64,000 bases of DNA, taken from Plasmodium malariae. Its lineage: Eukaryota > Apicomplexa > Aconoidasida > Haemosporida > Plasmodiidae. Below the pieces are notes generated by a model, which saw only the letters and a list, made by a program, of their open reading frames with translations, had not been told where the DNA came from and made no database searches. Below are positions 1-64,000 of the stretch, piece by piece. The stretch is from positions 2,141,501 to 2,205,500 of the forward strand of contig NC_041788.1 of the NCBI RefSeq assembly GCF_900090045.1, read 5' to 3'. How positions within the stretch are numbered: position 1 is the stretch's first letter; each line of letters opens with the position of its first letter. Both the position numbers and the translations under genes were made by a program.

Positions 1-149
1 CAATTTTTAAATAAGTATTCCAAAAAATAAAAAAAATAAATAAAATAAAATAAAAAAAATAAAATAAATATAAAATAAAAAAATAAAAAATGAATAAAAT
101 AGAAAAATAAAAAATAAATAAAATAACATAAAATAATTCCAAGTATCCT

Positions 150-835
150 TTAATTCCTTTTTACTTTCATATCCGACAGCCAATAATTTAGGTCATAATA
201 ATCAACACGTATATGCCTTTTTATAGACGAAAATTTTAATTTTTAGTTTCAGCTTTTCAGCTTTATTTTTTCACATTCTGGTTTTGCTTAATCTTCCTTC
301 CGTGGTATAAATTTAACGTATTACATATTTTGAGATATCTGTTTTATAATTTCAACTTTTAAATTCTCTACCTTTCTATTGCTTAATTTGTGCCATCTTT
401 TTTCTTTTAATTAGTTAATGACTTCTATTTTTCAGATATTTCTTTCGTTTCTGTACAATGATTTTGTCAATTTTGCCTTTTTTTCTTTTTCTCTTTTGGC
501 TAGTTCAATTTTTTATGTAACCCCAATATTACTCATGTCTTTTAATTCTTGCATTTTCTCCCTGTTCTAATTTTCCTGTTTTATTAAACATTATGTCTAC
601 TATACAACACATAGCAGCTAATTCCTTCAAGGTATAATAAAAAGAGAACAAAAAAAAAAAATTGTAGAAATATATTTCAGATTTTTCTCATTTTTACGAT
701 ATTTTCCAATTTGAATATGTAGGATGTATTCCTTAAATTTTTTCCTATTACAAAGTTCATTGCAGGAACGAAAAATGTTCTTACCTACCTTTATTATCTT
801 TACATGCAATAAATTTTTAGACTATTTTATATCAT
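150..835 (-). pseudogene. Possible decayed coding remnant
   Basis: Read on the minus strand, 812-627 and 628-530 hold short stretches with protein-like composition (for example ELAAMCCIVDIMFNKTGKLE, then a stop at about 530). Lys/Arg/Glu-rich reading follows, interrupted by scattered stops down to about 200. Such a mix of K, E, G and C is less A/T-driven than the surrounding spacer. No family is recognised. It could be the remnant of a lineage-specific gene or part of a neighbouring UTR that looks coding by chance. Confidence 0.25.
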
Positions 836-2449
836 ATGTTTTTTTACTTATTTTGTATTCATTTAATATATACTTATTAAGGAATATTCTTTTGTAAAAA
901 TATTTTATAATTTCACGATATATGAGTCTTTTAAAATATAGCTATTTATTGTTAACACCTCATTATAATGACGGATAAGAATAACAATATAAGATACAAA
1001 GAGAAACAAATAGGTTAAAATGCAAAAATGTAAAAATGTGTAAAATAATAGGGATAAAATAAACGAGAAGTGTGTATTAAAACATAATGATCAATTTTAC
1101 ACTTTAAAAAAAAAAATTTCTGAAAATATTTCAGTGAATTATTTTTTATAGAATTATCAATAAAATTTTTCATTTTCATAATAATAAAATAAAAAAAAAA
1201 AATAAACATTTTCCAAGTTCACATTTGTTTTCGTAAAAATAAAAAATTAAAACAGTCCTTATCTAATGCATATTAAAAATATAATTTGAAAAATATGTAT
1301 TTCAAAAAATTATGAGAAAAAATAAGAGCATACATGCTTAAATATATTATTAAATGTAGACATACTAAAAGTGCTCTATATTATATGTTTACAAAAATAA
1401 TTTTTTTTTTCTAATTTTACTCTTTCACTTGCTTGTCTTAAATCTTTTAAGACGCTTGAAATGAAATGTTAACTTTTCTTTGGTGTAATTATGATCATAA
1501 ATGTACATCATAAAATTTTTTTAATTCTAGTCTTTACTTAAGAATAGTATTATTGTCAATACTACTTTCAGTAATTTGAAGCTCTCACTAATAGAAAAAA
1601 AAGAAGACCCTAACAATGTTGATATTTATCATTAACCTGGTAGTGTGACAGGTAGTTGCAGTTTTCACTATACAAAATTTGTATTCGTTACTCTGTACAT
1701 AATCTCGTAATACATACACCATATCAATAGAAAAAGATAAATCAATAACCTCAAAAATATAAGAGGATGCTCAAAAAGGGTCAAAACTGTTAATATTAAA
1801 TATGGTATTTACACATGTGCACATATATATATATGTACATATATTTTTTTTTAATTTGTTTAAAATAGTATAGAACAGTCTTTTAACCCTCTAAATCGGT
1901 AAAATTAAAGAAGATACATTAATTCCTTGAAATTATTTAAAACTACTATTACGCGTAAATGTGTTTTAAAATTTTTTACATCTAATTCAGTAATATTACA
2001 GAGAGAATGCTATGAACTACAAATAAACAATATAAGTTTTATTTCAACTTAATACAAGTTCTAGTGAAACATGAACGTGCTTTATAAAAAAGGTATTCCT
2101 CGTGTACAGCTTAATGCATGTGGACAAGCAAATAAAAAAATTCTATGTCCCTGCCAAGTTCATATATACTATATATATAATGCGTCAGGTATAAATTTCA
2201 TTCTTGTATTGATTTATGAGTTATACATAATTTCTCTTTCCTTTCCTTCGTGTATAAAAGGAAAAATTCTATTATAAAATTAAATAAAACAAAATATGCC
2301 TTTCTCATGTAGAACCACAAGTTAATATGTCTATAACAGCTTAACAAGCAAATTATAAGAATTAAAATTCTATAAAACTGTAATTCCTGTTTTTTCTTTT
2401 TATATAAAAGATAATTCAAACCAAATGTTCTTTTCGCTTTCTTGACATC

Positions 2450-2491
<42 letters not shown>

Positions 2492-3730
2492 TTAAACGTT
2501 TTTTTTATTGTCCCTGGCTTAAATGAAATTATATCTATTATATTATATAGTACATAAAAGTCATGTATATTCCCATTTTTTAATGTATAATATTCTCTTA
2601 TATAACATACTTAAAAAATACAAATATCTTTTCATTAAAAAAAATTTTAAAAAATAATTTTTTTTTTAACACATTTTATTTTTTTTATCTGTATGTTTAG
2701 AAAATTCACATAATAAATCCTTTAAGAGTAGATTTATTTTTTTGTTTTGTTAAAATATTGTATTTTCCTTTTTAACATAAAGCCGTTAGCAAATTTTTAC
2801 CTGAGCAAAACCTTTCTACAGTATTGTACTGTCTTAATCTCTTTTTTACTTTACCTTATTTTATTTTACATTTATTTAAATTAGATAAAATCGAATTCAC
2901 TGAATTTACAATTTATAATATCCCTTAATAAGGATTGTAGTTAATTTGTATTGGTAAAAATAAAAAAATGAGAATAAATCTAATATATTCATTTTGTTGA
3001 ATTTTCATATGGTATGTTCAAGCATATATCAAAGCACTAAACTCTTTATATTTATATAAGGTTTACGGTGATTATTTGATAGCTATACCAATTAAGTATG
3101 GCATTAATACAAATGAATTAAGGTGAAATCAAGTATGAATATATTTTTAATATATAAAAAATCGTCTTGAGTTATTTTTTTTTCAAGTGTAGATAATGAG
3201 AAATCAGAATTAAATTATTACCATAAAAAAAAAAAATAAAATAAATATGTTCGTAATTGCTTTATTTAGAATAAATGGAAAACTGTGTGTACACATAACG
3301 ATCGTTAAAAAAAAAAAAGATAAATATAATACACCTTAACAAGTAATAATAATTTGCCTAGCTATGTATACAAGCCGATGCTATGATAATCCTATGGTCA
3401 TAAAAAATAAGTTAAAATTATGTGTATATATATACATATATACAGCGTACATATAAACATATATGTATACTTCATTCGAGTATATAAATATTTTGTATGC
3501 ATATACTTAAGAATAACTGGTGAATGATTATGTCTTAAATATATGGCTAGCACATCTTAATGGTCAACATATATCAGAACAAATAAAAAAAATATATCAA
3601 GTGTTTATATTTATATATGTGTAATTTTTTTTTTTTTATTCGAGCTTTTTAAACTTAATGATTTACAATATCATATTTAACTTCCTAGGATTATGCGCTG
3701 AATTCTTTTTATTTTTTTTTTATTTTCATA

Positions 3731-3890
3731 TTATTTTCTTATTATTTTCTTATTATTCTCTTAACATTTTCTTAATATTTTCTTAACATTTTCTTAACAT
3801 TTTCTTAACATTTTCTTAATATTTTCTTAACATTTTCTTAATATTTTCTTAACATTTTCTTAACATTTTCTTAATATTTTCTTATTACAT
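3731..3890. repeat. 11-bp minisatellite (TTTTCTTAACA-type)
   Basis: About 14 tandem copies of an 11-base unit, TTTTCTTAACA alternating with TTTTCTTAATA, preceded by degenerate TTATTTTC units. It lies about 1.5 kb upstream of the GAP45 start. It is strand-asymmetric (pyrimidine-rich on +). Confidence 0.85.
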
Positions 3891-5340
3891 TCTTTTTTTT
3901 TTTAAATATATATAGTTACACATCATTTTGCATGAATAAATCAGGCAAAAATGGTGTAAAATAATAAAAACGCCCTTGTGTGTGGGCATAAAAATTAATA
4001 TATTTATGTATGCATATATAATACCTTTTTTTTTTTTTTTCCTCTTATACAGCCAATTAATATAGTATAAAATTAAAATAAGATAAAGAAGATTTGTATA
4101 TTTGGTACTAATTTATCTACATATATTATTACTTGTGTTTATATTAAAAGGTTTCAATTTTTCCCTTTAGTCTTTGTTTTCATTTTTGAATCCTTATTTT
4201 ATATTATTCTATTTTTCCTTTTCTTTTTTTTTTTTTTTTCCCTTACATTGGATTAAAACATTTACAGAAATCAGTTTTATGACTTTTTTTTTTTTGTGTT
4301 GATTTGTTTTAAAAAAATTTTACTCCTTGAAAATTTTATGCAATGAGGTGCACAAAAATAACACAGAAAATTTTGAAGTACATATAAAACACATAATAAA
4401 TAATACTTTTTTCATTATTTTTTGACTTTTTTTTTTTTTTTCTTTTTTACTTGTTTTTTTTTTTTTTTTTTTTATGTAAGTACTATTACACATTTGAATA
4501 TTTACTCTTTTTTTTTATAATCCTCATGGCTTTTTTTTTTTTTTTTTTTCTTTTATTTTAATTAATTTCCACTTCACTATTTGCACGTTTTTCTTTATTT
4601 TTTCTCTAGTGATTTAATTTTTTTTTTTTTTTTTTTTTTTTTACACTTTGTCGTAAGTGAACTAATTCAACTGTAATTCATGGGTATACTTCCTTAATTT
4701 ATTTTTTTATTGTTATAAAATGTGCATTCTTTAAAACATATTAAGAAAGAAAAAAAAAAAAAAAAAAAGTTTAAGAGAAAGAAGAAGAAAAATATAAAAT
4801 TGTCAAATGTTTAAATATCGTATAATTATTAATAAATATTTTGTTGTATTTTTTTTTTTTTTTCTTTTTCATAAGAAAATGCTAAAAGTGAAAAATTAAT
4901 CAAATATAAAAGCCAATAACACTAGTATATATGTACATATATATATTAGTCAGCTGTACGTAGTAAATATTTACACAAATTAAAAGTGCAAATATATGTA
5001 AATATACATATTTACGTACACACATATACGTATACATGTACATGTACGCATATATACATATAGATATATAAAAAAATTGAGTTTATGGAAAAATAAAGGT
5101 AGTTATCCTCACACTTTTGCTCTACTGCTTTTTCCCATCCTATATCTCTGACCTGTTGTACGTTTTATACACCTTACATACTTCATATATTTCTTGCACT
5201 TGGTACATTTCCTGTATTTCTTATACCTGTCATATTTCTTACATTTCTTTTATTTTTTTATAAAGTTTAATTCTTATTACTGGCAACAATTAGCTGCTCA
5301 CATTAGCCTACTATTATTTTACATTGGTTAACTTTATATA

Positions 5341-5910
5341 ATGGGAAATTATTGTAGAAAGAATAAAGCGAAGGAACCTAAACGTAAAGACATAAATGAA
5401 TTGGCGGAACGTGAAAAATTAGAAAACGAAGCTCAAGAAATTGAACAAGTTCCAGAAGAAATTTACGATCATTTAGATGATCAACATGAAGAACCTCCTG
5501 AACAAGAGGAGGAACAAGATGATATCGATGAGGATGTAAACTATACCATGCAAGAAAAATCTTTCGATGAAAAACATTTAGAAGATTTAGATAGATCAAA
5601 TTCTGATATATATTCAGACTCACATAAATATGATAATGCAAGTGATAAATTAGAAACAGCATCTCAATTGACCTTATCTACAGATGCAACTGGTATTGTT
5701 CAACAAGTTACTAAATTAAGTGAACCTGCACATGAAGAAAGTATATATAACACTTATAAATCAGTTACTCCATGTGATATGGATAAGCTTGATGAAACTG
5801 CAAAAGTATTTTCAAGACGATGTGGATGTGACCTTGGAGATCGCCATGACGAAAATGCATGTAGGATATGTAGAAAAATTGATTTGTCCGACACACCTTT
5901 GTTGACATAA
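5341..5910 (+). CDS. GAP45: Glideosome-associated protein 45
   Basis: A single-exon 189-aa protein. GAP45 anchors the myosin A motor complex (MyoA, its light chains, GAP40 and GAP50) between the plasma membrane and the inner membrane complex, and is needed for invasion and gliding. The N-terminus MGNYC is a clear myristoylation signal (Gly2) with Cys5 as a palmitoylation candidate. A basic patch (RKNKAKEPKRKD) follows, then a long acidic, helical middle region (about residues 20-80). The conserved C-terminal block ends in a cysteine cluster, CGCDLGDRHDENACRICRK, and the tail SDTPLLT. This agrees closely with what I remember of the P. falciparum protein (about 204 aa), differing mainly in a shorter acidic spacer. 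The ATG is the first in frame and carries the acylation signal, which fixes the start. Confidence 0.96.
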   Translation: MGNYCRKNKAKEPKRKDINELAEREKLENEAQEIEQVPEEIYDHLDDQHEEPPEQEEEQDDIDEDVNYTMQEKSFDEKHLEDLDRSNSDIYSDSHKYDNASDKLETASQLTLSTDATGIVQQVTKLSEPAHEESIYNTYKSVTPCDMDKLDETAKVFSRRCGCDLGDRHDENACRICRKIDLSDTPLLT

Positions 5911-5964
5911 AATAGATAGGTCACAAAATTATATGCGTACATAAGTATATGTGCGTACACACAC

Positions 5965-5996
<32 letters not shown>

Positions 5997-6081
5997 ATAT
6001 GTTTATTTATTTATATACAGACACACATGTGAATACATTTTGATATGACTTTCTGAAGACTGCTTATGCAGACCAATTTCG

Positions 6082-6117
<36 letters not shown>

Positions 6118-7411
6118 AAGTTATTAAAATTACTTTCCTTCTGGCATTTTATATGATTATACATGTCTTTAATTGTTTTTATTATATGCATATTTATTAA
6201 TTCAGTGTGAAATATAATACTTACAGTTTTGTAACACCATATTTTTACATTGTTCCGTTGTTGATGTAACAAAAATTTACATGCTTATTTTGCAATTAAA
6301 AAAGCTATATTATTCCGGTAAAATGAAATTTATTCCTTGATAAAATTAAGTTTTGATAATGTTTTTTATACATATATTGACAAATTATTATATAATTTAA
6401 TTAAAATTAAGACAATTACTAAAAAAATAAAAATAGAACTAAATGTTGCTTAATTGTTATTATTATTATTATCATCCATATATTATTTTATTTATTTTTT
6501 TTTTTTTTATCGATTTATCATTTTGCTCTTTTACCTTTTTTCTTTTTATATATATATATATATATTATTTATGAGAATGAAAATAATTTTAATTTTTAGA
6601 ATTATTATACTTCATTGCATCTCTCAGCATATTATTTCTCATTAACTATATTAAGTTATTGTTTAATCTTCTTAATTTTTTACTAGTTTGTCAGAGAATA
6701 GCAAATGTAAGCTTCAAAATCAATTTGTTTAACCTGTTTTGTCTGTATAATTTGTTAAATTTGTTCAAGTTTTTTTTTCTTTTTTTTATTGTAGAAAAAA
6801 GTATTGTTTTTATTTTAATCCTGCATATTTTTCCTCTATTACCTGTCGTATTAGTGGACACACAATTACATCACTCACGTACACATATATGTAAATTTAT
6901 GTGCAATGCATATATTATACTATGTACATTTTGTGCTTTAAAAAGTGAACAAAAACAGTACAAAGAAAAAAAAAAAAAAAAAAAAAAAAGAAAAAAATTA
7001 AATAAAACAAAATACAGCTAAACAAAACGAACAAAAAAAAAAGATTACTCTAATTTCCCTTTACAAATTATTTCGATGCCTAATATTTCTTTATTAAACA
7101 AATCACCTAGCAAAATAATATCTACATAAATTACAATTGAGGGAGGTAAAAAGAACCTTACAGTTACATATGAACAACTTGAAAACTTGAAAAGGGATGC
7201 TAATTGTACACAAGGGTATGTATAATACATATCTATTCATATATATCAATGCATTTCTGTATACAATAATATATAATTATATAGACTACTTAACATTGCT
7301 AGAAGAAAAAAAAAAAAAAAAAAAATCATTTATTAATCCTTTTTTTTTTTTTTAAATAGTGATAAATAGGTGATACGTAAAATATCAAAAAACATAGTAA
7401 ATGTTGAAGTG
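5911..7411. other. Convergent intergenic region
   Basis: This is 3' flank of GAP45 (+) and of the coiled-coil gene (-). It holds a (TA)n tract at 5976-6000, a T30 run at about 6084-6113 and an A-rich tract at 6966-6998. The short ORFs here are hydrophobic low complexity and look like chance. No gene is seen. Confidence 0.6.
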
Positions 7412-9326
7412 TTATGAACTACTATTAACATTAATTTTTTTTGACTTATAATGACTTATCATTATTTTATTTAATTCAGATAAACCAAATTTTTCTATAT
7501 GTTGGGGCTTTTTTTCTTCATCCTTCAATCCGTAGTAATTAGCAATACTTGCAAACTGAAAATATAACGTATATATAAAAAGGTGTTTAAATTTTTATAA
7601 CTATTGAGTATATATATGTATATCTATTTTCCTTATTTTGTGTGTTTTTAGAATATTCCTCATTGTGTTTTTCACTCCTGATTGCTCTAATTTTTCTTTT
7701 TTTTTTTTTGTTTACGTTAAAATGTGGGTCGTTGTTACTGGGTCCTATTTTATCGGCAAGTAGTTTTATCTGTAAATGAATAAAAGCAGTTTTTCATAAT
7801 TTTAGCATATAAAATTTATGACTACTTTTTTATTTTTTATTTAATTACCATGTGTAGTAGATGAGTAGGATTACAAAAATATGAATGGGTCTTATAATCA
7901 ACTGTTTCTATTTTATGACATTGATTTTTAAAAGAGTTATCTTGGTATTTTTCTGTAGTTTCCTAAATAAGATAGTTTTTTAATTCGTATTTTTTCTATT
8001 ATTTCAAGCATACCTTTATACATGTATATAATAAAGATTGAAAATAAATAATAAATAAAATGCATATCTACTGGAATATTGTTTCGAATTCTATACATAT
8101 AAATTGTAGCCTATAAAAAAGTATTTTTTAATATTTCCTATTTCTTAATTTACCTCAAAAATTTCATATAAATCTTCCAATGAAATATTATCTAAAAGAG
8201 GATTTTTGTCTTTTATTTCTTTTAACTTGATAAGGTCATCATTCGAAACTTGCATATTAACCAAGCAAAGCTTAACCTTATTATCACATTTAATTAAATC
8301 TTTGTGAAGGTTTTTGTCATGTTCTTCATCATATTCCATTTGGTTTATCTTCTGGGCTGTGCGAGAGGGGGAAGGGCACACGTGTAAATACAAGTATAAT
8401 AAAACGTATGTCTATACGTATGTACGGGTGTATAGGAGTGTATGTATATATATATATGTGAGTACTAACTTTCTTTTGGCCCTAACTTAGTGCATTATTC
8501 ACATTACACACTAAACAGTACAGATTACACATTGCACGTTTCATTCTTACTGTTATCATTTCGTGTACTCTGAGCATATATTCATATATTAAAAGCGTAT
8601 CTGACACACATTTACATGTACATATATGTATACATTTTATATTACGAGTATCATCCTTTAACCTGCTATTTCAACTTTCACAAATTCATTATGTAGTGTT
8701 GCTTCAACATTTTTGCATATCAAGTTAACACGGGATATATCATTATTCTGGTAAGTTGTAATAAGTGTGGAAGGTGCGAATTACACAGTGGTATTTATAA
8801 GACGACTTGTTAAACAACTTCGAAATGTTAGCACATATATATATATATATATATATATATGTTGATATTTATATGTTTATGCACGTTTACACCTTTTTCT
8901 TAGAGCGGACTCACCAACTCTATCTCATCTTTTTCCATGCATTTTAACTGCCTGCAGGTATTTTCTATTTCTGATATTAACTAGCATAAAAATTGTGAGC
9001 AATACAAGAATTTCAGCTTAAAATGAATAAATAAATAAACAAAAGAGAACTAATAAAAACAAAGCAAATAAAAACAGAACAAAGTAAACAGAAGTACAAC
9101 AAAGAGAAACAAAGTAATACATAGTAAAGGGACAATACTAAAAAGTAATCGAATAGGGAAAATATCTATTTAACAAGTATATTAATAAATGTATTATTAC
9201 CTCCTTTTCATTTTTTTGCAACTCCTTTTCAGTTGTTTTCAGTTCTTCAATTTGCATGTGAATTAAACGATTTTTCGATTCCATTTCGTTTATCTGGTTA
9301 AGCAGTTTTTCTACCCCTTGGTCCAT
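7412..9326 (-). CDS. Conserved coiled-coil protein, eight exons, function unknown
   Basis: I assembled this model from splice sites. Exons (minus strand): 9326-9201, 8980-8915, 8747-8663, 8356-8154, 8110-8072, 7962-7849, 7769-7716, 7555-7412. All junctions are GT-AG and all phases agree, giving 276 aa. It starts MDQGVEKLLNQINEMESKNR. The first 100 or so residues are heptad-rich (coiled coil: KLLNQINEMESK, QIEELKTTEKELQKNEKE). The rest looks globular and ends in a Lys/Ser tail (SKKINVNSSS). No catalytic motif, signal peptide or membrane span is seen. Exon 5 has alternative borders, and exon 7 could read through at GTAAAC (7715), adding lysine-rich sequence. The shape (coiled coil plus small globular end) would suit a structural subunit such as a kinetochore or cytoskeletal protein, but I do not recognise it. 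Confidence 0.75.
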
Positions 9327-9974
9327 TTTGAAAAGGTAAAAGTTGTTCGATTATTTATATAGGTATATAAGTATGTATGTACGCATGTATGTACGTATAT
9401 AAGCATATAAGTATGCAAACAAAAAAATATGTAATCTTGCTGAGAAATTTTTTCAAATTATCTATATTTTTAGACAAAATAAAAAAGAAAACAAATAAAT
9501 AGAAAATAGTTAAATAGTTCTTTTTAATTATTGAATAACTTTTTTTTGCTCTTTTTTTTATTTTTTTTTTTGTAATTTACTAATATTTTGTACATCACGT
9601 CGAAGTGTACATAATTTTAATGTACAACAAAATAATTAATTTCACTTAGCATTAATGTATATACAGAAAATATCAACATTTTAATTAGTAGAACGAACAA
9701 AATAAAACCTCCAATTTAAATCATTTTTTCATTCAGTCCTCATTTTTATATGTTAATTTATGCTACGCTATGCTATGGCATACCAAGCCCTGTTTTATAT
9801 ATATATTTTTTTTTTAATTATAAATTTCTCAATATATGCAGTTCATAGAGAAAAATTAGACGTTTATGTGGGCATACTTTTTTAATGAAATGCTTAGGGC
9901 TGCTAAAGATTACGAAGAACTGAAATTGCTGCGGCTCTGCTAAGGGTAAAATGAAACATGTGCAATATAGATGC

Positions 9975-10005
<31 letters not shown>

Positions 10006-10491
10006 GCATTAATTTTCTACTGGGAGTGTACAAAATATTGAACAGTAAAATGTAGATATCGCGTTTATTTTATAAAATGACCCTATCAAATCGAAAAGAG
10101 TGAATATTTACAATTTTCCTTTTTTTTTTTTTTTTTTTTTTTGTAATTAGAGGGGTGATACCTGCAGCAAATGTCCTGTTCTTTACTACTTAAAAACGGA
10201 AGATGTTAAAACTGAGATATTCAATAATGCTTTTTCTTTTCCTTTTTTCCCTTTTTGCGAATTTCTTAATATCACATTTTTGTTAATACGTTTTATGCAC
10301 TAATTTACTGAGAACAATACTCCTTTTTGTGAATTTTTTTTTTTTTTTTCCTGAAATAAAATGTTAGAAGCTTTATGATAAATTACGTATTTCTACAGTT
10401 ATGTTTTGAATTACTTTTTTCATATTTTTTTTTTTTTTTGTGTAATTAAGTGAAACTTCAAAAGAGATATTTTTTTTAAATTGTGGGCATT
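9327..10491. other. Divergent intergenic region (bidirectional promoter)
   Basis: It lies between the starts of the coiled-coil gene (-) and the helical-repeat gene (+). It contains T-runs at 10120-10142, 10337-10349 and 10426-10439 and (TA)n at 9975-9992. No gene is seen. It presumably holds both promoters. Confidence 0.6.
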
Positions 10492-12225
10492 ATGATAAAT
10501 TCGAAAAGAATATATTTTTTTTATTCTGTGTGCCCCCTATTTAAAAGAAGATTAACAAGTAAGGGTATAAGTACGTCAACACAGTTAATAGTAACATGTG
10601 TGAAGGACACATACAGATCTAAAATTTTTAGTAAAATAAAATGGAATTGTATAAGTAATGATATATTAAAAAATAAAGATAAATTTAATATAGAAGAGAT
10701 GTTAAATATAATAAATATAGTTAGTCGTTTACATTTTGGAAAAAAGATTTTAATTCTTTTAAAACCATTCCTATTAGCTAAACTAGAAAACGATAATTGT
10801 AATTATGTAGAACGTATTATTACTTCTTATATCAGAGCAAATATTAATGATGATATTTTTTACTACGAATTATGTCTAAAAGTAAAGAAAAACTTGAATG
10901 CTTTCTCACAATCTTCTTTAATTAATCTATTATATAACATTAATTTTCACTCCTCTGTGAACAATGAGTATATAGCTAAAATGGAAATCGAAATAATAAG
11001 CCATCTTATGCTAAACATTCAGATGGAAGACATTTTGAATAACTCCTTCGAAATGAAACACCAGAAAGATAAAATTTCAGGCGTTAAGGAAAGTACATTA
11101 GGAGAAAATAGCACATATTGCAGTGGTGATAAATTATATAATGGGAAAAGAAGGCAAGTAAAAGAGGAAAAAATCAACGCGGAAAATATTCTAGTAAATG
11201 AAGTAGAAAAAGACCAAGCGCAAAGCACACCAACTAAGAATTTGTTTCATTTGAAAAACTACCATATTATATTACTGCTTTATGCAGTTAGTAATTATCT
11301 GTTGCATTTACATCTAAAGAATAAAAGTAATGCAAAAAGTAATGATAACTTTTTTAAGGAATTAAAAAAATATTTTAAATGGTATGATGCTTTAAAAATG
11401 CTTACTCATGAAAATATATTAGTATTATTAGGACAGATAAGCCCCTTTTACCTATTTTTGCTATACAAGGCGATTTTAAACTCTCTTTATATATTCGATG
11501 ATAATACTATGAATGAAAATTTACTTAACCATGTTAAAGATAGAATAAATAATATTACATTACAACTAAAAAATAATGACACTCATGTAAAGGGAAAAAC
11601 TAATGAACTTATAAAATATATAAATATACTGCAACAAAATTTAATTCATTATTCAGAAAATAGGAAAATTAACTTTCAGCGTAATTATAGGCATAATATT
11701 GAACTAGTTAAAGTTATACTCGCCTTACTGCAAGAAAATAATAAATACGATATAAACAAGTAAAATTAAAAATGATAATAAAAAAGTTGACAATTAATAT
11801 GATTATGTTTTTATTTCCAAACGGTACATTTTCCGCGATTTTTTAGCCCCTGCGTTCTAACACTACAAACATATAATGAAGACTGTATCGTTGACCGTTT
11901 TTTACATGCGCATACATGTCTGGGCATATATTATGTACTTGTATATGTTGTGTGTACACATATATGCACTAAGGAATTCTCTTTCATCTTGCTTTTTCAT
12001 TCCTTAGACTCGTTGAACAAGCGTGCATATAAATATGTGTGCATTCGCATGTATACACCTGTACACACATTTTGTCCCACTTCTTCCAGTTCATATTTTA
12101 AAAACTTAATAGCTATTTTTTTTTTTTTTTTTTTTTTTTGTTATTCCTTTTTTAGGTATTATGCATGGCATAGAGAAAAAGTTGAAAAAGTGCAAACAAT
12201 TCTAAGGGTTATTGAAAAAGGATAA
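10492..12225 (+). CDS. Helical-repeat protein, probably organellar, two exons
   Basis: Exon 1 is 10492-11759. The intron starts at 11760 (GTAAAATT) and ends with TTTTTTAG. Exon 2 is 12156-12225, adding YYAWHREKVEKVQTILRVIEKG before the stop. Without splicing the protein would stop one codon past the donor. The ATG at 10492 is the first in frame; the codons before it lack one. The product is 445 aa. The N-terminus (MINSKRIYFFYSVCPLFKRR) is basic and hydrophobic, without acids, like a mitochondrial presequence. The body is strings of amphipathic helices with repeat-like phrases (NIEEMLNIINIVSRL, YVERIITSYIRANINDDIFY, AFSQSSLINLLYNI), resembling the heptatricopeptide/OPR-type RNA-binding repeats common in apicomplexan organelle RNA metabolism. 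A low-complexity charged insert sits at about residues 185-245. No RAP domain is seen. The role is inferred only from the fold-like pattern. Confidence 0.8.
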
Positions 12226-12447
12226 TAAACAACAAAATTATGTAACTTACATTCAAATTAAAAATTTAAAATAAAATATTATATAGAGAGGATAAAAAAA
12301 ACAAAAAAAAGAAAAAAAGATAAAGTTAAAGTTTAAGATAAAGATAAAAACAAAGATAAAAATAAAAATAAAAATAAAAATAAAAAGCATTATAAAAAAC
12401 GTTATAAAAAGAGTTATGAAAAACTATATTTGAAATGGGGAAACAGC

Positions 12448-14034
12448 TTATTCATCAAAGTCATCTTGAACCATATCAATGAAATCCTGATAACATCAAA
12501 AAGGAAGAAAAAAAAAAAAAAGATATAGTTATTTTAAATTACTGTATATACGAGGAAATGAAATTTTTCAAGTAATAACTTTAGGGCATAAAAGGGAAGT
12601 ATTTATACTGATGCTCCCATGTATATTTACCACGAATATACATGTATATATATATATATAGGGGTATATACACGCATGTATATATTTATATATATGCATA
12701 TGTAAATGTCCTTTTCGCTTTCTTTTTCCGCGTTTTACGCTTATTAATTTTTTTGTCTTTCTTTTGAAATGCGCACAAAGTTATATTCGTCATTATAAAA
12801 ATCCTCAATATCTGTTGAGAGTCGTTCGTTAATTTCGGTTTCCGTTCCACGTATAGAATTATTTAAAATATCCAAATCATGTATACTGGCAATATTTAAA
12901 AGTTGTATATTCTTTTTTTCTTTAGCAAATTCTTTCATACATTTGTGTTTGATATTATATAAGCCTGCGCAGAATTTAAATTATGTGCAAAAATAATTTA
13001 TTTTCAAATTATGTGAATTACTATATAATTCTCTATACAATTTTTTTTGCTGTTAAAACAGAATAGACATACTCAGTTACTGTTCCTTGAACTATGCACA
13101 GGTATGTAAGTATATATATACGCATATGTATATATTTATATATGCTCATATGTGCACACATGTGTAAACAACTTGATATTTTTATGTCGAACACAATAAC
13201 ACATATGAAGCTGCTTTCTTAATTTTAGCCATTACTATACAATTCTCTGTAGCCCGTAACGTTGAACAGCCAAGATATCTGTGTTTAAAAAAAAAAAAAA
13301 AAATTGATTCGAAATAGGTCCATAGGGGCTTATAGACTTCGTATGATAATAAATGGGGGTATGTGTGGGGGTGTACATTTATGTTTGTATATATATATAT
13401 ATATATATATATGCACATATGTAGACTGTGGTCAATATAGGACATAGCAATATGCGTTTTGTAAAATTCGATTTTAACTGTTGTTTTGTTCTATTTCTCC
13501 CTATTTTGCTTTATAGTGCCACATTTTGCTTATTTATTAATTTATTTATTTAATTATTCATTTTGTTGCTTTCAGTTACTACAACTCACCTTTTTCAACA
13601 TAAGACAAACCAAATTTAGATAACTGGCAAAAAATAAAAATGTGTTAAATAAAAAATTTCCTAAATTTCTTCCATAAGTAGAATATAATATTGCTGTCGC
13701 TAATTTTGTCATTTTAAAGTCTTTATTTTTTAATTTTTCTTCTTTTTTTTTATAATTTAAAAAAATTATAAAGTGATGTCCGTCTATGAAAGAAAAAATC
13801 CAAATAAACACAATGTTTTCTCATAACAGACAAATGTCAATCTTTTAAATATTATGGATAATGCATTATAAAGTTTTTACATTTCCAAAAGTAACCTTGG
13901 TGCTATGATAATTACACAAATTTGTTAGTCCTTGAATTTTTGAAAAATTTCTTTTATATACAATATAAAAATGCACATACGGAGAATGTGTACAGGGGTA
14001 ACCGCATATATAAATATATAACTATATAAATATC

Positions 14035-14102
<68 letters not shown>

Positions 14103-14939
14103 CCTAACGGACAGTAGAAAAATTTCAGTATCTGCGAGTATATTTTAATATACACACATTTACCGCTATATTCAAAGGGTTGCGCTCATCATAAACTTTT
14201 TATCACAGTATTTCTGTTTTCACTTAAAATTGAAAAGATTGAATGAAATGGAGCACAAAAGGAAGAAATAAATCAAAAATGTGTGCAAATATTGTATTTT
14301 TATCGGGAAAAATTACAGTTACAAAGTAAAAATTATTATACAGAAAAACATTTCACAAATGAAGTAAAATATAATTTAGTGGAATGAAAATATTTTACGC
14401 AGTCTGTTATTTTGATTATTTTGAATATTTTTTTTTTTTTTTTTATTCAGCCGTAAAATTATTAACTTCATATATTTACATATTCAAATAATTTTTGTTT
14501 TTGCATCAACTTTCATATTACACATTTTTGTATGTGCTACATATAGTTGAAGTCATTGTGTTTTCCTTCTTAATGCACAATAAGAACGTGAAAACAAAAT
14601 TGCAAAACTCGTGAATAAGTACAAGAAAAAGTTGTCAGAAAAAAATTTTTATCTTACTCAAAAAGAGCAAAAATGGGTTATTTTTTGTGTTTATATTTTA
14701 CGCTTAAAAGTTAAAAGATTGATTTAAAAAATAAAAAAATAACAATAAATAAAATAAAAACCGAATAATGGAAAAAAAAACATATTGAAGTAAAACAAAG
14801 TAGAGAAATAATTTGTTCATATTGCACGTATCTTTTTTATTATCAATTATTCTGCAAAAAATAAAAATAAAAAAAAGGATTCTTTTTATATTAGCTCATT
14901 TTCAATACCTACGCGTCTTATCCTTCTTAAAGCGTCCAT
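12448..14939 (-). CDS. Multi-exon protein of unknown function (5' structure partly uncertain)
   Basis: I assembled this model from splice sites on the minus strand. Exons with agreeing phases: 14195-14164, 14131-14109, 13950-13916, 13783-13590, 13278-13236, 12964-12777 and the last 12486-12448 (encoding DFIDMVQDDFDE, stop). Likely first exons are 14939-14913 (MDALRRIRR, donor GTAGGT) and 14568-14524 (KENTMTSTICSTYKN). Their junction to the 14195 exon does not agree in phase, so that part is unresolved. Core phrases include YDERNPLNIAILKFFYCP, FSKIQGLTNLYGHHFIIFL and the hydrophobic NFLFNTFLFFASYLNLVCL, which may be one membrane span. The donor at 12776 (GTGCGC) is weak; without it the protein would run on to a stop at 12744. 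The C-terminus is acidic. I do not recognise the family. A (TA)n tract of about 56 bases lies in the intron between the second and third listed exons. Confidence 0.6.
14041..14096. repeat. (TA)n dinucleotide tract in an intron
   Basis: About 28 uninterrupted TA units, within the intron between exons ending 14109 and starting 13950 of the gene above. The length is likely to vary between isolates. Confidence 0.9.
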
Positions 14940-15222
14940 AATCTTCACATATCAGCATATCTTTATTTTTAAAATGGAATAAAAAGAAAACCAATTTTCA
15001 TTGTGCGATGTTCAACGAATAGGCACGTGTATATATAAACATATATGTATATATATATATATATATACATACACGCTTTAGACGTTGGAAAATCTTGAAA
15101 TAAATAAGTTTCAACAGAAAAAAAAAAATGGGAAAACACGAGAAGGGAAAAGAATTAATAAATTGATAATAAATATATACTATGTGGAATGTCGTTATAA
15201 CAAAAAGGGTACATACCGCATA

Positions 15223-15267
<45 letters not shown>

Positions 15268-15646
15268 TATTTATTTCTTTTATTTCCATTCACCACACAA
15301 TTAGGTAAATAAACACATTACATGCATCGTGCCGTGTCACGGTTGAAAAAATTAAAGTTCACTAAAAAAATACTGTTCGTTATTATTCTAAGGTGCGAGT
15401 AATATAAAGGCACATATGCATACGTGTACACATATGTATATACACAGATACGTACATACATACGTACATATCAACAAAGCAGCCGATTTCTGCTTCTTAA
15501 CATATAACCGCGTCATCAGTGCTATTTAATAGGGATAGGAACACCGTTGATGAGTTCATTTTTTTGAGCACTCAATTTACTTTGCGTGCATTTATATCTT
15601 TTCAAAGCTGCAAAAAATGTGTGCACCTTTGCATGAACATATATAC

Positions 15647-15698
<52 letters not shown>

Positions 15699-15743
15699 GT
15701 GAGCCGCACTGCTTCCCCCGACTGCAGGTATAGAACAGAAGTA
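14940..15743. other. Intergenic region between two minus-strand genes
   Basis: This is the 3' flank of PKAr and the promoter side of the multi-exon gene. It contains three (TA)n tracts (15046-15066, 15227-15260, 15654-15693). No coding sequence is supported; the short ORFs are TA-tract translations (YIYI). Confidence 0.6.
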
Positions 15744-17400
15744 TTAGTTCCCTTCAATGCATGTGGTGTCTAACCCTAACTGTTTTAAGACCTTCTTATA
15801 ATTTTCTACATTTCTATGTAATATTTCTTCTATTGGCCCTAAAAGTCTTTTAAAACTTTTTCTGTCTAGGTAGACAACTTGACAAGTGTTTTGCGCCTTT
15901 ACAGTAGCAGCTCTTGGTTGATTTTTTAAAAGAGCTAATTCACCAAAATAGTCTCCTTTATTGTATGTTTTAATAACTTTATTATCTTTTAAGGCAGTAG
16001 CATTTCCTTCAATTAATATATAAAATGTATCTCCTTGTTCTCCTTCATTTATAATTATATCTCCATCAGAATATGTTTTTGTTTTTAAACAATCAGCTAC
16101 TTTTGATCTCTCATAAGGGTCCATACCTTTTAATATAGTAATTTGTTTTAACACATCTTCATACATTTGTCTTTTCTTAGCAACATTATCTTTTATTATG
16201 TATGTAAAGGATTCTCTATCCAAAGCCCATAGATGACATTTTGTTAAAGCCTTAGCTGTTGCAGCTCTTTTCGAATTATATAATAAAGCTAATTCACCAA
16301 ATACATCCTTTGATTTTAATATGGTTAAAATTTCTTTTCCATTTTCTTTTGTTTTATATATTTCTACTTCTCCTTCATCAATTACATATAATAAATCTCC
16401 ATCGTCTCCTTCATTTATTATATTTACACCTTGTTCAACATTCTCATCAAAAAATGCATCAACGATTGTTTCCATTTCCATCTTATTTAAATGATTAAAT
16501 AAAAATGATTCATTTAACGCTTCACGTATTTTGGCTTTTTCATGTTCATCCTTCTTATATACCTTTGCTACAAAATTATCTTTTTTTTTGTTCCATTCAC
16601 CATAAGCCTCAGCACTGACCGACATCCTTTTACCCTGACTAGCGTTCAAATTGACCAAATCCGACTCTTTTAATTCCATCTCTTTTCTGTCCATTTCGCT
16701 AAGGCACTCAGTTTCGTCTTCGTCGCTTGAATATTCTTCGTCTAGGAGGATAACCAAAAAGATGAAAATGATTAGGACGAAAATGGATTGAAATGTAAAA
16801 AAGTTAATTTACCCAAAATAATGGAGTAAAAAATGAAGAAATGAAAAATGACGGTGCCCAATATGGACGTTCATAATTATCAAGCAGTGGACCATAAAAA
16901 TTAGAAATGCAATTCAATGCATACTTACTAATTATATTTTTTTTATTTAAGGAAATCATAAGTTCATTTTCATTTTTGGGGGATCCTTGTTCACCCAAAA
17001 TATCATTGTTTATTGTCTGTTCTTTTGAATTATCGTCCTCTCTTTTATTTATTGACAGTTCACTTAATAAATCATTTTTACTATCGTCAACATTAGTACA
17101 CTTTTGTGTAAAATTATTTTTTTTGCTATTACTCCTAATTGTTTGTTCGTATTTTTCAAATTGTTCTTGTATATCTTTATCTTGCATGCTTGGTGAACTT
17201 TGGTCTCCTGAATTTTCTTTTCCTTGTCTCCTTTTAAAGCAAAATAAAGTACATACATACAGTAATTAAAAATCACAGCAATTTTTTTTTCACAATGTTT
17301 ATACAGACACACAAACACACATACGCTTATATATACATGTGTACACATGTATATGCATATGTATGGGTATTTATGTATAGCTATACAGATATATATTTGT

Positions 17401-17431
<31 letters not shown>

Positions 17432-17885
17432 TATACACTTGCGTATATAAGTGCGTAAAATGAACAAGTTTTTATTTTGTTAGAAATTGTACAAAAAAAA
17501 AAAAAAAAAAATTGATTATTTCAAAAATTGCTATATTAACACGTGATAGCTGTTTATTTACTTTATTATTATTACTATTGTATAATTTTTTTTTTTGTTG
17601 AGTGTATAAATATTTGTGCACAAGTTTTTCTTCTTTCTTTTTTTTCTTTTTTTTGTAATATTTTTATTATGCAGTAATTTCAAATGAAACAACCATTGTC
17701 CAACTGCCTTAACTTTCGGTGTATTGCTTCTTATTTTTTTTTGAGTTAATGCTCGCATTTTGCTATGTCAATATTATTTTGCACGTTTTATTTGCCACTG
17801 TTTCGCTTATGTTGCTATATTTCTTCAAACTTTTTGAATTTTTATATTTGTTTTTAAAGTCTTACCATGTGCACACATTGCCCAT
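15744..17885 (-). CDS. PKAr: cAMP-dependent protein kinase regulatory subunit
   Basis: The regulatory subunit binds and inhibits PKA catalytic subunit until cAMP rises; in Plasmodium this pathway controls invasion and egress. Exons (minus): 17885-17866 (20 nt, encoding MGNVCT plus two bases of Trp), 17230-16813, 16741-15744, giving about 478 aa. MGNVC is a myristoylation signal with Cys5 for palmitoylation, which would place the protein at membranes. An inhibitor-like site (GKRMSVSAEAYGEWN) precedes two cyclic-nucleotide-binding domains. Each has its phosphate-binding cassette: GELALLYNSKRAATA in domain A and GELALLKNQPRAATV in domain B. The C-terminus is LGLDTTCIEGN. Exon 2 ends in phase 0 at its only good donor (TGG|GTAAAT), but exon 3 needs one extra base. 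One base therefore seems missing near the end of exon 2, most likely in an A/T run (16828-16833 or 16844-16848). With it restored, exon 2 runs into DEEYSSDEDE as in P. falciparum. Confidence 0.95.
16813..16860 (-). other. Suspected one-base deletion in PKAr exon 2
   Basis: The frame entering the donor at 16812 is phase 0, while the exon starting at 16741 requires phase 1. The 70-nt intron has no other AG and no room for a micro-exon. One extra base in the run at 16828-16833 would resolve the join. The exact site is inferred. Confidence 0.5.
17231..17865 (-). other. PKAr intron 1
   Basis: 635 nt, with donor GTAAGACT after the 20-nt first exon and acceptor TTTAAAAG before RQGKENSG. It contains a (TA)n tract at 17400-17427 and homopolymers. 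Short ORFs inside it are not coding. Confidence 0.85.
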
Positions 17886-20590
17886 TTTGTTATTTTTTAA
17901 GGAATTTAATCAAGTAAAAATATTTAAGCAAAAAAAAAAAGGAAAATGTAAATTTATATTTTATTTTTTCCTATTACAAGAAAAGTATATTTGCGCGAAT
18001 AGCATTTCAACTGGATAACTCAAAAAATCAAACAAAAAATAAAATATACATGTATAATTATACAAATATATATACATACATATATATACACATCTACGTA
18101 ATAATGTATTCTACTCCTTTTTTATTTCTTTTGCTGTGATATTTTTTAGGAAACAATGGTTTAACTAACCTTTTAAGTTATACAATAAGCACATTCGTAA
18201 TATACATATATATATATATATATACATACATACATATACATGAACACATACATATATATATGCAAACATATACACATGCGTTAACACGTCAGTAAAATTT
18301 CTTACGTGCGTATTCAGCAATCATCATGAATTTAAAAAGCTACTTACGCTTGAAGAAAAAATTATGTGTAAATTAACACAGAATGATGTAAAATAGTACA
18401 AAAGAATGTATATTAATACAATATAAGGTAAAACAATGTAAGGCAATGTAAAACGATGCAAAATAATGCAAATAATAAGAAAATACTTCTTATTTTTATA
18501 TGTGCATAAATATATTTTGTTAATGCTTAAAAAATTGTCTTGAAATTTTTATATTTATGAAATATCAACTTACAGATGAAAAAAATTAACTATTATACGT
18601 TTTTATAGAAATAATTATTTCTAATTCATTGTATCATAGGAGGAACAATTCGGAAAATTTAATTTTGACTTCATGTCACTTTTTTTTTTCCTTTTTTATT
18701 TGTTATATGTATGTATACACAAACAGGTGTACTTATGATATGCGTAAATTCTGTACATAATGCTTTTATGAGATTGACCTATTCTAATTTTTTTTTTTTT
18801 TTTATTATTTCCAAAAGAGTTTATTACAGGGCATTTTTAAATTGTTACAGTGGCTCATTAATATTAAAAGAAACAAACAAAAAAAAGAAAAAAAAATTAA
18901 CTCTGATAATTATTGCTACAGTCTTTTGATTTATTCTTCCGTAAATTTTTTTTTTTTTTTTTTTTTTTTGTGGCATTATTAAACGTGATGTATAATATCC
19001 TTTTTTCATAGCATGTGCATAGAAATATACTTAAATTTTTATGGGAGCTTAACTGAAATATTGCTATGTTTTTTTTTTAAGTTTACTGTTTATTTATTGA
19101 TAATTCATCATTACAATTAGTTTAAATATTTATTCCAAATGACTACATATGTTTTTGGTTCGTCTCATACATTAAGATGACGAAAAAGAAATTCGTTTAA
19201 AATTTATAAAATTAGATTATTTATGCCTTCTACAATGCAAATAGCACATCATTTACTGCACACATACATGGGATTCGTTAAAAAAAGAAAGAAAAAATTT
19301 TTTTTTGTTATTTATTATTCATATTATTATCATTTTATTCTTTTTTTACTTGTTCCTTATATTTTAAAATGAACACGCAAAGTATATAATAATATGCGAG
19401 TTGATCGACATAATGTTGCTACTTACCATGCTATCAAAAACGATACCTATACCTGTTATGTTTATTTTATTTTATTTTTTCTTCTTTTATAATAACTATA
19501 AAAAAACACTGCTACTTATATTTTTAAAAATAAATAAATATTATGAATATTAAAAATTTACTTCATTTTTTGTTTGCTTTTTTTCCCACTTACGTATTTT
19601 TGTTAAAATAACGAACCTCACACATACGTTCTTCAAACATATGAAATATTGTATACCAGTTAGAACATGAATAACGAACACTAAGATATATGACCATATA
19701 TATATATATACATATAACACACTTATATGGGAAAAAAATGTGAATAAAAAATTATACCATTTCAAGAGTCTTATTACTATTATTTTAAGATCCATTCATG
19801 AAAAATTGGCAATAAAAAATAATGGTTTTTAAAAATAATTAGAAAATATTTTTTCACTTCCAAATTTATTGAAAGTTGAAATTTAACGCTTCAAAAAAGT
19901 ATCGTATTTTGTCACATGTAAAAACTACATGTACACAGAATGAATAAATAATTAATTATTTCTATTGTGTACAGAATAGTTCTATTAAAAGGCATAAAAA
20001 CTGTAATTTATGAATATTTTGTAAGTACACATGTTATTTCGCTGATATTTAAGCCCCCCATAATTTTCTTTTTTTTTTTGTTTTAACTGAAGAGCATCTA
20101 ATTATATTCTTCATCAACTCTACTTTTTTTCGATCTTATCTAATCTTTTAATGGTCATTTTTTCATTGTTTCTATGACAATTCATTTGTGTTAGTCATAT
20201 CTTTATTTCTTTTGAATATTTTTGAATCATTCTTTGTTCATTCTTTTGGCACATTCTGTATTCCCTCTTTTTCAAATAAAACAAAAATAATTTGAAATTA
20301 TTCACTTAATTTTAACAGTTGTTTATAAAACGATAAAAAAGCCCAAAAGAATATATTTTGTTTTATATATTCTTTCTTATTCTTTTTCTTTTTTTTTATT
20401 TTGCTTGAAGTTCTAAAATACATGAGTATAATACTAATGAACAAAATAATGCAAAACGTTGTATAATAAAATGAACTAAACAATAACAAAAAAAGGGTTT
20501 CGTAAAAGTAACACATGAACAAACCAAAGGTGTGTACCAAAAAAAAAAATTAATAAACAGAAACGCTTAAACATAAATATCTTCATAAAT

Positions 20591-20621
<31 letters not shown>

Positions 20622-21185
20622 AGTATAGCAAAAACGATATAAAATAATTACACGCACAAATTAGCGTAATTACGCCCGAGAAGAAGAATATATAAAAATG
20701 GGTAAACATCTGGTATTAACTGTAAGAAATGATTTTAAAAAATTTAGTTAATTTTACAAAAAAATATACATATGTATGTATTATATATATATATATATAT
20801 ATCGCATATGCATGATTTTTTTTTTCGTGAATTTTGTGATTAAACAATTGTTTCAACTTGGTATAAATATATGTATAAAAGTATAAATAAATTTACGTAA
20901 TAAACACTTTTCATAATGTTTATACTTACAGATGTAAACATATATAGTATATGTATATATATATGTAGTATTTTTTTCCACCTTTTTTTTGTCGAATAAG
21001 CCAAAAAATATGAACAAATCATAATAAAAATTCACAATAGTAAATAGCTAAAATAAAAAATATACAAAATGAGAACAAATGTATAGTATTAAAAAATATA
21101 TGTATAAATTAAAACGTAACATGTGCTTATAAGTACAATTATAATATATATATACAAATTTGAGATATAATTGAAGCGGAAGTAG

Positions 21186-21219
<34 letters not shown>

Positions 21220-21301
21220 CTCTGGATTTAATACAAAAGCAGAATATGAAAAAAATAGATGAGGAAAAAAAGAAAAACGAAATTAAAAAAGAAAAAAAAA
21301 A
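17886..21301. other. Divergent intergenic region, PKAr / Brr6-like gene
   Basis: 3.4 kb between two gene starts facing away from each other, so it presumably holds both promoters. It has T-runs at 18949-18969 and 21189-21219 and TA tracts at 18206-18224 and 20784-20803. All ORFs over 60 codons here are Phe/Ile/Tyr-rich, with no motif and no splice partners that I could find. Confidence 0.6.
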
Positions 21302-22666
21302 ATGAGCATAATAAATGAGAGTAAAATGCCCATAATCCCAATTGAGGATACTAAGCATTATTCATGTAGTGAAGAAAATGACACAATTAATCTTGAAAAC
21401 AACTCGAACGATTTAAATAGTTTTCAAAATTTTCTTATAAGGAACGGGTCAAATAATGGGTCAGATAAATGTGGAGATAATAAGAAAAGTCATGCATTAA
21501 TAAAAAAAGAGATTAATAACAATAGTAACAATTACAACTGTAATAACAACTACAGTTTTAATAGTAATAAAAACCTCAATTTAGTTAGAAGAAAGAAGGG
21601 CGTAATAAGAAAAAAAGACTCATATGGAAGTACTCATTTAGTTCTTGGTAATATCAGGGGTAATAGAAAATTAAGAAAAAAGTTACTGTGGAACAATTGC
21701 ACAGATCAAAATACAAATGTATCTGAAATGTCTTATATTAAAGATTTTGAAAATAATTCCTTTATGCATGAAAATGGCCATCATATGGTTTTATATGATA
21801 ATAAATATAGAGATTACCCAAGAAATAAAGGAGAAGAACGGAGTGAAAAGATAAAATATTTTTTTGTTTATTCACCTGATATTATACAAAGATGGATAAG
21901 AGTTATATTTAATATTATAATAACGTCATTAATAGTTACTTTGATATATTTTATATTTATATCTGTTAGAGAAGATATAAATAAAAAAGTAGCTATTCAG
22001 GTTGAAAACGTAAAAGAAGAATCGAATTCTTGCAAAAAACAATATTATGCTCATAAATGTGGTACAGTCAATTTACCTTTATTAAATGAAAAATGTGAAG
22101 AATGGTTAAAATGTATGAAAACAGATCATAAATTATATCAAGATATTTCTTTTTTATCAGCTCAAATGTTAGGGCAAATTATTAATGCTTTTATTGTTCA
22201 GTTTGAATGGAAAAGTATATGTGTTATTGCCTTTATATTTCTTCTTATTTTTATTGGCAGTAATTATGCCCTTTCTATAGGAGGAGGATCTAGAGTGAAC
22301 GGCGCGGAATATTCTTTATACAACCCTTATATGAATGCAAATAGTAATATACCCCCTTTTCCATATTATCCTTTTTATCCTATTTTACCTCAAGCTTTAC
22401 ATTATAATAATGGACGTAATACCGATATACCATTGATGAATATGTCATTCCCTCAAAACAAATTCTTTCAAAACAGTAGTTTTTCCAGGAATCCCTATAA
22501 TCACTTTAGTCATTACACGTATGCAGATGAACATAACACTTCAAATAATTCAACATCAAGGAATAAGGATTATTCCGATAATTATGGTTCATCCAAGAAA
22601 GACAGTAATAAAAAAGGGTCCAAAAAATTAGGTTTCTTAAAATATCTGACAGGAGGTTTCAAGTAA
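21302..22666 (+). CDS. Brr6/Brl1-like nuclear-envelope protein
   Basis: A single-exon 454-aa protein. Two membrane spans lie at about residues 197-221 (IIITSLIVTLIYFIFISV) and 305-326 (CVIAFIFLLIFIG). They flank a lumenal segment of about 80 residues with four cysteines in the Brr6/Brl1 pattern: CKKQYYAHKC at about 244-253, then LPLLNEKCEEWLKCMKTD at about 258-275. Next comes a helix (FLSAQMLGQIINAFIV). The cysteine spacing, the aromatic after the first Cys, the C..W..CM phrase and two flanking spans are the hallmark of the disulfide-bridged nucleocytoplasmic-transport domain. In yeast, Brr6 and Brl1 act in nuclear-pore-complex assembly and nuclear-membrane lipid balance. The N-terminal third is Asn/Lys-rich low complexity; the C-terminus is rich in Asn, Ser, Tyr and Pro. 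The start is the first ATG after a purine-rich leader. Confidence 0.85.
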   Translation: MSIINESKMPIIPIEDTKHYSCSEENDTINLENNSNDLNSFQNFLIRNGSNNGSDKCGDNKKSHALIKKEINNNSNNYNCNNNYSFNSNKNLNLVRRKKGVIRKKDSYGSTHLVLGNIRGNRKLRKKLLWNNCTDQNTNVSEMSYIKDFENNSFMHENGHHMVLYDNKYRDYPRNKGEERSEKIKYFFVYSPDIIQRWIRVIFNIIITSLIVTLIYFIFISVREDINKKVAIQVENVKEESNSCKKQYYAHKCGTVNLPLLNEKCEEWLKCMKTDHKLYQDISFLSAQMLGQIINAFIVQFEWKSICVIAFIFLLIFIGSNYALSIGGGSRVNGAEYSLYNPYMNANSNIPPFPYYPFYPILPQALHYNNGRNTDIPLMNMSFPQNKFFQNSSFSRNPYNHFSHYTYADEHNTSNNSTSRNKDYSDNYGSSKKDSNKKGSKKLGFLKYLTGGFK

Positions 22667-23074
22667 ATTAATCCACTGGAGATTTAATTGTTCCATCGGT
22701 AATCTAGTTGTTCACCTGAAAGAACAAGAATAAAATAAAATAATAATACAAATAAATAAATAAATGAACAGATAAATAAATAAATAAGTAAACACGCATT
22801 TGAGTTACCTTGTCAAACATACACACACAGGGACGCACATCAAGATGCACAAACATTTGTTCATTTATTTTTCAATTACTTAAGAGCATATATACCTGTG
22901 CATGCCCGAAAAAATACATAGATAAATTTGTCTGTATATATGTATTCATTTGTAAATATGTGTGTATCTCTTTGTGTGAGGTATATTGTTTGTCTACTTG
23001 TATGTTGTATGCATAATCATATCCTTATAAATGTTTTTTATATATGTTTACATGCATATGCATATTATGCATTA

Positions 23075-23123
<49 letters not shown>

Positions 23124-23922
23124 TTTTTTTGTTATATATTTATAAATTAAAAAGGTCTTTTTTTTTTTTTAATCTTTAAACTTATTTTGAATTTCGGCAC
23201 ATCGTATCCCCAATGGCTATTTTGTTTTCATTTCATTTCATTTTTTTTTTTAAATTAAATATGACTTATTTGATTTATGTGTTTTTCGTAAAATAATTTT
23301 AGTATTCTTGTTAATACACCTCAACAAAACAAAATAAAAAAGGTTAGAAAAAAATAAAAAAAGAACGAATATAAAAAAAGTTGTAAATTTTTTATAGTTA
23401 AAATTACCTATTAAAATTAAATATGTGTCATAAATAATCCAACACAAATAAATGCAAGTAAAAATAATTAGGAACAAAAAAAAAAAATAAACAAAAAGAA
23501 AATAAAAAACGCAAATTAATGAAGCATATAAAATGTTTGTTGAACATTATATATGCATTAATAATATAAGAAAAGGATTGTAAATATTCAAAAAACGAAT
23601 ACTTCTCTTTTTATTTACTGCTGCATATATAAAAAATGTTATAATGGATATATGGCTTATTCACCTAAGTAAAAACACAGAAAAAAGTAGTATGCATTTA
23701 TAAATGTATAATAAAACAAAAGGGGTAACTGCGTAAAATAGGTATACCGGGGAAAATATTACATAAATATATAAATACATATATATGCATATATATAAGC
23801 ACAAGCACACAAATGCATGTATGTATGCTTTACAAGGGAGAAGAACATAAAATGCTTCGAATATTCGCACAAATGAAAGTTAAATATTCAGGCATAATCA
23901 ACGAATTCACACGCACACGATC
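22667..23922. other. Convergent intergenic region
   Basis: 3' flanks of the Brr6-like gene (+) and gyrase A (-). An (AAATA)n-like stretch lies at 22750-22790, and a (TA)n tract followed by T26 lies at 23082-23130. No coding sequence is supported. Confidence 0.6.
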
Positions 23923-26900
23923 TCAGGACAACTGCAAAATGTCGAAATAAACCAGTTTATTAATCTTATTCAATTTTGCATAAATTTGAGATGAGTGTTT
24001 CCTACTTTTTTTTTTTAATAAAGACATATTTTTTCTAATAAGAACGGCATGATCTGTAATCATAATAAGTAAATCATTTTCTTTCTTTTTTGTTATATCG
24101 TATAATTTGAATCCTAAAAATTCATCCATATCAGCATTATGCATGAAATTTTTTCTATTCTCATCAACTGTGGGTATACTTCTTTCTTTTGCATCTACAG
24201 GTAATTCATCCAATTTCGTTAGTCCACTTATTACTTCTAATTTTTCTTGTTTATCACTCTTTTCTTTCACTTCGCTCTGTTTTTCTTGACAATTTGTAAT
24301 AGTTACGTTGTTACTATTAATTTTACTTTTAATTTTGGCCTTTTTAAATTTCATAATTTTATAACCCTTCCCTTTCTTTTTTTGTATTTTCAATTCATTG
24401 AGATTAATCATTTTTCCAAATCCATTTCTTGAAAGAAATATAATTTTAAAATTTTTTATATTTTTTTCATTATTCTCATAGGACAGCAGGTCTACCACTT
24501 TATCATTTTTACCTAGAAATATGCATTTATTACCTAGTGAGTTTTTTTTAGAGATTTTAAAACAACTTAGTGGAAATTGTATTATATAACCATTCTTTGT
24601 CCCTACTATACAATTATCATCAAAATTACAGTAACTAAAATAAATATTTTTCTTATTTTTAAAAAGTTTTATTCCTTTTTTTTTTTTTTTTAAAAACACA
24701 TCATTATTTATTACTTTCATTTTTCCATTTTCACTACAAACGATAAGGTATTTTTTATTTTCGTCAAATTTTGTCATTCCAGTTATATTCTTTGAGCACT
24801 TAATGATCTGATTAATAGCAATTCCTTTGGAATCGTATGAGGACAAATGTAAATCACACACATTTAAAAGAAATGCCTTATTAAGATTGTCTGTTAGTAA
24901 TATTTTATCTTTGTTTCTACAAAGAATACTTTTTTTTATTTTATAACTGTTACTACTGTTCTTGATATCACTGCTACTATCCGTGTCTCCTTCCATATTC
25001 GTTGTATCAACTTTACTTCCATCTTGATCTCCTTTATTTTTAGCTTTTCTTTTTTTTTCGTTTAAGTTCTCTTCATTTTCTTTTAAAATGTATTTAGCAT
25101 TGGACAACTTAATAATATTATTTAAATGATTTTTCAATTTTTCATTTATCTTTATTTTTTTTATGTATCCCCCGTATGTAATTAAAATTAGCACTTCATC
25201 ATTGTTGTATAAATCTTTATCATTCCTATCTAATGAGTCTATGTACGTATTTCTGTACTGTATATTCAGTGAACTCTTCGCCAAGTGTTCACCGTCATTT
25301 GAAATTGTTAATGTACTATTGTTTACATATTTGCTTAAATCATCTATTCGATTTTTCTTTTGTTCATCTGTGCTTTCTTCACACTCATTGTTATTTCCCC
25401 TCTCTCCAATTAGTCTTTTTCTTTTCCTTCCAACTATTTCCATATTCGGTTTCTCATCCTTAATTAGTTGATTTTTCATTTCGTTAATTGTGTCATTATC
25501 AGCACCATTGTTGCTGTCATTTGGGTCCACTGAAAATGTGATTTTCTCATGAGTGTCCTTTTGCTTTATTCCACTTCCTATATTCCAATTATTGGCGTTT
25601 TTGTCGTGATTGATATATGTATACTTATACTTAATATTTACTGGAACATCATTTGTATGTAATTTATTAATTCCGTATTTATTTTTTATATATGTTAATT
25701 CGTCAATGATTACTTTTTTAATTTCGTGCACGTTGTTAATAATATTTTGATTTACTTTCATTTGAGCAATAATTTTATTTTTTTGGCTTACAAAATCAAT
25801 ATTTTTTATATTTATTAATTTTTGTATTTTCATGGATAAGATATACTTAATTTGTTCATCATTTAGTTTAAAATTATTTTTCAAAAAAATTTTAATTTCT
25901 TCGATATTTTGTTTTTTTTGAAAGAAAGAAATAATTTGTAGAATTTTCTTTTGTATAATCAGATATAAGTCTATAATATCAAGTTCTTTTTGTAAATTTT
26001 TATTTTTTATTTGATAATTTTTTTTTACAAATTTTATTCTATTTTCTGACCACAGTTGAAAAAAAGATTTTAAAGAAAATTGTGTGTAGCTATTTTCATA
26101 TCCAATACATACAAAATTGCAATGATAATTAATCTGCATATGGGTGTATTTAAATAAAAAGGACAAAAAATTATATATTTGTTCTATTTGACAACTTTTT
26201 CGAAGTTCCAGTACAATCCTCATATCTTCTTTTTCACTTTCATCTCGTATTTTCAATAATATATTATCATGTTCATATTTTTTCTCATTTAATAAGTTGA
26301 TAATATTTTCGATTAATTCATTCGGTTTTACATTTGGCGGTAAATTTTTTATGATCAGTTTTTTACTCCCTTTGTCCTGTTCAGAAGAGTCTAAAGATAT
26401 TAGGTCATTTATATGATTTGTATAAGTTTTATCATTTTGTGTATACTCATAGAAAACATTACTCCTTATTTCTATATTACCTTTACCTGTACTGTACATA
26501 TTTTTTAACACATTTTTTTTACTAATAACTATACCACCAGTTGAGAAATCAGGTCCTTTAATAATATTAAACAAATCATCATTTGTAATGTCTGGGTTTA
26601 GTAAAAAGTTTATTGAGCAGTTAATAACATCAATTAAGTTGTGACATGGTATATTACTTAATATACTTACAGCAATACCTGAACATCCATTAATTAGGAG
26701 AAGAGGAATTTTACTACACAACACTTTAGGTTCCTTTTCATTACCATCAAAATTTCTCATATATTCTATATTTTCATTATTTATTTCGTTTAATAAAATA
26801 TCATAACAAAAATTAGAAATTTTTGCTTCTGTATATCTCATAGCAGCAGCATTATATTCAACTGATCCAAAATTTCCATACCCCTTTATCAACAAATTGT

Positions 26901-27852
26901 TATTATGGTGTTTCTGTGCTAATCTTACTAAAGCATCATAAACACTCTTATCTCCATGTGGATGATATTTACCTATAACTTCACCAACTATCCTTGCACA
27001 TTTTTTGTAACTTCTTTTCACCACTCCTTTATTTATTTCATGCATACTCCAAATAATTCTTCTTTGTACTGTTTTTAGCCCATCCCGATAATCACATAAA
27101 CATCTATTAAGAATTAAAAAATTAGCATACGATAAAAAACTTTTGGATAGTAATTCGCATATTTCTACGTCATAATATTCCCCCTTGATACATTTCAAGC
27201 TCTCCTTAATAAGTGCGTCCACTTGCTCTGTTCTTCCTTCTTTATCTACTTCACCTACTTCACCTACTTCACCTACTTCATCTGATTCATCTAATTCATC
27301 TAATTCATCCACTTCATCTTCTTCATCTTCTTCATCTTCTTCATCTTCTTCATCTTTTTCGTCTTCCTCTTCTTCCTTTTCTTCTTTTCCTCGTCCTTCT
27401 TTATTTTCGCGTGCACGGTTCACATTGCTTCGCTTCTTTTCCTTCCTTGACATGCCCCCCCCTTCTTGTCCGCTTACCACTTTTTCTATGGCTTCATTTA
27501 TCATATCAGCGGCTACTCCCCTCAGGTTTTTTCCCCCATCCTGTGCTCCATAAGTTTCATCTTCTCTTTTTGCACGCAAAATGGAAATAAGCTTCTTATT
27601 GATGAATTTTTTTTTTTCGAATATCCTAGTGAATAACTTATTGTTTTTTAATTTACGAAGACTGATATTTTTTAAATATGTTTTTCTTAAATATCCATGT
27701 ACATTTTTTATAAAAAAAGTTTTATTCTTTTTTGGCGTGTTGTTACATGATAAATGAATTTTTTCGCTTTTTATAAAGAAAAAGCTAGGGTTAATTACTG
27801 ATAAAAAAAAAAATAGTTCAAGGAGAAAAATAAAGGTAAAATTAAACGACAT
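23923..27852 (-). CDS. GyrA: DNA gyrase subunit A, apicoplast-targeted
   Basis: The type II topoisomerase subunit that breaks and rejoins DNA, acting with GyrB on the apicoplast genome; it is the target of fluoroquinolones. 1,309 aa in one exon. Residues 1-28 form a signal-peptide-like hydrophobic stretch (FTFIFLLELFFFLSVI). A Lys/Asn-rich transit-like segment with few acids follows, the usual bipartite apicoplast leader. An unusual acidic insert at about 155-215 (runs of EEDE, then VGEVGEVGEV) precedes the catalytic core. The core starts at about 240 (LCDYRDGLKTVQRRIIWSM), with GKYHPHGDKSVYDALVRLAQ and the active-site tyrosine in AAMRYTEAKIS (about residue 340). The C-terminal half is a beta-pinwheel-like region (ILITYGGYIKKI, GTKNGYIIQFPL, LIVCSENGKMKVI) interrupted by charged inserts. 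I did not find a canonical GyrA box. It is longer than bacterial GyrA because of the leader and inserts. Confidence 0.96.
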   Translation of the reverse strand: MSFNFTFIFLLELFFFLSVINPSFFFIKSEKIHLSCNNTPKKNKTFFIKNVHGYLRKTYLKNISLRKLKNNKLFTRIFEKKKFINKKLISILRAKREDETYGAQDGGKNLRGVAADMINEAIEKVVSGQEGGGMSRKEKKRSNVNRARENKEGRGKEEKEEEEDEKDEEDEEDEEDEEDEVDELDELDESDEVGEVGEVGEVDKEGRTEQVDALIKESLKCIKGEYYDVEICELLSKSFLSYANFLILNRCLCDYRDGLKTVQRRIIWSMHEINKGVVKRSYKKCARIVGEVIGKYHPHGDKSVYDALVRLAQKHHNNNLLIKGYGNFGSVEYNAAAMRYTEAKISNFCYDILLNEINNENIEYMRNFDGNEKEPKVLCSKIPLLLINGCSGIAVSILSNIPCHNLIDVINCSINFLLNPDITNDDLFNIIKGPDFSTGGIVISKKNVLKNMYSTGKGNIEIRSNVFYEYTQNDKTYTNHINDLISLDSSEQDKGSKKLIIKNLPPNVKPNELIENIINLLNEKKYEHDNILLKIRDESEKEDMRIVLELRKSCQIEQIYNFLSFLFKYTHMQINYHCNFVCIGYENSYTQFSLKSFFQLWSENRIKFVKKNYQIKNKNLQKELDIIDLYLIIQKKILQIISFFQKKQNIEEIKIFLKNNFKLNDEQIKYILSMKIQKLINIKNIDFVSQKNKIIAQMKVNQNIINNVHEIKKVIIDELTYIKNKYGINKLHTNDVPVNIKYKYTYINHDKNANNWNIGSGIKQKDTHEKITFSVDPNDSNNGADNDTINEMKNQLIKDEKPNMEIVGRKRKRLIGERGNNNECEESTDEQKKNRIDDLSKYVNNSTLTISNDGEHLAKSSLNIQYRNTYIDSLDRNDKDLYNNDEVLILITYGGYIKKIKINEKLKNHLNNIIKLSNAKYILKENEENLNEKKRKAKNKGDQDGSKVDTTNMEGDTDSSSDIKNSSNSYKIKKSILCRNKDKILLTDNLNKAFLLNVCDLHLSSYDSKGIAINQIIKCSKNITGMTKFDENKKYLIVCSENGKMKVINNDVFLKKKKKGIKLFKNKKNIYFSYCNFDDNCIVGTKNGYIIQFPLSCFKISKKNSLGNKCIFLGKNDKVVDLLSYENNEKNIKNFKIIFLSRNGFGKMINLNELKIQKKKGKGYKIMKFKKAKIKSKINSNNVTITNCQEKQSEVKEKSDKQEKLEVISGLTKLDELPVDAKERSIPTVDENRKNFMHNADMDEFLGFKLYDITKKKENDLLIMITDHAVLIRKNMSLLKKKSRKHSSQIYAKLNKINKLVYFDILQLS

Positions 27853-28690
27853 AATATTCGTATGTACATACGTATCTAAGTAACCTGACCTCGCTCGTCA
27901 ATACTGAAAAAAGACCAAAAAATGGATAATATCTTTCCTTAAAAAGGGTACATATATATATATACATAAACACATACATATACATATACGAATACCTACA
28001 TTTAAATTCATGTACATTCGCATGAGTGCGCATACTAGTTCAATATCAAACAAGCAAACACATAGTTTTCAAAAATTTGTACTTTCACGCTTATACTATT
28101 TTTGTCGTAAATATATTTACATGTTTATTCAAAATTATAACTAATGTCTTTGCGCTTTTTTTATATTTTTTTTCTTTCCTAACATTTACCCTTTTTTTAC
28201 TTCTTAAAAAAATTCTTTCTTCTTTTCTTTTTTATAACCATTCTCACATTATTTTATAACAAATGTTTAATTCTAAAAAATAAGTAATACTTTAATTTTG
28301 TGAATTTTTGGCTATGGTAGCCTGCGTAAAAAATTCACGCCCTTAACCTCTTGAAAATACACACATGCATGGAAATATGAGTATACACGTATAAGCATAT
28401 ACACGTATAAACATGTACACATATATATATGTATACTTATGTATGGATACACCTTCCATTTAAATGTACTGTGTAACTCGTATTTTAAAGGCCGCTCACA
28501 TGCATGTATTTTTTTCTTTTGCTTATATTTGTTAAAATAAGGGTAATTCCAAATCTGTTAGTGTTGTTGGGCTTTTAGGACAAAATTGACAATGTACTTT
28601 TAACAAAATATATATTTGTGATTTCAGCATTCATTTTGCATTCTATTTTATAATATATGTTTTAATTTCATAAACTAATTTTTAATAATT

Positions 28691-28730
<40 letters not shown>

Positions 28731-29973
28731 TCTCTGTAGTCAAGTTTTTTAATACCTTTTTACCTATAAAAAACAAAAAACTTTGCTACTCTTAAAATTA
28801 CATCATGTATATTTCGCAAGGAGAAAACAAATATGAGAATTCGAAAATTCCCTGCAAAGTTTTAAAGGGGGGTTCAAAAAAAAAAAAAAAAAAAAAAAAA
28901 TTCACCTAATTAATAATTTATGCGCATATTTGTTAATAAACAGGGTAAAAAAGGATTTTTATTATTTTAATAAATTACAAATTTATATAAAAAGAAAAAA
29001 AATATTAGTAACACTAATAATAGCAGTTACAAATAAATTAATATTGCTTTTTATTATATATTATTGCTCATTTTTGACTATTATACCATTTATAAAGAAA
29101 TTCTAAAATAATTTTTATATTTTGCTTTATTCCGAATATAAGAAACATTTATATTTTCTTTGTTATATTAAATTATATATACTCATGTATATATATAAAT
29201 ATATATACATATATGTATGTTCATAAATGTACGTATATAATTGTATTTATATAAATGTATGTACATAAATGTATGTATATAAATATATGTATATAAATGT
29301 ATGTATATAAATGTATGTAAGTGTATGTATATATATATGTATGTATATATATATGTATGTATATATATATGTATGTATGTAAAACGATAATTACAGGAAA
29401 AAGAGAAAAAAAAAAGAAACTAAAAGAGCAAAACCAACGAAATTGAAGAAATTCCGTTACAATTAAAACATACTTAAGGAAGAAAAAAACAAAAGGACTG
29501 ATGTTTTTTCACTTGTTTGATTTATTTTTAAAGGTTTAATTTATGTATTTTTTTATGAATTTATTCACATATTTAGAACGTAAATAAAACAGAAATATAA
29601 GATATTTTTGTTGACCGTAGTGCTTTCCGTCTGTTTTAGCTGTTAGCTGATGTACTAGATTTATACATATATATATATATGCAGTTATATATGCATATGT
29701 GCGTTCCCGTATTTGTATATATATATATATATACACATATGTATATGTACAATATGCACATGTAAGTGTGCCATACGATGTGCTTATCTTCAGCTCATGA
29801 ACGAACTACTTTATATAAGAACAAGCATTATCTATGCTTCTTGAATTTTGAGTTTTAAAATGATGAGTAATTATTCTTCAAAATTTGTTCATATGTTATA
29901 TTCACGCATTTAATACTGTAATATTAAAGAGAGAAACGAAAAAGAGAATAAAGAGGATAAAGGGGGGTAAAAC

Positions 29974-30005
<32 letters not shown>

Positions 30006-30252
30006 AAATTGAACTTTTGTTTTTTTGTTACGTATATTGTTTTATATACACATACTTACAGAAATACGCAAACATATTTACGTACCTCCGTGTCCATCCA
30101 TATATATATACATTCATCTTTATACGTATACATAAGCACAGTTGTGCGTAGACGTACATGTCAACCTTTTGTGTGGGAAAAGGGAATAACGTGTTACAAA
30201 AAGAAAACAGAAATTTAAGGGGACAGTAGCGTTGAATATATTGAGAAGCAAG
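27853..30252. other. Divergent intergenic region, GyrA / P4-ATPase
   Basis: 2.4 kb carrying both presumed promoters. It contains A-runs of 33 bases (28695-28727), 24 bases (28877-28900) and 28 bases (29972-29999), and a TGTATGTATATAAA-type minisatellite at 29206-29382. No coding sequence is supported. Confidence 0.65.
29206..29382. repeat. TGTATGTATATAAA minisatellite
   Basis: Irregular tandem copies of a 12-16-base unit built from GTATGTATATAAA, degenerating to (TATATATGTATG)n at the right end. It is about 870 bases upstream of the P4-ATPase start. Confidence 0.75.
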
Positions 30253-32185
30253 ATGGTAGATGATGAAGAGTTAAGAAGACTACGTTTTGTTTTGAGTAAA
30301 AAAGTAGGGAAAATAAAATATTTTTTCTCCTATTTATTATACAAGCTCTTTAACCATTTTTATAATAAAAAAAACAAAAAAAGAGAGAGATATGTAAATA
30401 TCCATGGAAGAACATCTCCAAAATTTTTTTGTGATAATAAAATAAGAAGTACAAAATATACCGTTTTATCATTTATACCTTTATTTTTATTTTATCAATT
30501 TGCTGATTTTTTAAATTTATTTTATTTATGTGTATCACTTTTGCAAATAATACCAATATTTAATACAGGATATGTATTTACATTTGTAGCACCTCTTATC
30601 TTTATTATTTTCATTAGCTTAATAAATGAGGTAGTAGATGATCTTAAAAGATTTATAAAAGATTTAGAAAACAATAATGAAATATATTACGCACTTTTAG
30701 AAAATGGAAATTTTGAAAAAATATATTCAAAAGATATAAAAGTGGGGGATATCATTTTAATTAAGTCAAAACAAAGAGCTCCAGCAGATTGTATCTTACT
30801 AAGAAATTTAAATAAAAATGAAGAATATACATTTAAGGTAGAAGAGAAGAAGCTATTTGGTAATATAAAATTAAACAAAAACTCCAATGTGTATAATAAA
30901 ATAAATAAAAGTTATTACCATTTCAATAAAAATATTGACAATGAATTAATTGATGATCGATATAATGAGTCAAATAATAATTACAGTGAAACTAGTAATA
31001 ATTTGTTGTTTAGTGAAAATGAAAAATCACAAAATGGAATGAAAGAAAAAAGTTATATGTTAAAGGACAAAGACCAGATTAGTCATAAGAATGATATTAA
31101 TGGATTAAACTCAAAAAATGACGCACAAACGAAAAAGAAAAAAAAAAAAAAAAAAAAAAGCAACAACAATACTAGTAGTATTAGTAGTGATAGTGATGGA
31201 GATAACAACAATAATAGCAACACTAACAACTGTAACAATAACAGTTATGATAACAATAACAGTAACGGTAACACTAACATGAACACTAACATGAACACTA
31301 ACATGAACACTAACATGAACACTAACGTTAACAATGATAATAGCGGAAGTGGTAGTAGTAAGAGGAAGAGCAGTAAGAACAACAAGAAAAAAAAGAAAAA
31401 GAGAAAAAAGAAGAGTAGTGACAAAAGTGCGTCCAACGAAACAGCTAACTATACCTATGTGAAGACGGACAAGATTGATGGAGAAACTGATTGGAAAATT
31501 AAATATCCTATTCATATATTTCAAAATTTTAAAAGATTAAAAGATTTTTTCACGATTGATATATTATTTATTATAGAACAACCAAAGAATGATATTTACA
31601 AAATCGAAGGGTCCTTTGTTATATTTAAGTATAACCCTTATGGTGATTTTAAAACGGTTGAAAATAATAATAATGGCCTAAATGACAATCAACTTTTAAA
31701 TTATTCCTTCGATTTAGCAAAAGATGAAGGAGTAGATATAGAACCGAACGAAGACTATGCGGATGAAGAGGAAGAATACGACGACGATGATGACGAATTT
31801 GATGAAGACGATGAGGATGATGATGATGATGAGAATGGAAGTGATGAAGAAGAGGAAGAAATAGATGAACATTGTAATAAAAATAATCAAAAGAATAGAG
31901 ACGCTTATGATGAAGTGAATACATATGCTTATACTGAAGATGATGATAAAAGGAAATTAATAGATAAAGGATACATGAATTTAGAAGAAACCGAAGCAAA
32001 AGACACTGATTATATGTATAACAAAAAAGAAATTAATAAAGAAAAAGATATAGTAAAATTTGTAGATGTTGAAAAAGGAGGAGCAGGAGAATTAGAAAGA
32101 TTAAATGCTGCAAAAAATAATAATAATAATAAAAATAATAATAATAGTAATAATAATAATAATAATAAAAATAATAATAATAATA

Positions 32186-32228
<43 letters not shown>

Positions 32229-32236
32229 TAATAATA

Positions 32237-32275
<39 letters not shown>

Positions 32276-35200
32276 GTTATGTTAATGATAGAAGCATGTG
32301 TAGTGTATTTAATAATGAAGATAATTTTAATTTTTATAATGTTAATTATAGAAAGAAGTTAAGTTATGACAACTTTATCCTATTTAACTCAGTTATAACC
32401 AGTTCAGATGTTATATGTTTAGTTATATATACAGGAAGTGATACAAGGGTGAATATGAGTACACAAATTAGTAAAATGAAGCGAGGAATGATAGATAAGA
32501 AGTTGAATGTGATAACTCTTTTTTTATTTATTATACTAGCTCTATTTTCTATGTATATGTGCTCAATCAAATTAAACCATTTGTGGTATTTGAATTTTAT
32601 TCGTTTTGTTTTATTATTTTCTTCTGTTATACCTATATCATTAAGTGTTAATTTGAATATTGCTAAAATATATTACACATTTGTAATTCAGAAGGATAAA
32701 GAAATAGAAACAACAATAATAAAAAATAGTTCAATTATTGAAAATTTTGGTGATGTGGATTATATTTTTACTGATAAAACAGGAACGTTGACCGAAAATG
32801 TTATGGTACTTAAAGTAATACATATCGGTTTAGATGTTATACATGCAGAGAGTGAAAAAAATATGTTACAGAATAATATGGAAAATAAAGTTAAAGCAAA
32901 TTATAATAAAAATATGCTTTCGTACAATTTAGATGATATAAATGAAGATGTAGATGCTTCATCTTTACAACTGTCTTCTAATTATTCAAAACATGATCGA
33001 AGAAGTAAAATGAATAATAAAGGTAATGATTATGCAGCTTTTAATTATGATATAGAGAGTGGTAAGAATAAGAATGATATGCAAACATTACGACAGCTGA
33101 GTAAGGCAAATGTCGTTGAACATATTAATATTAATGATGAAGATGATTTTGACTATGGTAATTTTAGTCAACATGGTAAGTCTAATTTTGCGGAAAACAA
33201 TTTCCGTGATATGAATATCAAAATATTTAAACAAAATAATTTAGGATTAAATCAAAACATGGCACAAAAAAGAACTGATATGTTAAAGAAAAATAATATT
33301 ATTCATATGGAAAAAAAGAAAAAAGTAGAACAAATGGTAGATGAATTTTTAAAATATAAATCAGACCCATTAGATTATTATAATGATAATGTAGAAGATA
33401 TCGAGTTTTTAAAAAAACATAGAGTATTTCAAACGTTTTTATCCTTTCTCATTTGTAATAATATTAGAACATTAGCAAAAGAAAATAATAGCAAAGAAAA
33501 GGCAAAAAAAAAAAAGAACATAAAGAAAAAGATTTTCAAAAAAATTTTTATTATATACTAAAAGTCAATAGAAGGAGTAAAAAAAAAGATAGCAAAATGA
33601 ATAAAAAGGACAAAAATGTAGAAAATAATACTAATAGTAAATTTACTTACGATAAGAATTATTTTGAATCCAACAGCTCAGAAGATGCCGAAACGTTTTC
33701 GCACTCAGATGTAAGTTATCAGTGTTCTTCCCCTGATGAACTAGCCTTCTTAAAATATGCAACTAATTGTGGTTTTATTTTAAAAAAAAAAACAGCTAGT
33801 AAAATTGAAATTAAATATAAAAATATCATTCTCGAATATGATATATTATTACATATACCCTTTTCCTCAGAAACGAAAAGAATGAGTATTTTTGTGAGAA
33901 ATATAAAAAATAGAAATATCTACTTCTTCATTAAAGGTGCAGACAATATATTAATAAAAAAATGCCATGAAAAATATAAAACATTTATATATGAAGAGAG
34001 TGATCATCTCTCAAATCTGGGGTTACGAGTTTTAGTTCATGGATTTTTAAATATAGAAGAGCAGTTTTTCCACAACTTTTCCACACTATATAACAAAAAC
34101 AAGGATGTCAAAGGACAACTAGAAAATATATTAGATTATGTTGAAAAGAATATCAAGGTGTTGGCAATAACCGGTGTTGAGGACAAGTTACAGGAGGTAA
34201 GAAGAAAAATAACCCATCTAACAGCCTTTTCTGCGTGTCTTGCGCATATAGATGTATGTGCACATATTTGTATACGTCTGCATATATATATATATGCATA
34301 TATTGGCGCATACGCGTATATATGTGCACATTTTTGTGTGCTTCTTTCATTGCAGGGAGTTGGAAAGACCATCGAGATGCTGTACAACAGTGGCATAAAA
34401 GTCTGGGTGTTGACAGGAGACAAAATAGAAACAGCAATATGTATTTGCAAAAATGCTAATATAAAAAAGAAGAAGCACAATATTTACATATTCAGGCATG
34501 AAAATATTAAGAGCACTTCTAACCTAATAAGAGAGTTTAACTCCATTTTAAATAATATAGATTCCTATGTTTTATTTTTTGATAATATTATCATACAAAA
34601 TTGTATTAAATATATTCCTAATGCCTTTGTCGATTTCGCGGCAAATGCACGTGCAGTGGTAATACATTTACAGAAAACATTAAAATATGAAAATATTAAT
34701 AAAGATGATATATAGTTCTTTTTTCCTAGAGTGAAAATCATAGGAAAGTAGTGCTTCGCGATATTTGCTTGTTTGTTACTATGTGCGACATGAAATGTTT
34801 ATCCGTTTGTTCCTCCTTTTTTCTTTTTTTTTCGTATTCTTTCTCCATTTGTTCATATATTTATTGCCATTTTCCCATCATTATTTCTTCATTTCCCATC
34901 CACGCAGGTTTGCTGCAGGTGTAGCCCTATAGAGAAGAAGGAAATTGCGGTTTTAATAAAAACAATTAAGAGAAAGAAAATTTTGTGTATAGGTGACGGG
35001 GGTAATGATGTTGCTATGATTCAGTCGGCAGATATTGGTATTGGTGTATTAGGAAAAGAAGGAAAACAAGTTGTTCATGATAGTGATATAATTGTTTCAA
35101 AATTTAAAAACATAAAAAAGTTAATACTTTATTATGGGAATAATACTTTTTTGCAAACATCATCCCTATGCTCCTTTTTAATTCACAGGGGATTTATTTT

Positions 35201-36298
35201 AACCTATTTGCAATTTATATACAGTTATATTTTTTTCAGTATTCCCGTTTCAATTTTTCAAGTTAGTGCACATTACGAGAAAAGAAGAGAAAAAAGAATG
35301 TACATGCATAGATTGTGGAAAAGAAAAAGTGAACACACGAACATGTGTGTATAATATTTGTATTTATCAGTTTATAAATTTTTGCATACATAATATATAT
35401 ATGTATATATATTGTATGTATATACTTTTGTGTATATTTTTAGGGTTGGTTGCAAATTGGTTACACGACTTACTACACAACTGCGCCCTTTTTGTCCCTT
35501 CTGCTGGATATAAAGATAAAGAAAAACTTGATATATTTGTACCCAGAAATTTATAAAAATAAAAAGCATAAAAGGAAGTTGGATCTTAAGTCCTTTTTTA
35601 TTATCGTGTGGATATCTATTTTTCAGGTAATGAGCTTATTCGCGAATATCTTCGCGTATTTACTTATATATGTAATTATGTACATATTTCCGTATACACA
35701 TGCAAAAATTTGCGCATATGGATGCAAATGACCGTAGTGCGTATTTGTATATATTTAATTAAATTGTCATTTTCATGTTTTGCTGCAGGGAACTGTTGTT
35801 ATGCTGGGAGCGCTGAAATTGTTCAACGATAACTACAACAATCTTATAAACATATCATTTTCGTCCTTAATTGTTTTAGAAATAATGAATATACATTTGG
35901 AAGTGGAATCATGGTTAAACTACAAAAAGTTTTATTTACCGTTTATTCTTAAATTTTGCACGCAAAACAAGATAAAACGCAAATATATGCATATGTTCGT
36001 ATGATTGTACGTGCGTGTACATATATATACTCGTACATGTACGTACACACATGCACATGTGTTGTACGCTTTACCCTTTTATAGGCACCCATTAATGATA
36101 TCGGCAAATTTGTGCTCCTTCATTGTTTACATTTTTTCGATGTTCATACTGAGGAACTATTTCGATATTATGCAAATCATGTCAGTTATGTTTTGGTACA
36201 AAGTTATATTAATTGTTCTCTTCGCTTGGTTACCTTTTTATATAATTAAAAAAGTAAAAAATATTATTACGCCTTCTCAATTTTTTAAACTTGCATGA
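30253..36298 (+). CDS. ATP8: P4-type phospholipid-transporting ATPase (flippase)
   Basis: P4-ATPases move phospholipids from the outer to the inner leaflet of membranes, usually with a CDC50 partner. Exons: 30253-34196, 34356-34658, 34908-35261, 35444-35626, 35789-35928, 36085-36298, about 1,712 aa. Codons in frame before 30253 lack ATG. Motifs in order: the first transmembrane pair (about residues 75-135); APADCILL; DGETDWK (about 409, P4 actuator loop); the phosphorylation site IFTDKTGTLTENV (Asp at about 840); SSPDELAFLKYA (nucleotide-binding domain); WVLTGDKIETA; GDGGNDVAMIQSADIGIGV; then paired membrane spans to ITPSQFFKLA. Very large low-complexity inserts sit in the actuator and N domains: poly-Asn, poly-Lys, acidic, and NTNM repeats. 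An A12 run at 33504-33515 breaks the frame by one missing base. The sixth exon's donor (AA|GTTTTA at 35929) was chosen because it alone keeps the last membrane-spanning exon in phase. The symbol ATP8 rests on synteny as I remember it. Confidence 0.93.
31273..31332 (+). repeat. NTNM tetrapeptide-coding repeat in the P4-ATPase
   Basis: Four near-perfect copies of a 12-base unit (AACACTAACATG) encode NTNM. The array is in frame and sits in the low-complexity insert before the DGET motif. Confidence 0.85.
32113..32275 (+). repeat. AAT-repeat asparagine tract in the P4-ATPase
   Basis: About 53 codons of nearly pure AAT, with occasional AAA (Lys) and AGT (Ser). It encodes a poly-Asn tract just before the SDVICLVIYTGSDTRVN segment. 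Confidence 0.95.
33504..33515 (+). other. Frame break at an A12 run in the P4-ATPase
   Basis: Upstream frame ends in IFKKIFIIY and a stop at 33559-33561. The frame that continues the ATPase reads through KEHKEKDFQKNFYYILKVNR and joins MNKKDKNVENN. One added A in the run restores a single frame. This looks like a sequencing or assembly undercount. Confidence 0.75.
34197..34355 (+). other. P4-ATPase intron 1 (159 nt, open and in frame)
   Basis: Donor GTAAGAAG after DKLQE and acceptor CATTGCAG before GVGKTIEML. Its length is divisible by three and it has no stop, so retention would insert 53 residues into the P-domain region. The encoded sequence (IYIYAYIGAYAYIC and similar) is A/T-driven, so splicing is expected. 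Confidence 0.8.
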
Positions 36299-36370
36299 GA
36301 TATTAAAATATCAGCTACGCAGTTTTTGGATCTGTCAGATTTTACCCTTTTTCGAGTGATATAGACCATT

Positions 36371-36688
36371 CTATTGATTAAACCAGTTAAACGCTCTTTC
36401 AATTTCTTTACAAGCCTATAAAGTGAAATAGTATATAAGTCGTATATGATAAGGTGTTATACATATTTTGTAACGCGTAGCATGTGTATAAATATGTCGA
36501 ATATACGTATATATATATGTATACACCTATACATGTATGCATGTGGGCATAGGTGCTCATTATTATAAAAACCTTTTAAGAATTATGAAAATTAAAAAAG
36601 ACGATTACCTGAATTAAATCGATAGATGTGCAATCCAAGTACGAGCTAAAGGCCTTTATCAGCAAACACATCATTACGCATAAATGCT
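36371..36688 (-). CDS. 3' exons of a small spliced gene, function unknown
   Basis: Two exons on the minus strand fit cleanly. 36688-36609 (acceptor TTTTTCAG, donor GTAATCG) encodes HLCVMMCLLIKAFSSYLDC followed by TSIDLIQ. 36415-36371 (acceptor TTTATAG) encodes ACKEIERAFNWFNQ and a stop. The intron is 36608-36416. The phrase is helical and protein-like. Its first exon must end with one base of a codon and lie upstream (36690-37200); I could not place it with confidence. A candidate ATG at 36883 reads MYLIIMGQYFIKNK but its donor is out of phase. No family is recognised. It lies between the 3' ends of the P4-ATPase and the giant gene, where it is easily missed. Confidence 0.5.
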
Positions 36689-37219
36689 CTGAAAAAGAAC
36701 CACATGCATACATTCATATGTTTGTATATATATGTTTACATATGTGTGTATATATGTGTGCACATAATTGTGTGTATATGTATATATATATGCATATGTG
36801 TGTGTACACATATGTGTGTTATTTTAAAATAATAAGCTGCACTTATTTTTAATAAAATATTGTCCCATAATAATTAAGTACATTTTGCAGCTACTTTTTA
36901 CAATTTTTTTTTTTTTTTCATTCAATTATTATTAATTTTCTTTTTTTTTTAACTTAAATTCCTTGTTTCGAATATAAAATTCAGTGGTATATTAACGCTG
37001 ACCGAATGGTAGTTGTAATTTTTTAAGTAGGAAGTATTTTGGTGGAGCAACACTGCACTATAGCCCGCCTACGAATGAATAAGTAAAAATGTCCGAGTAT
37101 AACGGAGATATAACATTATATATATGTATATATATATGTGTATGTATGTATGTATGTATTATGTATGTGTGCGTATGGGATAACAATTCTATTAGAAGGA
37201 AGTTAAAACTGGAATTAGG
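36689..37219. other. Short spacer downstream of the giant gene
   Basis: It holds TA/GT-rich low complexity (36720-36815), T-runs at 36906-36920 and 36941-36950, and probably the unplaced 5' exon(s) of the small minus-strand gene. Nothing else is supported. Confidence 0.5.
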
Positions 37220-40200
37220 TTACATTACCATAATGTACTTATCAACGTTATTGGGGCAAATAAAAATATTATCTCCAATCCACGGGAATGAATGTTTATA
37301 CTTTTTCGAAATATATTTTTGCTTCATATATTTAATGTACATTTTTTGCCTTTTATATATGTGTACTAGTGTTCTAATATCCTGATCATATGTGTAAGTA
37401 TTATTAGAAACACTATTAATAAGGAAAGCATCGCCTCTGAATATGCTGTTAATATTCTTCCTTTTCCTTACACAATTTTTAGCAAAATTTACCCAAACGT
37501 TTCTATATTTTGAACATTTGTAATCACTCATTATAAAGTTGTTACTCTTGTCATACAGCTTATATAATTTTTTACTAATACTTTTATCATAGTCTATTTT
37601 TTGAATTAATTTATTGTGTATTTTCCTTAATTTTTTACTATTTTTAAAAGAATGTTTTTTCCAATTATTCTTTTTATTTCTACTTAAAGGTATGGAAGTG
37701 CCTACCGTTATATCGATATCCCCTTCAGAACCTTCAGAAGAACAATTTTTGTAGCATTTGTTGGAGTAAATTTCTTCCTCTTCTTGCTTTTCTTCATCAA
37801 ATATATATATTGGTTTGTGTAAGTAGAAGGAACAGTGTATATAGTCATTGTCCTTATCATCATTTGCTTCACTAAAATCGCTAGTATCATAATAATCCGA
37901 ATTAAAAGAACAGCGTGAGCTGTTATATTCGTTATTTAAAGGATCATCATCTCTATTATCTTTAAATTTTTCGTTTTGCATAAATAACAAATCATTTGAA
38001 CTCTCATAGAATTCGTATATGTTGTCTCCTATCATTTCTTCACCATACATTTTTTCCATTTCTTCCATTTGATTTCCATATATTTTTTCTACTCCTTTTT
38101 TACTACTGTTTCTTTTATCTTCCGCATTTTTGCTACCCCTCAGCAGCATAAATGAATTATAACCCCTGGAGTTGTTAACATTCTCGTTTACGTGCTTGAT
38201 AGTATCTTCCTCCACCCAATGTCCATTCAGTTCAAAATCTGATGAAGTTTCTACTTCTATATCGGCGTAGTCATGCAACTGATATGATGATTCGTTCACT
38301 TTCTGTTCTCTGTCTTTACTATTAAAATTTAGATTACCATTTACATGATCATGTATGCGATCATTTATATGATAATTTACATGACTTGCATGAAGAATGC
38401 TTTTTTCTTTTTGTGAGTAACTCCTTTCTTCTTTCCTTCCATTAGCATATTTCTTTATTTCCCCCTTTAAATAATTATCTTTAAAATTATTGTTATAAAA
38501 AAGAGAAATAAATTTATTTAATGTACTTTTATTATATGATTCCGCATAGTAATTAGTATGTATTGTAAACTCTCTGTATACAATGTGGTTAAACTCGATA
38601 ATATTTTTCTTCCTAAACTTTTCATATGTTATTGAATCATTTCTTAACAAAGATTGATTATTTAAAAAATTTATGAGAACATTATATAAATTAATCGTTT
38701 CTGAGGGTTTAGAAAAGTCTTTTATTCTTTCTTCATGTGAATCTTTCATAAAGCATTTTTCGTATATCTCATCAATATTTTTTTTTTTTCTTTTCTTTTT
38801 TTTTTTTTTTTTGCACATTTTTCCTTTCCATTTGCGTATTCCTCATTTTCATTTTCATTCCCATTATCCTTCTCTACTTCTTCAATCATTTCCCACTGAG
38901 TATCCTTATCATCATTATAATTCTTACCTGCGTTTCTAGTATTATTACTGTTATGAGTAGGATTCACGTTACAACTTGCTCTGCTATCAATTACATTATT
39001 ACTAGTAACTACACAATTAACATTTTTTTCAATGATATTAGTATCATCTTTTATACACTGCATTTCCTGCTCATCATCTCTTTGCTTGTTCATACCAACA
39101 TCATTTATACTTACATTATTAGAAAGTAGTATATTTTCAGCACTTGTTATATCATATGTTTTTGTATGTTTACTTGTTTCTATCAAATTAGATTTTATCT
39201 CTTTGTTTTTATAAATTTGTAACGTACTAGAATAATCTGTTTCATTTTTCGTCATTATGTAATGATATAATTTCTTGAATTTATTTTCTTCTCTTTGTAC
39301 TTTTATATGATTGTTTACGTAACCAATTGCTTTTAATTGTGGTCCTTTAAGTTTCTTTCTTTTTTTGAAAATATTGTTTACATTATTGTTTTCGCTACTG
39401 CTACTATTACATTTTTTTTTTTTTTTTTTTTTTTCTTCACGCAATAGTACACAAGAAATATTCGTTAAATTTGATGAGTAAAATTGGGCAGGATCTATGG
39501 TCTTGTCATCCTCTTTAGCCTCTTGTGAGTACTTTTTATTATACATCTTCTTTTTTTTGTTAACATTAAATAATTTGTCATATAAAGTAGTTTCTAATTT
39601 TATTATTTCATTTAATTCGTTGCTAATACTAGCATTCCCCTTTATACTTTCGAAAAATTCTATTATCTTTTGGTCTTTTATATTACATTGTATATCATCC
39701 GTAAATTTCATTACTAAACTATTATTATAATTTGGCATAAAAGTTTTTGTAGTATATTTCTGTCTATTCTTATTAATGCATTTAAATGCGTTTATTATGC
39801 TAAATCTTGCAACCTTTTCATTTTCTTCCATTTCTTTTGCTCCTATAGCTACTATGGTTTTTTTACCTTCCCCTTCTTTTGTTGTTTTCCCATCTTTCCT
39901 TTCCTTATATGACAATTCGTTGCATTCATCCAAAGACACTGCTGCCTCAATTTCCCTCTTATGAATAACATTATTATCAAGGTTAAAAAGGTCCTTCTCA
40001 TTTCTATAGTTTTCTATTGTTGCTATATTGTGTAGAGTGTTGAAAAAATGTACACAGTGCAGTTTAAAATATGAACATATCATTTTTATTTCTCTTATAT
40101 AATAAATACTGCCTAGTAGGGAAAAAGGATTAATGTAATGTCCTCTGAATCTTAATATATCAAATAAGGAGTTTAAACTATGCGGTAGAGTAAAATTATA

Positions 40201-43200
40201 AAAAACAGACTTAAGTATTTCATATTCATTACTACCTAAAAATTGTACTAACTTCATATCTATTTTTGCGTAATTTAAATAATTAACAGTTTTGAGAAAT
40301 AGAGTAGTAAAATATCGTATGGAAAAAAGATAGATTATTTTTATAATTTGATTCATAGGATATATAAAACAAGAGAATAAAAAATAAGTATATTTCTTTG
40401 TTCTGTGAACATTTTGGACATATTTCATTTTATATATTTCTTTTCTTCTAACATTAGTATACACATTTTTATTTTTTTTTTTTATGTACGCATTTTTTAA
40501 CCTTAAAATAAAGCAATTTAAAGGTGAATTAAACTCAAAGTGCACATTTCGGTTGAACACATAGTTTACATGAGATTTTTCATATTTATCGCTCTTCCTT
40601 ACCTCCGCTGCAATTGATGTATCATTAATATTGAAATAGGTGCGATCGTTATATACGCAAATATATGATTTTTTCTTCCTTAAAATGTCGAAATGTGTAT
40701 TACTACACTTTTCATAAGCAAAATTTATATTATACATATGTCTATTTTTAAAGCAACTCTTATCACTTGTTGAAGTTATTTTGTCTTCTGGAATTTCATC
40801 CTCCCCATTTTTACTTAGTCTCCTCCTTTTTGTATACTCAGGTACAACGTCATTTTTCTTAGCCCTAAGGCTGCTTTTGTCATCATAGTCTTCACCCGGA
40901 ATATATTCGATTTGGCTCATTTGGTTCATTTGGTTCGTATGGTTCATTTGGTTCGTTTGGTTCGTTTGGTTCATTTGGTCCGTTTGACTCGTTTGGTCCG
41001 TTTGACTCATTTGGTCCGTTTGACTCATTTGGTCCGTATGGTTCATTTGGTGCGTTTGGCTCATTTGGTCCGTATGGTTCATTTGGTGCGTTTGGCTCAA
41101 TTGGTCCGTATGGTTCATTTGGTCCGTTTGACTCATTCGATATATTCGGCTCTTTAGATTATTTTCCACCTTTTCATTTTTTTCTTTTTTTCTTTTCAAG
41201 TCCCATTTTTCATCCTTTTGATGCACTTTCCATTTCTTTGTATTATTTCCCTGTATGCTCTTCTTCCTCTTGTTCTCCTCTTTTTGGCTCCTCTTTGTGC
41301 ACTTAAAATTATAACATCTGTTATGAAAAAATATAGAGGAGTCATAAAAGTTAAGGTTATTATGCCATTCGAAAATGGGTTGTTGTACGATTTCCGATAA
41401 GTAGGTTTTATTCCCATTACTATTATTATTTTCACTAAAAGTATTGTTTAATTGCTGAAAAATGTTTGTATATATTTTGTAAAAATCGTAAACAAGGAGC
41501 TCATTTTTATGAACAAGCGAATCAACACCTTTCATTTTGTCCTTAAAATGGGCACAGTTACAAAAAATGCACATATTTTTTCCCTTAGTACGGGCATTTA
41601 CGTAAATTATGCTCTTTTTTAAATATTGCTTAAAGTAGGAATAGTCCATTTGTTCCTTTAGTTTTATGGGGTAAAAGACTGTATCACTTTTGTAAGAATC
41701 AGCATCTGTAGAAACATACATAAATTCATCATCGCTATGGTTGTTATTGTGCATCTCTTCGTTATGATTCCCTTCGTTTGTCCCTTCGTCTTTACTGCTT
41801 CCACACATGCCACTTCTGGCAGGCATGCCATCTCCTCTATAATTAAAAAATTTGTCATTTATGAAATTGTAAAACTCCATTTTTATATTTTCCTTCAAAT
41901 TAAACCTCTTTCTAAATCTTTTTTCTAATTGGTTGTATAAACTATAATTTATGGGAATATTAGAAAAAATATTTTTACAATTTTTATACAATGTAGAATT
42001 CAGTGTATGACTAAAATGGTTCAATACCTCTCTTAAATGGTTATCGTATTTCTTTAAATTTTTTGGGATCATACAACTCCCTGAATTATCCAAACCCATA
42101 AGGTCAAATGGTAACGTAGTCGTATCAGTGTCAACATGAATATTCATTTTACCCTTTACATATTTTTCACAAAAAATAGAATTGCCTAAATTTTTTTCTG
42201 AGGAAAAATATTTCGATACTATTTCTTTACAAGAGCTGTAATAGTTTCTTTTTTTTCTTCTTCTTCTTCTTTTATCTTCTTTAATATATTGTGTTATAAT
42301 GGAGTTATGACCTTTGAACATTGTATCTCTACTTCGAAAAAAATTTTTTACATTCTTGCAAAAATAGTTCACATTTTTTATTAAAAAAAATTGTTTATTA
42401 GTATTAATAAAATCATCTATTATTATCGAATTGGTAAAATTTTCATATGGGAAGAATTTTTTTTTTTTTTTCTTTTTTAAACGTATAGTAGTACTATCCC
42501 TTCGATTGCTCTTACTAAATGCATAATCTTGAACTTCTTCATTTACATCTCTCAAAAACATTTCATCATCTATATTAAAGTACATCAATTTATTTAGGAC
42601 GTTATCATATATCTGCGTTTTGCTAATAATACCCTTTGCATATTTTACAAAGCCGTTATGAACATCTGATAAGTCTAACCATTTTGCTGTTCTGTCATAT
42701 GACATACAACACATGTAGTCCAAGGTTCCACATAATTCTGATGTACAACTACGTTTTCTACTGATGATGGATTTTCCTTTGTCTTCCACATTGTCATCAT
42801 TATAGTCCTCTCCCACTTCTACCTCCACTTTTTCTTCAGTGCCAAATGAATTGAGGTTCTCCTTTGTATATTTCATATTCTCATCAAAAAGTAATTCTTT
42901 ACCATTACTCGTTCTGCCTCTCTTCCGACAAGCACATGTGAACCCCCTATTTCGTAATAAGCAGTATTCCATATCTAGTATGTGTTCAAATAATGCACAA
43001 TAATCAAAAAGCTTATATTTACGGGTATAAAAACTCTTTTTGCCATTATGATTTCCCTTTAAGGAGTACATTAAAAAGCTGTGAAATATACGATTTGCTA
43101 ATTGATTACTTATTCTCAGTTCGTTCCATGTAAATTTATTTGTTTTCAACAAATTTGTGCAACAACTCCAATAATATAAAAGAAATATACTACTTGGATC

Positions 43201-46200
43201 TTTAATTTTTTTCTTGTATTTCGTAAAAAATTTGGCAAAACTTCTCGCAAAATGGATAACTCCTTCCGATCCAATATTATAATAATCATCTTTAAATAAA
43301 TGCAAATCATTAAAATTATTGGAAATGTATATTTTTTTTTGTTTTAAAAATTTGGGTTCATTTAGTTTGTTATTACATAATATTTTATTTCCATAATTAG
43401 AATTTTCTTGTCCATTGTCATACCTATTTGTAGACAAGAAATTCATACAAGTACTTACTGCATCTGATTTAGGGTTGCAAAGATAATAGATACTACTCTG
43501 TTCATTAACATCTGATGAAATTAAATTGTAGTTAAACAAATGGGGGAGATATTTTTTCCTTCCCTTGAGGTGATTAAGGAGATACATATATTTATAGAGA
43601 AACTGGTTTGTTTTATTCAGATATTTTCCTTTATTATGTCTTATTCGTACCCTTTGACCTTTATTATTAATGTTTATTTGATCAATATTTTTGCCTTGTC
43701 CTTTGTTTTCTGTTCTTTCGACTGAAAGAAGAAGTACATCATCATTTGAATTGTTGCAGCTGTAGCTAATGAAATTTTTACAATAATTTTCAATAAAAGC
43801 AGAATAGTTATTCTTAATTAATTCTAAGGTATCATTAAAACTAATTAAAAAAAAATTTGCATTTAATATTACTATGTGAAACATCATGTTATGTCTAATT
43901 GGTAAAACATAGCTATGAATATAATCAAATTCAATATATGATATTTTAATTAAATTTATTAATTTTGTATACATATTTCTCATTTTTGTAAGCAATTTTT
44001 TTTTGATTTCTTTATTATTAAACGTGTTATATAAAGCACTTTTCATATATTCATATCCATATTTTACAATACTAGAAAGAATATTTTGTTCATTTAAAAC
44101 TATTTTGTATGCTAGATTTGAATACTTTGTTTTATAGCAAACTGTATAATCATTGGGAGCACTGAAATTTCCTAAATGTCTTAGAACATAAGATGGCATA
44201 CAACATTTTACACGATTTAAAGCTATAAGGAATTGAAAAATAAAAGATAGCATTTTGATTGTATAATAAAGTCTTTTTCTTTTATTTATATACCTATTTC
44301 TGTAAAAAGCGTTAAAACAATTTGCATTAATATGCTCTCTCTTATTTATTATAACAAAGAAAAATTCAAGCATATTTAAGTATTGCCCTAAGCAGTTAAT
44401 ATAGAGATAAATGGAACTATTTAATTGATAATATAAAAATAGTGATTGATAAATATTCCATGAATGATCAATAAAAATATTTAATATATCCGAAAAATAT
44501 TCAAACATATATAAATCCTTTAGGTTCTCGAAATATTCCTTCATTATATAACAAAACAAAGTGTTTTCATAATACTTTGTATGTACTAAACGCATATGGG
44601 TAATTTTTGCCGATTCCTTATTTTCACCTATTTTTTTTTCATTATCACTATCATAGCAGTTGTTCCTCAAAAATTGGTGCAGACTTCTCTTCTTTTCAAA
44701 GTTCTCACTTGACTTTATGAACTGCTGCATAATTTCGTCATTAAAATTTACAAACTCGAATTTTCCTACTTCTTCCGGTCCACTTGGAGCATTCATGCCT
44801 GGGTTGGCGCCTCGTTCCTCCCTATCCACGTCTCCCTCTTTGTCTTTATCCATGTTTCCCTCTTTGTCTTTATCCACGTTTCCCTCTTTGTCTTTATCCA
44901 CGTTTCCCTCTTTGCCTTTATCCACGTTTCCCTCTTTGTCAGTGGTATCCCTTTCGCCTCTACCAATAACACCGTTTAATATTCCCTCTTCCGCCGGAAT
45001 TCCCCTGGCCACGGACTTGTCCTTACCCTGTGCCACCTCTCGGAAGAGTTTGTGCATAATTAATGAAATATATTTTGGCGAAAAATCATATTGCATATTA
45101 TGTGCACTGGTATTACATCCACTTGCAGTACTTGCCTGTGCAGTACTTCCACTCGTTGAGATATATGAAAAATGCCCCTTCTTATTTCTCAACTGGTAAA
45201 CTAAACTATAAAAGATGAGCGACTTAACGTTGAAATTGAAATAATTTAAATGGTGAGGATAGTCACTTATGAAAAGAATTTTCAAAATATTTTTGAGATG
45301 TTGCAAATCATTATACTTATTACTAACAAGCTTTTTATCTTTCTCCTTATATAGCTGATCTTTACAACAATATATATTTTGTTTAAGTATAATATGATTA
45401 TTGTTTACGTTTTTCGTACCTTTATTTAATCCTGTATTTTTACTTAAAATCTGTGAATAACTTTTACTGCTTTTGATATGTGCATATATTTTATTTCTAC
45501 TTTCAACACCTTTATATATACAACTATTATTACCTTTTTTTTTCGTTTGTATGTTGTTTTCTACTACTACTTCCTCTTTGCAAACATTTTCATGAATAAT
45601 TTTTTCAAATATGTTTTCTTCCCCTTCTTCCATGCTACTATATTCTTTATCTTTCTGAGGATTGTACTTATGAAATTCTTTCCCTTCCCGTACAATTAAC
45701 CTGTCGAATGATCTCATATTATAATATTTTCCACAATTTAAAAAGAATTTCAAAATATGTGGGATGGGCACAAAAAAGTAATTACATTTTTGTTTTGACG
45801 ATTTGAAGTGTATTCCTTTTATCATCTGTTTCCTCCTCCTCCTTCTCCTCCGCTTTCTTTTCCTCTTATGCTCTCTCTCCCCCTTCTCCTTCGCTTCCAC
45901 CATTTCTTTCATCCCTATCGCTTCTTTTTCTACCATCACCTCCTTTTTTTTTTTTTTGTCAATGACTGTTTTACCATTAGATGACCCATCCAGTAAATCG
46001 GTTTCATCCGAAAATATGAAATTATTAAAATTCTCACTACAAGAATCACTGTTAAAAAAATCGGTAAGTAAGTTGTCTTTAAAAACTTTTGAGTTTTTGT
46101 TTAAGTATTGTACAAAATATTTTTTCTCCTCTGAAGCTTCAATTAATACTTCACTATACCATTCATAAGCATCATCTATTTCTCTGTCTGTTGTTTTGTT

Positions 46201-49200
46201 TTCACTGTAAGAGACACCCTCATGAAGATTTGCATTTCCGCTATTTTCATTTCTGTTTTGATCAAAATATAGCTGGCTCCTTTCGTCCTCGTAATTGCAG
46301 CGTACATCCTCGTTATTGCCGCATACATCCTCGTTATCGCCGCATACATCCTCGTTATTGCCGCATACATCCTCGTTATTGCCGCATACATCCTCGTTAT
46401 TGCCGTACACATCCTCGTTATTGCCGCATACATCCTCGTTATTGCCGTACACATCCTCGTTACCAATTTGTGCAACCTTACTGTTATTACTACCTTTTAA
46501 TTTTTTAATTTTGCAAAATTTTCCCGAATCGTCCTCTTTATTCAGTGAAAGGGAACGTTTTCTCTTCCCTTTAGGATGTCCCGATACGATGTTTTCCCTT
46601 TGATTAACATCTCTTTTGTTCAATACCTTATTTTTATTTTTATTTTTATTTTCTTCTCTGTCTATTTTTCTAAATGCGCGCATTACTTCCTTCTCGAGGG
46701 AGGCATCATCAGCATTGTAGTTTTTTTCTTCATTCATGTTGACATTTATTTGTTCATTCCTGCTGCCTTGATCATGGTGCCTTTCACAGACCGGTTCACT
46801 GTTTTTAGAGTTTGTGGGTTTTCGCTCTTTTTTATTACTGGATTTGCAAATAGGTATGAACTGCTTATTGTAAAAATGAATATCCTGTTGCATATGACAC
46901 TTGTAATGATTGTTCAGATGAAAACTTTCAAATTTGTCTTTTATAAACATATTTTGATAGTTGAAAAAATCATTGGAAAACATAGGATAATAGAGTTTAC
47001 AAGAAATTATTACACAAGCTGCAGCCAAATAGTAAAAGCATTTTCTGATTAGATATGCTGAGGTTTGAATACCACAAAATGTATAAAAGAATTTTTGCCT
47101 ATAGAAATGATTAATTTTATTATAGACTTTAAAATTCACAGTTCCATCTTTAGAGGTTATATACTTTTTAGTTTCAATATATTTTTTATTTATATAATAT
47201 TCTTTTTTCATTAGATATAAAATAAAATTATTTGCTTCATTTATAAAATAAACAGATGATAATGCTGCACTAAAATAGGTTACACAATCCTTATATATTT
47301 TATCATATGTGTAAAATTTATTTAATTCTATGTGCATATCATCATATTTCTTTGTAAATACGCGATATAAGAATTGGTAAAATCTATACTTAAATATAAC
47401 CATATTTAATAATTTCAATGAATATATCTGAATAATATTAGGAAGTTGAAATTTATATATTAAATCATTAATTAAGGAGTATAAATTTACTATTACTTGT
47501 CCGTTAAAATTTTCTAAGGATTTTAACCATACGGTATTTATAACATGACCATATTTACGCAAACTAGCGTAGGTCAGTCTTAATTTTTTAGGATATATTA
47601 CTTTATACAATTTCAGATCTTCCCCTTCATCATTCGTATTACCGTCATTAGTGTTATCTGCGTTATTACTGCTGTTCGCGTTATTATCATTTTCGTCCAT
47701 GTAAAACTTGTTATTATGCTCATAATAATGAATGCATATAAAAGGAATACAACTTTTTAAATTTCTCATAAAAAAATATTTTTTCAATTCACAGAAATGG
47801 GGATTTTTAAGGGGGAAATTAAATAAAACCTTTTCTTTATATAAAGAACTAAATTTATCTGATACGTTATTAAATATTCTATACATATTAAAATGATCTG
47901 CGTTAATATAATTCTTCATATTATGCGGTAAACAATAAATATGTAATCTACTGAAACAATAATATAATATATATAACAGTAAATCGAACGTAAAATTATA
48001 ACAAAATTTATACGCCTCTACATCTTTTAAATAATACTTGTAATCGTTTAAAAAAAAATTAACGTACTCTTTGTATATATGTTTAACTGCCAACGTTCGA
48101 AATCTACTGATACTAGATATGTACAAAACACCTTTGTACACATCATCAAATATGAAGGAGTCTATCATATACTTTTCCTCAATATAAACCTCTTTATTTT
48201 TCAACTCTTTTTCGTCCTTTCCATCCTTTTCTTCTCCTTCTTTATCATGCTCCACTTTCTCCTCTTCATTATTTTTCTTCTTTTTTAAAATACGCTTATA
48301 TAAAAATAAAAACGCTTTATTTAAATTCACCTTTTTGTTATTTAACCCATTGTTATAATAATTTTTCCTTATGTGTGCCTTACTTTCTTTTTTTAACTTG
48401 TTCACGAATTCTAATTTTTTATATACGTCCATACGTATTGTAGGCATCATGTGTATCATATTATCAGGGGAGCTCGTCTTTACGTAGTTATCCTTGCTAT
48501 TCTTCAAGTAGCTTTGTTGTTCCATCTTTTCACTCAAGCTATCCTTTAGATCGTCGTGCAAGCTATGGTTAGACATTAGATGGTCCTTGTTAGCACTGAA
48601 TGCGTCGATTCTATTACTTCTAATATCAAGATTTGGACAGTTAATATCATTCAATTTTTGTTCCTCCTTCTTTTCAGATGCTAATGGAAGTTTTGATAAA
48701 ATAGATCTATCTTGAAGGACATCTCGAACGTCATTTGAAACTCCATCCTCATCGTCATCTGCATCGCCATCTTCAAAATGTTCACTTCTATCATCGTTAA
48801 AATAATACATGTAGCTTGAGAACGGGTTTTGCTGTTCAGAAACATTCCGATCTTTTCTTGTTTCGTTACTTGTTAATATTAATGGAGAGTAACTCCTATT
48901 CCTTTCTTTTTCACCTTCTTCTCCTTCTCCTTCTATTCCATTTAGTATGCTTTCATTTTCACGCAGCTCTTCATCAAATACAGAATTGACAGCTACAACA
49001 GACTTATCTATTAAATTTAGTTTATTGCTACCTTTATTCAGTTCAACATATTTTATATACTTTTTCAAAACATTTTCAACATCATCACCTGCTACACCAT
49101 TAGGTTCCATATCTTTATTTTTTTCATTTGTTTTAACCACATCATTTTGTTCATATGTGCTATTGAGAACATTTAATTTTTTTTCATTTTTCATCTTTTC

Positions 49201-51381
49201 TGTCTCATACTCAAATATTCTACTATTTTCTGAATTGTTCACGTCAAAAAAATTATTCTCTGTATTGGGATATAAACGATTGTTATGTGCTTGATAATTT
49301 AATTCGCTTTTATATTCAAATATTTCGCCATCTGTTAAATAATCCTCAAAATTATCCTCTTCAGGTCCTTCTATTGGTCGTTCCTTTGGCCCTTTTACTA
49401 GTCTCTCCATTGGCCCTTCTACTAGTTCCTCCATTGGCCCTTCTACTAGTTCCTCCATTGGCCCTTCTACTAGTCCCTCCATTGGCCCTTCTACTAGTCT
49501 CTCCATTGGCCCTTCTACTAATCCCCATTTTTGACCTTCTTTCTGTACCTCATACCCACCGTTTGCTTTATCCTCTGTCTTAAAATTGCTGTCAAAAGCA
49601 AAATCATCCACGTCAACAATTTCGTTATTTTTCAGTTCATTCAAATTATAAGCATTCTTATCTTCCGAAAAATCGTTTTCTACATTTTGTTTCAAAGGCA
49701 TATCATAATGAAGTATGCCCCTTTTGTCTTTCCTATTTCTAATGTCTTTCATATTATGATTACGACAACTACTTTGATATTTTTCCTTATTAGGAGAAGC
49801 AGATATTAAATGATCATATTTTCCTTTAAAAACCTGTAATATATCATAATAGGATAAATACTCAATATCACATTTACTTCTTAACTCTTCACGTATATAA
49901 TACAAAAAATCATGCTCGTATATTAAACTAATTAGATCGTTATAATTTGTCGATCTATTCATATAATAGGAAGATACATATTTTACTGTTGGATTCGATA
50001 AATTCCTGTAATGCATAATTTTATTAATTAAGTAGGACGAATAGAAATGGTACACACGTTCAGCATCTAAAAAATTTTCGTCCTTTATGAAATCATCCCC
50101 TCTGTTAGCAGTATCGGCTTTGTTGGAAGTATCGGCTTTGTTGGAAGTATCGGCTTTGTTGGAAGTATCGGCTTTGTTGGAAGTATCGGCTTTGTTGGAA
50201 GTATCGGCTTTGTTGGAAGTATCGGCTCTGTTAGAAGTATTGGTTTTGTTAGGAGTATCGGCTTTGTCAGCAGCATCTCCTTTGCTGGCTGCAACCACAT
50301 CCGAAATATCCGGATCATTCACAGCATCATTAAAATTGTCTACACTTCTGAACTCATTACGATATTCGTCTTGACCGATATTTTCAGAATTTTCAAAATT
50401 CTTATTATTTTCAAAGTTTTCATCATTTTCTAGATCAAACATATCTACCGAGGTCTTTCTAAATGCATATTCCACCATCGGCACATTATTCTTATTAGCA
50501 TGTTTACTATAATCATTGTTGTAGTTTAATCCATACTTGACGTTATGCGGTTCCTTGTTGATGGAGTTAAAATTATTATTTTCCTTATTATGTAGAGTTT
50601 TATTTTCGTTATGTATTTTTGCCTGTTTTAAAGTATTTATAACATTATTAAATTTTATATAAATCTCTTTATTATTTTTTTCGTTATCTAGTAGATTCGT
50701 TTTTTTGTAAATATTTAACAAGCGAACATGGAATTTTTTATTTATTTCACTTTTCTTTGGACAAAATTCCATAAATGCACTAGTTTTATTAATATATTTT
50801 TTTTGCATATTAAAAAAATAAGAAATTTTACTTAATCCCATTTTTTTTGTCACTTTTTTAATAACATCATTCACATTTATATCTTTTGTCATTTTTTCTA
50901 AAACTTCTGTCATTTTTTTTACTCTAATAACTTCATAAATATATTTAATCGATGATTCTTGTACAGCTCCAAAAGGAGTATAAATATTCAAATGTTTACT
51001 ATTCAATTCTATTAAATGAAACCATATTTTTTTAATTTCATCATATATATATACGGGTAATTTGTGTAATGAAACAAATGTATTTATAAAACTTATTAGT
51101 GCTTTTTGAAAATTAATAAAAAACTCATCATTTTCCTTAAAAACATATTTTGTTAAATTATTAATTAAATTTTTATCTTTGTACAATTTCTTAATGATAT
51201 CATATACATCCTTTTCAAGACTTTCACAATTCGTATCTTCATTTATTGATATTTCCCCAAAATCATCATCAAAATGCTCCAAAATTTTATCGCTAACATA
51301 ATGACACTTATTACATACAAACTGTCCTTCTTCTAACCTAAACTGTGTATGTCCACAAACTGTACATGTTGGTTTTTCCAT
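37220..51381 (-). CDS. Giant zinc-ribbon protein, candidate Rrn7/TAF1B-like RNA polymerase I factor
   Basis: One gene of about 4,720 aa, split in this sequence by a one-base frame break at 38778-38812. It starts MEKPTCTVCGHTQFRLEEGQ and continues to CNKCHYVSDKI: a CxxC-x14-CxxC zinc ribbon with the F...EGQFVC..C spacing typical of the RRN7-type zinc finger of yeast Rrn7 and animal TAF1B. These are TFIIB-like factors that recruit RNA polymerase I to rDNA. Several blocks between low-complexity linkers look like cyclin-type helices. One includes LPNIIQIYSLKLLNMVIF and, after an insert, YYLAAACVIISCKLYYPM, as expected for such factors. At least five hydrophilic tandem-repeat arrays fill the linkers (separate entries). 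The protein is several times longer than Rrn7/TAF1B, and the assignment rests on the N-terminal motif plus weak helical similarity; a different TFIIB-related protein is possible. No introns are seen. Confidence 0.8.
38778..38812 (-). other. Frame break at T12/T17 runs in the giant gene
   Basis: The main frame runs through EKCAKKKKKRKEKKKILMRY and stops at 38746. The next frame carries on with KKKNIDEIYEKCFMKDSHEE for another 500 or so residues of similar composition. One added base in either homopolymer (38778-38789 or 38796-38812 on +) joins them. No plausible intron lies here. Confidence 0.75.
40908..41140 (-). repeat. QMNHTDQMSQT-type repeat array in the giant gene
   Basis: An array of 15-base units encoding five-residue variants of QMNHT, DQMSQ and NQTNQ. 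It is rich in Gln, Met, Thr and His and lies in a linker near the C-terminal third. Confidence 0.9.
44815..44950 (-). repeat. GNVDKDKE repeat array in the giant gene
   Basis: Five tandem 24-base units encoding variants of EGNVDKDK (one GNVDKG, one GNMDKD, one GDVDRE), in a charged linker. Confidence 0.9.
46298..46465 (-). repeat. GNNEDVC/Y repeat array in the giant gene
   Basis: Eight 21-base units encode GNNEDVC or GNNEDVY with small variants (GDNEDVC, CNYEDER at the end). The regular cysteines make this array unusual. Confidence 0.9.
49366..49530 (-). repeat. EGPMEELV repeat array in the giant gene
   Basis: Seven 24-base units encode LVEGPMER, LVEGPMEG and LVEGPMEE variants, ending in KGPKERPIEGPEED. 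Confidence 0.9.
50105..50275 (-). repeat. ADTSNK repeat array in the giant gene
   Basis: About nine 18-base units encode ADTSNK, ADTPNK or TNTSNR variants; six central copies are identical at the protein level and nearly so in DNA. Confidence 0.9.
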
Positions 51382-53580
51382 TCTGTGCCAATCGGATATG
51401 TCTTATGCGGTAGGTGTTATTTGTCATATGTTACATGCCCATATTTTTCGACCACACATGTGGATGAACCCATCATATAAACATATATGTATGCCCCTTC
51501 ACAAATGCTTATCCTACATACAAGTGTGCATATCTATACAAATATGGAGTATATGTCAGTTATATAGTTCTATTCACACTAGATCTTTCTGCATACTCGA
51601 CAGTTGTGCACTGTAATGCTGAATATATACATTCATACGTATATATGTACTTATGTGGACGAATGAAACACAATGCTTAAGCTACCACATTAACAATTGT
51701 TGCTCCAATTTTTTTTTTTTTTGGGTAAAGTAGTTATCAATTAATTCTCCTAATTTATTTAATTAGTGGTATATTAAAGAAAATATTAGTATTCTGTTTA
51801 TAAGGAAAACAAATGGAGGTTGAAAGGCATAAAAAACATTATATATGGAATATTGACATAAGTATGGCCAAGTCTACACAAAATGGCATGTATACTCTCA
51901 TGTATACAGTACATGTACAACTATATCTACTTTGTGTTCTGTACTTAATTATGTACAAAATGTTAAGGAAATTTTTAAATGTACGCATATATATAAGCAT
52001 ATATATATATATATATAATGTAAGGAAAATTCTTAGAACTTCTCTATTCCATGTCAAAAAAAAAAAAAAAAAATGGAATAACATTTGTAGCATACATTAT
52101 TCTTTGTTATTCAGTGTCATAAAATAATGATCACATAAAAATAATCGTTTGGCGAACTAGCCAACTTTTACAAACAAAAAATTAAGTTGAATTTTTTTCC
52201 CATTTTTTCATTAATAGAGGAAACAAGAATTTTTAAAAGAATGATAAATACGTAAGAACAAATAAGGATATATTAAGAAAAAAAAAAAAATAATAAAATA
52301 ATAATGAGGCGTAGAAGAAAAAAACTAACGTAGATGAACTTTTCTTAAAAAGTGTCAAAGAGACATAATTTTTTGACAGTTCTACTGTATGAACTAAGAA
52401 TAGCGCCAAAAATATGTTGTATATGTACATGTGCGTGTGTATGTATGAATATATATATGTATACATTAAAACATATTAGAAAAAAATGTACAAATAAAAG
52501 CATATAATAAAAAGCATAACTAAAAGCACATGTAAAAACATGGATAAAAAGCCGTTTTCTTAACGAAATGTTAAGTAATTAACAAAAAAAAAAAAAAAAA
52601 AAAAAAAAATCATTATCTTCAAATGATGACAATTTTATCTTATTTTTTTTAAGGTATTATTTAGCAAAGTTAAAGGGACGAAAATAAAGCAATGTATGCG
52701 TAATATATAGCTTATAAACGTTTAAATAGAACTGCTCCACTAAAGATGTTTTAAAAATAGTAGCTTGGCTTTTTAAAAAGTTGGAACATACAAAAAAAGG
52801 AACGTGCTGCGAACGATTGCTTCTTTTTTTTTTTTTTTAAATACCTTCTTTGCAAAATTAAGACGTTTATTTTGAGGATTGGTAATTATATAAGAAAAAA
52901 TTTAAATGCAGAAGGGAAAGAGTTGAACAAAAAAAAAAAAAAAAAATTCTTTAAACGCTTCAAATGCTTCAAATGCTTCAAATGCTTCAAACGCTTCAAA
53001 TGCTTCAAACGCTTCAAATGCTTGAAACACTTTAAATGCTTCAAACACTTTAAAAAACGTGTTCGAATTATTTACATGAATTCAGACAAATGGAAAAGTC
53101 TACCATGGCAATGATCAAATCATTAAAACGGTAAACATTTCTCCAGAATAGAAAAAAAAAGGAAATACATACACGTAAATATATAGGCACATACATATAT
53201 ACATACATATATACATACATATATACATACATATATATATACATATATACACACATATATCCATGCATATATCCTTACCTATATCCATATGTACATCAAA
53301 TGCGGGAAATTTTTTTTTAAAAAGGGTAATATGTAACCTGCTACGAGCATTGAATAAATTAAATGTCATATAAAAAGGGAAAAAAATAAAAAATAAAATA
53401 AATACAGCAGGAAAAATAAGGCTGATATAACCAATGGACAAATTTAATTGATGATAATATAAAACGAAACAAGGAAATTAATAAGAAAGTGGAGAAGTAA
53501 GTACGTACATGAACATGACATAAAAAATTGAAACCGATGGTGTACATACGTGACATACCAAATTAATCTCCTTCAAATTT
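51382..53580. other. Intergenic region between two large minus-strand genes
   Basis: Promoter side of the giant gene and 3' flank of the TFIIIC90-like gene. It holds an A25 run (52585-52609), a CTTCAAATG minisatellite at 52949-53050 and a (TACATACATATA)n tract at 53185-53250. ORFs here are low complexity; no gene is supported. Confidence 0.65.
52949..53050. repeat. 9-bp CTTCAAATG minisatellite
   Basis: About ten tandem copies of CTTCAAATG or CTTCAAACG with two diverged copies (CTTTAAATG, CACTTTAAA). It is open on the + strand as RFKCFK repeats, but no start or splice context supports coding. Confidence 0.85.
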
Positions 53581-56500
53581 TCAGAGAACTTGCAGCTCAT
53601 GGTTGCAAAATGGACACTGCTTGAAGAGGAAATATTTTTTAAAAAAGCAATTTTCGGTAGTGATAAAATAATAGCAAAAAGAACAAAAATATATGAAGTT
53701 TATACGAATTTGTAAATTGAATGTTAACGTAGAATTTTCTTCATCAAATATTTGTTTACTCATATTTGTTACAATACATATGGTCGGTAATGTAAGATAA
53801 TTTCTGTATATACAACAAAATGTTATCATACATTTATTAAATATATGCTTATTTTTACATATATAATAATTATTATATAAATTCGATATGCATACCTTTC
53901 CACAAAGAAGGCAGCTTACTTTAAAATATAATTTCTCAAATATATAATGATCAATATGTAACATACTCATTTTACTTTGTACTACTTCATACATTAAAAC
54001 AAGGTACTTTTCAAAAGTGATTGAATCAATTGTAATATTTTGTATATGTAATAATTCGCATGTTTGTTCTATATTTGTCTTATTCTTATCATCTTTTGCA
54101 TAAATTTCCCAGAAAAATTCAAATATTCTCGTTACTTCATTTGTTTTGTTTGCCTCCTTATTCATTTCCTCCTCTTTTCCTTCATTCATATCATTATTTA
54201 ATATATCCTCTGAACAAATAAAGATATAAAATAAGTAATAAAAATTAAGCAATATTAGTAAATAAAAGTAATCCATGTTATTTTTTCTTATATTATAATT
54301 TACGTTCACATACACATTGGTGTTATTTATTCGTAATGTATTTAACATAATGTAAAGTGTTTGACACAGATATATATTTACGTAAATATCTAGCGAAAAA
54401 CTAGTATTCCCCTTGTCATTATCTGTTCTTGTCTCATTTAATATTACATTAATATACTTCTTTATTTTGTGCACATAGTACAAGCATTTCTGTAATGGCA
54501 AGCAGTTGGTCGGAACAATATTGTCCTCTTTCACTACTTCTCTATTATTGCTACTGCTGCTGATGTTGTTATTACTATTGATGTTGTTATTACTGTTAAT
54601 GTTGCTATTACTATTGATGTTGTTACTGTTAATGTTGTTATTACTATTGATGCTATTATTGTTAATGTTGCTATTGCTATGGCCATTTCTAATGCTATTA
54701 CTACAACTGCTACTACCGCTATGCACATATTCTACACCAAGTACGTGTCCTTCACCTGCTTGGCTGTCCTCTTTGCATACACACCCAACACATTCGCTGT
54801 TACACGTTGCGTCCTGCTTCTCACCCTGCTGAGATAGCCTTACGTCATATTTCCCCCCATCGGATGGGTAAATATACCTAAATTTCTTCCTATACTTTCT
54901 TGTATTTTTATTAATTAAAAAAAAAGTAATGTGAGAACTGAAATTGTCATTACTAAGGCCATATGTCTTTAGACAAAAATTATACATGTAGATAAAAAAT
55001 GAACATGAAATAGTGTAATAATTTCTTATATTAATTAATTCATAATTTTTCAAAAAGGTATTTTTTGTGCATTTTTTTTTGGCTATAAAGGGAAACAATT
55101 CCTCTTTACACATTTCGTTGTATATTAAATGAAAAAAAGAAATACATGTATGAACATAATTATTTTGAAAATAATTTAAGACTTTGAGAAAGTAATAAAA
55201 ATTCATTTTAATTTTTTTTTTATTTTTTTTTTTTTTATTTTCCTCTAATTCAAAATTTTGTACACACTTGAAAATATTTTCATACGTAACGTAATCTTTT
55301 ATAATATTTAAAAAATTGAAATGACTATGTAGATCACTACAGCTCATTAAATTTTTGTCATTTATTTTATTCTCCTTTTCATTTATTCCAACGCCATTAT
55401 TTTTTTTATTTATTAAAAATAAGTCATAAAAGCCAAACAAAATATATTTATATTCAAAAAAAAATGTTTTATCCTCTCTTTGAGTAAATAAATTTACATG
55501 TACATTTTTTAATATATCATGAAAATATGCTTCACCATATTGTGATATGATCACATTTTCCCTCTCTTGGTTTTTTGTATTATTTAAATCGTCTTCTCGG
55601 AAGGTGGAATATTTGCCTTGGTTATTTATCTTATTAAACAATGAACTAATTCGTTTTAAAAGCTTGCTGATCGCTTTAACATAATTAATAATTAAACACT
55701 GATTGTTTATGGACATACTTATATTTTCATACTTCTTTTCTTGAAAATATATGTAAATTATATTCTTAAAAGAACTCTGTTCAATGTTGTATAATATTAA
55801 ATTATTGATTTTTTTTTTTCTTTTTTTTTTTTTTTGATTTTTTATTACTTCTTCATTAAAAGGAAAGAGTAAAGGTGTGAACAAAAGTTTTCTACAAATA
55901 TCTCCGTTTTTCATTTTTTCATTCTCACTTAAAAAAAATTCAAACTTTTGATTTTTAAATGAGCATATATAATTATACTTTTTGACACAGAAATTTTGAT
56001 AAAAGCATATGATTTCAAACAGTATGAAGCTTTTATTTCGGTTTTTATTTTCATTGTACTTTTCAAAATTGTATTTATTTATCACAATATTGCATATCAC
56101 ATTCTTAGCACTCTTGTAATTTGAGAAAAAGTCGTCTGAGTTGGAAATAATATCACTTGACATGGTATCCTTGGAGACGATTCCATCTGCTGCGTTTAAA
56201 TTTAAGGTGCTAACATTTGCGGTGTTTACATTTTCGACATTTACATACGCACCCGCTCCATTTGTACTACCTCCATCTGAGGAAGAATAACTGACTAACT
56301 CCATATCTACCCCTCCTTTTTTCCTCCTCAAAGTTATTACTAAGAAATCACATTTACACGTAATTATAACAGACGTGTATTTATATACGTTCTCGTGGGT
56401 ATATTTGTAACGGTCTTTTTTATTTTGATAAATGTCTGTACTTTGCATATCACTGAAAATATGATTGTTGTCCTTATTACAGTTATTCGGGTTATAATCT

Positions 56501-58949
56501 TCCTGTACTTGTTTTTGATTTCCACATGATACACAAATTAGAGAGTCATTTAAAACAGTTCTGCTCTTTTCATATGTATTATTTTCCTCCCTTAAATACC
56601 TTACTTTATTTTCTCGTTTTTTTATATTTCTTAAGGCACTTTTTGAGCTTTCATCAAAATTGTTATTTTTACCTGTCTCATTAAGGTCAATTTTATCATC
56701 ACATTTATTAAATGAGAAAACGCTACGAGCTATTAAGGCATGCAAATATTTCGAATTAAAATTTATTACATTTATTTTTTTGTATGTACACGTCTTATTT
56801 AACTGAATGCGATAATATTTATTTACATTAATATTAAAAGTATTTTCAAAAAAGATACTACGTAGTTCTAAATTACAAATAAATACACACACAATTCCTT
56901 CGTTTGACAAGCAAAATATAGTAAAAGTATAAATTTTTTTTTTTTTTCCATTTTCACTTTTCTTTAATTTGGTAAAATAAATATTGCGTATGTAATCATT
57001 TATGGAAAGATTTTTAAAAAGGAAAACGCACAAGAGCTTACAACTCAAACCATAATATAAATTATTTATAAAAAAGGTATTGGTCTTGAATATATTTTTG
57101 TCTACATTATTTAAATTGAATTGTTTATTACACAACTCTAGTTCTTCAAAATAGGGGAAAAAAGCCTCATTGTTAGCACTACTGTACGCGTTATTGTTAT
57201 CGGAATTTTTATTGGCATTGTTATCTGCATTGTTATCTGCATTGTTATCTGCATTGCTATCTGCATTGTTATCTGCATTGCTATCTGCATTGTTATCTGC
57301 ATTGTTATCTGCATTGTTATCTGCATTGTTATCTACATTGTTATCTGCACTGTTATCTACATTGTTATCTACATTGTTAGCATCATTATTACCGCTACTA
57401 TTATAATTATATATGACCATTAAAAATAAATTATTCTTCACATATTTTATACATAAATTAAACGTCAGGATATATTTTTTTTTGTCTTTTCTTATATATT
57501 CATATTCAACAATAGTACTTTTTGAAAAATAGTAATCATAATAATATGAGGAATAAAAATCAATATTTTTAAACATGCACTTTTTTACACTTAATTTTTG
57601 TTCTCTTAAGTATTTTGTTCCATTTGAATATTTAAAAAAAGGATATTCTTCAAAGCTCCTTTTTTCGTTCGTATTGTGCGTTGAGTTCATTTTTACCATA
57701 ATGCCCATTTCATCCAATTTGTCCACTTCATCCACTTCCTCTATTTCGAATATGTCAACAAGGTTAGCACTATCCTTATAATACTGTACAAAACATTTGT
57801 TAAAATTTAAAATTTCAAAAAATAAATTAAATTTACGCCCCTTAATATATCCAAAAAGTACGTCATTTTTTCTGTTTGTTTGCACAAAGACATAATCGCT
57901 CGAATTTACATCCGGTACATGTTCGAAATAATTCTTTATTTCCTTGGCTATTTTTTCGTTAAGTGTTAAAAATAGCTTTTTCACGAAATTCACTTTTTTA
58001 AATCTGCAGGGAGGGGGGAAATAATAAAAAAAAAAAAAAAGGAAAAAAAAGGATAAATAGTAAAACAGCAAAACGGAGAAATAACAAAACAACGAAACAG
58101 AGAAATAGCAAAATAGCCAAACAGCACAATGGACAGGGTATGTGAACAAATTTGGGCATGAGCACTATTAGGAAACTGTCTTAAGGCTAGTACACACATG
58201 GGCTTAAATTACATTTGCATCATTTTAACTTGTTAACAGTTCATTCAACTTCAACCCTTTATATTTTAAGCAAACATCTGTACATATATATATGCGCATA
58301 TAAATGGGCTCACACAAAAAGATTTCACAAGCGTACCCATACATACATAAATACATACATAAATATATATACCCACACACACATATGTACACTCTTACAT
58401 TTCTATGTGCTCCACCCTCTCGATGGCCTCTAAAATAAATTCCTGCCTCGAATAATAATTTCCGCTTTTCTCTTCTTGTGATTCAACATTTACATTTGAA
58501 TATTTCTTCAAGTAATTTAAATAGTCAGAAATGTTTATATTTATGTGCGAATAAACATTTAAATAAATATGAGGACAAAATAATGATTTCGAATCGAATA
58601 AGTGATAAAAATTACTACTCTGAAGTAACAGCTCTTTTTCATTTAATTGTAAATTTGTTTGATTAAAATCAAAGTAAGTGTTCCCCTTTTTTACTAAATA
58701 TCTTTTATAACGCAGAATTGAAGAAAATATGATAAAATTTCTCTTCTCGTTCTTAATTAATTTATTATCTTCTTCCTCAACATCATTATTTTCCCTATCT
58801 CTTATATTGTTTTCATCATTTAATTTGTTATTATATTCAAAAGAGAGCTCATTAATGTTGTCATTTTCATTTAATTTATCGCGTTCTTCAATATTATCAC
58901 AAATATTTCTTCCTTGTTCTTCCTCTATTCGGCTTATTTGCATTATCAC
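53581..58949 (-). CDS. Candidate TFIIIC90 (GTF3C4)-like protein with C-terminal zinc module
   Basis: Exon 1 is 58949-58399 and exon 2 is 58003-53581. The intron has donor GTAAGAGT and acceptor CTGCAG, and the frame joins as ATA TTT AAA (HIE-I-FKKVNF). The product is 1,657 aa. The C-terminal 110 residues carry CLLCGKVC, then CKNKHIFNKC, then FCSFC, and the protein ends KQCPFCNHELQVL. This CxxC / CxxxHxFxxC / CxxC / CPFC order, right at the C-terminus, resembles the zinc module ending the TFIIIC90 subunit of RNA polymerase III factor TFIIIC. The N-terminal half has beta-strand phrases suited to a propeller (DVLFGYIKGRKFNLFF, TIFCLSNEGIVCVFICNLE), which TFIIIC90 also has. Low-complexity NADN and INSN inserts break up the fold. 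The family link is inferred. A RING-type or other zinc protein is the main alternative. Confidence 0.75.
54540..54680 (-). repeat. INSNNN repeat in the TFIIIC90-like gene
   Basis: Imperfect AAC/AGT/ATT repeats encode INSNNNINSNN-type sequence in a linker before the C-terminal third. Confidence 0.85.
57215..57385 (-). repeat. NADN repeat in the TFIIIC90-like gene
   Basis: About 14 units of 12 bases encode NADN, with SNADN and NVDN variants. The unit is nearly identical in DNA, so recent expansion is likely. Confidence 0.9.
58004..58398 (-). other. Intron of the TFIIIC90-like gene
   Basis: 395 nt. It contains 16-base imperfect repeats (AACAAAACAACGAAAC-like on +, 58055-58130), which create an artificial leucine/phenylalanine/tyrosine-rich extension if read through. 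Confidence 0.85.
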
Positions 58950-61027
58950 TTTATTTATATACTTATAAATTTATTTATTCACTTATTCATTTATTTATTT
59001 TATTTTATTTTTTTATTTATGCCGCTGGCCTCTATCCGTTTGAAGAAAATATTTATCACCTACTACTTGAAGCGAACTGCTTATTCCTTAATGTTTAATT
59101 TCTTCCGTTTCCTATTTCAATTTATTCTTTCTGTGATACTACAACCATTTTACTACATCACATCAGCCGTGTGCTCCTTTTCAAAAATTGAAAAAAAAAG
59201 AAAAGAACTAATAAGCCAATAAACTAGTTATGAATTCTTATTAACGTCTGTTCAGATGGTTTAATTCGATTTAATTAAATACGATTTGAAATGCGCTCTA
59301 TATTATATATTTAATAAAGTAAATAAAACACCAAAAAATCTTTTACCATATTACAAGTACAAACATGAACGAATTATATGTATGTGTTTAATGCGTACGT
59401 TAAGTCTGCTTCATTACCTACGTAGAAATACAGAACTATTTACAACTATTTAAAATACGATTCCAATTAATAATAAATGAAAATGCTTACAATAAAAAAG
59501 GAATAAATATTTTTATTGTAACCATATCCATGAAATTTATCTTATATTTTGTACTACAAAGAAAATGGGTATTAAAGAATAGCTCATGAAGTGAATATGT
59601 TGTAATTTTATTAAAAAAAATTTAATGACAAAAAATTAGGGTAAGGCGAAGGAGGTTCCCTTCTAGGCTTGTGGACTGTATAATACGTGGACACATATAT
59701 ACAACAATAACACATACTTAACGAGAATTATATAAAAAAAAAAAAAAAAAAAAAGAAGAAAGGAAAGAATGGACTGAAAGAAAGAAAATCACGAGGAAAA
59801 TATAATAAAAAGAAAGCATACACAACTCTCAGTCGGTGAGTTTAAATTAGGTTTAAATTAGGCCTAAATTAAATGGTAGAATTAACACGAAAAAGGTAAA
59901 ATAATAAAAGAACAAAACAAAAAAAAAAAAAAAAAAGAAAAAGAAAAAGAACGAAGAAAAAAGAAAAATGTAAAAAGAAAAAAGAAAAAAGAAAAAAGTA
60001 AAAAGAAAAAAGTTAAAAAAAATTGATTTTCATTGCATAATTCCTATTAAAAAATTTTATTAAAAAAAAAAAAAAAAAAAGCTACAAAAAGGGCTTGATA
60101 CAAATTCTCCTTAAAAAGTTCTTATTTTCTTTTTTTATGAGTAAAAGAAAAAAAAATATAGCTTAAAAATAAATATTTCTTTTCGTGTTATATCTAGAAC
60201 AACTACCTTTTAAGCAAAAGTACCGCACACAATAAAGAATACGTGTGTTGGGGAGGGGGGGGTAAAACTCAATAACACTTTTTGAACGAGGTGACAAATT
60301 ACATGGTTTTATGTTTACAGGAAAAAGCTTCGTAAATATTATGAACTCGAATAGTGTATATATAATATATATATATATATATTATATATATATTATATAT
60401 ATATGTGTATGTATGAGCACATTTTAAATATCGATATCCATTTGTCAATTGATTCTTTTATAATTTCTGGAACTTAATATTGGGCTTTAAATATAAGTGT
60501 GAACTTTTAGCGGTAAGTTTTTAGCTTTTACTTTTCCTCTTTCCCCATTTTCATAAATAAAAGAATGCATAAAAATAAGGTACATTAAAATGTAAAAAGG
60601 GCTTTACACAAAAAAAAAAAAAAAAAAAATTATATATATACATATATGTATAGGATGCGACAGGAAATGCAGTTAACGAGGCAATTTCTTTTTTCCTTTT
60701 TTTTTTTTTTCTTTTGCCCCATCAAGTTTACGTTTATTCCTCTTTTATTTCGAAGTTTTATATTTTTCTTTTATTTTTCAAAAAGATTAAAACATTAACA
60801 CGTAATAGGGTATACATTTATGTAATTTTATAAATGTATTTTCTTTTGTTTAAGCATATACATATTTGCGTGTGTAAATGTTGTGAGTAGTACATATATT
60901 TTTAGTACATATACATACATATACATACATAAATATATGTACCCATATGTACATATAAAACATATATATATGTAAATGCAAATATATTTGTACACCCCAG
61001 TCACCTGTACTTTTATAAGCATTAAAC
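58950..61027. other. Divergent intergenic region, TFIIIC90-like / VIT
   Basis: Presumed promoters of both genes. It holds a polypurine tract of GAAAAAA-type repeats (59915-60020), A-runs at 59731-59754 and 60063-60080, and (TA)n tracts around 60358-60402. No coding sequence is supported. Confidence 0.65.
59915..60020. repeat. Polypurine GAAAAAA tract
   Basis: About 100 bases almost free of pyrimidines on the + strand, built of AAAAAG and AAAAAAG units, about 1 kb upstream of VIT. Confidence 0.8.
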
Positions 61028-62236
61028 ATGGCGAACAAGAAAGCGGAGGCAGCTCGAAAGGCATTTTACGATGACGATGTAGAAAAGTCAAAAGAAGCAC
61101 ATGATTTTTATCATACTTTAGATAAACATGGAGAAAACCATAGTCTTGATAAAGACAATTTGAAAACAATAATTTTTGGAAGTCTAGATGGAATAATTAC
61201 AATATTTGCTATAGTGTCAGGTTGTGTAGGAGCCAAAATAACACCTGCACAGGTCATAATTATTGGTATTGGTAATTTATTTGCAAATGCAATTTCTATG
61301 GGCTTCAGTGAATATACAAGCTCAACAGCACAAAGAGATTTTATGTTAGCTGAAAAAAAAAGAGAAGAATGGGAAATAGAAAATTGCCCATCAGAAGAAA
61401 AACAAGAAATGATTGATATTTATATTAATAAATATAAATTCGAAAGTGAGGATGCAAGAAATTTAGTTGAAATAACTTTTCGGAATAAAAATTTTTTTCT
61501 TGGACATATGATGTCAGAAGAACTAGGACTTATTGTTACAAATGAAGATAAAAATGAGTCTCTAATTAAGGGAATTATCATGTTTTTAAGTTTTTGTGTC
61601 TTTGGTTTAATTCCCTTATCAGCTTATATAGCATATACAGTATTTTTTGAATATACAGATTATAACACTTCCTTTATCGTGGTTTTTGTTTCAACATTAG
61701 TAACTTTATTTATTTTAGGCTTATTTAAGGTACTTCCAAACTTTTACGTGCTTATGTTTGTGTGCGGAACTGCTACAACTTGAGGACATACGTGCACACG
61801 CTGATATATATACATATTCCTGCATATATATACGTGAACATATTTGTACTTACGTATAGATACATGTACATACATACATCTACGTTTACATACTTGTACC
61901 TATTTATACCAACATATACGTACATGTACACATACATGCCTGTGTTCACGTACATGTATATATTTGCATACGCCCCTACACGAGTACATAATTTTTACCA
62001 CATTTGTACATAATTTTTATCACATTTGTACATAATTTTTCCACATTTGTACATAATTTTTCCACATTTGTACATAATTTTTACCACATTTGTACATAAT
62101 TTTTCCACATTTGCAGTCGCAGTTTACGAATCAGAAGCCTATTAGCTGTGCCCTTTGCATGGTCTTCAATGGTTCAGTTGCGGGAATGGTACCGTTTTTA
62201 TTAGGAATAGTTCTTAAAAATAACATAGCAGACTAA
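61028..62236 (+). CDS. VIT: Vacuolar iron transporter
   Basis: Exports Fe2+ from the cytosol into an internal store in exchange for protons, detoxifying iron. Exon 1 is 61028-61729 and exon 2 is 62117-62236, joining LGLFK to SQFTNQKPISCALC; the product is 273 aa, the length I recall for the P. falciparum protein. The cytosolic N-terminus is followed by span 1 with the family signature (FGSLDGIITIFAIVSGCVGA) and span 2 (IIIGIGNLFANAISMGFSEY). A charged cytosolic loop comes next, the metal-binding domain, with Glu-rich helices (EKKREEWEIENCPSEEKQE; MMSEELGL). Three more spans follow (GIIMFLSFCVFGLIPL; FIVVFVSTLVTLFILG; the last in exon 2, SVAGMVPFLLGIVLKNNIAD). Read without splicing, it would lose the fifth span. 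Confidence 0.96.
61730..62116 (+). other. VIT intron
   Basis: 387 nt, donor GTACTTCC, acceptor CATTTGCAG. The 3' third is a tandem repeat (next entry). Confidence 0.9.
61984..62116 (+). repeat. 21-22-bp repeat ending in the VIT splice acceptor
   Basis: Six copies of CACATTTGTACATAATTTTT plus one or two bases, then a truncated seventh copy in which TTTGTAC is replaced by TTTGCAG, the actual splice acceptor. Confidence 0.9.
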
Positions 62237-63967
62237 TAAGAAGCTGTTACACATATATGCGTAGCGAAGTCATAAAATTGCATAAGTTTTCCTTTTTTCA
62301 ATTTTGTACTATGTATTATTATTATTTTAAAAATATCCTGACCTTTTTAATGATTTTATTTTAAATTTCTTTAATATATATACACTTTTTAATATCCTTT
62401 TCTTTTTCTTTTTCGTCTCATTCATTTTGCTCGTATGATGGTTATTACAAAAAAAAAAAAAAAAGAAGTCTGCAATATATATATGTATATACACGTATAC
62501 GTATGTATGTGCATAAGTATATATGTGTGTATGTATGTATGTGTGTGCGTATCTTAATATTTCTTGTTTTTTCCTTTTAAAGGAGGAAATAAGAAAGATA
62601 CTCTATAACTTTTAATTACTGTAATTTTTCAAGTGAAATATTTATAACAAAATAACGCCTTTTTATCTATAATCTATAAAAAAATTTTCTGTTCAAAATA
62701 AAGTTTTACTAAGTAAAATTATAAGAAAAAAGTATATATTAAAATTCCCATTTTTGCAGCTTTAACAGGAAAAAAAAAAAAATTTTTTTTTTTTTTTTTT
62801 TTTTTTGCTTTATTGCAAGTAAAAAAATATTCACATTTTTATTATTATTGGATTATATGCTTACTTCTGAGATCCATAAGTGTCCCTAATATTCGCAATT
62901 CTATGAGATTCTCAAAAGAGTTTGGTAGACCATTTTCTTAGCATGACTACATTTCTACCTTTATATAAGTACATATATATTTATACGTATATACATGTAT
63001 ATATATACATTTATTTATGCATCTTTATACCTGCTATTACTTATACATTGGGCGCATTTTCAAGGAGCCATTTTCAAAAAGGTGCTACTATTTTGCAAAT
63101 GCTTCCAATAACGCTTAGAGAAAACATAAAAACTGCTTAAGCGAATGGCTTTTCATTTAATTCTAAAAGACACTGTAACTATGTTCGCATTATATTCCTT
63201 TTTTTTGTAAGAAAAAAGGGAAAAAAACGTTCTTTTTCTGCTTATAAATGCATCATGAAATTTTGATAATTTTATTAGAACTTTCGAAAATTAGGCAAGA
63301 TACATTTATTTTATAAAAAAAGATATTAAAATTTTGAAAATGTAACTGTTTAATATTTATTTGTGAACATGAAAAAAGAAAAAAATATTATAATAAAAAG
63401 TAGAATAAAATAAAAAAAATAAATAAATAACGGTCAAAAGGGCTAAAATAAATCATACGTTATTAAATTTTTAAGCATAAGCACACCTCTGAGAAATATT
63501 TGCAAATAATTAAATGCCTATTCTTGTGATTTTGAATTGTCAAAAAAAATAAAATAAGAGTATTCATATAGAAGTAGAAGAACATGATTAATATTCGTAT
63601 GAAGAAGTAAAAGAAGCAAGGGATGAGCAAAACAACAAAGCGGCGAAGCAAATGTTCTACCCATTCTTTAAGCTAAATATTGTCGATTTTACGTCTTGTT
63701 GATGATGAACTCCACCTATAAGTACTTTTGTTAACAATTGTAATGACATATAATATTAGGCATCATTTAACAATACTTCTAACTGTCTCTTCTTTTACTT
63801 CAAATTTCAGTTGTCCTATTTAGCTACCTGCGCTTTGTGCTTCATTTTATGAGTACATTACTTTTTTTATATTTTCTATACATATTGAATTAACTATATG
63901 AACCATATTAACCACCTAAACCGCATTAGCAGCATTACGCACAATAACCACATCATCTACGTTAATT

Positions 63968-64000
<33 letters not shown>
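62237..64000. other. Intergenic region right of VIT
   Basis: VIT 3' flank and beyond. It has a run of A then T at 62769-62806, (TA/GT)n at 62476-62545 and a terminal (TA)n at 63968-64000. ORFs up to 72 codons are low complexity. No gene is supported to the edge of the window. Confidence 0.6.

What the first reader, a model, noticed from the sequence alone, without database searches (positions are those of the whole stretch)
53581..53935. TFIIIC90-like C-terminal zinc module in an unassigned 1,657-aa protein
Seen: CLLC, CKNKHIFNKC, CSFC and a terminal CPFC within the last 110 residues. Known: GTF3C4 (TFIIIC90) ends with such a zinc domain after a beta-propeller. Inferred: this may be a TFIIIC subunit, a complex that is hard to find in apicomplexans.
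Basis: partly seen in the sequence, partly recalled or inferred. Interest (0 to 1): 0.75.

Follow-up and report, generated by a model that had tools for sequence, protein, structure and literature searches.

The report
Probable malaria-parasite TFIIIC90 subunit
An unnamed malaria-parasite gene ends in a conserved zinc-binding tail that looks like the tail of TFIIIC90, part of the machine that recognises tRNA genes; its relatives in other malaria parasites are listed as uncharacterised or simply as a zinc finger protein.

Summary
The zinc motifs are real, in a two-exon minus-strand gene (exons 58943-58399 and 58003-53581; 1,655 aa). All nine presumed ligands are invariant in the 18 Plasmodium sequences aligned. 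zf-TFIIIC (PF12660) is the best and most frequent Pfam match: 11 of 18 full-length proteins at E<=1, 8 of 8 C-terminal pieces, best 3.8e-4. Every match whose bits I saw stays below the cut-off of 23. A vertebrate TFIIIC90 tail profile scores 4 of 18 tails above all 3,000 shuffles; the window's own tail does not clear them. The C-x3-H-x4-C spacing is that of vertebrate GTF3C4. A beta-propeller could not be shown: models too poor, profile comparison blank there. The aside that TFIIIC is hard to find does not hold here: Tau95 is a clear hit, and a B-block domain above cut-off (though that family also rings in bacteria). Best reading: a very divergent TFIIIC90 of RNA polymerase III, about 65% likely; a new member of a known kind. 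In passing: the adjacent 4,211-aa ORF carries an Rrn7-type zinc ribbon.

The parts
58399..58943 (-). exon 1 (ATG at 58943), 181 codons plus two bases
   Evidence: sequence read, spliced and translated; matching N-terminal block in 16 of 17 orthologs by alignment columns (P0013 starts later)
58004..58398 (-). intron, 395 nt, GTAAGAG...pyrimidine tract...CAG
   Evidence: junction pattern matched by 14 of 17 orthologs, 13 of them with the same F-x-x-V residues
53581..58003 (-). exon 2 with stop codon; strand-rich N-terminal part, helical middle with low-complexity inserts, zinc tail
   Evidence: order of secondary structure from a low-confidence model of an ortholog only
53605..53913 (-). C-terminal zinc module, zf-TFIIIC-like
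   Evidence: Pfam PF12660, sub-threshold; vertebrate TFIIIC90 profile
53830..53913 (-). presumed zinc site 1: C-x2-C-x14-C-x3-H-x4-C (full-length residues 1546-1573)
   Evidence: invariant in the 18 sequences aligned; vertebrate TFIIIC90 tails have the same pattern with x13, 64 of 64 tested
53605..53685 (-). presumed zinc site 2: CSFC ... CPFC (full-length residues 1622-1648)
   Evidence: cysteines invariant in the 18 sequences aligned; human GTF3C4 also ends in CPFC, other vertebrates in CxxC
38746..51381 (-). neighbouring gene, 4,211 aa, N-terminal Rrn7-type zinc ribbon; not part of the finding but possibly a Pol I factor
   Evidence: PF11781 28.2 bits, cut-off 27.1; only match in the six-frame search of the genome

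Best explanation
The gene encodes a highly divergent TFIIIC90 (GTF3C4; yeast tau60 position), a scaffold subunit of the B-box-binding half (tau-B) of TFIIIC. Shown: a conserved C-terminal Cys/His module that resembles zf-TFIIIC, and, in the same genome, Tau95 and a B-block domain above cut-off. Inferred: the module binds two zinc ions and docks on the first winged-helix domain of the parasite's TFIIIC220, the strand-rich N-terminal part forms a propeller that pairs with a TFIIIC110-like propeller, and together they hold the winged helices that read the B box of tRNA genes so that TFIIIB and RNA polymerase III can be recruited.
For: zf-TFIIIC: 11 of 18 members at E<=1, best 0.003 (where the window row is exon 2 only); 14 of 18 at E<=10 (where the window row is a 270-aa piece); in both no other family matched more than one member. 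C-terminal pieces: 8 of 8 (8 of the 18 tails given), best 3.8e-4, window 0.0043. P. gaboni matches profile positions 11-94 of 98. 0 of 8 shuffled controls match it. Profile of 64 vertebrate TFIIIC90 tails: P. gaboni 18.4, P. falciparum 16.0, P. berghei 15.5, P. yoelii 15.4 bits, above the best of 1,500 full shuffles (11.2) and of 1,500 shuffles with C and H fixed (12.9). hhalign aligns the two tails with C..C, C..H..C and CMITF / CFLTY in register, and this is also its top match, though a weak one, full length against full length. Position at the extreme C-terminus as in human GTF3C4. Human TFIIIC90's zinc fingers bind TFIIIC220 WH1 (PMC11811891, passages), and a B-block ORF and Tau95 are present here.
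Against: No match whose bits I saw reaches the curated Pfam cut-off (23; best seen 18.1 and 17.6); P. ovale full length gave none at E<=10. In the C-terminal scan other families also matched: Zn_ribbon_RlmA 3 of 8 (best 0.1), DUF7501, Cybc1_Eros and PMAIP1 2 of 8 each. The window's own tail scores only 7.5 bits with the vertebrate profile, inside the shuffle range; the median ortholog score is reached by 2 of 1,500 full shuffles and 13 of 1,500 C/H-fixed ones. hhalign probability is 12% (tail profiles) and 17% (human segment), 2 of 400 column shuffles reach the score, and full length against full length it is 0.6%, P 0.094. No match to TFIIIC_delta or any propeller family. PDB sequence searches with the family profiles did not return GTF3C4, and the fold search with a 61-pLDDT model did not list it in the rows shown. 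No relative outside Plasmodium was found (each scored only the roughly 7,990 candidates sharing most words). The B-block family also rings in 8 of 14 control prokaryotes, so the partner's identity is not proven. Nothing experimental.
Confidence: 0.65

Rival explanations
1. A propeller or solenoid protein of another complex with a C-terminal RING-like zinc domain, such as a HOPS/CORVET Vps protein or a SEA/GATOR2 subunit (WDR24, WDR59, Mio); the tail would hold that complex together.
For: These also end in Cys/His zinc modules (recalled). The weak rows of the fold search include U-box and RING chains (3lrq, 4qpl) at E 3.0-6.4.
Against: No RING, Vps or SEA-type zinc family is listed at E<=1 or E<=10 (filters drop most matches above about 0.1). 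The fold rows are not significant.
Confidence: 0.15
2. A Plasmodium-specific zinc protein in which the C-x3-H-x4-C spacing arose independently.
For: No relatives outside the genus found; sub-threshold matches; other zinc-ribbon families match some tails weakly (Zn_ribbon_RlmA 3 of 8); window tail inside the shuffle range of the vertebrate profile.
Against: Four orthologs from two lineages (P. falciparum/gaboni and P. berghei/yoelii) clear all 3,000 shuffles; the best match covers nearly the whole Pfam profile and sits at the same terminal position.
Confidence: 0.16
3. Chance cysteine-rich tail, no zinc site.
For: Cysteine-rich composition makes CxxC common: three or more CxxC in 14,592 of 100,000 shuffles of the last 110 residues.
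Against: All nine ligands invariant in the 18 sequences aligned; strict pattern in 1 of 200,000 shuffles.
Confidence: 0.04

Closest known systems
TFIIIC90 / GTF3C4 (human, PDB 8CLI chain B; tau60 position in yeast according to PMC11811891 and PMC12409998, passages)
   Same: C-terminal Cys/His module of two CxxC-type sites, identical C-x3-H-x4-C spacing, terminal CPFC in human (CxxC in other vertebrates)
   Different: Twice the length (1,655 against 822 aa), low-complexity inserts, an extra CxxC and a longer stretch before the terminal CPFC, no TFIIIC_delta propeller or DUF5921 match by sequence (both present in vertebrate P0019)
zf-TFIIIC, Pfam PF12660
   Same: Best and most frequent Pfam match in the orthologs; P. 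gaboni covers 11-94 of 98 positions
   Different: Scores seen stay below the curated cut-off of 23 bits (best seen 18.1)
Four-subunit TFIIIC of trypanosomatids (PMC10781861, passages)
   Same: Parasitic protist with divergent TFIIIC; Tau95 and a Tau138 candidate detectable
   Different: That work found no candidate for Tau60 or Tau91; here a candidate for the TFIIIC90/tau60 position is proposed

Membership tests
TFIIIC90 (GTF3C4) | C-terminal zf-TFIIIC zinc module | tested here: inconclusive
   Best and most frequent family, 8 of 8 pieces, best E 3.8e-4, but below the curated cut-off where bits were seen; 4 of 18 tails above all 3,000 shuffles with the vertebrate profile, the window's tail not
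TFIIIC90 (GTF3C4) | N-terminal TFIIIC_delta / WD40 beta-propeller | tested here: inconclusive
   No Pfam match, no significant hhalign match in that part, no repeat in the self-comparison; ortholog model strand-rich over about residues 170-740 but at mean pLDDT 31
TFIIIC90 (GTF3C4) | Zinc module at the extreme C-terminus | tested here: met
   Module ends 7 residues before the C-terminus in 18 of 18 Plasmodium sequences, 5 in 64 of 64 vertebrate sequences kept (five with broken tails had been dropped)
TFIIIC90 (GTF3C4) | Partner TFIIIC220 (B-block winged-helix subunit) present in the same organism | tested here: inconclusive
   PF04182 in a 1,739-aa ORF, 43-50 bits, cut-off 22, but the family also rings in 8 of 14 control prokaryotes, over cut-off in 4
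TFIIIC90 (GTF3C4) | TFIIIC complex present in the organism (Tau95) | tested here: met
   PF09734 E 4.3e-28, 103 bits, cut-off 23.7; 0 of 14 control genomes rang
TFIIIC90 (GTF3C4) | Part of the TFIIIC complex at tRNA genes | not testable with these tools
   Needs pull-down or chromatin mapping
RING / U-box | RING family match or fold in the tail | tested here: inconclusive
   No RING Pfam family listed at E<=10 (filters drop most matches above about 0.1); fold rows 3lrq and 4qpl at E 3.0-6.4, not significant

The most novel reading that the evidence does not exclude
Two adjacent genes described in print as of unknown function (P. falciparum PF3D7_1223500 and PF3D7_1223600, identified by synteny) encode dedicated initiation factors of RNA polymerase I (an Rrn7/TAF1B-like protein of 4,211 aa in this species) and RNA polymerase III (a TFIIIC90 twice the usual size), so that Plasmodium keeps a full B-box-reading tau-B module in highly inflated form.
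Probability: 0.43. Interest if true: 0.58.

Novelty: new member of a known kind. Interest (0 to 1): 0.42.

Why it matters
In the papers I could search, how malaria parasites recruit RNA polymerase III to tRNA genes is not described in any title or abstract start that was listed, although the Pol III repressor Maf1 has been studied for its part in starvation survival (PMC5371417, passages). A named candidate for a TFIIIC scaffold subunit, in a genome with detectable Tau95, B-block, Brf1 and Bdp1-type genes, makes the complex testable by one pull-down. It also proposes functions for two genes beside gch1: copy-number work reports both as part of amplified segments (PMC7774857, PMC6950926, passages), and selection studies report the neighbour PF3D7_1223500 (PMC13377190, PMC5129638, passages).

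Tried and rejected
Structure of a whole ortholog (P. cynomolgi, 1,166 aa, 18-row alignment): mean pLDDT 31.4, pTM 0.28, useless for fold claims. Structure of the C-terminal 270 residues of the window's protein: best of five models mean pLDDT 61.4, pTM 0.61, the other four 37.5-49.0; Foldseek gave 55 matches at E<=10, none at E<=0.001, GTF3C4 not among the 50 rows shown; the VIA second look aligned mostly helices 1-70. Both inconclusive.

Search for relatives outside Plasmodium: only the same 17 orthologs, with the exon-2 query and with a four-species profile in which the C-terminal part was placed first; each search scored only the 7,991 or 7,989 candidates that share most words, so this is not proof of absence.

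Self-comparison of the N-terminal profile for propeller blades, 16 of 18 rows: no off-diagonal repeat of note. Full-length hhalign against vertebrate TFIIIC90: top match is the tail (P 0.094), nothing else of note.

Six-frame searches of the window's own genome with zf-TFIIIC, TFIIIC_delta and TFIIIC_sub6 found nothing, not even this gene for zf-TFIIIC, and no control genome rang, so they say nothing about absence. The tail itself found only its own place in the genome. NCBIfam: nothing meaningful.

Literature (PMC open-access library): TFIIIC with Plasmodium gave 17 papers, all listed. Of these I read passages of PMC5371417, PMC7016506 and PMC8092211, where TFIIIC stands only in the reference list; the other 14 I saw only as listings. 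No title or abstract start listed there describes TFIIIC of Plasmodium. The related searches (all hits listed; 15 of 54, 10 of 54 and 8 of 7,654 listed) showed none either. I cannot exclude papers outside this library or outside the listed part, or database annotation.

Full report
What is there. On the minus strand a two-exon gene runs from ATG 58943 to the stop at 53581, with one 395-nt intron (58398-58004). The spliced protein is 1,655 aa. Of 17 orthologs, 14 match the junction pattern and 13 of them carry the same residues across it. The window lies in a 33.6-Mb assembly of 62 contigs; the orthologs show it is a Plasmodium. Which species was not tested.

Observation. They form C-x2-C-x14-C-x3-H-x4-C followed by CSFC and CPFC; all nine ligands are invariant in the 18 Plasmodium sequences aligned. 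The strict pattern occurs in 1 of 200,000 shuffles. The 17 orthologs found are listed as of unknown function, hypothetical or uncharacterised; for 3 of 17 (P0010, P0012, P0016) the UniRef name, cut in the listing, begins 'Zinc fi' or 'Zinc finger protein'.

Family of the tail. In the Pfam scans of the 18 family members zf-TFIIIC is the only family matched by more than one: 11 of 18 at E<=1, 14 of 18 at E<=10. In the scan of C-terminal pieces (8 of the 18 tails given) it matches 8 of 8, best E 3.8e-4, but Zn_ribbon_RlmA also matches 3 (best 0.1) and three other families 2 each. The window's tail has 17.6 bits and P. gaboni full length 18.1, P. ovale full length none; the curated cut-off is 23. 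Shuffled versions: 0 of 8 hit it. A profile of 64 vertebrate TFIIIC90 tails scores the 18 Plasmodium tails at 1.8 to 18.4 bits. Four of 18 exceed the best of 3,000 shuffles; the window's own tail (7.5 bits) does not, and the median tail is reached by 2 and 13 of 1,500 shuffles of the two kinds. In hhalign the two tails align with zinc site 1 in register, P 0.0024, probability 12%; 2 of 400 column shuffles reach that score, and full length against full length the same match is top at P 0.094, probability 0.6%. The human segment came from PDB entry 8CLI chain B. The evidence points one way from several sides, but each piece is weak.

The rest of the protein. No propeller could be demonstrated. 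The model of an ortholog has mean pLDDT 31; its order of elements (strands from about 170 to 740, helices from about 746 to 1060, strand-rich tail) is what a TFIIIC90 would show, but at this confidence it is not evidence. Full-length profile comparison finds only the tail, and the C-terminal model gave no useful fold match.

Surroundings. Gene order is gyrase A, P4-type ATPase (two ORFs), a 532-aa ORF, the 4,211-aa Rrn7-ribbon protein, this gene, then VIT. Papers list PF3D7_1223500 and PF3D7_1223600 with the vacuolar iron transporter PF3D7_1223700 and gch1 (PMC6950926, PMC7774857, passages); so the P. falciparum ortholog is probably PF3D7_1223600, by synteny (inferred; the numbers for gyrase A and the ATPase are recalled).

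The complex. The same genome holds Tau95 (E 4e-28), Brf1 and a Bdp1-type SANT domain, none of which rang in the 14 control genomes, and a B-block_TFIIIC domain in a 1,739-aa ORF, a family that rang in 8 of the 14 controls. TFIIIC as such is therefore not missing here. In human TFIIIC the TFIIIC90 zinc fingers bind WH1 of TFIIIC220 and are part of the scaffold that stabilises WH2 and WH4 (PMC11811891, passages). In the parasite's B-block protein the B-block match lies at residues 144-229, which leaves room for a WH1 in front (inferred). In trypanosomatids no Tau60 or Tau91 candidate was found (PMC10781861, passages).

Verdict. A divergent TFIIIC90 is the best reading, about 0.65. Works like: a zinc-tailed scaffold of tau-B (inferred). 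Membership: terminal position and presence of the complex met, zinc family sub-threshold, partner and propeller inconclusive. It is a new member of a known kind; interest moderate.

Noticed in passing
38746-51381 (-): 4,211-aa ORF with an N-terminal zinc ribbon of the Rrn7/TAF1B type (PF11781, 28.2 bits, cut-off 27.1), the only match in the six-frame search of the genome (that small family also rang in 7 of 14 control prokaryotes, over cut-off in 0). A candidate RNA polymerase I initiation factor of extraordinary length. By synteny PF3D7_1223500, reported as of unknown function with selection signals near gch1 (PMC13377190, PMC5129638, passages).
   Followed up: partly
L004 (G000 C3:167500-175500), ORF 1455-6674 (+): 1,739-aa ORF with B-block_TFIIIC (43.3 bits) at residues 144-229 and a sub-threshold DUF7646 match: candidate TFIIIC220 of the parasite.
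   Followed up: partly
L005 (G000 C13:589000-592800), ORF 961-3006 (-): 681-aa ORF with Tau95 HTH domain (98.5 bits): candidate TFIIIC63.
   Followed up: partly
window exon 2, about residues 215-275 of its translation: Long asparagine/aspartate/alanine repeat (NNAD units) in this species; alignment columns 601-660 hold 60 residues here and 0 to 21 in the other 17 sequences.
   Followed up: no
37220-38818 (-): 532-aa ORF that overlaps the 3' end of the 4,211-aa ORF in another frame, without a Pfam match.
   Followed up: no
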